Virus record (IMG/VR): IMGVR_UViG_3300048793_000013
Location: 1 to 57,892 of that record
Length of the DNA: 57,892 bases
Strand: one strand, 5' to 3'
Source: a virus
Position 1 is the stretch's first letter, and every line of letters begins with the position of its first letter. The translations under genes and the position numbers were made by a program. Positions 1 through 57,892 of this stretch are shown piece by piece. Under the pieces are notes generated by a model. The model saw only the letters and a list, made by a program, of their open reading frames with translations, ran no database searches and had not been told where the DNA came from.

Positions 1-214
1 TGTACTTGGTCGCCCATAGCGGTAGCGGCTCGGCCTGAGTGCCACGGCTGACTGCCTTCTCCGCTGCCTTCGTTAGGGCTTCACCCATAGCTGAGTTACC
101 CGGCCGTGGTGTTATTGTGTCAATGGTGCGAGCGCCCCTATCATGCCACCGCTTGGCGGCTTGGAAGGTTCCTAGCCGGCGGACATCGCATAGACGGTTG
201 AGCCAATCGTTCAT
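1..214 (-). CDS. Hypothetical protein, 3' end cut by window edge
   Basis: The first 71 codons are inside the window and the frame runs off the left edge. The ATG at 214-212 overlaps the TGA of the upstream gene as ATGA, the same coupling used by its neighbours, which supports it as a real gene. The visible part begins MNDWLNRLCDV and is rich in Arg and Ala. No domain is recognised. It continues the leftward operon of small early genes. Confidence 0.6.
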   Translation of the reverse strand, partial: MNDWLNRLCDVRRLGTFQAAKRWHDRGARTIDTITPRPGNSAMGEALTKAAEKAVSRGTQAEPLPLWATKY

Positions 215-486
215 TTACGGTGCTCAAATTCGAACGGCTCGACTTTGCCCGTTTCCATGTTGAACGTATCAAAACTAATGCCAAGCCACCCGCATAGAGC
301 AGCGGGGATAGGGCCGTCGAAAATTCCAGCATGATCCGGGATGAAATCCTTTTCGCACTTGGCGCACCACAAGTGGCCCTTGTATTCGGACCATTGAGTG
401 TCGTGGTTACCGCAAGAGCATGGCGCAATCTCGTATGTTGACGGCGGTTGCAGATAGTGCCATGTCCGCTTTTCCAATTCAGCCAT
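211..486 (-). CDS. Small zinc-ribbon-like hypothetical protein (91 aa)
   Basis: The protein has two cysteine pairs, C-S-C and C-A-K-C, about 18 residues apart (CSCGNHDTQW then LWCAKC), consistent with a treble-clef or zinc-ribbon knuckle. The start is taken at the ATG at 486, two bases beyond the stop of the HAD gene, rather than an upstream codon inside that gene. It ends in an ATGA overlap with the next gene. Function is unknown; small zinc proteins like this are common among phage early genes. Confidence 0.65.
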   Translation of the reverse strand: MAELEKRTWHYLQPPSTYEIAPCSCGNHDTQWSEYKGHLWCAKCEKDFIPDHAGIFDGPIPAALCGWLGISFDTFNMETGKVEPFEFEHRK

Positions 487-487
487 G

Positions 488-970
488 TCAAAACGTCCCT
501 TCGTCAACTTGAGCGCACGGGATACCAGCGTCACGCCAAAACTTAACCGATTGATCCCGGTTGTCCCACACCATGATAGGCTGCCACCCGTCCGCGCGCA
601 TGACTTGCAGGATATCCCGTTTCACTTCGAATTCCGTCCGGTGGTCACCATCGGCGCGCATGTAGAGCTTGTGCACGACCGTATAGAGCCCGTGCTCAAT
701 CAGCCATCTGTTTGTGGCCTCCCGCGTATGCTCAGGGCGGCCGGTGCACAACACGATAGGCGTACCGAGCCCCAGCGTCATCGCTACCTGGATGATATGC
801 GAAATCGGTGCGTCCTTGTCCGTGCCGGCGTGGAACGCATCCCAGTCCTTTGGCTGCTTCTGGATATGGTGCAGGCGGTGAGTCGCGTCAGCCAAAGTTC
901 CGTCTATGTCAAACACATACGCCCGCATTTCATTCCCCACAGCCACACTTTTTGCATTTGTCACTGTCAT
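488..970 (-). CDS. HAD-superfamily phosphatase, polynucleotide 3'-phosphatase-like
   Basis: Seen: a HAD motif I, FDIDGTLAD, with Asp21 and Asp23 as the expected nucleophile and acid/base; a motif II Thr in LCTGRPEHT (about residue 76); Lys117 in EVKRDIL; and a C-terminal VWDNRDQSV motif. The segment LYMRADGDHRTEFEVK resembles the phosphatase half of T4 polynucleotide kinase, so 3'-end repair of DNA or RNA is the likely role. The kinase domain is absent (160 aa). The start is the ATG at 970 because a strong GGGAGGGAG Shine-Dalgarno (SD) lies 7 bases upstream; the longer frame to 1015 has no such site. Another small-molecule HAD phosphatase cannot be excluded. Confidence 0.8.
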   Translation of the reverse strand: MTVTNAKSVAVGNEMRAYVFDIDGTLADATHRLHHIQKQPKDWDAFHAGTDKDAPISHIIQVAMTLGLGTPIVLCTGRPEHTREATNRWLIEHGLYTVVHKLYMRADGDHRTEFEVKRDILQVMRADGWQPIMVWDNRDQSVKFWRDAGIPCAQVDEGTF

Positions 971-990
971 GATACCACTCCCTCCCTCAG

Positions 991-1194
991 TTACGGCGCT
1001 ATGCCGCAGTCCCAATCGTATGTGTCAGGCCCGCCCTCACCAGCCTTGGCTTCCGTTACCAACGCCTCATAGCCATCATCGGCGAGTATGCGCACCATCT
1101 GATCGATAACCCACATTTTGTGGTGAGCGCCGTCGCAACTGCCAAACTCCAGCGCAAGAGCGAGTGCGTATTTGATCTTCTCTGCGTCAGTCAT
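991..1194 (-). CDS. Hypothetical protein (67 aa)
   Basis: Begins MTDAEKIKYALALALEFG and is mostly helical, with an acidic, Gly-rich C-terminus. The ATG at 1194 overlaps the stop of the upstream 38-residue membrane peptide as ATGA, so it is probably translationally coupled to it. No family is recognised. Confidence 0.6.
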   Translation of the reverse strand: MTDAEKIKYALALALEFGSCDGAHHKMWVIDQMVRILADDGYEALVTEAKAGEGGPDTYDWDCGIAP

Positions 1195-1307
1195 AAAAAC
1201 ATGTACCCCACAATAAGCATGATCGCCGCGCCTGCCAGAGCAGCAATCACATAGATTGCCAGAACTGGTTTCGACCATTCCCACATGGCGAGAAGATGTT
1301 TAGTCAT
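1191..1307 (-). CDS. Tiny single-pass membrane peptide (38 aa)
   Basis: The frame MTKHLLAMWEWSKP is followed by a hydrophobic run of about 20 residues (VLAIYVIAALAGAAIMLIVG), a clear transmembrane helix. Both ends are ATGA overlaps: its ATG with the stop of the 69-aa gene upstream, and its TGA with the ATG of the 67-aa gene downstream. GGGGGTG lies just upstream of the start. Too short for most gene callers, but the double coupling argues strongly that it is translated. Role unknown. Confidence 0.65.
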   Translation of the reverse strand: MTKHLLAMWEWSKPVLAIYVIAALAGAAIMLIVGYMFL

Positions 1308-1513
1308 GTTTTCACCCCCGTCACCTTTCTCATCTCACATTGGAAATTGTCACGGTACTCCCATGGCGTCGCCGTTGCTTTGCCCTCAGCAATCAGTTCG
1401 TCAATCCACTGCCGCTCGGATGGATGGCACCATTCCTCTTGCGTCAGTGTTCGACCGCGCGCAAATCCTGAGACCATTTCCTCTCGGGACATTTTTAACT
1501 CACCGTGAGCCAT
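1304..1513 (-). CDS. Hypothetical protein (69 aa)
   Basis: Begins MAHGELKMSREEMVSGFARG and contains TLTQEEWCHPSERQWIDELI, which looks helical. A GAGGGG Shine-Dalgarno sits 7 bases before the ATG at 1513. The stop overlaps the start of the membrane peptide downstream. No family is recognised. Confidence 0.65.
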   Translation of the reverse strand: MAHGELKMSREEMVSGFARGRTLTQEEWCHPSERQWIDELIAEGKATATPWEYRDNFQCEMRKVTGVKT

Positions 1514-1514
1514 A

Positions 1515-1895
1515 TTACTTCCCCTCAGTTGTTGCTATGCCGAGTGCTACCTTGGCACCGTGTCGGCGATCCCATTCCTCTTTCGGAATTCCCCTGATAG
1601 GCCACCCAGCCGGGCTATTCATGTCGCAGCCAATATCATAGGCCACGCACCGCCGCTGATCTTCCCTCGATAGCGTTGGAAACCTATCCTCGACAACCGT
1701 AGGAAACACCTTGAAATCATCCGGCATGATCGCCGTCGTCTTGCATTTCCGATTCTGGCAAATGTACCACCGGCTATAGTAGAACGGCTTAGCCAACTCA
1801 ATCTCAGTTATCTCGACATGCTCCTTGATTTGCGTTGGATTTTCACAACGATGACACGGAGGCCCATCGACTGAAACTACCCTTGAATTTGCCAT
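1515..1895 (-). CDS. Zinc-binding hypothetical protein (126 aa)
   Basis: Contains CHRCENP near the N-terminus and CQNRKC about 30 residues later, two cysteine knuckles consistent with a zinc ribbon, followed by an unassigned C-terminal region (KEEWDRRHGAKVALG). ATG at 1895 is preferred because AGAGG lies 7 bases upstream; an overlapping GTG at 1898 is possible. The start overlaps the stop of the SSB-like gene. Function unknown. Confidence 0.65.
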   Translation of the reverse strand: MANSRVVSVDGPPCHRCENPTQIKEHVEITEIELAKPFYYSRWYICQNRKCKTTAIMPDDFKVFPTVVEDRFPTLSREDQRRCVAYDIGCDMNSPAGWPIRGIPKEEWDRRHGAKVALGIATTEGK

Positions 1896-2185
1896 CACGC
1901 CACCTCTGACACGGCGTCAGCGACGCGGATCACTTGCGGGATAATCTGGACATCCGGCTTGCCCTTGTAGGCCACCTGGACCACCGACCCCTCGACATAG
2001 ACATCATCGCCCTTGTGGAAGCCAACCAGCTTTGCCGTGTCATCCCCGAAGGTGCAAATCCGTATCCACGTCCTGACGTTTCGGATGTGAATTTCGAGGC
2101 TTATCGAACAATACGGCTTCCCATTTTTCCCCGTTTTCACTTCCGGATCGTTGGTAACCGTTCCCACCACTTTTGCATCGAACAT
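1895..2185 (-). CDS. Single-stranded-DNA-binding OB-fold protein (SSB-like)
   Basis: Short (96 aa) single-domain OB-fold pattern: an N-terminal strand with VVGTVTNDPEVKTGKNG, then YCSISLEI, a WIRICTFG strand and GDDVYVEGSVVQ. This is the layout of compact phage SSB-type proteins. It lacks the long acidic-tipped tail of bacterial SSB. Expected to coat ssDNA during phage replication/recombination, in line with RusA and ERF nearby. GGGGA lies 7 bases before ATG 2185; an in-frame ATG at 2191 sits too close to it. Confidence 0.7.
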   Translation of the reverse strand: MFDAKVVGTVTNDPEVKTGKNGKPYCSISLEIHIRNVRTWIRICTFGDDTAKLVGFHKGDDVYVEGSVVQVAYKGKPDVQIIPQVIRVADAVSEVA

Positions 2186-2333
2186 TTGCATTTCCCCATT
2201 TTGCTACCGTTGCGGGCGACCCATTCGCCTTTCTTACTATCTTAATTATCTCTTCCAACTTTCCCTTGTCCTTCGTCTCCAATTCTCAGGTGCTTGTGGT
2301 TCCTATCTTTCCCCAGCCGAGGTGAGGATTGGT

Positions 2334-2474
2334 TTACTCCACGGTAACCCAATCCCCGTCTGTGTTTGGGGGTTCTACGGTTTTAGCTTGGGTAGTGCTG
2401 CTCTCTCCATTAAGAGAACACGCACCCACGCGAGACAGATCGGTGTTGCTGACGACAGAGATTGCATGAGACAT
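2334..2474 (-). CDS. Small hypothetical protein (46 aa)
   Basis: The frame begins MSHAISVVSNTDLSRV and ends DGDWVTVE. AGGAAGG lies 7 bases upstream of the ATG. A longer upstream extension in the same frame is Pro/Arg-rich and has no ribosome site, so it was not used. No family is recognised and the support is mainly the ribosome site. Confidence 0.4.
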   Translation of the reverse strand: MSHAISVVSNTDLSRVGACSLNGESSTTQAKTVEPPNTDGDWVTVE

Positions 2475-2748
2475 AGGGGAGCCTTCCTGCCGAAGGTGTA
2501 TTTTCGGCTTCCAACGAACGGTTAATTGCCCTGTCCGTGCACAGACAGGTAGCGGTCGATCCGGGTGTTTTTGGCGGGGAGGGATCAGCGGAGGGTTGAC
2601 AAGGGCAAACCCATGAGGCATATATGCCTCGTCGCGCTGGTCCGGTCGCTGCCAAGCTTAAACACGGATCAGAGAATCGCCCCTAGATGCACCGCATCGG
2701 GGGCGATTCGATTTCTAGCCTATGAATTTTCGTTTGGCAAGCCCCCAT
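2475..2748. promoter_or_regulatory. Intergenic region with palindromes and a long hairpin
   Basis: No convincing gene in this 274-base gap. It holds three symmetric elements: a CCTGTC/GACAGG hairpin at 2530-2549; a perfect 16-bp palindrome GAGGCATATATGCCTC at 2615-2630; and a long hairpin at 2674-2709 with a 10-bp outer stem (GAATCGCCCC/GGGGCGATTC) and a 5-bp inner stem. TTGACA at 2596-2601 lies 17 bases before the palindrome centre on the plus strand, though no plus-strand gene follows. The hairpin lies just past the 2749 gene and may end its transcript, although no T-run follows. Confidence 0.45.
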
Positions 2749-3159
2749 TTACTCGGAAGCGCCAACAGGCTTGAAAAAATCCGTAATAGGACGGGGGCCA
2801 TAGGTTTTCAAAAGCCAAGCCGCATGCTTTTTACGACCACAGGGGTTGCAACAGGCATCAGGGCTCGCCTTTTTGATATGTGCCGTTCTGCGCGTTTCGT
2901 ACAAACCACAAACGCACCTCACTACCCATGTCGCCCCGTTGCTGCCGTCGCCGCGCTTGCTGTCGTGCAGGCCAATGACAGTAAGGCGGCCGTATGAGAA
3001 GCCGGTTAGGTCACTGAATCCAGGGTCCGGCGGTCCCTTTTTCAGTGGCGGAATAGTGTTCCAATGCTCAGGCTCATCATCGCAGCCGGGTTGAGAAGTC
3101 ACCTGTGCCGCTGTTTTGTCGAGCGGAGTGCTGGCAAGAATACGGTCAAATACACTCAT
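2749..3159 (-). CDS. Zinc-finger protein with GRLTV/CVCG domain (homing-endonuclease N-domain relative)
   Basis: Residues ~48-115 carry LTGFSYGRLTVIGLHD, then WVVRCVCG and CCNPCGRKKH, i.e. paired cysteine knuckles after a GRLTV strand. The same pattern (FGRLLVVER, WRCLCDCG, SCGCH) forms the N-terminus of the HNH endonuclease at 48825-49478 in this window. This 136-aa protein has only that module and no HNH core, so it is probably a DNA-binding protein derived from such elements. Its ATG is preceded by AAAAGGTGATC, just after a strong hairpin. Confidence 0.6.
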   Translation of the reverse strand: MSVFDRILASTPLDKTAAQVTSQPGCDDEPEHWNTIPPLKKGPPDPGFSDLTGFSYGRLTVIGLHDSKRGDGSNGATWVVRCVCGLYETRRTAHIKKASPDACCNPCGRKKHAAWLLKTYGPRPITDFFKPVGASE

Positions 3160-3179
3160 GGCAGATCACCTTTTAGTGG

Positions 3180-3208
3180 AGCACCTCACCTTTGCGGGGT
3201 GAGGTGCT
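3180..3208. terminator. Strong 11-bp hairpin between DUF2303 and zinc-finger genes
   Basis: AGCACCTCACC and GGTGAGGTGCT pair perfectly around a 7-base loop. On the minus strand it lies after the DUF2303 stop and about 20 bases before the next ATG. No T-run follows, so it may be an mRNA-stabilising or attenuating hairpin rather than a simple intrinsic terminator. Confidence 0.5.
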
Positions 3209-3223
3209 AACAACTTGGGATGA

Positions 3224-4027
3224 TTAGATTTTACCAAACAGCGCGCCGCAGTCCGTCTTGTCTGCCACCTCGGCCACGATCTGCTTAAACACCGCCTGTC
3301 TGACGTGCTCGGCACGGTGCAACTGCACGCCAAGCTCCAAGCCGCCCTTGTCCGCGTCAATCTTCCACCGCAGGAACGCCCTGACTTCGGTGTCCGATTC
3401 GCCGAAGTACACCGGAATGTTCAACACGAACTGTGTCGGTATCTCAACGCCGCCCTTGGTGTTGGCCTTGGTTTCGTCGCTGTACTCGAAATTCTCGTTC
3501 TCGGACGACGTGCGGACGGCCTTGATGAAGCTGACCTTGCGGTGAGCCTGGAGGTCGCGGATGGATTCCAGCAGATCAGCGGCCTCGGGAGCCGTGATAT
3601 CGGCCGCGTTTTCCTCGATAAACCGGGCGAACTCCAATTGCGGAAGCAACCGGCCGGATATCTTGGTCCACAACTGCCATTCCTCGGAGTAGGGGAGGTG
3701 CAGGGCCGCCCGGTGAGCTACATTGGCGGCGGCCCCGGCCGTATGGTAATCGATCGCCGCGCAGATCGCATTGGCGCCGATGTCGGCGAACAGGATGGTG
3801 TCTTTCTTGAACCAGTTGACATAGCCGATCAGCGATTCGGAGGTCTGCAACGTCACCACTTGGCTGATGTAGGCTGGAAGGCCAAGTTTCAGGCCGTATT
3901 CATCCGAGATTTCCTTTTGAGAGTATCCCTCCGGGACAACCAGGAAGTGGCGCCCAGTGCCAGGATCGATGATGATTTCCGCCTTCTTGGCGGCAAGCTT
4001 GGCGATGGCTTCGGCTTCGGTAGTCAT
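3224..4027 (-). CDS. DUF2303 (YfdQ-like) phage protein
   Basis: The 267-aa protein matches the DUF2303 layout as I know it: a central VNWFKKDTILFADIGANAICAAIDYH segment with ADI/IDYH motifs, WQLWTKISGRLLPQLEFARF, and a C-terminal half describing regular strands ending in a short LGVQLHRAE region. The family occurs in prophages beside early and recombination genes; the biochemical role is not established. TAGGGG precedes the ATG. Gene order with an ERF/RusA region fits other alphaproteobacterial phages. Confidence 0.75.
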   Translation of the reverse strand: MTTEAEAIAKLAAKKAEIIIDPGTGRHFLVVPEGYSQKEISDEYGLKLGLPAYISQVVTLQTSESLIGYVNWFKKDTILFADIGANAICAAIDYHTAGAAANVAHRAALHLPYSEEWQLWTKISGRLLPQLEFARFIEENAADITAPEAADLLESIRDLQAHRKVSFIKAVRTSSENENFEYSDETKANTKGGVEIPTQFVLNIPVYFGESDTEVRAFLRWKIDADKGGLELGVQLHRAEHVRQAVFKQIVAEVADKTDCGALFGKI

Positions 4028-4052
4028 GTGTTTCCCCTATGGATTGAGTTGG

Positions 4053-4370
4053 TTACGCGGTTTCTCTGCCGGCGATGGCGAGCGGCATTTCCTCTTGCCG
4101 AGGATCGATGCGGGTGAGATTGCCGTCCTCGTCGGAGAAGAAGATCGCCGGCTGGATATCGCTGTGTGGCATTTTGCTGGTGATAGCAGCAATAAGGGAC
4201 TTCTCTGCCGAGCCATCCTTGGATGGCTTTACCGTCAGTGTGATTGTGACGGAGCCCGGCTTGTTGGTTTCATCCACGGCCCGGACAACTGCGGCCAGGG
4301 CGGCAGTGGCCTCGGTTACCGGCGTGCCCTTGCGGATATCACGTAGAATGTCGGTGAAAAGTCTGCTCAT
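4053..4370 (-). CDS. Hypothetical protein (105 aa)
   Basis: Start chosen at ATG 4370 (MSRLFTDILRDI), which overlaps the RusA stop as ATGA. The frame has a helical N-terminus and a strand-rich middle (SVTITLTVKPSKDGSAEKS) with a lysine-rich hinge, then PAIFFSDEDGNLTR. Sits directly upstream of DUF2303 and is probably co-translated with it. No domain is recognised with certainty. Confidence 0.65.
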   Translation of the reverse strand: MSRLFTDILRDIRKGTPVTEATAALAAVVRAVDETNKPGSVTITLTVKPSKDGSAEKSLIAAITSKMPHSDIQPAIFFSDEDGNLTRIDPRQEEMPLAIAGRETA

Positions 4371-4705
4371 GTTGGTCTCCATTCCTCGATTGTCACCCTG
4401 CACCGTCCCTTTGTGGTGCCGGTTTTCTCAGCTATGATCCGTTTGCAGTGTCGGTCGTCATCGGTGATTTTGTGCTTGACGAGCAAATCCAATAAGCCTT
4501 TGGCACAGGCATCGGCGTCTACTCGGGTGCTTTCGTAAAGCTCCAATAGCACGGTATAAGGCCCGTGGATAGGGTGTTTTTGTGCCCCTTGCAACAAAAG
4601 TTCCCAGCCGGCATCTTTTATCCACGCCTTGTATTTTGGGCTGATGATCCGGCCCTTGAGGTAGAGGCGGTTGACGCCGACAGGCTCTTTTAGGTCGAGA
4701 ATCAT
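4367..4705 (-). CDS. rusA: RusA-like Holliday junction resolvase
   Basis: Length (112 aa) and layout fit RusA: an N-terminal strand, YKAWIKDAGWELLLQ helix, then the catalytic stretch RVDADACAKGLLDLL with Asp63 and Asp65 and Lys69, followed by KHKITDDDRHCK, whose acidic cluster (82-84) supplies the remaining metal ligand. RusA enzymes resolve four-way DNA junctions made by phage recombination; the ERF annealing gene in the rightward operon is a natural partner. The usual DxDN is DADA here. ATGA overlaps exist at both ends. Confidence 0.85.
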   Translation of the reverse strand: MILDLKEPVGVNRLYLKGRIISPKYKAWIKDAGWELLLQGAQKHPIHGPYTVLLELYESTRVDADACAKGLLDLLVKHKITDDDRHCKRIIAEKTGTTKGRCRVTIEEWRPT

Positions 4706-4899
4706 TTACGAAGACGATCGACTACGGCTAGTATCTTGGCTCTTTCGTCAAAATGAGCCGACCGGAGAGCGATGAGGACATGATAAGCCAAATTTCTCGT
4801 GCCTTGGCCACCGAGAAGATGGTTACTTGCCCGCCCCATTGCTTCCGCTGCGACTGTTATTTCTTCGTCAGACACAAGCGGGCATCCGAACTTCGCCAT
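4702..4899 (-). CDS. Hypothetical protein (65 aa)
   Basis: Begins MAKFGCPLVSDEEITVAAEAMG and is predominantly helical, ending in AKILAVVDRLRK. GAGGGG precedes the ATG and the stop overlaps the RusA start as ATGA. Function unknown; position suggests a recombination or replication accessory factor. Confidence 0.65.
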   Translation of the reverse strand: MAKFGCPLVSDEEITVAAEAMGRASNHLLGGQGTRNLAYHVLIALRSAHFDERAKILAVVDRLRK

Positions 4900-4909
4900 T
4901 TTACGCCCC

Positions 4910-5416
4910 TCAATTCACCACCGCCCGCTTGTCCCGACGCCCTGGCGGATTGAAGCACATCCTGGAATGAAACCCGCAGTAGGGAAGCCCCTTCGCTGGC
5001 CGCGCACCGCAGAAATAGAAGTCGGCGGTACCTACATCCCCTATCGGATACCGGCAGGTACTGTCCGTCAACTCAAACAGGGTACAGCGTTGTGCGGTGG
5101 GAATCTCAATCTCGATTACCTCTGGTTCCTGTACTTGTTCCGGTTGCATGGGTGGCCCCTCTATAGATTTGCGATTGGCCGCACGCTTGATACCGTTCAA
5201 AATCTGACGCTGGTCGTGGGGAATCCTCTTCGGGCGGCGGCGGCGCTTGCCTTTGGCTGGGGCTTTAGCACGTGGTACCAACTTAAGCCTGTGAGCCCTA
5301 CCGATTACCGCATTGCGGGAAATGCCCCCAAGCTCAAGGGCGATAAGCGAGGTCGTCAAGCCTTCGGCCCATAGCTTCTTGAGGATTTCGGTCCTGGATT
5401 CGGTCCATACTGCCAT
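4910..5416 (-). CDS. gcrA: GcrA-family cell-cycle regulator, phage-encoded
   Basis: Residues 4-46 are the GcrA helix-turn-helix: WTESRTEILKKLW, then IALELGGISRNAVIGRAHRL. A basic linker (KGKRRRRPKR) follows, then the cysteine-bearing C-terminal domain with CRYPIGD, FYFCGARP and YCGFH. In alphaproteobacteria GcrA binds sigma-70 RNA polymerase and activates promoters carrying CcrM-methylated GANTC. A phage copy could redirect host cell-cycle transcription or drive phage promoters. Its ATG directly follows the TAA of the upstream gene. Family assignment is firm; the effect on the host is inferred. Confidence 0.9.
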   Translation of the reverse strand: MAVWTESRTEILKKLWAEGLTTSLIALELGGISRNAVIGRAHRLKLVPRAKAPAKGKRRRRPKRIPHDQRQILNGIKRAANRKSIEGPPMQPEQVQEPEVIEIEIPTAQRCTLFELTDSTCRYPIGDVGTADFYFCGARPAKGLPYCGFHSRMCFNPPGRRDKRAVVN

Positions 5417-5689
5417 TTATTTTGATGCCTTAGCGAGGTTGCTCAGGAATTCAGCCATGCCACCACCACCCAGACCAAACGCCTTCGTGATAGCATCGGA
5501 ACCGATTACAGCCTTGGCCGCCGCAATTCCTTCCGGTGTGTTGTCGAAAGTGGCGATCGGCACCGGGCCATCTGGAAATGCGGCATTGTATGCCTTATCT
5601 GCCTCACTTTCGCAGTAAAGACAGCCTTTTCCGTGGCACCATCGACAGTCACGGTATATCTTACGGGCATCATCATACCTGACTTGCAT
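5417..5689 (-). CDS. Small zinc-motif hypothetical protein (90 aa)
   Basis: Contains CRWCHGKGCLYC, a double CxxC-type zinc motif resembling DnaJ zinc-finger repeats, near the N-terminus, then an Ala/Gly-rich tail (AFGLGGGGMAEFL). ATG 5689 is used because GGAGG lies 5 bases upstream; it starts inside the end of the DnaA-like gene (17-base overlap). It lies between DnaA domain IV and GcrA and is presumably co-expressed. Function unknown. Confidence 0.7.
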   Translation of the reverse strand: MQVRYDDARKIYRDCRWCHGKGCLYCESEADKAYNAAFPDGPVPIATFDNTPEGIAAAKAVIGSDAITKAFGLGGGGMAEFLSNLAKASK

Positions 5690-6155
5690 TAAAGCCTCCC
5701 AAGGCGACGCACATGGCGCGAACCCATTGCTCTGGCGTGGCATCCGCAGCCATCGTCGGAACGACAGCGGCTAGGACAGGTGCCATTTTATGTGCTGCCG
5801 ACATTACGGTGGTGTGATCCCGGCCGCCGAACTTACGGCCAAGATCGGTAAACGAACGCCGTGTTAGGTGACGAGCAACAGCCATTGCAACGTGCCGTGG
5901 TGTCGTCAGCCGCATTTGCCGCCGCTTGCCGAGAAGCTCATCCCGGCTGATGTCGTAATAACGACAGGACGCCGAAATGATGTCGTGGATTCTGGTTAGC
6001 TGCCGGGGAAGTTCGATAGGATGGATTGTTTCGGGATCGATAACAATCCGGTGGATAACTTTCGGAGGCGGCGGCGAATTTGTGAGCCGCGCTCGGATAT
6101 CCCGATAGGCCGCTAGATTGTCGTGCACGCTGGCGTACTCTCGAATCTCAAGCAT
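5673..6155 (-). CDS. Stand-alone DnaA domain IV (DnaA-box-binding) protein
   Basis: Residues ~52-125 match the C-terminal DNA-binding domain of DnaA: ITRIHD-type helix, then RRQMRLTTPRHVAMAVARHL and the signature GRKFGGRDHTTVMSA (111-119). The AAA+ ATPase domain and domain I are absent in this 160-aa protein. It should bind DnaA boxes without being able to open DNA, so it may occupy oriC and inhibit host initiation, or act at the phage origin. GGAGGGG precedes the ATG. It is two genes upstream of gcrA in the same operon. Confidence 0.85.
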   Translation of the reverse strand: MLEIREYASVHDNLAAYRDIRARLTNSPPPPKVIHRIVIDPETIHPIELPRQLTRIHDIISASCRYYDISRDELLGKRRQMRLTTPRHVAMAVARHLTRRSFTDLGRKFGGRDHTTVMSAAHKMAPVLAAVVPTMAADATPEQWVRAMCVALGGFNASQV

Positions 6156-6177
6156 AGAAATCCCCTCCTATGCGGGT

Positions 6178-6207
6178 GAAAAAAAAGGGACGGGCATTTG
6201 CGCCCGC
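6178..6207 (-). terminator. Intrinsic terminator after the 83-aa gene
   Basis: Read on the minus strand, GCGGGC-GCAAAT-GCCCGT is followed by CCC and eight T. A second hairpin (CCGCCGA/TCGGCGG at 6215-6236) lies just before it. The terminator is only about 20 bases before the DnaA-like start, so that gene either depends on read-through or has an overlapping promoter. Confidence 0.7.
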
Positions 6208-6244
6208 CAAGTTGCCGCCGACTGTCCAATCGGCGGAGGGAGGC

Positions 6245-6496
6245 TCAGCCGACGCGTTTCGGGCGCCGTATTGGGTATCCATCGTCATCGCGCGGCCATT
6301 TGGCACCAACCGGCCAACGGTCGCTCATCCATTGCATGGCGTAGTCGAAGCTGTCGCACCGAATATCCTTGCCCTTCAAGATCATGGCAAACTTCTTGTT
6401 ATCTTTGAATATTTCGTGCGCCAAGGCTTGCATTGAAATCCTGGCCGCGACGCTATAGGCGTTGGCAACAACTAGGAGTTGATCTTTGGTTCTCAT
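6245..6496 (-). CDS. Conserved phage hypothetical protein (83 aa)
   Basis: Start at ATG 6496 (MRTKDQLLVVANAYSVA), matching a small protein type I have seen in other alphaproteobacterial prophages; the longer frame to 6655 crosses the promoter region and was rejected. Visible features are an N-terminal helix, a FAMILKGKDIRCDSFDYAM segment and a Trp/Pro-rich end (WPVGAKWPRDDD). No purine-rich ribosome site precedes the ATG, so it may be translated from a leaderless or near-leaderless mRNA. It is the first gene of the leftward operon. Confidence 0.65.
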   Translation of the reverse strand: MRTKDQLLVVANAYSVAARISMQALAHEIFKDNKKFAMILKGKDIRCDSFDYAMQWMSDRWPVGAKWPRDDDGYPIRRPKRVG

Positions 6497-6634
6497 TGGG
6501 GGAGGATACAGAGACGAATTGCAGAGATCAAGACAAATTAACCGCAAATTAAATTTGTTGGGAGATGGCGAATTTTGGGAATTGACTGCCACCACATTAC
6601 GGGATAAACGTCGTTTCACATGAGGGGAGTACAA
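6497..6634. promoter_or_regulatory. Divergent early promoter region
   Basis: The only divergent gap in the first 15 kb. On the plus strand TTGACT (6582-6587), a 17-base spacer and TAAACG (6605-6610) give a plausible sigma-70-type promoter for the rightward operon. An AT-rich inverted repeat CAAATT-A-AATTTG (6545-6557), with a further CAAATT copy just to its left, looks like an operator. The minus-strand promoter for the 83-aa gene must also lie here but is not clear. Confidence 0.5.
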
Positions 6635-7426
6635 ATGCCTGATTTTGAATTTCACCCGCTAGCCGAACTCTTTCCGCTTATCGAGGGGGCCGAGTTTGCA
6701 GCCCTGGTCGTCTCCATCAAGGAGAGCGGCCAGCGCGAGGCCATCGTGACCTTGACCAACAAAATTCTGGACGGCCGGAACCGCTACCGAGCGTGTCTAG
6801 AGGCCGGTGTGATGCCGATCACCATGCCATACACTGGGGCTGATCCGGTCAAGTTCGTCCTCGATATGAATTTGCGGCGCCGGCACCTCAATGAGAGCCA
6901 GCGCGCCATGATTGCGGCGGCTCTTTGCACATTGGCTCCTGGCCAACGTGCTGATTATGCTAGCAAAGCTGCTGCTGTCGATATTACGACAGCAGCCATA
7001 TCAGCAACTGCGGCGGCGGCCATGCTCAATGTCAGCCGCGATATAGTCGTTAATGCCAAGCGCATTCTCAATAGTGGAACGCCGGAAGAAATAGCTGGCG
7101 TGAAAGAAGGAAAATTAGCCGCAGGGCCAACAGCCGATAAAGTCAGAGCGCGAGTGCCGAGAAAGCCCGGAACCATACAAGAGGAAAGAACCGAGATAGG
7201 ACGGCAGCACGCGCAAATCTATCAACAGGCGCGGGACGCAATGGACGCCTTGAGCGGATTGCCGCATCCGGCCGATGTTGCGCGGCTGATCCGGACCAAG
7301 CCGCAATACGTGAAGCGGATCGGCCCAAAAATCCCCATGGCCTTGAAGTGGGTCGTCGAGTTTTCTGAGGCGTGGAATAGGGAGACTTCAAATGCACGGA
7401 ATGACGGTGATTCAAATGGCAAGTAA
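6635..7426 (+). CDS. ParB/Spo0J-like N-terminal domain protein
   Basis: N-terminal half follows the ParB nuclease/CTPase-like fold: HPLAELFPLIEG, IKESGQREAIVTLTNKILDG, RNRYRACLEAG and FVLDMNLRRRHLNESQRAM. The middle has a KorB-like helical region with a possible HTH (AAAMLNVSRDIVVNAKRI). Such proteins often act as DNA-binding regulators in phages rather than in partition, and no ParA is seen here. ATG 6635 has GAGGGGA at good spacing; the ATG at 6620 does not. First gene of the rightward operon; the next gene is a second, divergent ParB-type protein. Confidence 0.75.
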   Translation: MPDFEFHPLAELFPLIEGAEFAALVVSIKESGQREAIVTLTNKILDGRNRYRACLEAGVMPITMPYTGADPVKFVLDMNLRRRHLNESQRAMIAAALCTLAPGQRADYASKAAAVDITTAAISATAAAAMLNVSRDIVVNAKRILNSGTPEEIAGVKEGKLAAGPTADKVRARVPRKPGTIQEERTEIGRQHAQIYQQARDAMDALSGLPHPADVARLIRTKPQYVKRIGPKIPMALKWVVEFSEAWNRETSNARNDGDSNGK

Positions 7427-8267
7427 GAAACACAAGCTTGAGATTATCACTGTAACGCCGGACATGGCGGCCAAGTTGCTTGAACTCAACAACTTGAACC
7501 GGCCGCTGTCTCAGGCTCACGTCGCCCGCATTTCCCGTCAAATCACGGATGGAAAATGGGTGTTCAACGGCGATACCATCAAGATCGCCGAGAATGAGGA
7601 TGTCCTTGATGGGCAGCATCGCTTGTGGGCCGTGGTGGAAAGCCAAACCGCGATTGAAACCATTATCGTGTACGGCGTAGTGCGGGAGGCGTTTGCGACG
7701 ATCGATACCCTCCGAAAGCCGCGCTCCGGTTCGGATACGCTTGCCATCAATGGCATGATGCGCTACCGACAGCACGCATCGTCAGCACTGCAATGGATGA
7801 TCCGCTATCAGCGGAAGGTCTTGACGGAGTACAAATCACCTGGAAACAAGGTTGAGAACTCCGATATCGAGGAAGCCTTTAAGAACCATCCGCAGATCGC
7901 CCAGGCCGTGGAGCGTTCGGCCCAGCTTCGCAGTCTGGCCAATCCTGGTATCATGGGATTTTTCTACTACATCCTCATGAACCAAAATTCCGAACTGGCC
8001 GATACCATGATGAAGACGCTCGAAGACCCGACTGGCACGGCTGTGTCCGATCCGTTCTATCAGTTGCGCGCGTATTTCACGGCCGATCATCACCGAGCCA
8101 AGAATCCGGTGACGACGATCGCGCTCTGCATCAAGGCGGCGAATGCCTCCTACCAGAACCAGAAGATACAGCGGTTGAACTGGCGCAATATCGGGAAGGC
8201 GGCTGAGGAATTCCCGGTATTGAATGTGTCCAGCATGGCACGAGCACCGAAGAAGAAGGTGTCATGA
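7392..8267 (+). CDS. Second ParB-superfamily-like phage protein
   Basis: Residues ~25-110 contain NRPLSQAHVARISRQITDG, FNGDTIKIAE and DGQHRLWAVVES, a ParB/sulfiredoxin-type core with the GQHRL loop. The C-terminal two-thirds is helical with WRNIGKAAEEFPVL near the end and no recognisable HTH. It overlaps the first ParB-like gene by 35 bases; GGGAG lies 7 bases before ATG 7392. Proteins of this kind are widespread in phage and mobile elements with little known about their activity. Confidence 0.65.
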   Translation: MHGMTVIQMASKKHKLEIITVTPDMAAKLLELNNLNRPLSQAHVARISRQITDGKWVFNGDTIKIAENEDVLDGQHRLWAVVESQTAIETIIVYGVVREAFATIDTLRKPRSGSDTLAINGMMRYRQHASSALQWMIRYQRKVLTEYKSPGNKVENSDIEEAFKNHPQIAQAVERSAQLRSLANPGIMGFFYYILMNQNSELADTMMKTLEDPTGTAVSDPFYQLRAYFTADHHRAKNPVTTIALCIKAANASYQNQKIQRLNWRNIGKAAEEFPVLNVSSMARAPKKKVS

Positions 8268-8503
8268 TGAACGACTCGCAACGGATCGAATATCTGGAAA
8301 CGTGCCTTTTGGAGACAGCAAAATGTATTGCTCAAGGTGTTGCCGGAAAAATTCACGCCATTAAGGCGTATCGTACAGCCACCGGAATGTCTCTCTTAGA
8401 GAGCAAGAATTGGGTCGAAAGTTTTGAGTCGAATTCGACTGATCGCTTTCATGCTATCGAAATACGTCTCACTGCGCTTGAGCGGTGGAGAGCGCAACCA
8501 TGA
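8264..8503 (+). CDS. Small protein with ribosomal L7/L12 C-terminal-like motif (79 aa)
   Basis: The stretch AIKAYRTATGMSLLESKNWVE reproduces the L7/L12 C-terminal signature (IKxxRxxTGxxLxExKxxV), which in the ribosome contacts translation factors. It is preceded by a helical N-terminus (RIEYLETCLLETAKCIA) and followed by a helix ending RLTALERWR. ATGA overlap with the previous stop. The motif is seen; a role in translation is only inference, and the helix-turn-helix-like pattern may have been reused. Confidence 0.55.
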   Translation: MMNDSQRIEYLETCLLETAKCIAQGVAGKIHAIKAYRTATGMSLLESKNWVESFESNSTDRFHAIEIRLTALERWRAQP

Positions 8504-8691
8504 TTCGCGAGAAGCCGACGCAAGCGATTCGAGGTGTAGCGGCGCTCTCCGAAATGCTGGACCACATCGGCGGTGTTCAAGAGAACGGCGATAGCGTCAC
8601 AGATAGCATGGTGGCAAAGGTGCTAACCGAAAACGAGTTGGAATTGCGCGAGTTGGTGCGCTACGCGCTCAACAGTCTCGCCAACGATTGA
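8500..8691 (+). CDS. Hypothetical protein (63 aa)
   Basis: ATG 8500 overlaps the previous stop as ATGA, with GGAGAG upstream. The product (MIREKPTQAIRGVAALSEML) is helical and acidic toward the end (ENELELRELVRYALNSL). No family is recognised. Confidence 0.6.
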   Translation: MIREKPTQAIRGVAALSEMLDHIGGVQENGDSVTDSMVAKVLTENELELRELVRYALNSLAND

Positions 8692-8705
8692 GGGGATCAA
8701 CAGTC

Positions 8706-8999
8706 ATGAGCGACGAGAAAATCATCATAACGCCGAACGAGGCCGAAGGCTTATTGCCAGCCGGCGACACCGTTCACAATTTCGTCAACCCTGGCGTCAA
8801 TTTGCTGATCGGTGCTGACTACGACAGAGCCGACGCCATCAAGGCGTTCAAGAACGCGAAACGAATTGAGATCGGCGGCGAGCAATGCCGGAACATGAAG
8901 CATCCGATTGTCGTATTGGGTGACGACGGTCGGTACTCATTCTTTGAGGCGGATATGGCAAAAGTCGATGCGTTCGAAGCGGCGAGGGTGGTGGTATGA
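8706..8999 (+). CDS. Hypothetical protein (97 aa)
   Basis: Start at ATG 8706 with GAGGGGA upstream. Contains ITPNEAEGLLPAGDTVHNFV and a C-terminal part reading FEADMAKVDAFEAARVVV; a mixed alpha/beta pattern of the kind seen in small phage proteins. The stop overlaps the next start. Function unknown. Confidence 0.6.
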   Translation: MSDEKIIITPNEAEGLLPAGDTVHNFVNPGVNLLIGADYDRADAIKAFKNAKRIEIGGEQCRNMKHPIVVLGDDGRYSFFEADMAKVDAFEAARVVV

Positions 9000-9949
9000 A
9001 CCAAGATCAGTTTGCCGGGTGGAAGTCCCTGCTTGCCGGTGGCACAGCGCAATTCAGCGCGGATGAGCCAATCAGCGGCTATTTCCGCAGTCGCCGCTTC
9101 AAGGATGGTCCGCTCGACCCGGTTGCCATTTGGACCGACGAGGATGGATTGAATGTCCTGTTCGACAACAAGCCGGTAGCACTTGAACGGGTATGGCCAT
9201 GGGCCGCGAGGTCGCCCGTAACCTATGCTGCCTACCAGACAAGGATTGAAACCGGCAAGTGGCCTGACATCGATCCTGTTGTACATGAGGCAGCACAAGC
9301 CCGGCCGGGTGATAATAACCCTCCGACTGATCCGGCTGAATTACTAGCCGAACAGATTGCAGCGGCAAAAGCTGGCGCCGTCAATTACGCGATCATCAGC
9401 GACGATGAAACGCTGGCAAAAGCGCAAACGTTGCGCAGTCGATTGCTTGAACTGTCCGGGCAAGCCGATAAGCTGCGTGAGGAGGCAAAGAAACCGCACC
9501 TCGCGGCCGGGAAAGCCGTAGACGAGAAATGGCAGCCATTGGTGAAGTTGGCAAAAGGCATTGCCGATGGAATCCGCGCTTCGATGGAAAAGTGGGAAAC
9601 CGCCAAACTCGCCAAACGCCGCGAGGAAGAGGCCAAAGCCGCAGAGGCCCAACGCGCCCACGATGCGGCAGTAGCAAAGGCTGCGGCGGCAAACAGGCCG
9701 GCACCACCTCCGCCGCAAATTACGCCTATGGTGCCGTTTAGCGGGCCGATCAAAGGCGCGGCGGGGAGAGCGGCAAGCAGCAAGCCACGCATGGTGGTCA
9801 AGTGCATTATGGAACTTGATGTTCTCATAGCGCACTACAGACTGAGTGCCGAGCTTTCGGAATTTTTGATGGACCTTGCCCAGCGCGATGTTACGGCCGG
9901 AAAATCCGTCCCCGGTGTCAAAGTTGAGGAAGTTGCGAGGGTCGTATGA
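8996..9949 (+). CDS. Phage protein with coiled-coil centre, near ERF gene
   Basis: N-terminal ~85 residues hold FRSRRFKDGPLDPVAIW and VWPWAARSPVTYAAYQTRI, a small domain common to rhizobial phage proteins; then GDNNPP, a long charged coiled coil with many Lys/Glu/Ala (residues ~115-220), a Pro-rich hinge and a C-terminal domain (RLSAELSEFLMDLAQRDV). Similar proteins sit upstream of ERF-type genes and may assist ssDNA annealing, but I know of no assay. Overlaps both neighbours by ATGA. Confidence 0.55.
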   Translation: MNQDQFAGWKSLLAGGTAQFSADEPISGYFRSRRFKDGPLDPVAIWTDEDGLNVLFDNKPVALERVWPWAARSPVTYAAYQTRIETGKWPDIDPVVHEAAQARPGDNNPPTDPAELLAEQIAAAKAGAVNYAIISDDETLAKAQTLRSRLLELSGQADKLREEAKKPHLAAGKAVDEKWQPLVKLAKGIADGIRASMEKWETAKLAKRREEEAKAAEAQRAHDAAVAKAAAANRPAPPPPQITPMVPFSGPIKGAAGRAASSKPRMVVKCIMELDVLIAHYRLSAELSEFLMDLAQRDVTAGKSVPGVKVEEVARVV

Positions 9950-10158
9950 ACACCCGCCGCTACACCAAACCAATCGCAACGTACTACGCTCGTGGCTTTT
10001 CCATGCGCGAGACGGCAATCAAATTCGCTCTGTCGCATGAGCGTGTGCGGCAGCTATTGAGGCGGGACTATCCGGAGTTGATCCGGGTGCCAAACGCGGG
10101 CATGCGGTTGCTCCCGCAAATGAGGCTAAAGCTGCAAAAGATTGCCAGCAACACTTGA
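9946..10158 (+). CDS. Small helix-turn-helix protein (sigma region-4-like)
   Basis: The 70-aa product contains IATYYARGFSMRETAIKFALSHERVRQLLRR, a compact HTH with the spacing of sigma-70 region 4 (helix, GFSMRETA turn, SHERVRQLL recognition helix). It could be a transcriptional regulator or sigma-like factor. ATGA overlap with the gene upstream. A gap of about 50 bases follows, so it ends one translational block. Confidence 0.6.
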   Translation: MNTRRYTKPIATYYARGFSMRETAIKFALSHERVRQLLRRDYPELIRVPNAGMRLLPQMRLKLQKIASNT

Positions 10159-10211
10159 CTGCTACGGGGCGGCGTGGTACACGGATTTTGGTTGATTGAG
10201 GGGGATTTGAA

Positions 10212-10397
10212 ATGGCCATCACCATCGACAAAATCGAATTGCTGGCGCTCAAAAAGCTTGCCGTCATCAACGGCGCTCTTGCCAAGCAATTCACCGGATC
10301 GACGGCACGGGAGCAATTGGCGCTCACCAATGTTCTCGTAGAAATTATCACGCGGGCGGAAGTAGACAACGCCAGCACTGAGGCCATGAAATCATGA
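10212..10397 (+). CDS. Hypothetical protein (61 aa)
   Basis: Begins MAITIDKIELLALKKLAV; helical, with a central Thr-rich stretch. GAGGGGG lies upstream of the ATG and the stop overlaps the next start as ATGA. No family is recognised. Confidence 0.55.
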   Translation: MAITIDKIELLALKKLAVINGALAKQFTGSTAREQLALTNVLVEIITRAEVDNASTEAMKS

Positions 10398-10657
10398 GCA
10401 AGTGGACGCCATGTGATTGGGAGGACAAATCAACGCGCCCTACAATCCCAGGCATATATGCTGTCATTATTGTTGGCGACAGCGAAAGGGAGGGTGCTCA
10501 CTTCTACTATTCGTATGACGACTATCAGACTTTTGCCACGCTTGAGTTGCCCGATGAAGATGGTGAGCAACGGTTTCACGGTGATAACGACGAAGAACCG
10601 GAACAAATCATTGCGTGGTTTGGTCCGATTGAAATTCCACCCTGCGATTGCCTTTGA
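10394..10657 (+). CDS. Conserved phage hypothetical protein (87 aa)
   Basis: Pattern W-x-C-x-WE, then RPTIPGIYAVII, then HFYYSYDDYQTFATLEL and a C-terminal IIAWFGPIEIPPC. Proteins with the PG-x-YAV ... AW-x-GP-x-x-x-P layout are common small phage proteins of unknown function. ATGA overlap with the previous stop. Confidence 0.6.
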   Translation: MSKWTPCDWEDKSTRPTIPGIYAVIIVGDSEREGAHFYYSYDDYQTFATLELPDEDGEQRFHGDNDEEPEQIIAWFGPIEIPPCDCL

Positions 10658-10668
10658 AAGAGGACAAC

Positions 10669-11574
10669 ATGGTAGCCACTAGCACAATCCAGCCCATAGC
10701 GGACATGCCGCAAGAGACTCCTGGAGGCGTCGCCAAGATCGCCTCTGGCATTGCGGGCATCATGGGGGAGATCGGCGTTGTCGGCAAGGACGGCAAGAAC
10801 CAATTCCACAACTACAAATACGCCAAAATGGATGACATACTCCAAAAGCTGACGCCGCTGATGGCGAAACACGGCATCGTCATCATGCAGACGGAACTTG
10901 ATCGAGAAATGTTCGACGAGGGGAAGGCCGTTGGCGTCCGGTACGCCTTCACGATCCTGCATTCGAGCGGGGAGGTTTGGCCGGATCGCCCTATCCAAAC
11001 GGGGCTTGCAGGGTGCCGACACAAAAACGGCGGGTTTGACGACAAGGCGCTGAACAAATGCCACACAGCAGCCAGAAAATACTTCCTGATGGCACTGTTT
11101 CAAATCCCAACCGGGGATGAGGACGCTGACGCCGACGCACCGCCTGAACCTCAACACGCCAAATTGCCGCCACCTCCATCCCTGCCGGATGGCAGAATTG
11201 CCCCGCATTTCATATCCGGCAAGATAGTGGGGCAAGACTTGCCGCACACTTGGGAATCGGTCTATATCCCATTCATCGAAAAGGCACAGAACGTTGCCGA
11301 AATCGAGCAATGGGAACTGAAGAACACGAAGCTGATAGGCGAACTACATGCCATGAAGCCGAACGACATTTACAGGCGGATCGAGGCGGCCACCAACAAA
11401 CGCAAGACTGAGCTTGGTGCACCACCGGCCGGTAAGCCAACACAAGCCAAGAAGCCGCCCGCACCCGTTGATATGGTGGCGGCGGCACAAGAGGCTGGGG
11501 CAGATTTCGATCCTGAGACGGGGGAGATTACAGACGGCGTGGTGTGGGAGGATGGCGCACCGGGCCATGAGTAG
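10669..11574 (+). CDS. erf: ERF-family single-strand annealing protein
   Basis: Residues ~20-150 match the ERF superfamily: KNQFHNYKYAKMDDILQKL, LMAKHGIVIMQTE, and the signature ALNKCHTAARKYFLMALFQI followed by PTGDEDADAD. ERF proteins anneal complementary ssDNA and promote circularisation or recombination of phage DNA; the SSB-like and RusA proteins in the leftward operon would complete the pathway. The C-terminal part is a Pro/Lys linker plus a small helical domain. AGAGGA precedes ATG 10669; an upstream TTG lies inside the previous gene. Confidence 0.85.
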   Translation: MVATSTIQPIADMPQETPGGVAKIASGIAGIMGEIGVVGKDGKNQFHNYKYAKMDDILQKLTPLMAKHGIVIMQTELDREMFDEGKAVGVRYAFTILHSSGEVWPDRPIQTGLAGCRHKNGGFDDKALNKCHTAARKYFLMALFQIPTGDEDADADAPPEPQHAKLPPPPSLPDGRIAPHFISGKIVGQDLPHTWESVYIPFIEKAQNVAEIEQWELKNTKLIGELHAMKPNDIYRRIEAATNKRKTELGAPPAGKPTQAKKPPAPVDMVAAAQEAGADFDPETGEITDGVVWEDGAPGHE

Positions 11575-11584
11575 GAGCAGACAA

Positions 11585-11773
11585 ATGCCGAGACAGAGAC
11601 TCACAGACGATCAAAGGTCCGATTTGATTGGACCTGTTTGCGACATTGCTGCGCTACCGCTGACGTGGGAGCGAAAAAATCTTGAGCCAGATGACGTTCT
11701 TGATGCCCTAATCGGTGCGGCCCGCATGTTCAAACAGCGGGAAGGCTTTGCGGTGATTACACGAAAACTGTGA
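11585..11773 (+). CDS. Hypothetical protein (62 aa)
   Basis: Start at ATG 11585 with TAGGAG upstream; the longer frame that reaches into erf is a shadow. Reads MPRQRLTDDQRSDLIGPVCD and then LEPDDVLDALIGAARMFKQ, two helices. The stop overlaps the next gene (GTGATG). Function unknown. Confidence 0.55.
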   Translation: MPRQRLTDDQRSDLIGPVCDIAALPLTWERKNLEPDDVLDALIGAARMFKQREGFAVITRKL

Positions 11774-12300
11774 TGTCCTTCCCCGTCAAATTCCGCTGGA
11801 ACGGCGTCGGCATGGTTCCGCTCCCAGGCCATGCCACAAAGATGTGCCAGAAGCAGTTCGTCCCGGGAAACATCTACTTTCTACACGAGGTCACTGAGCG
11901 ATCCACGGTATCTCATGACCAACAGTTTGCATGGCTCAACGACGCATGGAAGACGCTACCTGATCACCTTGCCGAGGAATTCCCAACTCCAATGCACCTT
12001 CGAAAACGCGCCTTGATCGACTGCGGATTCTACCATGAGACAATCATTGATGTTGGAACGAAAGCCGGTGCGCTCCGGGTGGCGGCCTACATCAAAGGGG
12101 AGGATCAGTTTTCCTATGTCGTTGTCCGTGGGCCACTGGTTGTCAAGCGGGTGGCAAAGAGCCAACGAATGCACGGGCATGATCGCATGCTGAAGGATGA
12201 ATTCCAGGCGAGCAAGCAGGCTATCCTTGAGCACATATCGGCGTTGCTCGGGGTAACACCGGAAACACTGATGGCAAATTCACAAGAGACGACGACATGA
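11773..12300 (+). CDS. DUF1367-like phage protein (175 aa)
   Basis: Recognisable layout: FKPGNIYFLHEV-type N-terminus, SHDQQFAWLNDAWKTLPDH, FPTPMHLRKRALIDCGFY, TKAGALRVAAYIKGEDQFS and a closing VAKSQR ... EFQASKQAILEHISALLGV. From memory this is the DUF1367 pattern found in lambdoid and other prophages near recombination (Nin-region-like) genes; molecular function is unknown. ATG 11773 or the overlapping GTG 11770 could be used. Confidence 0.6.
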   Translation: MSFPVKFRWNGVGMVPLPGHATKMCQKQFVPGNIYFLHEVTERSTVSHDQQFAWLNDAWKTLPDHLAEEFPTPMHLRKRALIDCGFYHETIIDVGTKAGALRVAAYIKGEDQFSYVVVRGPLVVKRVAKSQRMHGHDRMLKDEFQASKQAILEHISALLGVTPETLMANSQETTT

Positions 12301-13295
12301 ACGCCGAAACCATCCTAGCCATTCCAGTGACGGCACCGGAACGATTGTTTCCACGCGATGCTCACGAGCGCAAGACAAAGTACCATGAGCTTGTCAAGCA
12401 ATGGCATCCTGACGTTGGCGGGTCGGCGGAGGTCTTTGCTCGGATCACGGCACTCCACCAAGCCGCTGAAGAAGGCCGTTGGGGAGCGACGAAAATCCTG
12501 AATATCGTTGACAAGACAGGGAAGGAATATGCCTTCCGGTACCGCGCCCATCATGTTTTCGAATTGGGCGATGTCTATATCGGTTCGCTTACGGTCGGAT
12601 GGTTCATTAAGCGAGAGCACGAAGCCTTGGTGCTTAACGGCCTCCGTGCCATCGGCTCAATCCGATTCCCAGACAACCGCATGAAGGAGCAGCACCAACG
12701 CTTTCTCCCAGTGGTTGCCCGCACAATCGAGACGGCTGACGGCTATCTGGTTCTCATGAACAAGACGGAAGACGTTGTTTCCCTAGCCGATCTTGTGACG
12801 TTCCTTGGACGCATGGACCCCAAGCACGTAGCATGGGTGATTTCCAGCTTGCTCAATATCCTGTGTTTCTATGAGATCATCGGGTTGACACACAACGGAT
12901 TGACGGCAGGAACCGTTTTTGTGTCACCGGAACACCATGCCGCGTTTCCTTTAGGGGGATGGTGGTATGCCATCAAGGCCAAGGGTGTCTTGAAATTCCT
13001 CCCGCCAGCCGTACATGCTGTGGCACCAACAGATGCGGTCGCCAGCAAAGTAGCGGACGGGCGTATTGACCTTGCCTCAGTTCGTGCTATTGGACGCGCT
13101 GCGTTAGGCGACCCCACGGGAGGCCGCCTGCAAAGCGCAACTGATGTACCGAAACCATTAGCCAATTGGCTGAGACTACCACCTCCACGTCGCGCTATCG
13201 ATGACTACGATGCGTGGCAGAAAGTTCTAAAAGACAGTTTCGGGCCAAGGCGATTCCTGGAACTGAAGATCGACACCGCCGCAATCTATAACTGA
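12297..13295 (+). CDS. J-domain fused to a pseudokinase-like domain
   Basis: Residues ~15-60 form a J domain: KYHELVKQWHPDVGG with the HPD tripeptide at 37-39, followed by the FARITALHQA helix. Residues ~75-300 look like a degenerate protein-kinase fold: EYAFRYRAHHVFELG, a hinge-like YLVLMNKTEDVVSLADL, the helix VAWVISSLLNILCFYEI and a catalytic-loop equivalent THNGLTAGTVFVSPE, but the catalytic Asp is missing and the DFG position reads LGGWW. So it is probably a non-catalytic kinase scaffold that could recruit host Hsp70 (DnaK) through HPD. The VWA gene starts 10 bases downstream and is the likely partner. Kinase homology is judged by eye and needs structure prediction. Confidence 0.65.
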   Translation: MNAETILAIPVTAPERLFPRDAHERKTKYHELVKQWHPDVGGSAEVFARITALHQAAEEGRWGATKILNIVDKTGKEYAFRYRAHHVFELGDVYIGSLTVGWFIKREHEALVLNGLRAIGSIRFPDNRMKEQHQRFLPVVARTIETADGYLVLMNKTEDVVSLADLVTFLGRMDPKHVAWVISSLLNILCFYEIIGLTHNGLTAGTVFVSPEHHAAFPLGGWWYAIKAKGVLKFLPPAVHAVAPTDAVASKVADGRIDLASVRAIGRAALGDPTGGRLQSATDVPKPLANWLRLPPPRRAIDDYDAWQKVLKDSFGPRRFLELKIDTAAIYN

Positions 13296-13305
13296 GGGCA
13301 ATACA

Positions 13306-14217
13306 ATGGGCTACAGCCGATACGACGCTGGCATTTACAAGAGCTACGCCAGATCAACCGCGCATATGACGGATCGTGATTACACGGCAACCACGCTCAA
13401 GAAGGACTTTGATCCGCGTCAGATCAAGGTCCGAGAGTCCAAGCGGTCGGACATCAACCCGCACCCGACACCGGTCCTGGTTGGGCTGGACGTTACCGGC
13501 TCAATGGGCCGTGTGGTCGAGGCCATGCGCAAAAGTCTCGGAACGCTGTTCGAGCAAGTCATTGATCGCCATCCGGTCAGTGATCCGCACGTTCTCGCGC
13601 TTGCGATTGGCGATATGGATTGCGACAGTGCACCGATTCAGGCCACTCAATTCGAGGCCGACCCGGTCACCATCGGCAAGCAGATCGAGGACTTGTATTT
13701 GGAACGGGGAGGCGGCGGGAACACCCACGAAAGCTATCTCGGGCCGCTCTACTTCGCCGCCATGCGGACGGATTGCGATGCTTTCACTGAGGGCCGGAAG
13801 GGCTTCCTGTTCACGGTTGGAGATGAGGAACCCCAGACGGTGCTCGACAAGTTTCACGTACAGCGGTTTTTTGGGGACCAGATCGCCAACGATCTCAGCG
13901 CGGCCGATCTTCTCAAGATGATCGAACCAAACTGGCACTATTTCCATCTGATCGTGATGGAGGGTGACTATGCTGGTAGTCGGCCTGATCGAACAGTGAA
14001 GGCATGGTCTGATCTCATGGGGCAGCGTGCCATAAAATTGGTAGACCACCGGAAGATGGCAGAAGTAATCATCAGCCTCGTCGAGGTCACCATCGGCCGG
14101 GACAAGGATGCTATCGCCAAGTCGTGGGGTAAGGGCACCGATCTTGTCGTTGCAACGGCAATCAGTGGGTTGCCGGCGGCACCGGGAGCGGTAGGGGCTG
14201 GCCCGGTAGCTCTGTAA
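13306..14217 (+). CDS. Von Willebrand factor A (VWA)-like protein
   Basis: Residues ~55-270 show a VWA fold: PVLVGLDVTGSMG carries the MIDAS DxTxS motif (Asp62, Thr64, Ser66); a GGGGNTHESY loop supplies a plausible metal-binding Thr; and FLFTVGDEEP supplies the acidic end of the metal site. VWA proteins bind a divalent metal and a partner protein, often with AAA+ ATPases or kinases. Here the partner is most likely the J-domain/pseudokinase product just upstream. GAGGG lies before the ATG. No AAA+ gene is nearby. Confidence 0.75.
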   Translation: MGYSRYDAGIYKSYARSTAHMTDRDYTATTLKKDFDPRQIKVRESKRSDINPHPTPVLVGLDVTGSMGRVVEAMRKSLGTLFEQVIDRHPVSDPHVLALAIGDMDCDSAPIQATQFEADPVTIGKQIEDLYLERGGGGNTHESYLGPLYFAAMRTDCDAFTEGRKGFLFTVGDEEPQTVLDKFHVQRFFGDQIANDLSAADLLKMIEPNWHYFHLIVMEGDYAGSRPDRTVKAWSDLMGQRAIKLVDHRKMAEVIISLVEVTIGRDKDAIAKSWGKGTDLVVATAISGLPAAPGAVGAGPVAL

Positions 14218-14238
14218 AACACGCTGGGGGATGGGGAA

Positions 14239-15402
14239 ATGCGTGCGATTGCTGTCATAGATTCAGCCTGGGGAGACAGCGGGAAGGGGGCGGCGGTCGA
14301 TGCTTTGGCTGCCGCCCCCTTCGGCACGCTCGTAGTTCGTCATTCTGGCGGTGCCCAGGCTGGCCATACCGTTGTCACACCGGGCGGCCATCGTCACGTA
14401 TTCAGCCACTTTTGTTCGGGCGCGCTTGCGGGCGCTCCCGGGCACCTCTCCGAGCATTTTGTAGTCAATCCACGCATCTTCTGTGTGGAGCGTTCCGAAC
14501 TGTTTGGAACGAGCGCCAACCTTAATCTGACGGTTGATCCTCGCGCCCTGGTAACCACGCCATTGGACGTAGCTATCAACCGCGCCATGGAGCGCAATCG
14601 AGGAAACAACCGGCATGGCTCTGTCGGCATAGGATTTGGCGAGACGATCGAACGCAGCGAGCGTGGGTTCCCACTGCGCGTTTCCGATCTAATCGACACG
14701 GATAGACTGACTGCCGTGCTCGGCGGGATTATTCTGGATTGGGCACGCAAGCGATGGGACGAACTCGACTTGGAGCAAGAGCGCATCAATTGGGCGTCAT
14801 TCTACGATGAAGCCAAGACGTTCATGAGCCATGTTAAATTGGCTGAACTATCCGATATCGTTCCTCTGTGGGATTGCGGTCTATATTGCACCGTCATATT
14901 CGAGGGCGCGCAAGGCTTGCTGCTTGATCAGCGGCGCGGCATGACGTTCCCATACGTCACAAGATCGAACACCGGCCTGCAAAACGTCCTGCCGATGGCC
15001 GAACAGATCGGGGCGCGAAATCTCCAGGTCGTCTACATGATGCGGCCGTATCTGACGCGGCATGGCGCCGGGCCATTGCCGGGCGAGACTGCGACCCTCG
15101 ACGGCATTGAGGTCGTTGACCCCACTAACCAACACGGAGAGTGGCAAGGTCCATTGCGGTTGGCACCAATGGATTACAGCATAGTAGCCGATGCCATCCG
15201 AGCCGATCTAGCCGAGGCCCCTGGCGTTGAACCATACATTGGAATTTCGTGCCTGGATCAGGTAAAGGATCATGATAGACGGCACGCTATTTCCGATAGG
15301 CTTGAATATGTCATCGGCCATCCGCTCGCCATTGGAGGCCACGGGCCATCGCGTGACAAGTACCAGATCGCGTTCACACAGCCGTTGAGGAAAACGGCAT
15401 GA
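14239..15402 (+). CDS. purZ: Adenylosuccinate synthetase family, phage PurZ-like
   Basis: P-loop AWGDSGKG (Asp13, Lys16) replaces the usual QWGDEGKG; AGHTVV gives His43, the counterpart of the catalytic His41 of E. coli PurA. Further signatures are GFGETIERSERG, FEGAQGLLLD, YVTRSNTG, YLTRHGAGPLPGE and a guanine-binding-like end GPSRDKYQ. At 387 aa it is shorter than cellular PurA (about 430). Phage relatives include PurZ, which converts dGMP toward 2-aminoadenine deoxynucleotide so that Z replaces A in DNA. The Glu-to-Ser change in the P-loop and the shortened body favour PurZ over PurA, but the usual partners (DatZ, MazZ, DpoZ) are not in this window, so ordinary AMP synthesis remains possible. 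Confidence 0.75.
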   Translation: MRAIAVIDSAWGDSGKGAAVDALAAAPFGTLVVRHSGGAQAGHTVVTPGGHRHVFSHFCSGALAGAPGHLSEHFVVNPRIFCVERSELFGTSANLNLTVDPRALVTTPLDVAINRAMERNRGNNRHGSVGIGFGETIERSERGFPLRVSDLIDTDRLTAVLGGIILDWARKRWDELDLEQERINWASFYDEAKTFMSHVKLAELSDIVPLWDCGLYCTVIFEGAQGLLLDQRRGMTFPYVTRSNTGLQNVLPMAEQIGARNLQVVYMMRPYLTRHGAGPLPGETATLDGIEVVDPTNQHGEWQGPLRLAPMDYSIVADAIRADLAEAPGVEPYIGISCLDQVKDHDRRHAISDRLEYVIGHPLAIGGHGPSRDKYQIAFTQPLRKTA

Positions 15403-15824
15403 GTCGTGTCGCTCCACCATCGCCGCCCGGCAGTCTATTCAAGAGTGACTCACCCAAGCGCAAGCTTGACATGGGGAGACACCCGCGCCAGCGCGACGAG
15501 GCATATCTAGCGGCGCTGAGGGAGTGCCAGTGTCTTTCGTGCGGATTAGACGTAGGATGTGAGGCTGCGCACGTTCGTATGTCACGCGGCCGGGGTACGG
15601 GCGGTGGAATGGGAATGAAATCCAATGATGAACACGCCACGCCTCTATGTTCCGGGTGCCATCGTCAACAGCATGCAGAGGGCGAACAAGTTTTCTGGGA
15701 TGCCATCGACATTATTCCGTTGGATGTTGCAAAAAAGTTACATACAGCGTCGCCAGATGTTGCTAGAATGAGGGCAATCATAGGGGCCGTGCTTATTCGT
15801 TTTAGACACACAGATGCAAAATGA
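15399..15824 (+). CDS. HNH-type nuclease-like protein with an insertion-derived C-terminus
   Basis: Residues ~45-95 contain CQCLSCG, CEAAHVRMS, GMGMKSNDEHATPLCSGCHRQQHAEGE and FWDAI: an HNH/zinc-ribbon arrangement typical of small phage nucleases of the NinG/DUF968 kind. It overlaps the purZ stop by ATGA. The last ten residues (LIRFRHTDAK) are encoded by the left 36-bp inverted repeat of the TnpB element, so the original C-terminus was probably replaced by that insertion. Nuclease motifs look complete. Confidence 0.7.
   Translation: MSRVAPPSPPGSLFKSDSPKRKLDMGRHPRQRDEAYLAALRECQCLSCGLDVGCEAAHVRMSRGRGTGGGMGMKSNDEHATPLCSGCHRQQHAEGEQVFWDAIDIIPLDVAKKLHTASPDVARMRAIIGAVLIRFRHTDAK
15787..15822 (+). 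repeat. Left 36-bp inverted repeat of TnpB element
   Basis: Matches 16907-16942 in inverted orientation at 35 of 36 positions (mismatch near position 15797, T versus C). It covers the end of the HNH gene and ends on the first bases of the tnpB ATG. Canonical IS200/IS605 ends are not inverted repeats, so this is unusual. Confidence 0.85.
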
Positions 15825-16900
15825 AGACCGTAACCTATAAATATCGGATCAAGGACCGCAGCGCGCGCAAGACGCTGGCGCGGCACGCTGTGGCGTGCAA
15901 TCAAGTCTGGAACTACTGCAATGCCTTTCAGCAGGACATTGAGCGCCGTTACCGTGCGGGCGCGCCTAAGCGCCGTTGGCCATCGGCGTTTGATCTGGCA
16001 AAACTCTGCAAAGGCACTGGCAAGGAACTCGGCATCCATCAGCAGACAGTCGGCACGATCTGCGATCAATTCGCCAAGAGCCGCGACAAGGCCAAGCACT
16101 CCCTCCGGTTTCGGTCTAGCTTTGGAGTTAACCGAGCACTCGGCTGGATACCGTTTCAAAAGCAGAGCCGACAGGTCGAAGGCAACTCAATTTGGTATCT
16201 CGGCAAGCAATATCGTTTCTTTGGCAGCAAACGTCGCCCATTGCCAGACAATGCCAAAGGCGGGGCTTTTGTTGAGGATGCACTTGGGCGCTGGTACGTC
16301 TGTTTCCATGTCGAGGTGGCAGAGTGCCAGCCACACGGCAACGGCATCATCGGCATTGATTTGGGGTTGCATACGCTGGTGACTACGAGCGCCGGTCAAA
16401 AGATTGAAGCCCCGCGTCACTATCGCGCCTTAGAAGGCAAGCTTGCTGTTGCGCAGCGCGCCCATAATAAGCAGTGCGTGCGGCGCATCCACGCCAAAAT
16501 CAAGAACAGCCGCAATGATTTTCTACATAAGCTTTCGACCACTCTGGCCGATCAGAACGCGTTCATCGCGGTCGGGGATGTCAACTCGAAACAGTTGGCC
16601 AAGACGCGGATGGCGAAATCCGTGTACGACGCCGGCTGGTCTACTTTCCGTTCCATGTTGAAATACAAGTCGGCCGGATACGTGGAAGTAGACGAAAGAT
16701 TCACGACCCAAACCTGCTCTCAGTGCGGTTGTTTGCCGCCTGAGAGGCCGCAAGGTATCGCAGGGCTTGGAATAAGGCAGTGGGATTGTTCCGAATGTGG
16801 TGCAAGCCACGACCGCGATGTGAATAGCGCTCTGAACATTCTCGCCATTGCCGCCCGCAGTGCTGCGGGTCCAGTTGTGGAAAGCCGGGTAGCCGCATGA
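15821..16900 (+). CDS. tnpB: TnpB-family RNA-guided nuclease with rearranged RuvC-II residue
   Basis: Order of motifs in 359 aa: N-terminal YKYRIKD strand; RuvC-I GIIGIDLG (Asp180); bridging helix; RuvC-II region AFIAVGDVNS, where the usual Glu of VEDL is Gly252; SVYDAGWSTFRSMLKYK; Glu292 in VDERFTTQTC; zinc ribbon CSQCG ... CSECG (Cys299/302/323/326); and RuvC-III HDRDVNSALNI (Asp331/333). Gly at the RuvC-II position with a nearby alternative Glu is known from a rearranged-site TnpB group and Fanzor, so it need not be inactive. There is no TnpA. The start overlaps the HNH stop (ATGA). The guide (omega) RNA is expected over the 3' end and downstream. Confidence 0.85.
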   Translation: MKTVTYKYRIKDRSARKTLARHAVACNQVWNYCNAFQQDIERRYRAGAPKRRWPSAFDLAKLCKGTGKELGIHQQTVGTICDQFAKSRDKAKHSLRFRSSFGVNRALGWIPFQKQSRQVEGNSIWYLGKQYRFFGSKRRPLPDNAKGGAFVEDALGRWYVCFHVEVAECQPHGNGIIGIDLGLHTLVTTSAGQKIEAPRHYRALEGKLAVAQRAHNKQCVRRIHAKIKNSRNDFLHKLSTTLADQNAFIAVGDVNSKQLAKTRMAKSVYDAGWSTFRSMLKYKSAGYVEVDERFTTQTCSQCGCLPPERPQGIAGLGIRQWDCSECGASHDRDVNSALNILAIAARSAAGPVVESRVAA

Positions 16901-16906
16901 CACAAG

Positions 16907-16942
16907 ATTTTGCATCTGTGTGTCTAAAACGGATAAGCACGG
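16907..16942 (-). repeat. Right 36-bp inverted repeat of TnpB element
   Basis: Inverted copy of 15787-15822 with one mismatch, beginning six bases after the tnpB stop. In a transcript spanning the gene the two arms would pair into a long stem enclosing tnpB. Confidence 0.85.
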
Positions 16943-17010
16943 GACAATCACAATCTCAGAGCACCAATCCCGAGCCGGGCGGGGAACCCGGCATAACCAC
17001 GAGGTAAAAT
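16943..17010 (+). ncRNA. Candidate 3' end of TnpB guide (omega) RNA
   Basis: A hairpin GCCGGG-CGGGGAA-CCCGGC (16974-16992) follows tnpB and the right repeat. TnpB guide RNAs typically overlap the 3' end of the gene and finish with a GC-rich hairpin at the element's right end, so this stem is a candidate. Neither the 5' end of the RNA nor the guide start can be fixed from sequence alone. Confidence 0.3.
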
Positions 17011-17029
17011 CACCATGAGGGGTTTTCAA

Positions 17030-17866
17030 ATGAAACGCACATCGCTTGCTATCGTCGCACTGGCTCTCTCGGCGACGGCTCACGCGGCCGACATGCCCTT
17101 GCTCAAGGCGCCGGCCAATCAGTGGCTCAACGGGTATCCCGCCACTGACGGATTTTACTTCGGCGCCTATACGCAGGGCGGGGGCGGCTCTGCCGGCGTC
17201 AGTGCCGGGGCGGTTCCTGGGCTCAATTCGGCGACACTCGTCACCAATCAGATCGGCGTCGGCGGCCTCGTTGGCTATGCCTGGAACAACATGGCGGGTA
17301 CTGCCGGCGTCTTCGTCGAGGGCATGTTCGGCTGGCAGAACTTCAACGGCAATACGGTCGGGTTCGCGTTCAATGGTCCGGCCGCATTCGAACAGCGCGT
17401 TGGCTTCTATTCGCCGCTCAATGCATTGATCGGAAATCTCAACCTTCTGCCGGCCGGCCTTGTGGCTCCGCCCTTCCCGCCGCTCCCGTGCGGTCCTACG
17501 ATGGTTCCGGCACAGCCTGCCATTCCGGCGACTGCGACCTCTCCCGGCATCCCGGCAAGGCCCGCAAGCTGGCTGCCAGCCATTGCCGGATGCACTCAGA
17601 CCGCGACCAACGTTAACCCCTACATCATGGCGTCGATAAGTGAACAGGATATCTCGGCAAACTTTTTGGCGACATCGGCGAACCGCGACTGGCGCATCTC
17701 GCCCGGCGTAGGCGTCGGCGCGCTCGGGCATCTGACGAATGGCCTTGTCGTTGATGCATGGGTAGAGGCAAAATTCCCGCAGAAAGGTTTTTGCCTGGGT
17801 AACGTCGGGGTGCTGTGCGGCAACGTTGGGACGCAATACGTCGTCGGCCTCGGATTTAAGTACTGA
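17030..17866 (+). CDS. Outer-membrane beta-barrel protein with signal peptide
   Basis: MKRTSLAIVALALSATAHAAD is a standard signal peptide cut after AHA. The mature part has alternating strand patterns rich in Gly/Asn/aromatics (FYFGAYTQGG, VGYAWNN, FVEGMFGWQN) and ends TQYVVGLGFKY, the terminal-strand style of rhizobial Omp25/Omp31-type proteins, with a Pro-rich loop at ~145-200. It probably inserts in the host outer membrane, where it could alter phage receptors or permeability. GAGGGG precedes ATG 17030. First gene of an envelope cassette unrelated to replication. Confidence 0.7.
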   Translation: MKRTSLAIVALALSATAHAADMPLLKAPANQWLNGYPATDGFYFGAYTQGGGGSAGVSAGAVPGLNSATLVTNQIGVGGLVGYAWNNMAGTAGVFVEGMFGWQNFNGNTVGFAFNGPAAFEQRVGFYSPLNALIGNLNLLPAGLVAPPFPPLPCGPTMVPAQPAIPATATSPGIPARPASWLPAIAGCTQTATNVNPYIMASISEQDISANFLATSANRDWRISPGVGVGALGHLTNGLVVDAWVEAKFPQKGFCLGNVGVLCGNVGTQYVVGLGFKY

Positions 17867-17939
17867 CAACGCTGACGTTTCGTAGCATAATCAATAACGG
17901 GATGCGTCATGGAGCCCAAGTCGCATCCCACCATTCCCA
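17863..17939 (+). promoter_or_regulatory. Promoter and 5'-UTR hairpin for the exported-protein genes
   Basis: CTGACA (17863-17868), a 17-base spacer and CATAAT (17886-17891) each differ from sigma-70 consensus by one base. The predicted start falls at the foot of a perfect 8-bp inverted repeat (GGGATGCG 17899-17906, CGCATCCC 17932-17939) that would cap the 5' end of the mRNA. Confidence 0.6.
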
Positions 17940-17957
17940 TCCAAACAGGAGAAAACG

Positions 17958-18296
17958 ATGAAAAGAACCATCTTTGCGGCGCTGATTCTCTCCGCACTTC
18001 AATCCGCAGCTTTCGCCGCCACAGCTACGCTGACGTGGACGAATCCCACGCTACGCACGGACGGATCACCGGTCACCGGAGCGTTGACTACCACGATTTT
18101 TGACGGCGGAACCGCGCTCGGTACTGGCACGTCACCGTACCAGACTCCAGTACTCGCGGCCGGCTCGCATTCATTCACTGTCAGGAACTGCGAGGCAGGC
18201 GGCGCGTGTTCCGTAGACAGCAATGCAACAGTGGCGGTTGTCGTCCCTGCCGCTCCCGCTGCCGTGAGCGATCTTACAAGCGTCATCGTGCCATGA
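17958..18296 (+). CDS. Exported Ig-like/fibronectin-type domain protein
   Basis: Signal peptide MKRTIFAALILSALQSAAFA, then ATLTWTNPTLRTDGSPVTGA and a single beta-sandwich pattern ending FTVRNCEAGGACSVDSNATV, similar to fibronectin type III / Ig-like domains, with one likely disulfide (C in VRNC and GACS). AGGAG precedes the ATG. Likely periplasmic or surface-exposed. Function unknown. Confidence 0.65.
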   Translation: MKRTIFAALILSALQSAAFAATATLTWTNPTLRTDGSPVTGALTTTIFDGGTALGTGTSPYQTPVLAAGSHSFTVRNCEAGGACSVDSNATVAVVVPAAPAAVSDLTSVIVP

Positions 18297-18493
18297 GGGT
18301 TCTAGGCGCGGCTGCCATCATTGTGATAGGGGGGCTTTATGCCCCTTTTTCGCATGGTGCCGACTTGCCAATCCCAAAGCCCGATGCTGCGATAGCTGCG
18401 CCTGCGACGGCATGGTGGCACCATAGGCACCATCGACGCCCCCCTAAGCCACCACGCCGCGTGAGGAATCTAAAGGCTATTCTATCCGACTGA
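18293..18493 (+). CDS. Small exported His/Pro-rich protein (66 aa)
   Basis: MRVLGAAAIIVIGGLYAPFS followed by HGADLP is a signal peptide; the rest is short with a His-rich WWHHRHHRRPPKPPRR tail that could bind metal or anionic envelope polymers. Its ATG overlaps the previous stop as ATGA, supporting co-translation. Longer upstream reading in this frame is a shadow. Confidence 0.55.
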   Translation: MRVLGAAAIIVIGGLYAPFSHGADLPIPKPDAAIAAPATAWWHHRHHRRPPKPPRRVRNLKAILSD

Positions 18494-18508
18494 ACAGGAA
18501 GACAAACC

Positions 18509-19267
18509 ATGGATTACAAATACGGCAAACTCCCCGCTCGGGAGAACCCTCACGCCATCCGGTTCGCCGATTTCGTTGACAAGCGCGAAGTCCTCCCCGC
18601 CGTCCCCGCCGTCTTCGGGCGTGAGAAGGAAGCTGACGCCGCCGGCATGTTGGCAAACGACCAATTCGGCTGTTGCGTATTTAGCGGAGCGGCCCACGAG
18701 ACCCGCCTATGGTCCCGCGAGGGCTCGGGAGCCCCGGTCTCATTCACCGATGCCAACGTCCTCGCGGACTATGGTGCCGTGACCGGCTTCCATGCCGATG
18801 ATCCGTCTACCGATCAGGGTACCGATATGGGTGCCGCTGCGAAATACCGCATGAGTACCGGCATTGTGGACGCCAGCGGCACCCGTCACAAGGTCGCTGC
18901 TGCCCTGGCGCTGCATCCCCGCGATTGGGACCAACTCATGGTTGGGGCTTATCTGTTCGATGCTGTGGGATTTGGTTTCGAAGTCCCGAACACCATCAAC
19001 GATCAGTTTGACCGTCAGGTGCCGTGGGACGTGGTGCCGAATGCAAAGATCGTCGGCGGCCACTACGTCGCCGTGTTCGGACGCAACTCGAAAAGCAACG
19101 GCGTATGCTCTACCTGGGGCCGCGTCCAGGCATTCACCCGTGCATTCTATGAGCGGTACAATGATGAGACATATGCGTATGTCAGTGAGGAAATGCTGCG
19201 CGGCGGCAAGTCGCCACGCGGGTTCGACATGGATGGACTTCGGAAATACTTAGCGGCAATGACGTAA
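18509..19267 (+). CDS. Papain-like cysteine peptidase-fold protein
   Basis: 252 aa without a signal peptide. ANDQFGCCVFSGAAHETRLW has the Gln-x-x-Gly-x-Cys arrangement of papain-like enzymes (Cys55/56), GGHYVAVFG supplies the His (185), and GVCSTWG (about 200-204) resembles the N/W-S-W-G end of the active site. Related proteins occur beside phage and host genes and lack a known substrate. AACAGGAAG precedes the ATG. Last gene of the envelope cassette, followed by a strong terminator. Confidence 0.6.
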   Translation: MDYKYGKLPARENPHAIRFADFVDKREVLPAVPAVFGREKEADAAGMLANDQFGCCVFSGAAHETRLWSREGSGAPVSFTDANVLADYGAVTGFHADDPSTDQGTDMGAAAKYRMSTGIVDASGTRHKVAAALALHPRDWDQLMVGAYLFDAVGFGFEVPNTINDQFDRQVPWDVVPNAKIVGGHYVAVFGRNSKSNGVCSTWGRVQAFTRAFYERYNDETYAYVSEEMLRGGKSPRGFDMDGLRKYLAAMT

Positions 19268-19319
19268 CTGGGAGATCAATTTCCGCCGCTGTTCTGAGCG
19301 GACGGCCTATTCTACGAAG

Positions 19320-19352
19320 CATCGCCGGCTTACCAAGTGAAAGCCGGCGATG
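19320..19352. terminator. Bidirectional terminator between convergent genes
   Basis: Perfect 12-bp stem CATCGCCGGCTT / AAGCCGGCGATG around a 9-base loop, followed on the plus strand by TATTGTTCC. It separates the plus-strand envelope cassette from the minus-strand accessory genes. Confidence 0.8.
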
Positions 19353-19361
19353 TATTGTTCC

Positions 19362-19583
19362 TCAGATCGTTGCTGGAATTTTCATGAGGTCGAGCGCGTC
19401 GTCCTCGCGAATTGGAATTTCCGGCAGCGGCGCGTCTGGTGTTCGATCACGTTGAAACGCAATCTTGAAAGCTTCATCGCGGGTGAACCGCCCCGCGCGT
19501 GACGCCATGTCCGTATAGCCGCTGCGAGCAGCGCACCACCATGCGTTGTGCTCGTTGGACCAGATCAGGTAGTTGTCGGCCAT
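19362..19583 (-). CDS. Conserved small phage protein (73 aa)
   Basis: Start at ATG 19583 (MADNYLIWSNEHNAWW), with GAGGAG upstream. The YLIWSNEHxAWW ... GYT ... AGRFTRDEAFKIA layout is a small protein type common in Rhizobiales phages and prophages, function unknown. It follows the 28-aa membrane peptide closely. Confidence 0.7.
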   Translation of the reverse strand: MADNYLIWSNEHNAWWCAARSGYTDMASRAGRFTRDEAFKIAFQRDRTPDAPLPEIPIREDDALDLMKIPATI

Positions 19584-19593
19584 CGATTGCTCC

Positions 19594-19680
19594 TCACTTA
19601 AGGCCATAGACAGCACGAGACTGTTTTCTAATCCACCATAGCGCGGCAACGATCAGAACTGCGACGCCGACACAATTCAT
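19594..19680 (-). CDS. Tiny membrane peptide (28 aa)
   Basis: Reads MNCVGVAVLIVAALWWIR then KQSRAVYGLK: one hydrophobic helix and a basic cytoplasmic-type tail. GAGGAG lies 6 bases before the ATG, and its stop runs directly into the ribosome site of the next gene, which suggests coupling. Below normal gene-caller length. Confidence 0.55.
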   Translation of the reverse strand: MNCVGVAVLIVAALWWIRKQSRAVYGLK

Positions 19681-19690
19681 TTTTGGCTCC

Positions 19691-19945
19691 TCAAAAGGAA
19701 CACGCTACACCGCGAACAAACAGAATTTGCGGATCGGCATGCGGTTCAATTTCTTCGGCGGGGATCAATCCGCGATCCAGGCCGCAGTAGATGCAGGCAA
19801 CCGTCTTGCCTCTTGCTTTAGCCGGCGCCGCGATCGACCGTTCGCAAAAACAGCACACCGCTCCATGCACCGGTTCATCATCCCAATGACGCGCATGCCA
19901 CGGCATGCAACAGCAGAACGGTGCCGGCGGCAAGATGCGAAGCAA
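19691..19945 (-). CDS. Zinc-ribbon hypothetical protein (84 aa, TTG start)
   Basis: Contains CCFCERS and ACIYCG, two CxxC knuckles about 20 residues apart. The ATG at 19906 has no ribosome site, whereas a TTG at 19945 has AGGAG 8 bases upstream, so that start is preferred. Ends with EPHADPQILFVRG. Function unknown. Confidence 0.5.
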   Translation of the reverse strand: MLRILPPAPFCCCMPWHARHWDDEPVHGAVCCFCERSIAAPAKARGKTVACIYCGLDRGLIPAEEIEPHADPQILFVRGVACSF

Positions 19946-19964
19946 CGGGCTCTCTCCTGCTGTT

Positions 19965-20135
19965 TCAGTACCAATCGTCGGCGTTGTAGAAGGCGTGACC
20001 GCTCGGTGTCGCCGCGACCTCGCAACCGTCGTCATCGACGTAGGTTACACACTTTTGCTGCGCTTGCGCTTGGCGGATCGCACCGCGCTCTCGGTTCTCG
20101 CGGGTGATCTGCTCGGCAGTCTCTCGGTCAGTCAT
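19965..20135 (-). CDS. Small hypothetical protein (56 aa)
   Basis: MTDRETAEQITRENRERGAI then KCVTYVDDDGCEVAATPSG: charged helix plus a small strand region. GAGGGGG lies upstream of ATG 20135. A longer upstream frame is rejected because it crosses the neighbouring gene. No family is recognised. Confidence 0.55.
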   Translation of the reverse strand: MTDRETAEQITRENRERGAIRQAQAQQKCVTYVDDDGCEVAATPSGHAFYNADDWY

Positions 20136-20146
20136 TTGGTGCCCCC

Positions 20147-20347
20147 TCAGTGTTGACCACGCAGATGGTGAATTGCCGCCAACGCCGCTTGCACCGCAAC
20201 GTGATCGTTCCACACACCGTTTTTCATGATGCGCTGATGCGTCTCCGCGTCGTCGGTTCCATAGAACGGGATCACGGCCATCGCGCACGCGCGGGCCAAT
20301 TCCGCATCCGCTCCAGCGAACGGGCCTGGGTGTTTTTCTACCTTCAT
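20147..20347 (-). CDS. Small hypothetical protein (66 aa)
   Basis: MKVEKHPGPFAGADAELARA, then FYGTDDAETHQRIMKNGVW, mostly helical. GAGGAG lies 6 bases before ATG 20347, which also places the start beyond the stop of the repressor gene at 20391. Function unknown. Confidence 0.6.
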   Translation of the reverse strand: MKVEKHPGPFAGADAELARACAMAVIPFYGTDDAETHQRIMKNGVWNDHVAVQAALAAIHHLRGQH

Positions 20348-20390
20348 GCTCGGCTCCTCAGTTCCGTCTACGCCCAGACTACGGGACATA

Positions 20391-20567
20391 TCAACCATCT
20401 TTCGTCATCCACAGGATAATGCGGGCAAGGCCGTCAGCGTCAGGCATCTTCCCCTGCTTGATCCGCGTCAAGGTCGAGGCGGCGACGCCGATCTCTCGCG
20501 CCAAGTCTTTGCCGGCGATGTCGTATTTGCCCTGGTATGCGGACAGCATTTTCGCGAGGTTCGCCAT
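20391..20567 (-). CDS. Short XRE/Cro-type repressor (58 aa)
   Basis: Translation begins MANLAKMLSAYQGKYDIAGK and continues with DLAREIGVAASTLTRIKQGK, a textbook XRE helix-turn-helix (LAREIGVAASTLTRIKQG), and ends with a short helix. At 58 aa it is Cro/Arc-sized with no oligomerisation domain. It is transcribed away from a divergent plus-strand promoter 52 bases away that it probably represses, so it may be the lysogeny or accessory-region switch. Just under a 60-codon cut-off, so it is easily missed. Confidence 0.75.
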   Translation of the reverse strand: MANLAKMLSAYQGKYDIAGKDLAREIGVAASTLTRIKQGKMPDADGLARIILWMTKDG

Positions 20568-20579
20568 GCCCGGACCTGT

Positions 20580-20653
20580 ATCAGATTAGAAATCAGATTG
20601 CAAGTATCGAATTATTCGTTGACAACAATTTTGGGACGGCGTATATGGAAAAA
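20580..20653 (+). promoter_or_regulatory. Divergent switch promoter with direct-repeat operator, leaderless start
   Basis: TTGACA (20619-20624), 17-base spacer, TATATG (20642-20647): a near-consensus promoter whose expected start falls on the ATG at 20654, giving a leaderless mRNA. Two copies of ATCAGATT (20580-20587, 20592-20599; 12-bp period) lie between it and the repressor gene and are the likely operator. On the minus strand TTGCAA with TACAGG about 17 bases away could serve the repressor itself. Confidence 0.65.
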
Positions 20654-20824
20654 ATGGTGATGAGCACCGCAGGAGAACTTGTCTTAGAGGCAGAGCGCAA
20701 AGAGCGCGCCCGATGCCTCCGCGTTTTCATGAAGCACATTCGCCGGGAGAGCCGCGGCAGGTGCTGCGACAATTGCAACTGCATGGCGCTCCGGCGCGCC
20801 ATCGAAGAACTTCACCGGAAATGA
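20654..20824 (+). CDS. Small cysteine-containing protein, first gene of switch operon (56 aa)
   Basis: MVMSTAGELVLEAERKERAR then RGRCCDNCNCMALRRAIEEL: a helical protein with a CCxxCxC cluster. ATG 20654 coincides with the predicted transcription start; upstream ATGs at 20645 overlap the -10 box and cannot be translated from that promoter. Function unknown. Confidence 0.55.
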   Translation: MVMSTAGELVLEAERKERARCLRVFMKHIRRESRGRCCDNCNCMALRRAIEELHRK

Positions 20825-20834
20825 GGCCCGAACG

Positions 20835-21077
20835 ATGGGATTGCTGGAAAAGCATGAGGGGATCGCCGAACGCATCATTGAGCGCGAAGCTTTCGAGTAT
20901 GCTCTATGCAAGGGTGTCGGCGAACGCGAAGCGCGTGGCCGTCTAAAGCATGCGATCGTCATGGCGCTCGGAACTGAGTTCTCGCGGGGCGCGGAGTTGC
21001 AGCGCCGATCGATGGAAAGCAACGCCGAGATCGATCGCATCGAGCGCGACCTCGGAAATGGTCAACCCCCCATCTGA
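20835..21077 (+). CDS. Small helical protein (80 aa)
   Basis: MGLLEKHEGIAERIIEREAF, then YALCKGVGEREARGRLKHAI; highly charged and helical throughout. The start follows a TGAGGCCCGAACG motif that recurs through this operon. No family is recognised. Confidence 0.55.
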   Translation: MGLLEKHEGIAERIIEREAFEYALCKGVGEREARGRLKHAIVMALGTEFSRGAELQRRSMESNAEIDRIERDLGNGQPPI

Positions 21078-21446
21078 GGCCCCAATGAACTTGCTCGAAG
21101 AGTTTGCCTCGGCGGTAGCGCGCGGCGTTGAGGTCACGATCTTGACCAACGCGCGCGATCCGATCGATCTTCATTACAATTGGAAGTTCTGGGAGACGAG
21201 AGATTCGGGATGCGGAGAGGTCGTCGGCGCCGGCTACAGGCTCGTCGTTCGAGACTGCGACGGAGATAGCTCATGGTGGGAGCTTCGCCGCGGTCGCGAA
21301 GTGCTTGCCAAGGGCAGCAGCTACGACTGGAAGCCATACTATCATTTTGATTTTTGTTGCCTGGAGGCAGAGCGAGCCTTGCGCTCGGAAGTGAAGCGCC
21401 GCAAGACCGCTCTTCTGACAAAACGTCAACCCCTCATCTGAGGCCC
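21061..21446 (+). repeat. Duplicated gene-boundary sequence (21061-21082 and 21425-21446)
   Basis: Two near-identical 22-base copies spanning the end of one gene and the TGAGGCCC start motif of the next (one differs by C/T in the C-run). The same GAGGCCCG core precedes the ATGs at 20835, 21450, 21763, 22493 and 23247, and a GGCCGG variant precedes 22989. Confidence 0.7.
21085..21441 (+). CDS. Hypothetical protein (118 aa)
   Basis: Begins MNLLEEFASAVARGVEVTIL, followed by a strand-rich region (YRLVVRDCDGDSSWWELRRG) and HFDFCCLEAERALRSEVKR. The shared GAGGCCC motif precedes ATG 21085; the longer upstream frame overlaps the previous gene and was rejected. Function unknown. Confidence 0.55.
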   Translation: MNLLEEFASAVARGVEVTILTNARDPIDLHYNWKFWETRDSGCGEVVGAGYRLVVRDCDGDSSWWELRRGREVLAKGSSYDWKPYYHFDFCCLEAERALRSEVKRRKTALLTKRQPLI

Positions 21447-21449
21447 GAA

Positions 21450-21752
21450 ATGTCGGAACCTATCGCAATGCCGGTCGATGTGCGCGGGCCAATGCTGCAA
21501 GCGCGTAAGATCGTTGAGGATCACATCGCCGCTTACGGCATGGTGCCGCATCCCGACAAGATCAAGGAAGAGATAGCCACGGCGATTGGCTTCGCTCAAC
21601 TTGCATCGATCCCGCACCGGGACAAGGTTGAGGAATTGCTGCACAAGGTCGTCGATTTGACATGGGGCTATGCCATGGAGGATGGCAGCGTTCCATTGAC
21701 CAAAACCGCCGACACGATCATTGCGACCGCTAGAGCGTCACAGTCTCCTTGA
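21450..21752 (+). CDS. Hypothetical protein (100 aa)
   Basis: MSEPIAMPVDVRGPMLQARK then helices ending TADTIIATARASQSP, with a WGYAMEDGS loop. TGAGGCCCGAA directly precedes ATG 21450. No domain is recognised. Confidence 0.55.
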   Translation: MSEPIAMPVDVRGPMLQARKIVEDHIAAYGMVPHPDKIKEEIATAIGFAQLASIPHRDKVEELLHKVVDLTWGYAMEDGSVPLTKTADTIIATARASQSP

Positions 21753-21762
21753 AAGGCCCGTC

Positions 21763-21951
21763 ATGTCAAACGATTGGTACAACACCCTAATCGCCGCCAA
21801 AGCGCGGGCTCGCCTAAGCGGCCTTGGTTGTGCCTATGCCGTTCAATGGCCGCTGGGTCATTGCACCGTTGAGGATCGCAAACCCTCTCTGCGCTCGCCG
21901 CAGATGAAGGTGATCGAGTGTGACTGCACTGGCGCGGAGCACCTAGCGTGA
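21763..21951 (+). CDS. Small hypothetical protein (62 aa)
   Basis: MSNDWYNTLIAAKARARLSG then CAYAVQWPLGHCTVEDRKPS and VIECDCTG; may be a small Cys-containing fold. AAAGGCCCGTC precedes the ATG. The stop overlaps the next gene as GTGA. Confidence 0.5.
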   Translation: MSNDWYNTLIAAKARARLSGLGCAYAVQWPLGHCTVEDRKPSLRSPQMKVIECDCTGAEHLA

Positions 21952-22139
21952 TCGGAGCCTGTGAGTGCTGCGATCGGCAGAACGTGCCTCTTTCGCACAT
22001 CGACACGGTGTTCGGGATAGAAGCGTTTGCCTGCTACCTCTGTCTCGGTGAAGACCACCCTGACCCATACGCGGAGCTTGAGAATGGAATACGAGCTACG
22101 CCACCCCAAGACGGAAGCCGAAGCGATCGAGATCATTGA
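21948..22139 (+). CDS. Small zinc-ribbon protein (63 aa, GTG start)
   Basis: Contains CECCDRQNVPLSH and FACYLCLGED, two knuckles about 20 residues apart. Starts at GTG 21948 in a GTGA overlap with the previous stop. Its last 56 bases overlap the next gene, so its 3' end is uncertain. Function unknown. Confidence 0.45.
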   Translation: MIGACECCDRQNVPLSHIDTVFGIEAFACYLCLGEDHPDPYAELENGIRATPPQDGSRSDRDH

Positions 22140-22290
22140 GAGTGCATTGCACGTAATTTATGGACAAATTGAGCACTATCGCGGCGAGCGAAAGAAAGCC
22201 TGGAACGGCGATTATGTGACACATCTTCGGAAGGAAGCGCAGCATGCAATCGACTGGATACGACAATCCCATTTCACTAGCTGTGCTTGA
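22084..22290 (+). CDS. Small helical protein (68 aa)
   Basis: MEYELRHPKTEAEAIEIIES then GERKKAWNGDYVTHLRKEAQ, strongly helical. GGAG lies 7 bases before ATG 22084. The frame overlaps both neighbours. No family is recognised. Confidence 0.55.
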   Translation: MEYELRHPKTEAEAIEIIESALHVIYGQIEHYRGERKKAWNGDYVTHLRKEAQHAIDWIRQSHFTSCA

Positions 22291-22471
22291 CGACATGGAG
22301 CACGAAGCGAAGTACATGGACCATCCGGTCAATGCGAAAATGAAACTGCTTGCGGAAGCCCTTGTCACCCTGAAACACGCTCGCGTTTTCATTTGCACTC
22401 GCGAGAAAATGCACCCGACCGGGATCGAGCTTTACGACGATTTGGTTAAGCGCATAGAGCAAACTACATAG
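22244..22471 (+). CDS. Small hypothetical protein (75 aa)
   Basis: MQSTGYDNPISLAVLDDMEH then MKLLAEALVTLKHARVFIC: a short helical protein, ATG preceded by GGAAGGAAG inside the previous gene. Function unknown. Confidence 0.5.
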   Translation: MQSTGYDNPISLAVLDDMEHEAKYMDHPVNAKMKLLAEALVTLKHARVFICTREKMHPTGIELYDDLVKRIEQTT

Positions 22472-22492
22472 TCAACAGGTGAGGCCCGAAAA

Positions 22493-22633
22493 ATGGAACA
22501 CAATCATAACTACTCGCCGATCGTACATGCATTGGATCGGCTCCGTGACTTCTACACACGGGAGGCGCCGATCGTGCGTGCATTGGATAAACTCCGTGAT
22601 TTTTACAAGCGAGAGACCGAAGAACGCAGTTAA
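22493..22633 (+). CDS. Tiny protein of two tandem 17-18-residue repeats (46 aa)
   Basis: The product is nearly two copies of one unit: SPIVHALDRLRDFYTRE and APIVRALDKLRDFYKRE. TGAGGCCCGAAAA precedes the ATG. The duplication is visible at DNA level (about 54 bases apart). It could form an amphipathic helix pair; function is unknown, and it is below common gene-caller limits. Confidence 0.55.
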   Translation: MEHNHNYSPIVHALDRLRDFYTREAPIVRALDKLRDFYKRETEERS

Positions 22634-22680
22634 ACCACGTAAGGCAGGCTAGCGGGATGCCCGAACCTCCCGCGAACAAA

Positions 22681-22702
22681 TCTGCAAAGGATTCTGCAAA
22701 GG
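22681..22702 (+). repeat. Two direct repeats TCTGCAAAGG beside the tRNA-like site
   Basis: Copies at 22681-22690 and 22693-22702 (12-bp period), 55 bases from the tRNA-Pro segment. They could be integrase arm-type sites; alternatively they encode the SAKDSAK repeat of a 32-codon frame (22659-22754) with no clear ribosome site. Confidence 0.35.
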
Positions 22703-22756
22703 GCGCCTCCATCTCGATTTATCGACGCCCCACGCCATTGATTCGGTTCTGATTTT

Positions 22757-22846
22757 TGGTCGGAGCGCCGAGATTCGAACTCGGGACCCCCAGTCCCCCA
22801 GACTGTGGCAGTGGCTAGAACTTCACGCGAACGCCTGATCGCTCCT
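22757..22846 (-). tRNA. 3' half of a tRNA-Pro(GGG) gene; candidate attP core
   Basis: On the minus strand, 22805-22757 read like the 3' part of a tRNA-Pro: anticodon stem-loop with CTGGGGG (anticodon GGG), variable GGGTC, T-arm CCGAG-TTCGAAT-CTCGG, acceptor CGCTCCG, discriminator A and an encoded CCA. Upstream of that no canonical D-arm can be folded and the distance to the AGGAGCG that could pair with the acceptor (6 of 7 bp) is about 14 bases too long. That is what a phage attP looks like when it carries the 3' end of a host tRNA gene. A degenerate full-length tRNA is the alternative. Confidence 0.6.
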
Positions 22847-22970
22847 AGTTGCGCGCTGTTCCCCCGTTTGTGTCCTCGCGAATCGACATGACTGGCGTCA
22901 GCCGCGCGGTAAGAAGCCGCCGATAATCCTCGCAACCTTTTGCCCGTTCTGCGGAACGAAGCACGGGTGA
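22839..22970 (+). pseudogene. Possible remnant of a small zinc-ribbon gene
   Basis: An open frame without any ATG, GTG or TTG ends in KKPPIILATFCPFCGTKHG, a typical C-terminal zinc ribbon (CPFCG). The 5' part, including any start, is missing exactly where the tRNA-Pro segment lies, suggesting the gene was truncated when that segment was acquired. The evidence is the motif only. Confidence 0.3.
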
Positions 22971-22988
22971 CCACGAAAGGCCGGAACG

Positions 22989-23234
22989 ATGGCAAGCATG
23001 AATGATGCCGTGTGGAATGCTGGGCTCGCACAGATAGCCAAAGAACAGGCTTCTGCCGGAGAGTCGAAAATGCCGTGGCCTGCCCCTACGGAAGAAATGT
23101 TAGACGATCCAAAATTCATGGCGATTTGGCGCTGCATCAAGTCCTGGGACATCAATGTCCCAGGTGCCTATAACGGTTACTGCGGCGCTACCGGAAATCA
23201 TGCCCGCGCCATCTTCGTCGCGCTCAACAACTGA
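22989..23234 (+). CDS. Conserved small phage protein (81 aa)
   Basis: The C-terminal half, DDPKFMAIWRCIKSWDINVP followed by AYNGYCGATGNHARAI, is a short conserved pattern of rhizobial phage proteins of unknown function. AAAGGCCGG precedes the ATG. Followed by one more TGAGGCCCGTT-ATG motif (ATG 23247) whose frame stops after six codons. Confidence 0.6.
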   Translation: MASMNDAVWNAGLAQIAKEQASAGESKMPWPAPTEEMLDDPKFMAIWRCIKSWDINVPGAYNGYCGATGNHARAIFVALNN

Positions 23235-23256
23235 GGCCCGTTATGTCTGCGCTTAG

Positions 23257-23467
23257 TCAATAGACACTTTTAAGCCCAACATTTCTCCTACTCACAAGAT
23301 CAACCGTAACCATCACAATATCTCCGGGGCGCATGGATTCCGACTCGATGTCGAGCAAGAATGTTTCCTTTCGTGTTGGTGCTTTTCATCCAAACCTCGA
23401 CGAGGCCATCTTGTGGACATGTGCTTTGTACGGTGTATTCGGCGGAGAGGAGAGGAGGGCCATTCAT
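23257..23467 (-). pseudogene. Small gene interrupted by a +1 frameshift
   Basis: ATG 23467 overlaps the stop of the upstream coiled-coil gene. Frame 1 reads MNGPPLLSAEYTVQSTCPQD, then VEVWMKSTNTK; at AAA-G-GAA, skipping one G moves into a frame reading ETFLLDIESESMRPGD then IVMVTVDLVSRRNVG and a TGA at 23257. Together this reads as one ~70-aa protein. It may be a sequencing error, a decayed gene or +1 recoding. Confidence 0.4.
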
Positions 23468-24078
23468 TTATGGAAACCGCTCGCTATGAAAAGCGCGACG
23501 GCAGCGATGGCGGCGCCGATGACGGCCACAACAAAGGTGCGATTGTCGGTCGTGTTCTTTTTTGTATCGCGCGTATCCTCACGTAAATCATAACGGTTCT
23601 TATCGCTGCTCGCTGTCCCTCCCTGTCCAAGGTCAAGCCGAGAAGTCAAGGCGGTCACCATCGTTCGCAGCACTTCGATTTTGTCATTAGTAGCTTTAAT
23701 CTCGGTTGCGAAATTTGATGCCAGTCCTTTGAGCAGTTCGCCCACATTCAACTCGAACTTGGCTGCCGATTCCTTTTGCGTCGAAAGCGCGGCAGCGAGC
23801 GCGACCGCATTTGCCTTTGCAAGCTGGTCCACAAGGTCCTTGGTAGCAGTAGCTAGCTGGCTGACGAGCTTTTCATTGGCACTGAATTTGTCGTTGACTG
23901 CGTTTAAAAGCGCGGCAAGAGTATCTTTAAGCTCTCCGCGCGCCAGTGTCGTAGCCCCATCGCGGATTTCGAATTTATCGTTGATCGTGCGTTCGAGTAA
24001 TTCAAGCCTCTCCAGGACCGCCTGCGTGGGGTCTGGATTGGTTTTGACAACCGAGGAGTCTCCTTTGGGGGGTACCAT
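23464..24078 (-). CDS. Coiled-coil protein with C-terminal membrane anchor
   Basis: About 170 residues of heptad-like helix (VLERLELLERTINDKFEI, then AVNDKFSANEKLVSQLATAT) end in RTFVVAVIGAAIAAVALFIA, one transmembrane helix with a short basic tail. The layout fits phage lysis/holin-region membrane proteins. AGGAG lies 9 bases before ATG 24078. Spanin-like or holin-accessory roles are guesses. Confidence 0.6.
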   Translation of the reverse strand: MVPPKGDSSVVKTNPDPTQAVLERLELLERTINDKFEIRDGATTLARGELKDTLAALLNAVNDKFSANEKLVSQLATATKDLVDQLAKANAVALAAALSTQKESAAKFELNVGELLKGLASNFATEIKATNDKIEVLRTMVTALTSRLDLGQGGTASSDKNRYDLREDTRDTKKNTTDNRTFVVAVIGAAIAAVALFIASGFHK

Positions 24079-24127
24079 ATTCAAAATCTCCTAGCCACGC
24101 GCTTGATCTACGCGAGAACTCGTTACG

Positions 24128-24631
24128 TTACCTATCTAGGTAGGTTATCCCGCCGTCCTGTTGAAGTCCAACATGCTGGCTGGTAGGGACCAACTCCGTT
24201 CGGCGATTGCCAAAATCACCAAAGTTGATAAATCCAAGTCCGCCGGTCAGGGCCTTTGCAGCCAAACCAAGGATGATGATCAAGGCCACGACTGACAGCA
24301 CGAAGCTGATTTGTTGGGCCATCGGGAACTGGAAATAAACCAGTGCCGAATCAATGATGTAGAGCAAGAGGTACATCACGAGCACACCAATGGCAAACTC
24401 AAGAATACCACCGACAGTGATGTGGATCGTTCCGGCTGGAACCCCCATCCCGAACGCACTGAGAATAGCCCCCAGGACGACGAGAATGCACGCACCCCAA
24501 ACGGCCGTCCTGGCAAATCTGGCCCACGGCTCGGGGAGCGGCCTGAAGGTCATTGCGGCATAGATCAGCGCGCCTATGATGGCAACGCCAAAGAAGGTGA
24601 ATATCAAAGCGCCGATTGCGGCGAGATTCAT
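24128..24631 (-). CDS. Four-helix membrane protein, holin candidate
   Basis: Hydrophobic segments near residues 5-28, 42-63, 70-92 and 105-130 (IGALIFTFFGVAIIGALIYA, then ACILVVLGAILSAFGMGV, VLVMYLLLYIIDSALV and FVLSVVALIIILGLAAKAL), and a polar C-terminus. CAGGAG precedes the ATG. Its place between the coiled-coil membrane protein and the lysis enzymes suggests a holin or another envelope protein. Confidence 0.55.
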   Translation of the reverse strand: MNLAAIGALIFTFFGVAIIGALIYAAMTFRPLPEPWARFARTAVWGACILVVLGAILSAFGMGVPAGTIHITVGGILEFAIGVLVMYLLLYIIDSALVYFQFPMAQQISFVLSVVALIIILGLAAKALTGGLGFINFGDFGNRRTELVPTSQHVGLQQDGGITYLDR

Positions 24632-24658
24632 AGTGATTCTCCTGTTATTTGTTGTATG

Positions 24659-24979
24659 CTATCCCGGCCGATGGCTACCGGCTGGATTCCGGTGCACACC
24701 CCACAAGACACCCTCCCGGTCCAATTCATCGCCGTGCATTTCCGCGATCTCTTGGGCTCGGATGTTGTTGAACATGAAGATTTCAAATGTGGCCGACACC
24801 TTGGCATAGTCCGTGATCCGCTTGGCATAGACCCAATCAGGTTCCGGGAACAGGACTTGCCGATCGGGTGCGGGACGCTCGCTGCGGCGATGCTCGCACC
24901 ACACATTCGCAGTTGTGCATTGGGCTTGAGCCGCTGTGGATAAAACGACAGCAGCTAGGATAAGGGCGAGGCGGATCAT
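24659..24979 (-). CDS. Exported protein of the lysis region (106 aa)
   Basis: MIRLALILAAVVLSTAAQAQ is a signal peptide; the mature part has two early cysteines (CTTANVWC) and PEPDWVYAKRITDYAKVSAT. ATGA overlap with the holin-like gene upstream. It could be an o-spanin or periplasmic factor but has no proper lipobox. A TTATCCACA (DnaA-box) match at 24935-24943 lies inside it. Confidence 0.5.
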   Translation of the reverse strand: MIRLALILAAVVLSTAAQAQCTTANVWCEHRRSERPAPDRQVLFPEPDWVYAKRITDYAKVSATFEIFMFNNIRAQEIAEMHGDELDREGVLWGVHRNPAGSHRPG

Positions 24980-25410
24980 GCGTTTCTCGGTTTGTCTGGG
25001 GACGATGGCGGAGCTGGGCTCGCATCGATTACCTTGGCGAGGTTAGGATCAGCGACCGCTGCAGCCACCGCGCCAGTTGCCCCGGTGACGGGGATGATTG
25101 CCTTGATCCCCGCCATGGCGTCCACGGACGAAATCTTAGCCATGTCAGAGATGCCGTCGAACGCCATCCTGCGTTCCGGTGCGGACAGCGACAGGGCGTT
25201 ATTTAGCTTCGATACGTCTGTTGTCGCGTTGTAGTGTAGGGCGGACAGGATCGCCGTGCCGATGAAAGCAAGGAACATGCACCAACTTTTGACGGCAGGT
25301 ATCCAGACGACTGGGATCATGTCCGTCAGGTTCAGGGCGCCGAGCCCGATGGCCTGTTCGACCATTATTGCAATGCTGATCCACACGGCTATCTTTGGGT
25401 CAATGTTCAT
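24976..25410 (-). CDS. Two-helix holin-like protein
   Basis: Two transmembrane helices near the N-terminus (KIAVWISIAIMVEQAIGLGA and VKSWCMFLAFIGTAILSALH) joined by a short loop, then a soluble Ala-rich C-terminal region. This is the class II holin layout common in rhizobial phages. It lies directly downstream of the NlpC/P60-like gene. Confidence 0.65.
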   Translation of the reverse strand: MNIDPKIAVWISIAIMVEQAIGLGALNLTDMIPVVWIPAVKSWCMFLAFIGTAILSALHYNATTDVSKLNNALSLSAPERRMAFDGISDMAKISSVDAMAGIKAIIPVTGATGAVAAAVADPNLAKVIDASPAPPSSPDKPRNA

Positions 25411-25416
25411 TATCCT

Positions 25417-25917
25417 TTATCCCTTAGGTTGTCTTATTTCAGGGTCTACCACAAGAACGCGCCCGCTTAAAATCAATAACAGATCGGCCGGGCTAATCTC
25501 ATGGGCCGGCCGGCTTAGCGGGACGCCGAAGTATCCGCAGGAGCGCAGCGCCAGCACCATCAAGGCGGAACAGATGACATGCATCGGAACATGCTGATCG
25601 AGCCGAAGCACAAAACCCAAGATCGACTCGATGTCGTAGGGCCTTCCGATTTTTCCTGTGAGAAACTTCACAAATTGTGGAACATCATCGCACGGCAGCG
25701 CCAAGAAAAGCTGTTTGGTCCAGATTGTATCATCATAGTTCGGTGCTCGCGCTTGAACGCCTCCATCCGCATGAGCACCTAGATAAGTGCCATCTGGCAT
25801 TACTGCTTCGACATGGCTCGCCCAAAAATCCTCCGCAAATCGAATGCCGGCCGAGACCGGATCGGATGTCGTGACGAAGCGCAAGACGAGGTTTCCAGTG
25901 GAAGGATCAGTCCTCAT
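25417..25917 (-). CDS. Permuted NlpC/P60-like (papain-fold) hydrolase
   Basis: SHVEAVMPDGTYLGAHADGG places the His (35) first and VICSALM places the Cys (116) later, the circularly permuted order of YiiX/YebB-type NlpC/P60 enzymes. GRPYDIESILGF in between fits the family's substrate side. Such enzymes cut peptide or acyl bonds, and in the lysis cassette a peptidoglycan or lipid target is likely. ATGA overlap with the gene upstream. Confidence 0.65.
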   Translation of the reverse strand: MRTDPSTGNLVLRFVTTSDPVSAGIRFAEDFWASHVEAVMPDGTYLGAHADGGVQARAPNYDDTIWTKQLFLALPCDDVPQFVKFLTGKIGRPYDIESILGFVLRLDQHVPMHVICSALMVLALRSCGYFGVPLSRPAHEISPADLLLILSGRVLVVDPEIRQPKG

Positions 25918-26132
25918 TCGGTTCTCCGGTTTGTTTTACGAATGATAGCCCTCATCACCTCCAAGGCCGGTTCCTTGACGGTCACAGTCTTGCCGTCCGC
26001 CGTCGCGATGTTCGTTTGATGGTCGAACGTGTAGACGTGAACGATTTGATCGACGGCGAAGAAATGGGCTTGGCCGGTCGGAGAGTGCACCGTGATCCAT
26101 GCGATGGTGAGATAGGTGAACGACTTCCACAA
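25914..26132 (-). CDS. Small beta-rich protein (72 aa, TTG start)
   Basis: Reads FTYLTIAWITVHSPTGQAHF then FAVDQIVHVYTFDHQTNIAT and VKEPALEVMRAII, a compact strand-rich fold seen in small phage proteins. No ribosome site supports the ATG at 26225 (that stretch encodes another peptide), so a TTG at 26132 or the GTG of VHS is likelier. Start uncertain. Confidence 0.5.
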   Translation of the reverse strand: MWKSFTYLTIAWITVHSPTGQAHFFAVDQIVHVYTFDHQTNIATADGKTVTVKEPALEVMRAIIRKTNRRTE

Positions 26133-26137
26133 TGGAA

Positions 26138-26209
26138 TCAGGTGCCAAATCTCACCCAAATAACAAATAGGATTCCAATCACGGTTGCGACAATAAGAGC
26201 GGTGTGCAT
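26138..26209 (-). CDS. Tiny membrane peptide (23 aa)
   Basis: MHTALIVATVIGILFVIWVR followed by FGT: a single hydrophobic helix with one Arg. GGAGG lies exactly 7 bases before the ATG, among the best ribosome sites in this region. It sits between the endolysin and the NlpC/P60 genes, so it may be a holin-like or lysis-regulating peptide. Confidence 0.55.
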   Translation of the reverse strand: MHTALIVATVIGILFVIWVRFGT

Positions 26210-26225
26210 GGGGAATCCTCCGCAT

Positions 26226-27062
26226 TTAGGCGGCCCCCTGAATGGCGGCAATGGTATCAGGCCTTACCACCCCATCAACCGTAAGATTGTGTTGTGCCTG
26301 GAATGCCTTGACGGCCTCGCGAGTGGCTGGACCATCGGCACCGTCTACGACAAGCGGCGGCGAAGCTCCTAGCCGGTTCAGTTGAGTTTGCAGCCACGCT
26401 GCATCGAATGTGTCCGTTGTTGTGTCGGCAAGCAAATCCTGTTTCCACAAGACAAGTTGGCGCTTCCGCTCTGTGAGGCCATTGGTGCCGCCGTTGAGCC
26501 GTTTAGTGACCATCAAGACGTTATCGGCCTCAGCAAACGGGAGACACCCGCAGACGATGAAATCCGCCACACCGCATTCTAGGGTGTGCTCAGGGTCGAT
26601 CACAGCGTCGGGGTTATGGAGAAGATCAAGATCGACGCCGTGCGCTTTCAGGAATGCGTCGAGTTTTGCATAGCCGTCCTCACCGGTAACCTGAGAAAGG
26701 CCGCGCCCTCTGTTGTTGTATCCGTCATCGCTTGGAGGCGGCAGATTGCCCATACGCCCCCCATATGCGACATCGAACACGAGGCGTGGATTGTGCGCGG
26801 CACGGGCGGCCATCGTCGGGGTAAAGTGCGTCGGGAACGTATTGAGCAGCCCTTGCGCCGAATAATTCCCGTTCTCGACCATTTCCAATCCCTGGCCGCA
26901 CTCCTCTGAGGCTTGGGCCATGAAATGAGCCTGTACGAGCGGAGAGTTGAGGCCATACTTGGAGAACACGGCCGGCGCGGTAGCAACGATGCCCTCTGAA
27001 AGACCGGGCACATGCTGGTCCGCGTGAGGCCATCTCCGATTCATCATTTCAATGGTAAGCAT
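26226..27062 (-). CDS. Endolysin: GH19-type lysozyme/chitinase plus peptidoglycan-binding domain
   Basis: Residues ~30-190 follow the GH19 layout: AHFMAQASEECGQGLEMVEN (catalytic Glu candidates at 53/54), NYSAQGLLNTFP, GYNNRGRGLSQVTGEDGY and RLNGGTNGLTERKRQL. Residues ~205-277 are a PG_binding_1 module (LQTQLNRLG, VDGADGPATREAVKAFQ, VDGVVRPDT). It cuts the glycan backbone of peptidoglycan at lysis. No signal peptide, so release depends on a holin. Confidence 0.85.
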   Translation of the reverse strand: MLTIEMMNRRWPHADQHVPGLSEGIVATAPAVFSKYGLNSPLVQAHFMAQASEECGQGLEMVENGNYSAQGLLNTFPTHFTPTMAARAAHNPRLVFDVAYGGRMGNLPPPSDDGYNNRGRGLSQVTGEDGYAKLDAFLKAHGVDLDLLHNPDAVIDPEHTLECGVADFIVCGCLPFAEADNVLMVTKRLNGGTNGLTERKRQLVLWKQDLLADTTTDTFDAAWLQTQLNRLGASPPLVVDGADGPATREAVKAFQAQHNLTVDGVVRPDTIAAIQGAA

Positions 27063-27116
27063 GATCCATACTTTCTTTTGTTAGCCGCCTGCTCTGTCAG
27101 ATATGAGGACGAAGAT

Positions 27117-27329
27117 TCACCGCTCCCAGATGTCGGTAACTAGCCCATCGGCCTGGGACACGCATTCGACCCGAACGCGGCCATCTGTGCGCGCAAGACC
27201 AGCCGCTGCATTGCCAGCCGCAACGCAGTCCTCGCGACTGCTAAACATGAAAGGACCAAATGGATTTCCGAGCGTTATCGGCAGATCGACAAAAAAGATT
27301 GTGAGGGCGAAAGCCGCTTGAGCGAGCAT
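27117..27329 (-). CDS. Small exported protein (70 aa)
   Basis: MLAQAAFALTIFFVDLPITL is a signal peptide; the mature region has a Cys pair (REDCVAAGN, RVECVSQ) probably forming a disulfide. GGGGTG precedes ATG 27329, directly after the previous stop. Part of the lysis block; function unknown. Confidence 0.55.
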   Translation of the reverse strand: MLAQAAFALTIFFVDLPITLGNPFGPFMFSSREDCVAAGNAAAGLARTDGRVRVECVSQADGLVTDIWER

Positions 27330-27331
27330 TT

Positions 27332-27739
27332 TCACACCCCATCGCCTGGAAAGAAGCAGAACGGCAGATCGCCCCCGGTATTGAGAATAAAGATGACGAC
27401 ATGCCCGGTTGGATTTCCCTGACGCAGTTTGTCGATCACATCCGGTGAGATCACAAACCTCTGCCCGTTGCGGTTCTTGCGGCCTTGGATGATGCGTTCG
27501 TCCGTAACAGTAACGATCCATTGGCCGTCAACCGTTTCCGACTTGTCTGCCCAGAAGGCATCGGACTTACCGCAGCACTTGCCGCCGGTCGCGCCGGGCG
27601 CGGCGCCGGGCCACGGGTTGCGTTGCGCTTTCTCATACCAAGCATCAATCTCGGCATCGCCGGATGAAATCCAGTTCTCGGCGAGCGCGGGCGTGGCAAG
27701 CAGAAGGGAAATGGCGATGAGCCCATTTCGTAGGTGCAT
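27332..27739 (-). CDS. Exported protein, first gene of the lysis block (135 aa)
   Basis: Signal peptide MHLRNGLIAISLLLATPALA, then EIDAWYEKAQRNPWPG, a KCCGKSDAFWAD motif, and RFVISPDVIDKLRQGNPTGH; C-terminal FCFF. Similar exported proteins with CCGxxDA occur in rhizobial phages and bacteria with unknown role. GGAG precedes the ATG and an extended -10 promoter lies about 20 bases further up. Confidence 0.6.
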   Translation of the reverse strand: MHLRNGLIAISLLLATPALAENWISSGDAEIDAWYEKAQRNPWPGAAPGATGGKCCGKSDAFWADKSETVDGQWIVTVTDERIIQGRKNRNGQRFVISPDVIDKLRQGNPTGHVVIFILNTGGDLPFCFFPGDGV

Positions 27740-27754
27740 TCTATGCTCCTTTTG

Positions 27755-27900
27755 CCGCCGATTTTAGCATACGTCGAATTGCATGAAAAGCCCGCAAATC
27801 ACATTTTCGTTACCCGTAACTATTGGAGAATTTGCCAGAAACCCATGTAAAATGGCCATTCCTGACAATTCTCAAAAACTCAATATGCTATAATGCGTTT
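27755..27900. promoter_or_regulatory. Divergent pair of extended -10 promoters
   Basis: Plus strand: TATGCTATAAT, a perfect TATAAT (27889-27894) with the TGC extension, driving the gene at 27957. Minus strand: TATGCTAAAAT (27771-27761), driving the lysis block from ATG 27739. The shared TATGCTAWAAT motif suggests both are read by the same polymerase form; neither has a good -35. Confidence 0.65.
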
Positions 27901-27956
27901 GTCGGGCTGGAAAACCCACCCGGCAGGCTGTTTGAAAATGTGAAAGGGGAATACCA

Positions 27957-28499
27957 ATGACTGAACGCTATCAGTCCGTCAACGGGGCGTGGCCGGAAGG
28001 TACACGAGACGGACGCGACCTCAAGCCAACACCACAAGAGGCTATCACTGCGGCCAAGAAGCTCTATCGGTTTGCCATGAAGCAGCCATTCCGTGGCAAG
28101 GTGAATCTGACGAGTGGACGACGCATCACATGGATCAGGAACCATGTGCTCCACGTCAACCCGGACGAACGCGACGGTGGGTGGCATGAGATAGTCCACT
28201 CCATGTCCCACTATTGCGCTCGAAAACTCTATCGCCATGCCGTGGGTTTCAAACCACATGACCACCGGCATGCGTTCTTAGAACGCACGATGATAGAGCA
28301 CGTCGTCAATTCGGGATGGCTTGAAGGAAAGCTACGGCGACCGGAAAATCCGAAACCTGAAAGCGATGTGAAGACCGTTCGCTACCAACGAACGCTTTCC
28401 AAGATTGAGACATGGGAGAAAAAGGCAAAGCGAGCGGAGAATGCATTGAAGAAACTTGTGGCAACGAAACGATACTATGAACGGACGATCTCAGTGTGA
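27957..28499 (+). CDS. HExxH metallopeptidase-like protein (180 aa)
   Basis: GGWHEIVHSMSHY contains HExxH (His77, Glu78, His81) with a further His at 85, and a following helix HDHRHAFLERTMIEHVV could give the third ligand. The C-terminal third is a basic coiled coil (LSKIETWEKKAKRAENALKK). The zinc-peptidase look is clear, the substrate unknown. GAAAGGGG precedes the ATG, and a strong extended -10 promoter and a terminator make it a stand-alone plus-strand unit. Confidence 0.6.
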   Translation: MTERYQSVNGAWPEGTRDGRDLKPTPQEAITAAKKLYRFAMKQPFRGKVNLTSGRRITWIRNHVLHVNPDERDGGWHEIVHSMSHYCARKLYRHAVGFKPHDHRHAFLERTMIEHVVNSGWLEGKLRRPENPKPESDVKTVRYQRTLSKIETWEKKAKRAENALKKLVATKRYYERTISV

Positions 28500-28505
28500 T
28501 CCAAA

Positions 28506-28535
28506 GGCCGCACTCTCACGGGTGCGGTCTTTTTC
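28506..28535 (+). terminator. Intrinsic terminator after the metallopeptidase-like gene
   Basis: CCGCAC-TCTCACGG-GTGCGG (28508-28527) followed by TCTTTTT. On the minus strand it also lies at the end of the giant late gene, so it can separate the two convergent units. Confidence 0.8.
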
Positions 28536-31500
28536 TATGCTCCCAATGTTACTTCGAGGTTGCCCCGCTCATGTGGAATTGGTTTGACATCCGGATTCGA
28601 CGGCGCATTAGGCGCCGCTTTCTTTTCAACGCTCGCCAACGCGCTACGACACCAAGCATTCCACTGGGAAATGTCGTAATCGTGTTCGGTAAGCCATTGT
28701 CGTTCGGCGATATTTCCGTGGTCTTTATGGGCGGTTTTATATATGACAACTCGCTCCTTACCGGACGGCTCACGCCCGTACTTTGTCTTGAAGGCTGCAA
28801 GGGCTTCCTTCATCGCCTTGTACTCTGCCACCTCATGACGAAGCAGCGGTTGAACCGGATCAAGCGGCTTGCCGTTGTTCATAATCCGACGCGGCAGGGA
28901 CTTGTCATAGTAGAAGATATCTCCCGCCTTGGAAAGTTCTGAAATTACGTTCACGTCATATGTGTGGTTGATTACCGGCCAATCATGATCGCTGTCTTTC
29001 AATGGCTTGGTGGTGTCGCCATTGGCCAACCAGTCCTTGAAGTCATCAATGGACATTTCTACCATATGGCCGAGTCGCTTGCCACCCTTCCCGTCAGAGA
29101 ATCCTTTGAGGTAGACGGCTTTGGCTTGGGCAGCAGAGCCGAACGCCAGCATGCATTTGTGCTCATCATACTTGCCGGTCTCAGCGTTCAATTGATCGAT
29201 GACAAACACCTTGCGAGAGGCACGGTGCGGCCCGACGTAGCAATCAACACAATCCTGATCAGCACCGGTAGTCCGCTTGAGGTAGCCATACGCCGCCGGC
29301 ATTGTGACGGACCAACGCTTATCATCAGGGCCGATGCCTGATCGTTCATGCCCCTTGGCATTTTCAATTGCGATATCGAGCCCGTGCACATTGATATGTG
29401 CCTTGCGATAGTTGCCAGCCTCTTTCTGTGCCTCAGTTGGGTTGCTGTCAATGTAGTGTGCCATGACGCGGCCACCTCTGGCGCGTTCCTCGGGGCGGGC
29501 CTCTCTCAATCTGTCCTTTGCACTATCCGATAGATAACGCCATTTGACCTTACCTGGAATATTGCGGCGATCGATCTTGTCGAGATAGTGAAGGCGCCCG
29601 GCCGACGTAAGTTCATTGTCCCACCATGCCTCATCGTCAACTTTAGGTGCCGTGGCCTCTTGTGGCTTAGATTCTGATGTTTGAGCCGAGGGCGATGGCT
29701 TGGCGGCTGGCGCTTGCTCACCCAACGGCTTATACAGCCGTGCCCCACGCATTTCCTTTGGTTCTGTGATTGGCGCCACCGGTTCGGACTGCTTGGCCTT
29801 CACCTCAGCAGAGTGCACGTCGGGATGCTTTGGCGCCTTGATGGCCTTAGTAAACTCATCCAGTTTCTTGAGAGATTCCTGATATTCTTTTTCCTTCGGC
29901 CATGCGGTCGTTAGTGTCTTTTCCAACCGCTCTACACTCTTTCGCTCGTTCGCTAGTTCTTTTTCCAGCCGAGTTGGGTTATCCTTAATGTTACCGAGAA
30001 TGTTTTCAAACCGGCGTATCAACCCGGCCGGGTCTGTATGCTCGTTGATGACAGTTTGGTTTACAGCGGCATATCTGGAATTTCCTACAAGTGACGGCGT
30101 TGCCTCTAACGAAGTACCGTCTCCATCCCAGACATGACGCAATTGAATGTTCATGTCAAAACCTGACATGCGGCCGACATTTACGACCTTCGGGGTATAG
30201 AACTTCTGTCCACCACCAAAAGTCTTCAGCCTATCAAGGATTTCATCCCCGGCTGCCTTGCGCTCGGTTATCGTCTTGCCGTCGAGATCGACTGCAAATT
30301 TCTTGCCGGAGGTATCCGTAACGCGGCCGGCATCTTCTTTCGCCCCAGGTAGTGCAGTTTCGTATTGCTCAATCCGAGACTTGGCGGCATTGCCTTCGCC
30401 AAACGCCCGAGACTTGGTTTGGTCGTACACCCGCTTTTGCGACGTGAGCATGCGCACATTGCGGTCAAGTTCGGCATGTTCCAGGATACGAGGATCACCC
30501 GACGCTGCGGCTTTCATCTGCGCTGCATCAGGCAGCGGGTTGTCGATGTCCTCTGCCCAACGAGAACCCTTGGCACCGGACATAACCTGATTGAGGAACC
30601 CGGCTTTACGCTCTAGCGTCTGCCACATGAAAGCGTCAAATGACTTCTCAGTCACATAGCGGTAGATATCGACGTTCGAGTTTAAGTTGCCTTGGCGGAT
30701 AATGCGGCCGTCACGCTGTTCAACTTCTGCCGGCTTCCATGGTGCGTCAAGATGGTGCATCGCAATCAGACGATCCTGCACGTTCGTGCCGACGCCCATC
30801 TTTTCTGTGGAACCCATCAGAACGCGGATATCGCCGTCGCGCACTTTCTTGAACAGCTTTGCCTTCTTGATGTCGTCAGTAGCGTCGTGGATGAAGGCTA
30901 TTTCATGGGACGGAATGCCCTTGGCTACAAGACGCTGCTTGAGATCATCGTAGACGCTGAAGTCAGACGCGCCTTCCTCATCCCCCCCCTCTTCAGCCGA
31001 CTTTGCCTTACCCTTCCTGGCATTCTTTGGCGTCCCCATGTCGAGGAACACCATTTGAACCGTTCCAGGCTCTTTTCCGTTTTCCCATATCTTGTGGATG
31101 TTGCCGACAGCCTTAGCTACCTTGCCTTGAGGATTGAAGTCGAAATCAGCTAGTGTCCCAGGATTTGGCATATTCGATAAAGCATATTGGTCCGAGACAT
31201 TGTTGCCTATAAGCCTACCGTCAGTTGCCACCTTGCGGGCCGCAGTGCCAACGCTTGCAGCCATGGGTGCGCCCTTCTCAGGACGCACTCCCTTTAATAG
31301 TTCAAGTGACTTGATAACCCCTTGAACAAAGTTCTCCTCCGCAGACGACAGCTTGGCATTTACAATATGCGTCTTGGCTTCCGGCGCTGGCAACTTGAGC
31401 ATGGCCGCTGTCTTGGTATCGGCAATTTCGGAATAGAGAGAAATCAACTCCGGGATGTTGACGAACCTGGAGAACGATGCAACGTCCTTGAATGTGCGGC

Positions 31501-34500
31501 CATCTTGCGACAACTCGGTGTTAGTTGCTACCTTACCGAACGTGTTTGCCCATGCATCGAACGTTTCAAGCCCGCGCTCCTTCAGCTTGTCGTATTGAAG
31601 GTACCGCTGCATGGTCCACATTTCGGCCATGGTATTCGATATCGGCGTGCCGGTCGCAAATACAGCCGATCGGCCCGGACGGTTCTGTTCTAGGTACCGC
31701 GTCTTGAGGAACAAGTCTTCGGCGCGCTGTGATGCATTTTGGGCAAGACCCTTGACGCGATCAAACCGCGTTATGAAGTCGAGATTCTTGTACTTGTGGG
31801 CCTCGTCCACATACATGAAGTCAATGCCAGACTCCTCGAATGTCGTACCTTCGTCCTTGCGTTCCTCGTTCATCAACTTATCGAGTTTTTTTCTGAATGT
31901 CTTCTTTCTCTTTTCCATAGCCTTTACGGTTGGAGAGTTTTTGCCGCCTTCCTGTTCTTCGGCCTTTTGAACGCGCTCTAGTTCGTCCATCTGGTCCCTG
32001 ATGAACTTCTCGCGGAAATCACGTTGCATGTTGATGCGGCCGAATGCATCGTGCGTAAAAATAACGCCGTCCCAGTCGTTCGACGCTACCTTGGCAAGGA
32101 ACTTCTTACGGTTGTCCCTTGTCATCTCATCCTTTTCAGCGACAAGAATTTTGGCGTCCGGATATGCCTGAATAAATTCGCGGGAGAATTGCTCCAGCAT
32201 GTGGTTTGGAACCACATAGGCAGGCTTGTTGATAAGTCCGAGGCGCTTCTGTTCCATGCCGGAAGCGATCATTGATACAGTCTTACCACTACCGACAGCA
32301 TGCGCCATCAGAGTGTTGCCTTTCTGGATAATCCGCCAAACGACATCAAGCCGATGCTTGCGACCAGCAAAGTCAGGATTTAGCCCCGGCAACGTCAAGT
32401 GCGAACCGTCGTGATTTTCACCAACTAGGTCATTGTGGAGGCGGTTATAGATGCCTTCCAACAATTGAGAGCGTTCCGGGTCCTGCCATACCCAACCCTC
32501 GATACCCTTCTCAGGATCGCCCGTGAATGCTTCCTTAAGCAGTTCTGTCTTGACGCGGGCTTCTTCGGTCTTCGTTGTGTTTACCGCCCTGTGGCCGTCC
32601 CTATCCGGCGGATCGCGGACGGTAATAGGGCGCCCATTCATTGCCGATTCGGCAATCTCATCTACCCCAACCTCTTTTGTCCCGTACTTGGCACGGGCGT
32701 CGCCATCGAAGTACGATGCCTTAACCCGCCAATCGCCCGTGACTGGCACCTTGACAACCTTGATGCCACCCCCGCCAATCTCTTTGAGAAAATCCTCATA
32801 GACCGCCTCAGGCACCCACGGAGCCCCGAATTGGGCCGTAATTTCGGGACCAACCAGCGGCGTAGGCTGTACCTTTTCGAGCGCTGCAACATTACGCAAG
32901 TATGATGGATCATTGGCGGCGATCGACCGGGCATCCTCCAGTTTTTTTATGACGTTGCCAGACAGATACCTTGACGCTGTTTCCCATGCACGCCCGTCCG
33001 GATTTTGAAAGACCGTATCACCCAACGCGCTGATTGCAGCCTCGTGACTGTCTACACCAAGCGACTGCGCAATATGGTCTAGGTCAACGCCACCTTTATC
33101 ATTGAGAGATGCAGCGAGAGCATCAGACGGCCCGTTAATCTGCCGTTCCATCGGAGGCCGGATGACATCCTTAGTGAAAATGTCGGCCAGCTTGGTTTTT
33201 CCAGTCTCGGAATCATAGTTCTCAATGGAAGATACTTTCCATGAGTCGGGATCATTCCGAAATGCCTTGAAATTTGGATGACGCACAAGAACAACATTCT
33301 CGCCAGCCTTGTTGAGGCGCGAGGTGACGGTCTTCTCTTCTTTATTGATTGGGCCGTAGAGATCGACGAAATTATCATACTTCTTGCGCAAATCGGCGCG
33401 GAGAGCATCCTTGTCGCCCACGCCATCAATCTGCGCTCGCATCAGATCGTTGTAGGTATCTCTAATTCCGATGAGTTTCTTAACACGGGACGCCTCGATC
33501 GTCCCTATATCATGCTCATGTCCCTGCCCTTCGCGACGCTGATAGAGCTTCCCATCCTTCAAGAAGAACGCGCCATCCTTGATTCCTGCGCCAATTTCGT
33601 TGCTGTGAATCGGCGGTGGTGGCGGCGTATCGCGCACAAGCATCGCCCCTGCCGGCATATCATTTCGCGCTGCCTCAGCAATCTTTTGTTGCATGCCATC
33701 AGGGTCGCCAATCAGAACAGGCTCATTAGCGCGATGTTGTGTGCCCTGTAGACGCATTTCCCCAAGCATCATTTGTGGACGGTCAGAAAAATACTCATTG
33801 ATCTTTGTTGGCCCTTCGGGGGTCTGAATTGTTTTCAAGTCTGTCCATTTTACCCCATTGAAAGGCTGTTCACCCGGAACTTTCTTGCGCAGGAAAATAA
33901 TATCAGTCGTTACCTGTGTGCCTGCGTTCGACGCAAAGGCACCCTTGCTGCCACCGGGAAGACGGATAGCGCCCACAAGATCGGAAGTGTTTGCCAGTAG
34001 ACGACGTACATTGGCGTGCGTAGGTGCGTCCATTGTGTGAGATGACGTGATGAACGACACGATGCCACCAGGGCGCACCTTGTCGAGCGCCTTGATGAAA
34101 AAGAAGTTGTGAATCGAGTGTGAACCGTATGGCTTTTCCTCAACAGGGTAGTTGCCAAACGGCACGTTTGAAATTGCCAAATCGTAGTGGTTTGCCGGTC
34201 GCTTCAAGTCTTCGAAACCGTGAACATTGACCTCGGCGCCACCATAGAGCTTCTTGGCAATGCGGCCGGTGACGGAATCCAACTCAACGGCCGTCCATGC
34301 CGTCTTTGGCGTCCATTTATCGGGAATCAACCCAATAAAGTGCCCTATTCCGGCCGATGGCTCTATGGCCATGCCACCTTCGTATCCGAGATGATCCATG
34401 GCATCCCACATGCCGCGAACAACATCAGGCGACGTGTAGTGAGCATTCGGTGTCGAGGCGCGGGCAGAATCATACTCTTCGTCGGTCAACAGGGCCTTGA

Positions 34501-37500
34501 GTTGGCCACGCTCAGCTTCCCACTGTTTCCGGTAATCCCCCTTGAACATATCTTGAGCGTGAGCACCCCAGCCGGTGTACTTGACCAGCTTTGCCTTTTC
34601 CTCTGGGGTCGCATCGCGATTTTCGTCCTCAATCTGCTTGAGAACCTTGATGGCCTCTATGTTGCCGCGAACTTTCTGCTTTGCTCCGCCCTCGCCAACC
34701 AAATCCTCATCGGTAATGCGATAGTTCGACCGCGAGCGTTCGGCGATCTTCAGTTCTGCGTCTCTTCGTCCTCTGATGACGGCGGGAGGGGCTGGTTTAT
34801 CAGTTCCTCCCTCACCAGTTCGTCCACCTCCATCCGGCGGTTTTGTAACGCTCTCACTTTTTCCAGGTGTGGGAGTTTCTGGACCTCCGGGGTGTTGAGG
34901 TATTGGTGCATGAGGCTCGCCAACCTCTCCTCGGCTTCCTCCCCCACCGAAGAGAGATAGTTGTTCAGGTCGCCGGACTGGCGTAGCTGCGCCAGCATTT
35001 GCGGGTTGGCGTCCTCCAGGAACTTGCGGTGCATTTCCGCGTAATCCTTCGCCGAGTACATCCTTTGGCCCTCCGAATAAGTCTTCCTGGCCGGCAGCGG
35101 TACGCTTCTTGGCCTGCATCAGGGGCGGTTGCTCTTCTCCCGGCCGGGCAGATTCAGCCGCCCTACGCGCCCCCGCTTCGAGGATGGCTTGCTCGTTGCC
35201 GATTGGTAGCGGCTCCGTCCGTAGTGGACGGCCCCTAACGTCGCGAGAGGCTACTTCTCTTCGGAGTTGATCGGCTCCCTGTTTTTCTACCCGTTCCGGG
35301 CCACCGGCCTCATCGACACGCCTCATGACTTCTTTCAACATTCGGCCTTTGAGCGCCTTGTATTCCTCTTTGTTCCCTCTCAGGCTAGCCTTGTCCCCAC
35401 GAAACGCAGACAATTCGTCAGCCGTCAACACCTTTGGATAGAATCTTGCCCATCCGACATAGGAAGGTGTGCGTACCGCAGCTTCTACGTCAAAGGTAAT
35501 GCCGTCACGGGTAAACGGCCCCTCGACCAGGAACCCCTTAGAAGACCCGGACGGGTAATCATCAACAGGGCGTGTCTTGCGCAACTTAAGCCCCGTGACA
35601 GTCTCGACTTTGGGATAATCACGTTCCGGATTCTTGGTCAGAAACCGAATATCCATATCGATCGGTTCGTTGGGCCTAACGCGGGCATAGGTGCGCGATA
35701 CGAGGGAGCCGCCCATGACAACTTTGATGTCAGGGCCGAGCTTGTCTTGCCACTCACCGGCAACCTTGTTGGCGGTTGAAATAAGCTTGCCGGCGTCAGG
35801 TTCTTCCGGCCTGAGTTTTACTGGGACTTTTGGTCCAGCAGCACGGAAGATTTTGCCTTGATCGCCTTCTCCGCCCGCTGCTTCAAGTCCTTCGCGGCCT
35901 TCGCCAACCCCGGATCGCCGTATTTGGTCGCCACCCGCTGGAACGCCCTCGCCATTACCAGGGCCATTGCGGTCGGGAACCTCTTCTCCATAGCCTTCCC
36001 ATCCTTTGTCACGAGCGATTTTCTGGATATCTCGCCGTTCAACCGGTGCCAGCCCTAGATCAAGTCCCGGTTCGGCCGTAACCTTGCGTGCCTCATCGGC
36101 ATAGAACCCAAGTGCATCACTAATCCTCTTGCTGCCAAGTGCCCGACGATTCCCCCGCATGTCAAGCTCAGGAGCATAGAAAGCCCGCATGAAGCCCTCG
36201 ACGGTATCAGGTATCTTATTGAAAGCATCTGACTGTGCCAAGTAGGTGTCGAGTTTTGTCCCCTCCCCACGGATTTTTGCCGTCCGCTTGACCGCTTCCA
36301 TGAGGTCCGGGGTGGCATCCATATCCGGCCGGACACGTCCTGCCTCGACATCAGCCCTCAATCTGGCCCATTTTGGTGCCACGGTTGCCAACGCATTGGA
36401 GATCGAGCGGATTTCATCATCCGTCGATTCAGCAATACGTGCTATCACCCCGACATCGCCGTATGCCTTGGCAAAGACGGCATTGCGCAACCGGGTAGCG
36501 CCTTCAGCCGATAACTGCCCAGATGCGTCCATAAGAGCACCTTGTTCGGCCTGGGGGAGTTCCTGGACGAAGCGGCGAACAAAATCACGGTTTGCCCCAA
36601 TATCATTTGGATTGTGCAGGAGATTGAGCGTCTTATCATCGATCAGCTTGGCATCGCCACGCGCTCGTTCGGTGGCCGACATGGCAAGCGTAGACGCCTG
36701 ATTAGCCCCGGCCGTGAAGGCTTGCCGCTCTTGTGGCGACATCGGCGTAATGCGCTGACGCACCAATACCGGATTGCGATACTGGGAAACGTCAACACCC
36801 TGCCGGGCGAGCCATTCACGGTATTCTTGAACCTTAGCCCCACCTTCGCCATAGACATTGCGAAGCGCTAATACTCGGCCGTTGCCACTCTCGACCATGC
36901 CGTCTGGGCCAACGATAGGCGCTCCGCGATCGGCTTCAGCGGAGTAGCCTAGACGCTCAGGATCGAGATTGGATGCAATATCGCGAACTTGGGCTTGGCT
37001 GGCTGCACGGCTGCGCTGGCGCGGCTGTAGGGCCTTGTCGTATCCGGCGTCTTGGGAGGTCTTGAGGCTGGAAGCCTCGACCACAACCGGCGCTACATCA
37101 ATGGCAGTACCGTCAGCGGTCGATACACGGTGCGGGCGTAGGTTGGAAGGCTCGGCGCCGATCAGCCCTTGGGCGGCGGCGAAGGGGGATGGTTCTTGGC
37201 CTTGACCATTGCCGCCAGCTTCGCTGTCGCCTCCTCGAAGTGCCGGCTGGACATCTCGTCCATTTCGGCTGGCGTCGGCGATTTCCGCACTGATGTGGTC
37301 GGCAAGTTGGCCATTTCCCTCAATTATCCTCGTTGGTCTCTCGGAAGTGTCAGCGTCTAGGAAGTCATTCGCCTCACCTCTCAATGTATAAGCGGTCTGA
37401 CGCGGTTTGTCACCAACTTCCTTGATGTAATTTGGGTCTACAAGCCGTCCGGTATCAAGGAAACGCTTGATGTTGCGGCGGCCGGAAATCTCAGGCGTTG

Positions 37501-40411
37501 CAGCAACATGGGCGATATCAACCGTATAGCCTGCCGCCTTCAGATTTTCGATTGACTTGCGTATTGTTTCGGCGTTGTGGCCCACCTTTGGCAGGATAAG
37601 ATTTGCACCTTCTATGCCGAGGTTGAAGAACACATCTTTGGCGAGTTCGGAGCTTTCCTCATGAACGGCTTGCGTTCCTACTCCGTTCTCGTATTCAGGG
37701 ATTACTTTCTTGGCTTCATCAGCGTCAACCAAAGCTGCTTTGTATCGACGGGCCAGTGGTTCGGAGATGGACGATTTGCCAGAGGCTGGAGGGCCGAGGA
37801 CAATGATGGCGTGACGGCCATTTTCGACCGGCCCCTTTGCAAAATCTTTAGCCTGTTCGGTCAACCGTTGAACGGCATCATCCCAGCCGTGAACTTTTTC
37901 GCCATTAAAGTTATAAACACGGGCATCGCGCCAGTCCGGATCGGCGAATTGCTCGGGCGAGCCAGTAGGAACACGGCTTCTATCGATTGCTACTTGACCC
38001 TGAACGTATGGGTGTTGTTCCAGTTCATCGAGCGGTGCCCCGCTGTCCAATGCGGCCTGTAGGCTTTCCCGATTGCCAGTCTGCGGTAGAGCGCCGGTCG
38101 GCCCGCGTGTCGGTATTGGAGGTGGCGTCGTTCCATTGTCTTGGTACAGACTACGAAGCGCAGCATCGCCTTCCGGCCCCTGCATCGTCCAAATACGAGC
38201 GGCCTCACCACGGATGCGATCATAAAGAGCTTTCTGCCCATCTTTTCGCTTTGCCAATTCCCGGCCGGCAAGTTTTAGTGCTCCTTTGGCAACGGTTCTC
38301 CACGGATGAGAAATTAGACCATGAGCGGTGCCGACAATGCCAGGACCAGTCTCAATGAGCGATCCAAGCGTATCCTCTTCGGGCGGCAACCAATGCTTGC
38401 TGTAGAGCCTGCGGGCTTGCGTCTCGCTATTGTCAACCAGCCGGTTCATGGAATTGTGCATACGGCGTTCGGCTTCTAGAGCCTTGAAGTAGCCATTTGC
38501 CTTTTCCTCACCAAGCAGTGCAGCGAGTTTTGCCCTGTTTGCGTCCGTCAATGCCTTCCCGAGCATTGTGAGTTCGCCGCCACGAGCACGATCGAGAACA
38601 CGGTTGAAATGCTTGGCCACACCTTGAATGGCAGCTTGCTTTTCTGGTTCGCCCATCCTTTCCAAAAGGTGAGGTATTTCAGATTCATCAAGCGTCGCGG
38701 ACAACAGCTTATCGCGGCCGAATTCATACGCCTTCATCACGCGCGTAATAGGTGCCCATTTCTCTCTTGCATCCCTCCATACACCACGAACGGCAGGATC
38801 AGGGTGGTTGTCGATCTCGTTTAGAAGGGCGTTTTTGAGCGTAAGCAGATGGCGGGCATTGTTCTTGTTACCGCTCCTAAATGCAGCGTCAATCTTGTCG
38901 TCAAGAGCTTCTTTTGCCAACTGGAACGCGCGTGCTGTTGGGATACGGTTTTCTTTGCCAAGTTCATCCTCAAAGCCCTCATCTATGGGCTTTCCCATGT
39001 TCTTAAGCTGACGATTAGCCTTGGCAGTCGCCGCCTTCATATCGGGGCGGGTGAGAATTTCCTTGAGTGCCTCAGTTGGTGCAATGCGTGTATCTTCAAA
39101 CGTCTTCCAAAAAGGAGCCGACTCATTCTTTCTGGCTTGCTTTTGCATACGAAGCCAGCCGGCCTCATTGACTTGCGGCCCAAGGTACTCGCTATTGATG
39201 TTCTGAATACGCTCTTTCTCTTCGGCACGGCGCTGTCTGTAGGATTGTCTGATTTCGGTGCTTGGCTGGCCTGGAGTGACCGCTATGCCGGCAGCATGAC
39301 GTTGCGTATCCTCATTCAGATCGGCATTGAATTCATGCCGAGACTTGTTCTCCGTAGCGGCCTCAAGTTCGTCGAGGCTACCAAAGTTATCCCTCAGAAT
39401 GTCGCCAACCATCTTCTTGGTTTCTGGCAACATTTCATCCAGCGCGCTCTGTGCCCGAGCAGCACCAACGCTATCATGGACGGGATCAGCTTCACCAAAA
39501 TGAGGGACTTCCGGCGATACAAGCCTTACGTTAGGATCAACCTTGTCGCGCCCGAAGGCAAATGGCGGAACCTCTGCCTCTCCCGGCTGTGCCGCCGCAA
39601 TCTTTTGTTCGTCCAGCAACTGTGAGAAATCTTGTGCGGGAGGCTGCGGCGCTTCCGGCTGTGCCGCAGCCTTTGCCTTATCTCCGCGTATTGATTGTTC
39701 ATGCGCTAGTCTTGCCTCAACCGCGTTCCTTGATAAATTGCCTGCCGCACTAGCGATTGGATGACCGGCCAACATACCGGCGAACCCTGCCACCTCTTCA
39801 TAGCCTGTCCCTTCAGCGGCTTTTTCAGCCGCAAATGCGCCAGTTGCAGGGGCAACGGCTCGCGTTAATAATCTTGTGGCGATGCTGCCGGGACCACCCA
39901 CGACAAATGGTAGGAATCCGCCAAGTTCCTGTAGATATTCATCGCTAGCAACAGGGGTACCGTCAGGATTGCGGCGCACTTCTGGGAGAGGCCCGGAGAC
40001 GTTTTGCTCAAACGGCTTAATGAAATCTTCCGGCTTGGGAAGCGATCTAATGCCGGGTGGTAGTGCACCATGCTCTTGTTGCAGTCTTTGATATTCGGCA
40101 AATTGTTCTGGCGATAGGGCTTTACCTGCGCCCCAATCCATAGCCCGGCCGGCAGCATCAGTCAGATATCCAGGTATTCCAGGAAGGCCAACGGTACCCT
40201 TGACAAGACCAGAACCAAGCTGCTTGGCCTTTTCGTAAGCCTCATTACTGGCAGCGTTAACCACATCGCCCACACCGAAGGCATTGCCATAGGTGCGATC
40301 TGGTTGAGGTTGTGGCTTGTCAGCCAAGAATGCATCAGGGTCAAACCCGCCACCTCCGCCGCCAGATGGCGACGTGTCATTCAGGAAGGCGTCGGGATCG
40401 AAATCAGCCAC
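28535..40411 (-). CDS. Giant polyvalent protein: zeta-like kinase, ParB-like, NTase, DNA methylase, SF2 helicase, pyrophosphatase domains
   Basis: One uninterrupted 3,958-codon frame, a fifth of the window. Order read: N-terminal virion-type region with repeated FDPDAFL; helical linker; zeta-toxin-like P-loop kinase (GPPASGKSS, ~871-879); DdrB/ParB-like domain (GNGRVLAL near 1177); pol-beta-type nucleotidyltransferase (GGSLVSRTY then DMDIRF, ~1564-1580); Gly/Pro linkers with clamp-binding-like EQLSLF (~1816); N6-adenine methylase (EPSAGIGHF ~2014, SNVPFG ~2080); SF2 helicase (GSGKT ~2705, DEAH ~2869, TGTPIS ~2920, QRDGRIIRQG ~3235); coiled coil; inorganic-pyrophosphatase-like domain (~3650-3800, GLDIAIENAKG, DCYVGPH). 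This is the DarB-like polyvalent class, probably packaged and injected to protect incoming DNA or act on the host. Individual domain roles are inferred. Confidence 0.85.
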   Translation of the reverse strand: MADFDPDAFLNDTSPSGGGGGGFDPDAFLADKPQPQPDRTYGNAFGVGDVVNAASNEAYEKAKQLGSGLVKGTVGLPGIPGYLTDAAGRAMDWGAGKALSPEQFAEYQRLQQEHGALPPGIRSLPKPEDFIKPFEQNVSGPLPEVRRNPDGTPVASDEYLQELGGFLPFVVGGPGSIATRLLTRAVAPATGAFAAEKAAEGTGYEEVAGFAGMLAGHPIASAAGNLSRNAVEARLAHEQSIRGDKAKAAAQPEAPQPPAQDFSQLLDEQKIAAAQPGEAEVPPFAFGRDKVDPNVRLVSPEVPHFGEADPVHDSVGAARAQSALDEMLPETKKMVGDILRDNFGSLDELEAATENKSRHEFNADLNEDTQRHAAGIAVTPGQPSTEIRQSYRQRRAEEKERIQNINSEYLGPQVNEAGWLRMQKQARKNESAPFWKTFEDTRIAPTEALKEILTRPDMKAATAKANRQLKNMGKPIDEGFEDELGKENRIPTARAFQLAKEALDDKIDAAFRSGNKNNARHLLTLKNALLNEIDNHPDPAVRGVWRDAREKWAPITRVMKAYEFGRDKLLSATLDESEIPHLLERMGEPEKQAAIQGVAKHFNRVLDRARGGELTMLGKALTDANRAKLAALLGEEKANGYFKALEAERRMHNSMNRLVDNSETQARRLYSKHWLPPEEDTLGSLIETGPGIVGTAHGLISHPWRTVAKGALKLAGRELAKRKDGQKALYDRIRGEAARIWTMQGPEGDAALRSLYQDNGTTPPPIPTRGPTGALPQTGNRESLQAALDSGAPLDELEQHPYVQGQVAIDRSRVPTGSPEQFADPDWRDARVYNFNGEKVHGWDDAVQRLTEQAKDFAKGPVENGRHAIIVLGPPASGKSSISEPLARRYKAALVDADEAKKVIPEYENGVGTQAVHEESSELAKDVFFNLGIEGANLILPKVGHNAETIRKSIENLKAAGYTVDIAHVAATPEISGRRNIKRFLDTGRLVDPNYIKEVGDKPRQTAYTLRGEANDFLDADTSERPTRIIEGNGQLADHISAEIADASRNGRDVQPALRGGDSEAGGNGQGQEPSPFAAAQGLIGAEPSNLRPHRVSTADGTAIDVAPVVVEASSLKTSQDAGYDKALQPRQRSRAASQAQVRDIASNLDPERLGYSAEADRGAPIVGPDGMVESGNGRVLALRNVYGEGGAKVQEYREWLARQGVDVSQYRNPVLVRQRITPMSPQERQAFTAGANQASTLAMSATERARGDAKLIDDKTLNLLHNPNDIGANRDFVRRFVQELPQAEQGALMDASGQLSAEGATRLRNAVFAKAYGDVGVIARIAESTDDEIRSISNALATVAPKWARLRADVEAGRVRPDMDATPDLMEAVKRTAKIRGEGTKLDTYLAQSDAFNKIPDTVEGFMRAFYAPELDMRGNRRALGSKRISDALGFYADEARKVTAEPGLDLGLAPVERRDIQKIARDKGWEGYGEEVPDRNGPGNGEGVPAGGDQIRRSGVGEGREGLEAAGGEGDQGKIFRAAGPKVPVKLRPEEPDAGKLISTANKVAGEWQDKLGPDIKVVMGGSLVSRTYARVRPNEPIDMDIRFLTKNPERDYPKVETVTGLKLRKTRPVDDYPSGSSKGFLVEGPFTRDGITFDVEAAVRTPSYVGWARFYPKVLTADELSAFRGDKASLRGNKEEYKALKGRMLKEVMRRVDEAGGPERVEKQGADQLRREVASRDVRGRPLRTEPLPIGNEQAILEAGARRAAESARPGEEQPPLMQAKKRTAAGQEDLFGGPKDVLGEGLRGNAPQVPGGRQPANAGAATPVRRPEQLSLFGGGGSRGEVGEPHAPIPQHPGGPETPTPGKSESVTKPPDGGGRTGEGGTDKPAPPAVIRGRRDAELKIAERSRSNYRITDEDLVGEGGAKQKVRGNIEAIKVLKQIEDENRDATPEEKAKLVKYTGWGAHAQDMFKGDYRKQWEAERGQLKALLTDEEYDSARASTPNAHYTSPDVVRGMWDAMDHLGYEGGMAIEPSAGIGHFIGLIPDKWTPKTAWTAVELDSVTGRIAKKLYGGAEVNVHGFEDLKRPANHYDLAISNVPFGNYPVEEKPYGSHSIHNFFFIKALDKVRPGGIVSFITSSHTMDAPTHANVRRLLANTSDLVGAIRLPGGSKGAFASNAGTQVTTDIIFLRKKVPGEQPFNGVKWTDLKTIQTPEGPTKINEYFSDRPQMMLGEMRLQGTQHRANEPVLIGDPDGMQQKIAEAARNDMPAGAMLVRDTPPPPPIHSNEIGAGIKDGAFFLKDGKLYQRREGQGHEHDIGTIEASRVKKLIGIRDTYNDLMRAQIDGVGDKDALRADLRKKYDNFVDLYGPINKEEKTVTSRLNKAGENVVLVRHPNFKAFRNDPDSWKVSSIENYDSETGKTKLADIFTKDVIRPPMERQINGPSDALAASLNDKGGVDLDHIAQSLGVDSHEAAISALGDTVFQNPDGRAWETASRYLSGNVIKKLEDARSIAANDPSYLRNVAALEKVQPTPLVGPEITAQFGAPWVPEAVYEDFLKEIGGGGIKVVKVPVTGDWRVKASYFDGDARAKYGTKEVGVDEIAESAMNGRPITVRDPPDRDGHRAVNTTKTEEARVKTELLKEAFTGDPEKGIEGWVWQDPERSQLLEGIYNRLHNDLVGENHDGSHLTLPGLNPDFAGRKHRLDVVWRIIQKGNTLMAHAVGSGKTVSMIASGMEQKRLGLINKPAYVVPNHMLEQFSREFIQAYPDAKILVAEKDEMTRDNRKKFLAKVASNDWDGVIFTHDAFGRINMQRDFREKFIRDQMDELERVQKAEEQEGGKNSPTVKAMEKRKKTFRKKLDKLMNEERKDEGTTFEESGIDFMYVDEAHKYKNLDFITRFDRVKGLAQNASQRAEDLFLKTRYLEQNRPGRSAVFATGTPISNTMAEMWTMQRYLQYDKLKERGLETFDAWANTFGKVATNTELSQDGRTFKDVASFSRFVNIPELISLYSEIADTKTAAMLKLPAPEAKTHIVNAKLSSAEENFVQGVIKSLELLKGVRPEKGAPMAASVGTAARKVATDGRLIGNNVSDQYALSNMPNPGTLADFDFNPQGKVAKAVGNIHKIWENGKEPGTVQMVFLDMGTPKNARKGKAKSAEEGGDEEGASDFSVYDDLKQRLVAKGIPSHEIAFIHDATDDIKKAKLFKKVRDGDIRVLMGSTEKMGVGTNVQDRLIAMHHLDAPWKPAEVEQRDGRIIRQGNLNSNVDIYRYVTEKSFDAFMWQTLERKAGFLNQVMSGAKGSRWAEDIDNPLPDAAQMKAAASGDPRILEHAELDRNVRMLTSQKRVYDQTKSRAFGEGNAAKSRIEQYETALPGAKEDAGRVTDTSGKKFAVDLDGKTITERKAAGDEILDRLKTFGGGQKFYTPKVVNVGRMSGFDMNIQLRHVWDGDGTSLEATPSLVGNSRYAAVNQTVINEHTDPAGLIRRFENILGNIKDNPTRLEKELANERKSVERLEKTLTTAWPKEKEYQESLKKLDEFTKAIKAPKHPDVHSAEVKAKQSEPVAPITEPKEMRGARLYKPLGEQAPAAKPSPSAQTSESKPQEATAPKVDDEAWWDNELTSAGRLHYLDKIDRRNIPGKVKWRYLSDSAKDRLREARPEERARGGRVMAHYIDSNPTEAQKEAGNYRKAHINVHGLDIAIENAKGHERSGIGPDDKRWSVTMPAAYGYLKRTTGADQDCVDCYVGPHRASRKVFVIDQLNAETGKYDEHKCMLAFGSAAQAKAVYLKGFSDGKGGKRLGHMVEMSIDDFKDWLANGDTTKPLKDSDHDWPVINHTYDVNVISELSKAGDIFYYDKSLPRRIMNNGKPLDPVQPLLRHEVAEYKAMKEALAAFKTKYGREPSGKERVVIYKTAHKDHGNIAERQWLTEHDYDISQWNAWCRSALASVEKKAAPNAPSNPDVKPIPHERGNLEVTLGA
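34750..35061 (-). CDS. Overprinted TnpV-like small protein inside the giant gene
   Basis: In the +1 frame of the giant gene, ATG 35061 has GGAGG 8 bases upstream. The 103-aa product (MYSAKDYAEMHRKFLEDANP, then QLRQSGDLNNYLSSVGEEAE and ERLASLMHQYL) resembles TnpV-type proteins (SGxLNxYLxxxxxxAxER ... NxRxxxxELVREE). Here the giant frame is a low-complexity Gly/Pro linker, exactly what overprinting would produce. Both frames are probably translated. Confidence 0.6.
   Translation of the reverse strand: MYSAKDYAEMHRKFLEDANPQMLAQLRQSGDLNNYLSSVGEEAEERLASLMHQYLNTPEVQKLPHLEKVRALQNRRMEVDELVREELINQPLPPSSEDEETQN
35818..35991 (-). CDS. Second overprinted small protein inside the giant gene
   Basis: Also in the +1 frame and again where the giant frame is a Gly-rich linker (EEVPDRNGPGNGEGVPAGGD). 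ATG 35991 opens MEKRFPTAMALVMARAFQRV then AKAAKDLKQRAEKAIKAKSS, a helical basic protein of 57 aa. AAGGA lies about 10 bases upstream; a TTG at 36042 would extend it. Weaker evidence than the 34750 gene. Confidence 0.4.
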   Translation of the reverse strand: MEKRFPTAMALVMARAFQRVATKYGDPGLAKAAKDLKQRAEKAIKAKSSVLLDQKSQ

Positions 40412-40414
40412 GGG

Positions 40415-43400
40415 TTATTGTACTCCAAGCTTCTGTTTGATCGCGGCGGCGCGAGGATCATTCGGGTTAGCGTTAGCCCAAGCCAAGGCTTTCTGGTTCT
40501 CTGCGCTTTGTGCCACCGGGGCGGCGGCAGGAGTTGGGGCAGATGTTGGCGCAGTCGTGCCACCCGGCGCACCGGTAGCGCGTTCGGCACGTACCGAATC
40601 ACGTTCACGAGCAATCTGTTTTTGAAGTTGCATGACGGCACGCTTGTATGTCTCCGGGCTATCTGCCGTGCTAAGGAACCCAAGCGCCTTATCACGATCA
40701 GATTCACGCATGACACCGGTCGGGTTCATGGCGCGAGCCCAATGTTCAGCAAGCTGCAAGTTAGCCATACCGAATTCTTTCAGTTCAGGGTTGCTAGCAA
40801 TAATCTCTCCCTTCTGAATGATCTGGTTGATAGGTACCCAGCCGGTGCGCCATACTTTCTCTGAAGCCTCAATTGCGGCCGGAATAGCTGCATCCGTTGC
40901 ACGCAAGATCAGGTTCAGGTTGGCCTCACGATTGCCGCCAGTACGGGCTTCAGCGCCGAGACCAACACCCGTTGCCTTGTACTGTTGCTGAAGATGTGAC
41001 CGTTGTTCAGGGGAAATGCCAGCTTCTAAATCTTGGCGGGTAGCCTCTTCTCTGATCTTCTGCATCAAAGCAGGATCACGGCCGGCTTGACCAAGAGCGG
41101 ACGGACCCATGATGTTATACATGGAAGCAGTACGCTTGATTGTGTCTGGATCATATCCACTTTCACCAGACCGAGCGTCCATGCGGACAATAGCCAATGC
41201 CTTGACGTGCTCAGGATCAGCCGGGCCACCTGAAATTGGTTCAAGTTGGCCTTGGGCATTCAGTCGATAGCCGCTAGGAACACCAAGTTTGGCCATCTGG
41301 ATATCGTGTTGCCTCTTGGATTCATCCAATGTTCCAGTATGCTGACGGGTTGATTCAGCAAGCGTCGCCTGTGCTTGATCGGCGTGTTGCGCCAACTTCT
41401 TCACCTCAAGGTCAATCTGAGACTGCTTCATCTTCTGACCTTGTTCGAATTCATTGGCGTGCGTGTAGGTGCTCATCCCCTGTAAGCCACCTTCGCCGAC
41501 TGCCACGCCAGCAAATGGCGACCGAGATGCCATCATGCCAAACCCGGCCGACATTAGAGCGGGCCATAGCTTGGAGTTGGGCGACCAATCGATACCGCTG
41601 TTTGATGGTGGGGCAACGCCACGAGCGGCGGGGATATCAGATGTCCCTGGAATCCTGTAATCAGCTAGGGATGCGTTGGGCGGAACGGTGGAGTCTCCGT
41701 CTGGATTGCGCACCACGCCGTTGTTATTTGGCGCACCCTCACCCTTGGCGAGTTGGATGTGCCCTTGATCGATTTGACCAGCGTGGCCAGGAAGGAATTG
41801 CAAGCCGTATTTTTCGGCGTTGGTGCGACCATCATCGGAAGTCTTACGCAACCAATCGCGAACGGGACCACTCGATAGGTCTGCGGCTTCCCCGTATTGA
41901 TGGCGTGATTGTCCGGGAGGCGCGGCAAGGCCACCCTGGCCGGTCAAGTAATTATGGTAGGCTTGCGCTTGTTCCTCTTTGGTGCGGCCATAATCTAGCA
42001 CCTTAGCCGTGTGTCCTGTTGCCTCTTCCCCCGCCCGAATAGCGGCTTGGAGGCGATCGGCAAAGTTAGGGTTAAGATCGCCAGCGCGCCCAACTGCACG
42101 GCCGGTAGCGCGATCATGGAGAAAGTCTACCGTGTTGCTAGGGGCACCTACGCCAGCAGAAGGACCACCTGGAGGGGTAGCCACATTTATCGCGGGAGAT
42201 AGTGGAGGTGCAGAGGCTTCCGGTGCTCCCCACGCACCCGCAACGCCGTTGACAGGATCAATGCCCTTCGTCAACGGCATATCCCCGCCGCTAGGCGTTA
42301 TGCCAGGAGCGATACCAGACATCCAGGGTGGAGCGGACGATTGCCCGGTCGGTCCAGGCAGCGCAGCATCAACAGAAGCGTTTGTGGACGGCCCAAGCCC
42401 AACTACATCATTCGGTAGCGTCATGGCGTACCGATCGTTAGGATTACCCTTAAACGATCTATCGAACGTTGTTGGCGATCTACCAGACCAATTTGATATT
42501 TCCGTCCCTGATGGTGCAATGCCAGCCGTGGAAGTCGGCATATCTGGGTTAGGTCTGCGAATCGGTGTTGGCATTGGTCCGCCACCGAGTAGGACGTTCG
42601 GTAATGCGGGGCGTTGAGTTAGTGAATCTCCAATGTCAGGGAGGCTATCGTCACCAAAGTCCTGCACGGGCGGATAATAAGCCACCCCGCCGCCGTCATC
42701 GTATCCACGTGGCATCACGATCGTATTGTGCATCGGCAGGTTTGCCACACCACCGGACGCATACCCTCCAATGCGCCCACCACGATACGCACCATCTACA
42801 CCGAATGTCGGCGTTGGAATTGCATTACCGCTGGTATCATAGTTCAGGCCGGTAACGTTCGTGGCTCCCGGAACGATCGGATTTACGCCAGACGATTGTT
42901 GTGGTGCGCCATTGATGATCTTTGCCAGCGAGCCGATCTGTTGTGCCTGTTTGGCGAGATCAGGCTGTACCGGTGCACCGGGAGGCTTCGGCATATTGTT
43001 GCCATGCGCGAGGCCCATGGTCGGCACGAAGCCATTGCCGCCCGCATACGGCATAGGACCGGCACCATACGGGGCACCGGCTACACCCCCGCCGGTATCG
43101 TAATGAGAGACACGGCCACCCCATGCTCTCTTGCGACGATGTGCTAGAACATCGCGAATGTCTTCAACCCCAACACTATTGCCGGGAGATTTTGTGCGAT
43201 GCATGGCGGCAATCTGATGATGCGCCGTCATATGTGTTCCAGCCGCCGCGCGTACTTCTGTCCCGTCCGGTTGACGTTCAACTACAGCAAGAGGATGCTC
43301 CCCGCGATGATAGCGCGCAAGTACCTCATGTTTTGAAATAGGTCCCAGGTCAAGCAATTCATTCTCATGACCTTGGCCGGAAAGATGCTTAATACGTTCG

Positions 43401-44506
43401 GCATCAATTTCTTTGGGATTGTAATGGAAAACACCTCCACCAACTTTAACGCGTCCCATCCCATGCGGTACACTTAATTCTTGAGTGCCGTTCGGGAACA
43501 TTTGAACGCGACGGTGGCCGGCAATAAGCTGACGTTGTTGCGCGATAAGCGTATCGTGACTTTCTGGAACTGTGTTGTCGTCTGGGGCAACACCATGGCT
43601 TACCGCCGCCCCACCGCTCGCCAATCCCATTAGAGCGGGCGCCAGCCAACCTGCCGTACCAAAAGCACCTGTTCCACCAAGAGTTCCAACGGCAGCGGTA
43701 CCAAGACCTGCGATTTGTCCCAGTTGGTTAGGCGGCGGGGCCGTCGTGGTGGACGTACCACCCATTTGACTACCAAGCCCTGAATCTATACCTGCCAGCC
43801 ATTGACTTTGCTGATACGGGAAAGCCTGTTGGTTGATAAACTGCTGGTACGCGGCGGCGAGTTGCGCTTGCTGGGTTTGCTGTTCGAGAGAACCAGCGCC
43901 TACCTGTGCATTGGCACCCGTCAGCGCGGCGTTTTGTCCAGACACCCCGAGATTGCCGAGCGAATAGGCGCCAGCCGCTTGTGCTTGTTGCTCCGTCAGC
44001 GCGGTATTAAGGCCAGTCTGATAGCCCTGGTTTTCCAGGCCGGCGATTACAGGAGCTTGGGCAAGCTGTTGCTGGTTAGCCAAATTGGCTTGCGTGATGC
44101 CAACCCGGTTGCCGCCGAGCGCGCCTTGGGCCGCAGCATTGCTGAGGACGCCCTGTTGCTGTTGGGCATTCTGGTTATTGAATTGATTCTGCGTCGCATC
44201 GACAACGGCTTGCGTGTAGGGCGACTCGTATCCCTGAATCTGTGCCGCAGTGATAGGGCTGGCCGCCGCAGTAGCCATGCCGGTGGCTTGCTGGATGTAC
44301 GGCTGTGCAAACCCGGCGTTTTGGTTGATGTTGGCAATGCCGCTTTCTTGTTGAGGATTGACCCCGGCGACAAGTTGACCAGTATACGGCTGGTACGGCG
44401 TCGAGGCGACACCGGACGCACGGCTCATCAAGGCATAGTAGTTCGCTAGGGCGTCTGGGTTGGGGGTTGTGGTTTGCGTGGTCGTGTTCGAGCCCTTGCT
44501 GCCCAA
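40415..44506 (-). CDS. Ejection/internal virion protein with M15-type peptidase domain
   Basis: 1,363 aa. N-terminal ~260 residues are Gln/Ala/Gly-rich and helical (IQQATGMATAAASPITAAQI, then NQNAQQQQGVLSNAAAQGAL), typical of podovirus internal proteins. A middle part carries repeated Gly motifs (YDTGGGVA ~475, YASGGVANLP ~585, YDDGGGVAYYPP ~610). Residues ~820-915 hold an M15/CwlK-like peptidase: RTKEEQAQAYHNYLTG, SRHQYGEAADLS (zinc ligands) and DQGHIQL. The C-terminal ~400 residues are helical. It probably digests peptidoglycan and forms part of the channel during DNA entry. Four bases upstream of the giant gene. Confidence 0.75.
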   Translation of the reverse strand: MGSKGSNTTTQTTTPNPDALANYYALMSRASGVASTPYQPYTGQLVAGVNPQQESGIANINQNAGFAQPYIQQATGMATAAASPITAAQIQGYESPYTQAVVDATQNQFNNQNAQQQQGVLSNAAAQGALGGNRVGITQANLANQQQLAQAPVIAGLENQGYQTGLNTALTEQQAQAAGAYSLGNLGVSGQNAALTGANAQVGAGSLEQQTQQAQLAAAYQQFINQQAFPYQQSQWLAGIDSGLGSQMGGTSTTTAPPPNQLGQIAGLGTAAVGTLGGTGAFGTAGWLAPALMGLASGGAAVSHGVAPDDNTVPESHDTLIAQQRQLIAGHRRVQMFPNGTQELSVPHGMGRVKVGGGVFHYNPKEIDAERIKHLSGQGHENELLDLGPISKHEVLARYHRGEHPLAVVERQPDGTEVRAAAGTHMTAHHQIAAMHRTKSPGNSVGVEDIRDVLAHRRKRAWGGRVSHYDTGGGVAGAPYGAGPMPYAGGNGFVPTMGLAHGNNMPKPPGAPVQPDLAKQAQQIGSLAKIINGAPQQSSGVNPIVPGATNVTGLNYDTSGNAIPTPTFGVDGAYRGGRIGGYASGGVANLPMHNTIVMPRGYDDGGGVAYYPPVQDFGDDSLPDIGDSLTQRPALPNVLLGGGPMPTPIRRPNPDMPTSTAGIAPSGTEISNWSGRSPTTFDRSFKGNPNDRYAMTLPNDVVGLGPSTNASVDAALPGPTGQSSAPPWMSGIAPGITPSGGDMPLTKGIDPVNGVAGAWGAPEASAPPLSPAINVATPPGGPSAGVGAPSNTVDFLHDRATGRAVGRAGDLNPNFADRLQAAIRAGEEATGHTAKVLDYGRTKEEQAQAYHNYLTGQGGLAAPPGQSRHQYGEAADLSSGPVRDWLRKTSDDGRTNAEKYGLQFLPGHAGQIDQGHIQLAKGEGAPNNNGVVRNPDGDSTVPPNASLADYRIPGTSDIPAARGVAPPSNSGIDWSPNSKLWPALMSAGFGMMASRSPFAGVAVGEGGLQGMSTYTHANEFEQGQKMKQSQIDLEVKKLAQHADQAQATLAESTRQHTGTLDESKRQHDIQMAKLGVPSGYRLNAQGQLEPISGGPADPEHVKALAIVRMDARSGESGYDPDTIKRTASMYNIMGPSALGQAGRDPALMQKIREEATRQDLEAGISPEQRSHLQQQYKATGVGLGAEARTGGNREANLNLILRATDAAIPAAIEASEKVWRTGWVPINQIIQKGEIIASNPELKEFGMANLQLAEHWARAMNPTGVMRESDRDKALGFLSTADSPETYKRAVMQLQKQIARERDSVRAERATGAPGGTTAPTSAPTPAAAPVAQSAENQKALAWANANPNDPRAAAIKQKLGVQ

Positions 44507-44517
44507 CTCAATTACTC

Positions 44518-44997
44518 CTAGGCAACGGCGTGATCCTTACCGTTAGCCCTGTAAAAGAAAAAGTTTCCAATCGGCTTCTGAAACTGTCTTTGATATAGAC
44601 GAACTTTACTCTCCGTCCGCTCGTTGGAAATCACCCCGATCAGCAAAGGGTAGCCCGTCTCATTCGAACACCACTTGGCGAACTTCATGAGTTCGATTGC
44701 GTTTCCGGATCGTCGATATGCTGGGACCACGTAAGCTAGAATCTCTTCAAAATGAGGATCATCGGAGTACCAGAAGGTGGACAACAATAGGAAAATCATG
44801 GCTTGAATCTTACCAGGATCACCAATAACCCCCATCACCGCGCACTGACGATTGAACGCGCGGTGCAGCATGGCGCAAACTTTATCCTCATTGATCTTGA
44901 AAAGGCCGTTCTCGGCATAGAGTTGACGGCATAGTGCCATCAACTCTTCCTCATCTTTTTTTTCTACAATCCGAACGGAGCCAGGGTATCCGGCCAT
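44518..44997 (-). CDS. GNAT-family acetyltransferase, phage type
   Basis: 159 aa with the GNAT pattern: N-terminal LCRQLYAENGLF, AMIFLLLSTFWYS strand, and EEILAYVVPAYRRSGNAIEL, in which RRSGNA stands for the acetyl-CoA-binding RxxGxG/A. Phage late-region GNATs of this type sit between tail and internal virion genes with unknown acceptor. Stop-start overlap with the next gene. Confidence 0.7.
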   Translation of the reverse strand: MAGYPGSVRIVEKKDEEELMALCRQLYAENGLFKINEDKVCAMLHRAFNRQCAVMGVIGDPGKIQAMIFLLLSTFWYSDDPHFEEILAYVVPAYRRSGNAIELMKFAKWCSNETGYPLLIGVISNERTESKVRLYQRQFQKPIGNFFFYRANGKDHAVA

Positions 44998-45278
44998 CAG
45001 TTCAGGCTCTCCCGCGCATCGCCATTGGCAGCAACGCCGGTATGGGCTTCGGCCTTGTCGATCATGGTAAGTAGATCATCGAGACAATCTCGCAATTGCT
45101 TGGCGCACATCTTATCCATTCGGAGCCGACATGCTGGCACAAGATCGGTATTGATTTTCCCCTCACTCTCCCGGTCAAAGTTCAAAACGCCGAGTTGAAC
45201 ATTGACGACGTTGTTCAAGATGCCGCGTCCAGTTACGGCGTTGACGAACGTAACACCGACTTGATCTGTGGGTTTCAT
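44997..45278 (-). CDS. Phage hypothetical protein (93 aa)
   Basis: MKPTDQVGVTFVNAVTGRGI, then VVNVQLGVLNFDRESEGKIN and a helical MDKMCAKQLRDCLDDLLTMI. ATG 45278 has GGGG 9 bases upstream; the ATG at 45302 overlaps the HNH stop and may be used since that insertion. A conserved partner of GNAT genes in related phages as far as I recall; function unknown. Confidence 0.6.
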   Translation of the reverse strand: MKPTDQVGVTFVNAVTGRGILNNVVNVQLGVLNFDRESEGKINTDLVPACRLRMDKMCAKQLRDCLDDLLTMIDKAEAHTGVAANGDARESLN

Positions 45279-45298
45279 GTGGTTAGTCCCCTGAGTTG

Positions 45299-45961
45299 TC
45301 ATAGAAGGAAGCCTTGGCGTCTTACATATTCGATTTGATCGGTTGCCTTCTTAGAAGAATTGCAATGCCTACATAAGAGTTGAAGATTTTTACGATCATT
45401 AGAGCCTTTGTTTTTTAATGCCACTATATGGTCTACTTCGCCTTTGCCACGAAGTTTTATGCGACAAAATGGCATTGCGCATTTGTCTTTCTGCATACGT
45501 CTAATATCCGCAATATCTTCGGCTGTGTGCGTTCCACCATTGCCGCGTTTGCGAGCCTCATATCTATGACTGGCTGCACGTTGCCTTTCTTTATTGTTTT
45601 GATAGTATTGACTGTTGTACTCAGATTTTTTCTGACGTTCTTCTTTTGTTTTCTTTGAATTTTTTTCCCTTTGAATTGCATTTATTCTGTCTTTATCTCT
45701 TTGCCAGAGAATTTTTCTTTGTTCTGATCTTCGCTTTTTGTTCTCTGGACGACTGCGGTATTTCCTATCTCTTACATTGTCTTTTTCTGTCCATCCCTTT
45801 AATTTTCTCTCTGCTGCAATGCATTTTACGCAGTGACCTCCTACCGCATATCGAATCCCGTCATGACCTCGATAGCAAGGGGCGCCTTGATAAAACGCAT
45901 CTCCGCGTTCTTTTGCCTCTTTACGAGACATCGCAAATTTCTTATTATCGTCATCAGCCAT
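45299..45961 (-). CDS. HNH homing endonuclease, AT-rich insertion
   Basis: 220 aa: N-terminal CYRGH ... HCVKCIAAERKLKG zinc motif, a very Lys/Arg-rich helical middle (RQKKSEYNSQYYQNNKERQR), and a C-terminal HNH core CAMPFCRIKLRGKGEVDHIV, NDRKNLQLLCRHCN. The core residues look intact, so it is probably active. The coding sequence is visibly more AT-rich than its neighbours, indicating recent arrival. It splits the GNAT operon from the virion gene at 46033. ATG 45961 is used; the longer frame begins inside a hairpin. Confidence 0.8.
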   Translation of the reverse strand: MADDDNKKFAMSRKEAKERGDAFYQGAPCYRGHDGIRYAVGGHCVKCIAAERKLKGWTEKDNVRDRKYRSRPENKKRRSEQRKILWQRDKDRINAIQREKNSKKTKEERQKKSEYNSQYYQNNKERQRAASHRYEARKRGNGGTHTAEDIADIRRMQKDKCAMPFCRIKLRGKGEVDHIVALKNKGSNDRKNLQLLCRHCNSSKKATDQIEYVRRQGFLL

Positions 45962-45989
45962 TGTCGAAACATCCCTTCGTCTTTGGTTA

Positions 45990-46025
45990 GAGGCTCGTGG
46001 GCGTTGCAAGCGCCTTGCGAGCCTC
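45990..46025. repeat. Inverted repeat upstream of the HNH gene
   Basis: GAGGCTCG (45990-45997) pairs with CGAGCCTC (46018-46025), with an inner GGCG/CGCC stem. It lies 8 bases past the end of the 46033 gene and may terminate that transcript or mark the edge of the HNH insertion. No T-run follows. Confidence 0.5.
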
Positions 46026-46032
46026 GTTTATA

Positions 46033-47160
46033 TCAGTCTTTTGCCGGTGGAGGCAAGTTTTGTTGAGTCTTAATTTCACGCTTCCTAGTATGCATCACCC
46101 AGGAATCGAGCACCCTGTGCCCTTCGGATATGCTACCGCGTCCAACCTGCCTTACTTGGTCCGGCGTTAAGACGTATTCACCGCCTGAAATCATGACCGG
46201 CGTAGGTTGCCCAACGCCATCGCCACGGCCACCACCCTCACTATACCAACCACCGTCTGCAAATTTCATCGCATGTGGCGGCTTTGGTGAACCAGGACCA
46301 TGGCCCATTTTCATTGCCGGGGCTCCATATGGCCCATTTGCACTAAACATGTGATTCAGAGCGGCAAATCCGGCGTTTGTGTTGCCCTGCCCGAGAGCCG
46401 CGACGTGCGTACTTGGGAGCACATACGAAGAACTCGCAACATGCACGGAATGATTGTCAACTCGCCCAGGTACAGCCGACATTACGGGCCCGCTATGCAT
46501 CATATTCTTGGCTTCCGACCGCTCCTGCCACCCAGCCGACAAATGGGGAGATTTCTGCATTGAGAAGCCCCCTTCTGCCCTATGCAGTGCCCCGCCGGTA
46601 TTCATGAGCGGCTTGGCGAGCGGCGGCGTGACCGATGGTGCCCCAGCCGGCTGGACACCTACCGGGGCGGATTGTTGCGGTGCGTTCTGTGCGACAACAC
46701 CCGATTGCGCGGCTGGCGCCATGGACGATACGCCCGTGGGGATGTTTTGCTGTGCTACACCCGGCATTGTTGGCAACGGCGGGGTGGCAGGCATTATTGG
46801 CGGAGTTGGCGCGGCGACGCCCATTGATGACGGCGGACTTGGCGTGCCCGTAGAGCCCGGCGTAGCGGGATTGGAAAGCGGATTGGCGTTCGGCGACGCT
46901 AGGCCACCCGTGGGCGATCCACCACCTTGTTGCAGGGCGGAGATGACGGCATTCACGGGATCGGTGACGCCCCCGCCGATGTCATATCCACGGACTAGGC
47001 CGCCATTGGCATGGCCGCGACGTTGGGTGGCAAATGCGACTGCGATCGCCTGACGATCGGCAGTTTTCTTACCATGAGCCGCCGCAGTTTTGGCGTATGT
47101 CTTCCCGGTATGGAACTCCTTGATATTCTCTCCGATGCCAGCATTTGGATTGAGCGGCAT
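46033..47160 (-). CDS. Virion protein with Gly motifs and conserved C-terminus
   Basis: 375 aa. N-terminus GENIKEFHTGKTYAKTAAAH is shared with podovirus internal/tail proteins; the middle is Pro/Ala/Gly-rich and flexible; Gly units (YDIGGGVTDP, NTGGALHRAEGG, FADGGWYSEGGG) resemble those in the 40415 protein. C-terminus VMISGGEYVLTPDQVRQV then RVLDSWVMHTRKREI is a conserved closing domain in phage structural proteins. Probably part of the ejection apparatus or tail. Confidence 0.65.
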   Translation of the reverse strand: MPLNPNAGIGENIKEFHTGKTYAKTAAAHGKKTADRQAIAVAFATQRRGHANGGLVRGYDIGGGVTDPVNAVISALQQGGGSPTGGLASPNANPLSNPATPGSTGTPSPPSSMGVAAPTPPIMPATPPLPTMPGVAQQNIPTGVSSMAPAAQSGVVAQNAPQQSAPVGVQPAGAPSVTPPLAKPLMNTGGALHRAEGGFSMQKSPHLSAGWQERSEAKNMMHSGPVMSAVPGRVDNHSVHVASSSYVLPSTHVAALGQGNTNAGFAALNHMFSANGPYGAPAMKMGHGPGSPKPPHAMKFADGGWYSEGGGRGDGVGQPTPVMISGGEYVLTPDQVRQVGRGSISEGHRVLDSWVMHTRKREIKTQQNLPPPAKD

Positions 47161-47164
47161 CTGT

Positions 47165-48763
47165 TTATCCTCTATACCGTGCGGTCATTTGCATGTTTGA
47201 TTGTGTTCCCTGCCAATTGGATGCCGCACCATTCAGAGCAGCCTCAAGACTGCAAAGCGTATTGATCCCGACCGACAACGATCCTGAGAAATGAGCATTG
47301 TTACAGGAATAGAAAGCTGACATTCCACTACCAGCCCCCGAAATAGCAGTCTGACCTGATGCTGTCGTTACGCTGTTAAGTCCAATTGCGTTTTGGACTG
47401 TTATAGTAAAACTCCCAGTCGATCCGATGAAAATATTCTGCGAGAACGTCGCTTCTACCGGAATGTCTGGTAGTCCTTGAAGGATGGTCATTCCATTTGC
47501 AGATGTCCCTGAATTGGTATTGAACACCGTAGAACTCCATGCAGCCGGGGCACCTTGTGATGCCCGAAGGGCAGTTCCTATGTAAGGCCAACTCACATTG
47601 CTGTCTCCGGATACTAATTCAATTGCAGCTTGATTATAGGCGTTCCAAATGCCAAATTTTCGGTTTAGGCCATAACTGCGGTGGCACGAAATCTGCCCGG
47701 CAATGCCGTCAATATATATGGTTCCTAGATAAATCCCCTGACCTGATGGTACCGTTATCGTATTGTTTCCGCCTCCGGTATTATAGATCAGACTTATTGA
47801 GGCGACATTAACCCACAATCCAGACGGTGTTGCGCGTTGAACAGCAGAGCCGCCCGCACCTGTGCCACGAGCGCATGAGCCTGCCGTTATTGAACCGCCA
47901 GCGCCAGCCACCCATGATGGACCAGTTCCAATGACTGGGGTTCCACTGTTGTAGGCTAGATAGACATCATAGATATTATTAGCCGCTTGAGATGGGGAAA
48001 GCGTTAATTGCATTTGTGAAAACTGATATGCAACTATGCCTGACCCGTTATGTACCGCCGCCCATGTTCCTACATATGGAGTGTAATAGACTATGACGTT
48101 GATAGTGTCAGATGTGATAATAGGTGTGTTGCTTACGAGCGTAAGATACCCTTGCGGTGTTGGGAGCGGCGCCCCGGCTGCTACGGCGTTAGTCCATATA
48201 GCCGTTACGCTAGTTCCCGTCGTGGTGCAGAAGTACAGAACGCTGTTCGTGTAATCCCACACTACAGATGGTGGAGCATTATTTGATCCGGCAGTACCAG
48301 GAACAATACCATTCGGGTTACCGGAATTTGGTATTATATGGACAGATGCATCGTCAGCATACCATACATTGGTGCCATCGGAATAAAGCCAAGTCCTCAG
48401 ACCTTGACGAGCAGGAACGCCCGTACTTCCTGGAGCTTGTGTGATAACCGAAACATTGAAAATGCCAGTTGTGTTATTCTCAACAACGAATAGGCCGCCG
48501 ACCGCTGTTGTGGACGATCCGGTGACGAATGGTAGAATAAGGTTTTGATGGCCGGTAAGCGCACCAGTAAGTGAAATGGCGCAATTGTTCCATTGGTTAG
48601 TCGTGAGAGTAACGTCAGCTACGGAAATGGAGATGGGTTCTGTATTGCCTAGAATGTTGTCGAGATAGGTTATCAATGCGTTATTTAGGGTTGTACCCCA
48701 GAGGGTATCAACCCCCTGTTGCTGGGTAACAAGATTTCTGTTAGGTGAAAACGTTGCTACCAC
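47165..48763 (-). CDS. Tail fibre / receptor-binding-type protein (532 aa)
   Basis: N-terminal LVTQQQGVDTLWGTTLNNAL is the head-binding start seen in many phage fibres; the rest is Ser/Thr/Gly/Asn-rich beta structure (TLTTNQWNNCAISLTG, then LYSDGTNVWYADDA) with an Ig-like stretch near the end. GTG start at 48763 with GGAG 7 bases upstream. Probably attaches to the virion through its N-terminus and binds host surface or other fibres. Confidence 0.65.
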   Translation of the reverse strand: MVATFSPNRNLVTQQQGVDTLWGTTLNNALITYLDNILGNTEPISISVADVTLTTNQWNNCAISLTGALTGHQNLILPFVTGSSTTAVGGLFVVENNTTGIFNVSVITQAPGSTGVPARQGLRTWLYSDGTNVWYADDASVHIIPNSGNPNGIVPGTAGSNNAPPSVVWDYTNSVLYFCTTTGTSVTAIWTNAVAAGAPLPTPQGYLTLVSNTPIITSDTINVIVYYTPYVGTWAAVHNGSGIVAYQFSQMQLTLSPSQAANNIYDVYLAYNSGTPVIGTGPSWVAGAGGSITAGSCARGTGAGGSAVQRATPSGLWVNVASISLIYNTGGGNNTITVPSGQGIYLGTIYIDGIAGQISCHRSYGLNRKFGIWNAYNQAAIELVSGDSNVSWPYIGTALRASQGAPAAWSSTVFNTNSGTSANGMTILQGLPDIPVEATFSQNIFIGSTGSFTITVQNAIGLNSVTTASGQTAISGAGSGMSAFYSCNNAHFSGSLSVGINTLCSLEAALNGAASNWQGTQSNMQMTARYRG

Positions 48764-48824
48764 TAATTTTCTCCATTGACATCCCCCAAGGCGTTGCTAT
48801 CTTTCGGTGCGGCAGAGGTAAAAA

Positions 48825-49478
48825 ATGAGATATATGATTCGCGGTCTTGAGGGTAAAAGGTTTGGTCGTCTTCTTGTGGTTGAGCGCATGCCACCAATCA
48901 AAGGCGCACGAAACGCTTTTTGGCGCTGCCTCTGCGATTGCGGTAATGAGGCTGTTGTTGCTGCGGCAAATTTTAAGACAACCGTTAGCTGCGGTTGCCA
49001 TAGAGACACCATCAGAATTACGCACGATATGAGCCATACGCCTGAGCACAACGCTTGGGTAGCCATCAAGCAAAGATGCTACAACCCGAATGGCAAGAAG
49101 TTCCATATTTATGGCGCGCGCGGCATTGAGGTATGCGAGCGATGGCTTGACGATTTTGCCAATTTTTATGCCGACATGGGACCTCGACCATCGCCCAAAC
49201 ACTCGATTGATCGTTTTCCCAATAAAGACGGCAACTACGAGCCGGGAAACTGTCGTTGGGCCACAGGTACGGAACAAGCCAGGAACCGCAATGTTACAAA
49301 AACAGTGGAAATCGATGGCGTTCATGTTCCTATTCAAGAATGGTGCGAAAAGATGGACATAAAAAGGAATCGCATAAGAGAAATGGCACGCGCCCGAGGC
49401 GGTAGAGAAAAGAGGTTCGAATCCGAAGCGGACGCCGTTAAGTGGCTTCATGAGAAGATTACAACTCAAACATTGTAA
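48825..49478 (+). CDS. HNH homing endonuclease on the opposite strand
   Basis: 217 aa. N-terminal zinc module GLEGKRFGRLLVVER, FWRCLCDCG and VSCGCH; then AWVAIKQRCYNP, YGARGIEVCERW and HSIDRFPNKDGNYEPGNCRW (the HNH/AP2-associated core with N-Y-E-P-G-N); then a C-terminal DNA-binding tail. It is a common free-standing homing endonuclease type. It is the only plus-strand gene in the 29-kb late operon and its last 13 bases overlap the C-terminus of the gene at 49466. Confidence 0.8.
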   Translation: MRYMIRGLEGKRFGRLLVVERMPPIKGARNAFWRCLCDCGNEAVVAAANFKTTVSCGCHRDTIRITHDMSHTPEHNAWVAIKQRCYNPNGKKFHIYGARGIEVCERWLDDFANFYADMGPRPSPKHSIDRFPNKDGNYEPGNCRWATGTEQARNRNVTKTVEIDGVHVPIQEWCEKMDIKRNRIREMARARGGREKRFESEADAVKWLHEKITTQTL

Positions 49479-49696
49479 TAGGGAACTTTTGCGGGTTGTC
49501 CATTCGGAAGCACGATGTTAACGAATCCTGCCGGATTGGCTGGTAAAGTAGCCGCACCTGTGGTTGCGGTTGCTGACGTTCCTGTCCCGCTGGGAAACAC
49601 CGCCTTAAGCGCCTGCACGATAGCATTTATGGCGACTACGCCGTTCTGGTTGACGGTGACGAGTTGAGAGGTGCCGGTATCAGGTGTGTCTACCAT
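49466..49696 (-). CDS. Small virion protein (76 aa)
   Basis: MVDTPDTGTSQLVTVNQNGV then NAIVQALKAVFPSGTGTSAT: a short fibre- or collar-type protein with a C-terminal INIVLPNGQPAKVPYYNV-like strand. ATG 49696 overlaps the stop of the preceding gene (TAATG) with AGGAAGG upstream. The HNH gene abuts its 3' end. Confidence 0.55.
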   Translation of the reverse strand: MVDTPDTGTSQLVTVNQNGVVAINAIVQALKAVFPSGTGTSATATTGAATLPANPAGFVNIVLPNGQPAKVPYYNV

Positions 49697-51960
49697 TATC
49701 GCCTTCCTGCCGGGGCGGCACGATATCTGCATTCGCCGATGCGCCACCAGCTATTCAAGTCTGCGCTCTGCACCGTTATTGCCAACTGTCTGCCCCTCAG
49801 TCTTGTGCTGATGTATTGGATTGCTGTACTCATTGGATACGGCCCCTTCACCGTAGGCGTGTCATTCGGATAATTTACCACAAAGATTGTCACCAGCATG
49901 TTGGCAGCCTGTGAACCACCCTGTAGGCCATACTTGAAGTCAGGTATGAACTGATCGACGAAGTAGAAGTCCTCGCCCTCCCCGATCGACCAGTAGCCCG
50001 TCGTGAAGATCGGATTCATGGCCGATCCGTCAGCATTGTATCCTACTTCGTGCTGATAGATGACTTGGTTTGGTCCCGCCCCAATCGGGGGACCGAGCAC
50101 AGATTGGTCAATCCAGGCCGAGCGTCCTGTCGTTGGGTACTGGCCGAACGTCCATTCACCCTCAATGGCATTGTATTCGACAAAGCTATCGTTCTCACCT
50201 GTGCCACCGGACAACGACGGGAAATGCCATGCTATCGTCCCAAATCGGCTATTTGGAGCACATCTGACCTTATGTGCGTTTGCGGTATCGAGATTCTGGA
50301 AAATGTAATCCCACACCGTACACGGCATTGCCTGTGGAGCCCCACCGGCCGGTTGCATGAAAAACTGTTCTTGGCTCATCCAGTAGACGGTATTTCCGAG
50401 CAACCCAGCCCCATGCAGCCCGATCAAGCCGCATCCGGTCATGATCTTGGAGAAGCCAAATACGTTTGGAAAACCAACATATTGCATAGAATAGAGGTCG
50501 ATATCCGTCCACACCAAGCCCTGTTGAGGTCCCTGCATGGCGCCAACGATCTTCGATCCAGTCGGAATTTGATAGCCGCCGGCTTGGTTTGTGCTTAGTG
50601 GCGTCCATACTGTAAAGTCGCCGGATGTAGTCCAATTGATACCAAGTGGATTAGGAACACCGGAGAACGAACTTCCGAACGCCACCATTATCTGTAGCGG
50701 CATTGCCAAGAACATGCCAGTGTTGATAATTGGAGCATTAGGAACCAGCCGAGCATTACTAAACCCAGTGTTCGGCTCCCAAATGTAGATGCTGCTTCCC
50801 GTTGGACATGCCACCAGGATTTCGCCCCAGTTATCCAGCGTCCAATCTGTTGCCGTGATTGGTGTCCCTGAGCCTCCAGAAGGGGCAACGCCTACACCGT
50901 AGGCACCTCCACCATAGACGCCAGACCCGTATGGTTGAGCGGCCGGTTGAGGTCCAATGGCAACGTAGTAAATTAGCTGGACATTACCGCTGTTTTCAAG
51001 AGCGCCAGCCGTTGAAGATGCTGTTGTTGACGCTGCTATGGTGAAATTGTTTGCGTCAGTTACCGTCTGGGCTAGATAGGCTCCTGAAAGCGTAACACCA
51101 CCAACAGTAACCGGAACGAATACAGGGGTTTGCTCTCCTACTGAAAGCCCATGGCTTGGTTCCAGCACATTGACAGTCGCCGATCCCGATGTAGTCGTGA
51201 AGAACGGCACCGTTCCCGCGTTGGCCGTCGCTGTTGTAGTTGGCGTTGACGATGATGACACAATTGCCGCGCCGCCCGGTGTTACTGATACCTCGAATGT
51301 ATTCGCAGCGATTGACGAACCGACCACATAGTAGACTTGGAACGCCGTCAGATTTGTCAGTGTTCCGGTTGTCGAGAAGAACACCGGAGCATTCGCTAAC
51401 AGGCTATGTGAGGCCCACGTCACTACCCCGGCCGCGATCGTAACCGTATGCGATGTAGTCGATAGCGTAGACGACTGTGCGGCCTGTATTTGATATGTGT
51501 TCGTACTGAGAACGGACGAAATTGCGTAAAGACCTTGGAGAACTTGACCGCCAACTGACACCGGAACAGCGACAAAAACAGAATCATTGACAGTGAGGCC
51601 AGATACGTTGGAATCAACTATCTGGATAACTTTGCTGCTAGCCGTCGCCGTGAAAAATGGCGGCGTGTTTGTGGTCGTAGTCTGTGGCGTAATTGCCGAA
51701 CTGTTTCCATTCGTGATGACGAAAAGCCCACCATCCGCACCTACGGCTAGGTGATCAACGTTCTGTATATCCTGCCACGCAAGAAGAGCGCGCGGAATTG
51801 TTCCTAACTGAAATGGAAAGAACCGTACCCAGCCGCCAATCTTCTCGATCAGACCATCACGCCAGCGGCATAGATTGGCGTAGGTGATGCCTGCCTGATT
51901 CAGCGTTGGCGTCTTTTCGATATTGACGCCGGGAACCAGTTTCACAGTACTGAAGGCCAA
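49696..51960 (-). CDS. Tail nozzle / packaged-DNA stabilisation protein (754 aa)
   Basis: Begins VKLVPGVNIEKTPTLNQAGI then LIEKIGGWVRFFPF, the N-terminus of gp10-like/nozzle proteins, and carries ITATDWTLDNWGEILVAC then FTVWTPLSTNQAGG and AWIDQSVLGPPIGAG. The 100-330 region is made of Ser/Thr-rich repeats likely inserted as Ig-like domains. These proteins form a beta-propeller plug below the portal. Follows the adaptor gene as in SU10-like podoviruses. Confidence 0.7.
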   Translation of the reverse strand: MAFSTVKLVPGVNIEKTPTLNQAGITYANLCRWRDGLIEKIGGWVRFFPFQLGTIPRALLAWQDIQNVDHLAVGADGGLFVITNGNSSAITPQTTTTNTPPFFTATASSKVIQIVDSNVSGLTVNDSVFVAVPVSVGGQVLQGLYAISSVLSTNTYQIQAAQSSTLSTTSHTVTIAAGVVTWASHSLLANAPVFFSTTGTLTNLTAFQVYYVVGSSIAANTFEVSVTPGGAAIVSSSSTPTTTATANAGTVPFFTTTSGSATVNVLEPSHGLSVGEQTPVFVPVTVGGVTLSGAYLAQTVTDANNFTIAASTTASSTAGALENSGNVQLIYYVAIGPQPAAQPYGSGVYGGGAYGVGVAPSGGSGTPITATDWTLDNWGEILVACPTGSSIYIWEPNTGFSNARLVPNAPIINTGMFLAMPLQIMVAFGSSFSGVPNPLGINWTTSGDFTVWTPLSTNQAGGYQIPTGSKIVGAMQGPQQGLVWTDIDLYSMQYVGFPNVFGFSKIMTGCGLIGLHGAGLLGNTVYWMSQEQFFMQPAGGAPQAMPCTVWDYIFQNLDTANAHKVRCAPNSRFGTIAWHFPSLSGGTGENDSFVEYNAIEGEWTFGQYPTTGRSAWIDQSVLGPPIGAGPNQVIYQHEVGYNADGSAMNPIFTTGYWSIGEGEDFYFVDQFIPDFKYGLQGGSQAANMLVTIFVVNYPNDTPTVKGPYPMSTAIQYISTRLRGRQLAITVQSADLNSWWRIGECRYRAAPAGRR

Positions 51961-51963
51961 GAC

Positions 51964-52665
51964 TTAGGCCCTCGGCGGCGTCGCCAAAGTGGCGGGAGAT
52001 TTTGGTGTCCAGGCTTGTGAGGCGTACCGTTTGCGCTGTTCCTCAATGTTGGCAGACGCAATCAGCTTGCCGTAGTGGCTTTCCCATGACCCTGGCGCAT
52101 TCGGATCATCCGTTGCAGCACCATAATCCTTGAGGTAGCCATATCCGAAAATCAAGGAAGCCGTCATGAATACGTCCGGCAAGTACAGCGAGAGGACTGT
52201 AGTAGTATTGCTCGCGCTTAATGGCGCTGGCCTAATCGTACAAACGGTTTCCAGCACGTAGGCTGCGTCGGGGGGAGGGCCAACGATGACATCCTGATCG
52301 GTTATCATGGCATAATAATCAGGAACAGATGGAACCGTTGTCGCGGTTTCGTTTCCCCAAATCGCATCAAGAAATTCACGCGCGACAGGTACTAATTGTT
52401 TCCGATTAGAAGTCCCGAGTGGATAGAAAACATTGATGCTTTCTGAGACAATAACGTGTTGAGGAAACGTAAAATTACGGCTATTTGGCGTTAATGGAGC
52501 CGTTGGCCTAACGATCGTCGAAAGCAGATCAAGTTCACGGTAAATCCGTTGCTCTGCGTCGTCGATGATGTTCGGTAGGACCAACTGGTATTCGGCATTA
52601 GTCTGGCTGTCAATAACGAGAAGGTTGGCCAAATCCGTGACGTACTGAGCGTAGGTTAGGCTCAT
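51964..52665 (-). CDS. SU10-type head-to-tail adaptor
   Basis: MSLTYAQYVTDLANLLVIDS, then DDAEQRIYRELDLLSTIVRP, VPDYYAMITDQDVIVGPPPD and YLPDVFMTASLIFGYGYLKD match the adaptor protein of SU10-like podoviruses as I know it. 233 aa, the expected length. It sits between portal and nozzle in the tail. ATGA overlap with the gene upstream. Confidence 0.75.
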   Translation of the reverse strand: MSLTYAQYVTDLANLLVIDSQTNAEYQLVLPNIIDDAEQRIYRELDLLSTIVRPTAPLTPNSRNFTFPQHVIVSESINVFYPLGTSNRKQLVPVAREFLDAIWGNETATTVPSVPDYYAMITDQDVIVGPPPDAAYVLETVCTIRPAPLSASNTTTVLSLYLPDVFMTASLIFGYGYLKDYGAATDDPNAPGSWESHYGKLIASANIEEQRKRYASQAWTPKSPATLATPPRA

Positions 52666-53156
52666 GAGGTCATGTACCAGCCGTTACCACCCGGTACCGG
52701 ATTTATCGTCACCCAGCCATACGCGACATTTATCGTAATGCTCGACAACCCGTCGCACAACTGACCACCCGTGAACGTGATCGTAATCGGATTGGTGGCG
52801 GCGTCGCCCTTCACGTCCTTCACAAGTACCGGCTGATCGTATGTCATCGTGTTGACTAACGGGAACACAACGCTGGTAGCCGAGCTAAGCGTCTTGTTGA
52901 CGAGTATCTTCGTATCGGTAGGAAGTATGTCGTAGACAGACCCGGCCGTGACGATTTCGGTGTTGAGAGAGGGGAATGCAGAGAACCAAGCGGCAAGCGT
53001 CAGCAGCGTGATTTGGTATGTGTTACCGTTTGCATTCGTTGCCGCCGCAGCCACGCCAGACGACACAATCTCCATGGCTTCGCCGCCGAACAACGGGCCA
53101 GATAGAGGATTTTGGCTGCAAATTCTGCCATCAAGCGGTACGAAAAGTCCGGCCAT
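52662..53156 (-). CDS. Small structural protein (164 aa)
   Basis: Begins MAGLFVPLDGRICSQNPLSG, with LTLAAWFSAFPSLNTEIV and a C-terminal beta-rich GGQLCDGLSSITINVAYGWV. The layout is that of a minor virion/decoration or receptor-binding tip protein in the adaptor block. Role inferred from position. Confidence 0.55.
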   Translation of the reverse strand: MAGLFVPLDGRICSQNPLSGPLFGGEAMEIVSSGVAAAATNANGNTYQITLLTLAAWFSAFPSLNTEIVTAGSVYDILPTDTKILVNKTLSSATSVVFPLVNTMTYDQPVLVKDVKGDAATNPITITFTGGQLCDGLSSITINVAYGWVTINPVPGGNGWYMTS

Positions 53157-53163
53157 ATTCTCC

Positions 53164-53553
53164 TTACGATGATGTTAGATATTGCAACACACGCGCCTGT
53201 TCACCAGTTTGCGTGCATCTCAACATTTGTGGGCCAGCGCCGTATGGCGGTGCGTTGGGGCCGGCGAATTGGGTGATACGGGTGGTTTGTTCCTCGTAAT
53301 CGAAGTTGGGAACGCGAGCATTAAGGACAGGAGGTGGATCGGGGGGCAATACAATCGTGCGCCACTGCTCTTGTGGCACATCTAGGCATTCACGACAGCG
53401 CAATGAACCAGTGTTATAAATGTGCGTCCCAGACCATTCCATGTTAAACTTAAGATCAACTAAATTATACCATCTACCGCATAAATCACATTCGGCTGCG
53501 GCAGATGGATTGTTTGGGTTAACTCTAACGTGTTTGCTTTGTGGACGACTCAT
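53164..53553 (-). CDS. Zinc-ribbon virion-associated protein (129 aa)
   Basis: Knuckles CDLCGRW (~22-25) and LRCREC (~52-57) define a zinc ribbon with WYNLVDLKFNMEW between; a disordered Pro-rich part and a C-terminal domain (RITQFAGPNAPPYGAGPQML) follow. Such small zinc proteins are conserved next to adaptor genes in related podoviruses. Function unknown. Confidence 0.65.
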   Translation of the reverse strand: MSRPQSKHVRVNPNNPSAAAECDLCGRWYNLVDLKFNMEWSGTHIYNTGSLRCRECLDVPQEQWRTIVLPPDPPPVLNARVPNFDYEEQTTRITQFAGPNAPPYGAGPQMLRCTQTGEQARVLQYLTSS

Positions 53554-54239
53554 CGATAGAAACCAGAAAGTCCAGGAGTTATATATAAAGCAACATTCTC
53601 AGTATTTTGTTTCATTGCTAAAGCAAACGCCTCATCTCCGTCAAGTTTTCTTTGAGCCTCCAATGCGGGAGCATAATGTCTGGCAAGTCGATGAGCCAAG
53701 CCGGCGACATAGGCATCAAGAAATAGATATTGCAAATCAGCATTGCCGCCCTGTGCAGGATTTGCGTCATCTTGTTGAATGTAAGACCAAAAGCTACATT
53801 CATATATCGCGTTATTATCTGGTACCGGCCAAAATGTTATAGTGGGGTTTACCGTTCTTAAAAAAAAGAACGATGTAGGAAATCCCTGCTCTGTTGGGTC
53901 TGCAAGAGATGCTAGATCAGTGCGAGAAAATGGCAGCAAAAGTCTGTTTGATCCTCCACCAGGACCATTAGGACTTATATATAGATCAAGTATCATTACT
54001 GTATTAGATGCGATGGGATACGTTGCTGTTCCAGCCACCATCGGAAAGCTTGTAAGAATCTGTTTGAAAAGTAGCACACCCTCATTGACAAACTTTACCT
54101 GAAGAAGGTTAGCTTCCTCCCTCGCATCACTCATATGCTGCGGAGTCAACTCTGTACGTTTCACACCAATACGACTAAACGCGGTCAAAAATAACGAACC
54201 TAAAATTGGATTATAGGAGGTAGTACCAGATAGGCTCAT
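53550..54239 (-). CDS. Tail/head-completion protein (229 aa)
   Basis: Begins YNPILGSLFLTAFSRIGVKR then MSDAREEANLLQVKFVNEGV, with LTSFPMVAGTATYPIASNTV, ITFWPVPDNNAIYECSFWSY and a C-terminal LDAYVAGLAHRLARHYAPAL. Proteins with this alpha/beta layout act as head-to-tail connectors in podoviruses (gp4/gp11-like). Overlap with the GIY-YIG gene upstream. Confidence 0.6.
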   Translation of the reverse strand: MSLSGTTSYNPILGSLFLTAFSRIGVKRTELTPQHMSDAREEANLLQVKFVNEGVLLFKQILTSFPMVAGTATYPIASNTVMILDLYISPNGPGGGSNRLLLPFSRTDLASLADPTEQGFPTSFFFLRTVNPTITFWPVPDNNAIYECSFWSYIQQDDANPAQGGNADLQYLFLDAYVAGLAHRLARHYAPALEAQRKLDGDEAFALAMKQNTENVALYITPGLSGFYR

Positions 54240-55120
54240 ACAAACTCAAATCGACGGCCTTTTGCCATCTTTGCTTGACCGTGCACAACTCTACCAACAG
54301 GACTAATAGCAATTCCGTAATGCTGGGCCGCAGACTTAATGCTTGGAAAGACTAACCCATCGTCAATGCAGCGAACTTGACGGCCTTGCTTTGCGTTCAT
54401 TGCTTTGAACCGGATGGACCTCCGCTCAATCATTTCAGGGGACAGCGGTCGAGGTGTTTTGCCGTTTTTTCGGCCGATCCTTACATTTTCGCAAACTTCA
54501 GGTGGCCTCTTTTCGCCACGGCTATGACCTATGTAATTACCTCTTTCACGTCTGGTAGAAACCATCTTTTCAATGCTGTCTATTGAACGCTTTTTACCGG
54601 CCCATGGCCCAGGCTTTCCAATGTGGCTGGCAGAAAGACGCCTAAGCGTTTCCTGTGAAGGCTTGTAGCCGGTCATGCCTTCGCCACCGGCCGTCAGATT
54701 GTATTCAGGACATATGCATGCAATTAGCTCTTGTTCCGCAAACAAAGCGCGCTCATAATCTCGACATATGCCAAAAATCAGAAATTCAAATGCTTCCTTG
54801 CCATATTTTCTTATGGCTCGCGTAAACAGACCGTAGCCTCCCTGTTTAGCTGTTTGGAAGTGATGTTTCTTCCTTTTTTCAAGTCCTGTGCTTGTCACAC
54901 CGACATAAAGCTTATTGTTAATGGTATTTATGGCGACATAGACAATGCACTTGGGAGCTACGATCTTCGAATTTGCCTCATGAACTTGTCGAAGGTGTCT
55001 TATGACAAGCGGCCGATTGCGTCTGATACTCTCGTATGTCCTATTCTCGAATCCAGACCCTCTTAAGCGCTCTGGAACCACATACGCGAACCCCTTGATT
55101 GGCACTGATTTGGCAGTCAT
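54236..55120 (-). CDS. GIY-YIG homing endonuclease
   Basis: Residues ~58-150 are the GIY-YIG core in its relaxed form: CIVYVAINTINNKLYVGVTS (V-Y-V and Y-V-G), then GLFTRAIRKYGKEAFEF with the conserved Gly/Arg pattern and AEQELIACICPEYNLTAGG with Glu and Asn. A NUMOD-like tail (GHSRGEKRPPEVCENVRIGR then MIERRSIRFKAMNAKQGRQV) follows. N-terminal residues 1-50 look unrelated and may be from the disrupted host gene. ATG 55120 with GAGGGGG upstream. Confidence 0.8.
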   Translation of the reverse strand: MTAKSVPIKGFAYVVPERLRGSGFENRTYESIRRNRPLVIRHLRQVHEANSKIVAPKCIVYVAINTINNKLYVGVTSTGLEKRKKHHFQTAKQGGYGLFTRAIRKYGKEAFEFLIFGICRDYERALFAEQELIACICPEYNLTAGGEGMTGYKPSQETLRRLSASHIGKPGPWAGKKRSIDSIEKMVSTRRERGNYIGHSRGEKRPPEVCENVRIGRKNGKTPRPLSPEMIERRSIRFKAMNAKQGRQVRCIDDGLVFPSIKSAAQHYGIAISPVGRVVHGQAKMAKGRRFEFV

Positions 55121-55177
55121 CCCAGCCCCCTCTTGCTGAGACTCCATACCACAAAAAGAGGCCTCGTACATCCTACC

Positions 55178-55429
55178 TTACTTCCCCTCCGCCGGCTTCT
55201 CTTTCGCCGCAACAGCCGCCGCCGCGATCTGCGCCTTCAGCTTCTCCAACTCCTCAGCCAATGTCGCAGCGCGGGCCTCTGCACCGGCTTGGGCGTCTAG
55301 GGCGGCGTTACGCTGTGTCTGGAGGGCGGTGATTGCCTTTTGGAGGAAGGCGGGATCGGGGGCTGCTTGTTGTGCTAGTCCTGCCGTGGTGGAGATGGTG
55401 AGTAGCGCGATAGCGATAATGTGTTTCAT
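55178..55429 (-). CDS. Exported coiled-coil protein (83 aa)
   Basis: MKHIIAIALLTISTTAGLAQ is a signal peptide; the rest is one heptad coiled coil (AALDAQAGAEARAATLAEEL then EKLKAQIAAAAVAAKEKPAE). ATG 55429 fits the signal; an alternative ATG at 55450 overlaps the fibre stop. Spanin-like or fibre-chaperone roles are possible. Very Ala-rich. Confidence 0.55.
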   Translation of the reverse strand: MKHIIAIALLTISTTAGLAQQAAPDPAFLQKAITALQTQRNAALDAQAGAEARAATLAEELEKLKAQIAAAAVAAKEKPAEGK

Positions 55430-55439
55430 TTGTTTCTTA

Positions 55440-57892
55440 TTATGCTCCATTGCACTGCCAATTAAGCTTGTGTGAAGTACCCGATCCGGCCGTCACGTTA
55501 ATAGCCGTTGTCGTGATATTGTAGGTCAAAGCCGATCCGTTCTGGTCAGTGATCGTGCAGTAAGGTGCTGCCGCAAAAGAATTTGCAAAGGTAATGGTGC
55601 AAGTGGCTGTGCCACCAGTTCCGGTAGTGACTTGACCTCCGATATCACTTCCAGTCGCCGCGCTGGGAGACGTACCGCAAGCGGAAATGGCGGGAACGGC
55701 AGACGACGGTCCGACATTCTGCACATGCCCATAGCCATCAACTGTAAAGACTGTGGTACGAGTTGTCGTGCCATTTTTGGTGGTCGCGATGCTAATACTT
55801 GTTCCTTGGGCTGTATCGCTCCAGTTTTCCGTCGCGCCATAGATCAAGTTAGCTTTTCCGGCCGCAGCAAAAGCGGTGGCACCATAGCCACGAGCGGCTA
55901 CAGCCATAAGCACATCGCCACTTTGGCTCGCTGTTGGTGACGCTGCCGTGCCTCGCGCTGTTCTTCCAACAAAGGTTGTACCTGTACCTATCCCATACGA
56001 ATCCATCGTAAACAGGGTACCCGTAGCATCTGCCGCAACCGCATAAACCATGGTTCCAGTTGGAGGAGTTGTTGCGATAGGATTGCCATTGCCAAAGAGA
56101 GTTATGCCGGGACTCTTGAAAGCGTCTCCGGTGATCGTATAACTGGAGAGGTCGATTCCATTGGCGACGGTGTATGCTCCGATGGTCTTGATCAGTGTCC
56201 CGGTTGTTTTGACCGGCGAGGCATTGATTCCATTAGCGTCAGTGAAAACAATGCCGTTTGCCAGCTTTGCCGAGCCGGCGACGGCATACATTGCGAGATA
56301 GGCTTCCTCAGTCGCCCCGACCGCATGAGTGCCTTTTGTTGTTATCGCTTGCCCGTAAAGCAGTCGCGCCGAGGAACCCGTTTGAAGTTCAATATCTAAT
56401 TCTTGGCCGACACAGCCCAAGAGATTTGTTGCTCCGCTAACAAGGCTGCATTGGCTAGACGATCCGAAAATCCCGCCTTGCGCGCCGGCTCCGGTATTGG
56501 TGCCGCCATCGCCTGACGACGCTGTGCCGGTGAATTGCGTCGCGGTATAATTGCGATTGGCATTCGCCGCATTGGTGGGGGCAGTCAGATTGATATAGCT
56601 TTGCGTCGTTATCCGGCCGCCCTGCACGGTCGAGCCGCCAAATGCTTGTGAAATATTCAACAGGATTCCAAAGTTTCCGCCCGTGATTGCCATTACATCC
56701 GGGTTGGCCGTGATGCTGTTGAGGGAGACTGCGGCTGCGCTCGATCCAGATGGAGATTGACTGATGGTGAGTCCCTGATCGAGAGATGTTGCTGTTGGAT
56801 TGATGACGACCGCACCTGTGGTTCCGCCAGTGAACGTCTGCGCTGCCGTAAATGTCTGCACCAAATTTAACTCAGCTATCGTGCCGGTGTTGGCTGGTAG
56901 TGATGCGGTAACCGAGCCGAGGGCACCAGTGACGGTCTCCAATGTCACAGTGCCAGAGGTGGCATTTCCGAACGCCAGAGAGCCCAGCGTTCCTGACGCA
57001 CCAAGGGTAGGGGTGGCTGTAAAGGCCGGTCCAGCCCCGGCTAGGACTTGACCAGCCGCGCCTGTGATTGAGACGGCTCCCCCGGCCGATATTGCAACTG
57101 GCGCTGTCCCGCTAAGCGCGCCGCCGCTTGTCGTAGTAGCGCATGTTGCACAAGTGACATTCCCAGTGGCCGTTGTGATGCCGAGCGGCGCCGAGGCTGT
57201 GACAGCCGGTGTTCCTGACGATGTGCCAGCCGTCCATGTCGGCGTAGCAGCGACTGCCTGTGTAGCGATCGTTAGAGCCCCACTAGTCGCACCATCTAGG
57301 ATGACTAACCCAGCCGTGGTGTTTGCCGTCCCGAGCGTTAGCGCCCCAGCCGATATGTTGGCATTCGAGTTGCCTGACACCGTAGAACTACTGGCGGCGT
57401 AATAGGTCAACTGCCCGGCGGTACCGGAGCTAACCGTACCACCACCAGCAGCGTTCGCCCATGATGAATTACCGCTGCCGTCAGTAGTAAGCACCTGACC
57501 GTTACTGCCGCCGCTTGCAGGGAGCTTCAGCGTCCATGTTCCAGCAATATCATTGACGGAGAACGTGACCAATCCACTTGTGGTGCCGGCAAACTTGACT
57601 TGGCCGGTTGTTCCCGATGCACCAAGTGTGGGAGTGGCGGTAAATGCTGGAGTTACCCCGCCGAGGACTTGTCCTGCAACCCCCGTAACGGTGATATTGC
57701 CTGTGGCGGTCGTTATGGCCAATGGGGCAGAAGCCGTGACAACCGGAGTTCCGTTAGATGTACCGGCGGTCCACGTCGTATTCGATGCGGTGTTTTGCGG
57801 GGTGATGGTGACTCCACCTCCGCCCTGGCTCGCCAAAATCAATTGTCCGATTGTGGTACTGGCCGTGCCGAGGGTAAGAGCCCCAGCCGAGA
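55440..57892 (-). CDS. Long tail fibre, 5' end beyond the window
   Basis: The frame stays open to the right edge, so the true start is outside. Visible part (~817 aa) is Ser/Thr/Gly/Ala-rich with repeated units of about 100-130 residues built around TWTAGTSNGTPVVTASAPL and AITTATGNITV, plus SAGALTLGTANTT. The C-terminal tip (GTGGTATCTITFANSFAAAP then CTITDQNGSAL) is a beta domain with cysteines, the probable receptor-binding or trimerisation end. Largest fibre in the window; the repeats suggest shaft growth by duplication. Confidence 0.75.
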   Translation of the reverse strand, partial: SAGALTLGTASTTIGQLILASQGGGGVTITPQNTASNTTWTAGTSNGTPVVTASAPLAITTATGNITVTGVAGQVLGGVTPAFTATPTLGASGTTGQVKFAGTTSGLVTFSVNDIAGTWTLKLPASGGSNGQVLTTDGSGNSSWANAAGGGTVSSGTAGQLTYYAASSSTVSGNSNANISAGALTLGTANTTAGLVILDGATSGALTIATQAVAATPTWTAGTSSGTPAVTASAPLGITTATGNVTCATCATTTSGGALSGTAPVAISAGGAVSITGAAGQVLAGAGPAFTATPTLGASGTLGSLAFGNATSGTVTLETVTGALGSVTASLPANTGTIAELNLVQTFTAAQTFTGGTTGAVVINPTATSLDQGLTISQSPSGSSAAAVSLNSITANPDVMAITGGNFGILLNISQAFGGSTVQGGRITTQSYINLTAPTNAANANRNYTATQFTGTASSGDGGTNTGAGAQGGIFGSSSQCSLVSGATNLLGCVGQELDIELQTGSSARLLYGQAITTKGTHAVGATEEAYLAMYAVAGSAKLANGIVFTDANGINASPVKTTGTLIKTIGAYTVANGIDLSSYTITGDAFKSPGITLFGNGNPIATTPPTGTMVYAVAADATGTLFTMDSYGIGTGTTFVGRTARGTAASPTASQSGDVLMAVAARGYGATAFAAAGKANLIYGATENWSDTAQGTSISIATTKNGTTTRTTVFTVDGYGHVQNVGPSSAVPAISACGTSPSAATGSDIGGQVTTGTGGTATCTITFANSFAAAPYCTITDQNGSALTYNITTTAINVTAGSGTSHKLNWQCNGA

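What the first reader, a model, noticed from the sequence alone, without database searches (positions are those of the whole stretch)
34750..35061. Gene overprinted in the +1 frame of a giant polyvalent gene
Seen: a 103-codon frame with GGAGG 8 bases before its ATG lies inside the 11.9-kb gene; its product reads like a TnpV-type protein, while the giant frame over the same bases is a Gly/Pro linker. Inference: the linker is forced by the overlapping gene, and both are translated. TnpV-like proteins usually come from mobile elements, so this may be a captured gene that became embedded in the reading frame.
Basis: partly seen in the sequence, partly recalled or inferred. Interest (0 to 1): 0.75.

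Follow-up and report, generated by a model that had tools for sequence, protein, structure and literature searches.

The report
Gene hidden inside a giant gene
A complete small gene lies, one base out of step, inside a giant anti-restriction-type gene of this virus, and the same hidden gene sits in the same frame in nearly all related giants of viruses and mobile elements from very different bacteria, which shows that evolution keeps two proteins written on one stretch of DNA that annotation has overlooked.

Summary
The 103-codon +1 ORF (34750-35061, minus strand) inside the 3958-aa DarB-like giant (28535-40411) is a real TnpV-family gene (Pfam PF14198, E 4e-13; AlphaFold pLDDT 92.8). In 170 loci collected with the giant's methyltransferase domain only, 156 carry a TnpV-like ORF in exactly the +1 frame; none in +2, in frame, or antisense. 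Across the overlap, substitutions move to the wobble position of the +1 frame (52 of 54 independent pairs; 0 of 54 downstream), so the small protein is under purifying selection. The giant frame is kept open (0 stops, 552 expected) and is predicted disordered exactly there. Starts are mostly ATG with unusually strong Shine-Dalgarno sites. Elsewhere TnpV is also free-standing; there the equivalent frame is closed. Hosts span at least five bacterial phyla. No held paper describes it. Best reading: an ancient overprinted gene translated by internal initiation on the giant's mRNA. Function is not shown; my leading inference is a small helical partner of the methyltransferase-helicase. Direct translation evidence is lacking. 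Capture from a transposon is unproven, and a recent capture is excluded.

The parts
34750..35061 (-). Overprinted TnpV-like gene, 103 aa, +1 frame of the giant (stop codon included)
35070..35074 (-). Shine-Dalgarno GGAGG, 8 nt before the ATG; in the giant frame the same bases encode part of Gly-Gly after QEDLF
   Evidence: (duplex energy -10.0)
28535..40411 (-). Giant DarB-like polyvalent protein gene, 3958 aa (Zeta toxin aa 867-1010, ddrB-ParB 1100-1220, DarB/N6-MTase-SNF2 helicase 1863-3558, InPase 3660-3795)
34817..35152 (-). Giant-frame linker predicted disordered (pLDDT <50), covering most of the overlap
33692..34744 (-). N6-adenine methyltransferase domain of the giant, beginning where the overlap ends; used as the unbiased search query
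30689..31657 (-). SNF2 / Helicase_C motor region of the giant
34949..34963 (-). QLSLF, beta-clamp-binding-type motif in the giant frame, inside the overlap (dual-coded with TnpV LNNYLSS)
35075..35089 (-). QEDLF, looser clamp-like motif in the giant frame just upstream of the SD

Best explanation
Two proteins are encoded on the same strand of the same 312 bases. The giant frame supplies a flexible, acidic, disordered linker in front of its methyltransferase-helicase core. The +1 frame supplies a complete, separately initiated, folded helical TnpV-family protein (own SD and ATG within the giant's mRNA). The arrangement was inherited from an early ancestor of this clade of DarB-like giants and is kept by purifying selection on TnpV plus selection for an open, disordered giant frame. 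Shown by computation: the ORF, its family, the fixed +1 frame, selection on both frames, and the start signals. Inferred: that both are translated in the cell, by internal initiation. Most likely role (inference, about 0.4): a small helical partner of the giant methyltransferase-helicase (accessory subunit, inhibitor or chaperone) whose supply is tied to the giant's mRNA.
For: Pfam TnpV hit; 62 of 86 +1 proteins hit PF14198 on their own. 156 of 170 loci found by MTase alone have the ORF in +1, none in any other frame. In the overlap, differences per codon at giant positions 1/2/3 are 0.288/0.175/0.141, against 0.249/0.191/0.477 downstream; the profile flips exactly at the ORF's borders, sign test 52:2 against 0:54. 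Giant frame has 0 stops in 156 overlaps, 552 expected; third frame has 942. 139 of 155 starts are ATG; median SD energy -7.9 against -4.5 in controls, p 1.7e-35. AlphaFold: +1 product pLDDT 92.8, giant linker <50 over the same bases. 47 free-standing TnpV genes have the equivalent frame closed; 38 embedded ones have it open, all in +1. Linker composition follows TnpV but is tuned to G/D/E. Partner role: the pair stays together across many phyla, and in one streptococcal element TnpV sits just downstream of the giant instead.
Against: No ribosome profiling, proteomics or mutants were available. Three loci (L127, L151, L168) lack the ORF, and P1 DarB, PHB04 and Dfl-JY45 giants lack it, so a giant of this general kind can do without it. 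Verrucomicrobial copies have weak SD signals. In the window's own clade the position-1 excess over position 3 is modest (0.379 vs 0.316). Similarity of TnpV and MTase correlates only weakly across pairs (rho 0.33). No structural match hints at function. The partner role is inference only.
Confidence: 0.88

Rival explanations
1. The +1 frame is reached by programmed +1 frameshifting from the giant, giving a truncated giant N-terminal part fused to TnpV, rather than by internal initiation.
For: The relation is always +1. In the PBC5 record the upstream giant part runs straight into the TnpV frame, though a sequencing or real indel explains that as well.
Against: ATG and SD strongly enriched at the start. 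In a quarter of loci the +1 frame is closed within 21 nt upstream of the start, in a tenth within about 6 nt. Upstream +1 sequence looks unconserved. Free-standing relatives exist as genes of their own. A conserved slippery site was not searched for systematically.
Confidence: 0.05
2. The giant frame is only accidentally open across TnpV, and the two sides are made as separate proteins.
For: High G+C makes open frames likelier. Verrucomicrobial giants begin only about 20-40 codons before TnpV.
Against: 0 stops against 552 expected in 156 loci; the frame is closed in free-standing TnpV genes; clamp-type QLxLF motifs occur in the giant frame only in this linker (36 of 36, none in 390,475 other codons); composition tuned for disorder.
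Confidence: 0.04
3. A transposon gene was recently captured by this phage and embedded by chance.
For: TnpV was first named in mobilisable transposons, and free-standing copies sit beside large serine recombinases (PMC3158075).
Against: Same +1 embedding in giants of at least five bacterial phyla and many phages; the window's copy groups with other embedded copies; free-standing copies branch inside the embedded set (polarity unresolved).
Confidence: 0.03
4. TnpV acts independently of the giant, for example as an excision factor (TnpV of Tn4451 was postulated to resemble lambda Xis) or as a separate anti-defence protein, and embedding is only genome compression or protection from loss. (This rivals the partner role only, not the overprinting itself.)
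For: Free-standing copies occur without a giant nearby, often beside large serine recombinases or restriction-type genes. PMC3158075 reports the Xis postulate.
Against: The predicted fold is all-helical with no strands, unlike the winged-helix Xis fold (own knowledge). No recombinase lies next to the window's copy. The association with this giant clade is nearly universal.
Confidence: 0.4

Closest known systems
Pfam PF14198 TnpV (Tn4451/Tn6104 TnpV, C. difficile and C. perfringens mobilisable transposons; PMC3158075)
   Same: Same protein family by profile score; free-standing relatives found beside large serine recombinases.
   Different: Here it is not a gene of its own but is overprinted in +1 inside a DarB-like giant; the first 24 profile positions are missing in the window copy. 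Function unknown in both.
comS inside srfAB of Bacillus subtilis (PMC12915044)
   Same: A small protein gene in a different frame inside a giant gene of one operon, with both proteins used.
   Different: comS is described for B. subtilis and is small; this overprint is about 100 aa, folded, and conserved across phyla on mobile elements and phages.
phiX174 E in D, lambda Rz1 in Rz (own knowledge)
   Same: Same-strand out-of-frame phage genes with their own starts.
   Different: Those are short lysis genes with narrow range; here the host gene is a 12-kb polyvalent gene and the range includes conjugative elements of several phyla.
DarB-like / polyvalent proteins (Iyer et al. 2017, PMC5512222; phrog_10089)
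   Same: The host gene is one of these: N6-MTase plus SNF2 helicase with ParB, Zeta-toxin and InPase modules.
   Different: That survey mentions neither TnpV nor overlap nor overprinting; P1 DarB itself lacks the overprint.

Membership tests
Pfam TnpV (PF14198) | Profile score over the curated cut-off | tested here: met
   49.8 bits vs 27, E 3.9e-13; 62 of 86 +1 relatives match at E<=0.01
Pfam TnpV (PF14198) | Full-length coverage of the profile | tested here: inconclusive
   Positions 25-111 of 111 matched; N-terminal part absent in the window copy, present in Bacillota embedded copies
Pfam TnpV (PF14198) | Carried beside a transposon's large serine recombinase (context of the founding members) | tested here: not met
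   In the window it lies inside a phage giant gene with no recombinase adjacent; free relatives do have that neighbour. This concerns context, not homology, so family membership by sequence stands.
Same-strand overprinted gene pair | Purifying selection on the embedded frame, separable from the host frame | tested here: met
   Position-specific substitutions flip exactly over the ORF
Same-strand overprinted gene pair | Host frame kept open beyond chance | tested here: met
   0 stops vs 552 expected; closed in free-standing TnpV
Same-strand overprinted gene pair | Own translation start signal for the embedded frame | tested here: met
   ATG in 139/155, SD energies far below controls
Same-strand overprinted gene pair | Both products detected in cells | not testable with these tools
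   No ribosome profiling or proteomics available
DarB-like polyvalent protein (host gene) | N6-MTase plus SNF2-type helicase in one giant phage protein | tested here: met
   phrog_10089 1704.6 bits, SNF2 and Helicase_C hits
DarB-like polyvalent protein (host gene) | Packaged in the virion and injected to protect DNA from restriction | not testable with these tools
   Known for P1 DarB (own knowledge); not tested here
Beta-clamp-binding protein (giant linker) | QLxLF-type motif | tested here: met
   QLSLF at 34949-34963; 36 QLxLF in 156 giants, all in this linker; consensus from PMC4549789
Beta-clamp-binding protein (giant linker) | Binding to the sliding clamp | not testable with these tools
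   No binding data
Lambda Xis-type excisionase | Winged-helix fold with beta hairpin | tested here: not met
   Predicted structure is helices only; no PDB match

The most novel reading that the evidence does not exclude
Across phages and conjugative elements of many phyla, the DarB-like methyltransferase-helicase giants form a two-protein system in which the small TnpV-type partner is written in +1 inside the giant's own disordered, clamp-binding linker; the classical free-standing 'transposon protein TnpV' of Bacillota would be escaped copies of this overprinted partner.
Probability: 0.3. Interest if true: 0.92.

Novelty: new variant of a known kind. Interest (0 to 1): 0.83.

Why it matters
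Overprinted genes in prokaryotes are usually short, narrowly distributed and hard to prove. This one is about 100 aa, folded, in a named Pfam family, fixed in one frame across phages and mobile elements of several phyla, and absent from the annotation of the named phage genomes examined. It gives a large natural data set on dual coding (embedded and free-standing versions of one gene), suggests that standard annotation systematically misses a conserved component of a widespread anti-restriction-type machine, and points to a testable partner and a testable sliding-clamp contact for these poorly understood giants.

Tried and rejected
Single-sequence searches in viral contigs found nothing or one distant relative without the overlap region, so an alignment of the MTase domain was used. 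PDB and BFVD fold searches gave no significant match; sequence against PDB gave only helical-protein noise. NCBIfam has no family for the small protein. Chance or conservation through the giant frame alone was rejected by the position-specific test. A recent capture by this phage was rejected. A single embedding event versus many could not be decided: free copies are nested in the tree, but the AU test does not reject one clade (p 0.115). DUF1896 of Bacteroidota, directly upstream of a DarB-like MTase gene, as an unembedded ancestor: hhalign probability 71%, pairwise E 3.7e-5, too weak to claim. Seventeen loci first looked negative: seven were cut short upstream, seven carry a divergent +1 ORF in place, three truly lack it. 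The 8P-type divergent ORFs show the same selection signature. L138 is embedded too; its giant is broken only after the overlap.

Full report
OBSERVATION. GGAGG lies 8 nt before the ATG. The product scores 49.8 bits against Pfam TnpV (cut-off 27). The window is a 57,892-base IMG/VR virus record. The giant is a DarB-like polyvalent protein (phrog_10089, 1704.6 bits) with Zeta toxin, ddrB-ParB, SNF2/Helicase_C and InPase domains.

CONSERVATION OF THE FRAME. TnpV searches of related phage records first showed weak hits in the +1 frame of other giants. To avoid bias I aligned only the methyltransferase domain downstream of the overlap (A1) and used it to fetch 80 viral and 80 genome loci, 170 in all with the window and nine phage records; some are near-duplicates. 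A profile of the small protein then found a + strand ORF in the +1 frame of the giant in 156 of 170, and never in +2, in frame or antisense. Of 17 loci first negative, seven were cut short upstream, seven carry a divergent +1 ORF at the right place, and three (L127, L151, L168) lack it. Hosts include Rhizobiaceae, Bacillota, Verrucomicrobiota, Acidobacteriota and Synergistota and phages of Vibrio, Pseudomonas, Klebsiella, Erwinia, Burkholderia, Agrobacterium, Ochrobactrum and Microcystis. None of the annotated phage regions I opened lists a separate CDS for it. P1 DarB, PHB04 and Dfl-JY45 giants lack it.

SELECTION. In 54 independent pairs, differences per codon at giant positions 1, 2, 3 are 0.346/0.304/0.476 upstream, 0.288/0.175/0.141 in the overlap and 0.249/0.191/0.477 downstream. 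Giant position 1 is the wobble position of the +1 frame. The log ratio flips exactly over the ORF and back; 52 pairs of 54 show position 1 above 3 in the overlap, 0 of 54 downstream. Over the same bases TnpV proteins are 76% identical and the giant frame 62%. In the window's own clade the signal is in the same direction but modest (0.379/0.309/0.316 against 0.200/0.122/0.516 downstream). Even the 8P-type ORFs, too diverged for the Pfam model, show it.

THE GIANT FRAME IS ALSO KEPT. It has no stop in 156 overlaps, against 552 expected when TnpV is re-encoded with the giant's own codon usage and 165 when its own codons are permuted; the third frame holds 942. Searching from TnpV's side, 85 genome loci split into 38 embedded (all +1) and 47 free-standing, and in the free-standing genes the equivalent frame is closed. 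Synonymous re-encoding predicts the linker's composition with r = 0.94, but the real linker has more Gly, Asp and Glu, fewer aromatic residues and no Cys. The QLxLF sliding-clamp motif (consensus in PMC4549789) occurs 36 times in 450,073 giant codons, always between 150 nt before TnpV and the methyltransferase, never in the other 390,475 codons. In the window QLSLF is encoded inside the overlap. Many of these loci are related, so the count is not 36 independent events.

STARTS. 139 of 155 chosen starts are ATG. Anti-SD duplex energy has median -7.9 kcal/mol against -4.5 for starts chosen the same way elsewhere in the +1 frame of the same giants (p 1.7e-35). Bacillota copies repeat AAAGGAG before the ATG; verrucomicrobial copies have weak SDs. 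In a quarter of loci the +1 frame is closed within 21 nt upstream of the start, which leaves little room for a frameshift fusion.

STRUCTURE. With 86 relatives, AlphaFold gives the +1 product pLDDT 92.8, helices only (4-18, 20-29, 32-55, 65-88), with a looser C-terminal tail. The giant's frame over the same stretch is below 50 for residues 1-112, and the methyltransferase after it is mostly above 90. Order in one frame and disorder in the other thus alternate along the same DNA. No solved or viral structure matches significantly.

ORIGIN. In a 156-row tree the free-standing copies branch within the Bacillota embedded clade and the phage-type embedded copies form the rest. A single free clade is not rejected (p 0.115), 96 columns are few, and the root is unknown. 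I therefore do not claim a direction; a recent capture by this phage is excluded. In 190 sampled Alphaproteobacteria genomes the only hit was the embedded seed.

MECHANISM. Shown by computation: two selected frames, own start signals, own fold. Inferred: internal initiation on the giant's mRNA makes TnpV while the same bases make a disordered linker carrying, in part of the family, a clamp-type motif. The most likely role is a partner of the methyltransferase-helicase; the rival is an independent factor, for which free copies beside large serine recombinases and the old Xis postulate (PMC3158075) speak, and the helix-only fold speaks against an Xis fold.

KNOWN OR NEW. Overprinting is known (comS in srfAB, PMC12915044). 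TnpV and DarB-like giants are known, but the polyvalent-protein survey mentions neither TnpV nor overlap, and searches of the held literature found no description of the pairing. The held library lacks most subscription papers.

Noticed in passing
window 34949-34963 and giants in L106, L109, L118, L158 etc.: Sliding-clamp-type QLxLF motifs occur in DarB-like giants only in the linker just before or under the TnpV overlap (or between it and the methyltransferase); verrucomicrobial giants begin with M...QLDLF.
   Followed up: partly
window 14239-15402 (+): Adenylosuccinate-synthetase-like protein matching phrog_1211 (named '2-aminooxy adenylosuccinate synthetase', PurZ-type), so the phage may make 2-aminoadenine DNA.
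   Followed up: no
window 15821-16900 (+): TnpB/OrfB-type protein (OrfB_IS605 and Cas12f1-like TNB domains) in the phage genome.
   Followed up: no
window 54236-55171 (-): Homing-endonuclease-like gene among structural genes.
   Followed up: no
L189 1148-1597 and L191 4001-4447: In Bacteroides elements a DUF1896 gene ends 14 nt inside the start of a DarB-like MTase gene; weak profile similarity to the TnpV-like family suggests an unembedded counterpart.
   Followed up: partly
L185 10121-10499: In Streptococcus phage SsuZKB4 the giant has no embedded TnpV; a TnpV broken into two frames lies directly downstream of it.
   Followed up: partly
L124 giant, aa 430-509: A Bacillota giant carries a MutS domain I soon after the TnpV overlap.
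   Followed up: no
L003 / L280 (Sinorhizobium phage PBC5, record 25498-26155): The PBC5 giant is annotated as two genes because the upstream part runs into the TnpV frame; either an old sequencing indel or a real frameshift.
   Followed up: partly
L120, L121, L136, upstream of the giant: In Verrucomicrobiota a small HTH (XRE-like by eye) regulator frame lies directly upstream of the giant.
   Followed up: no
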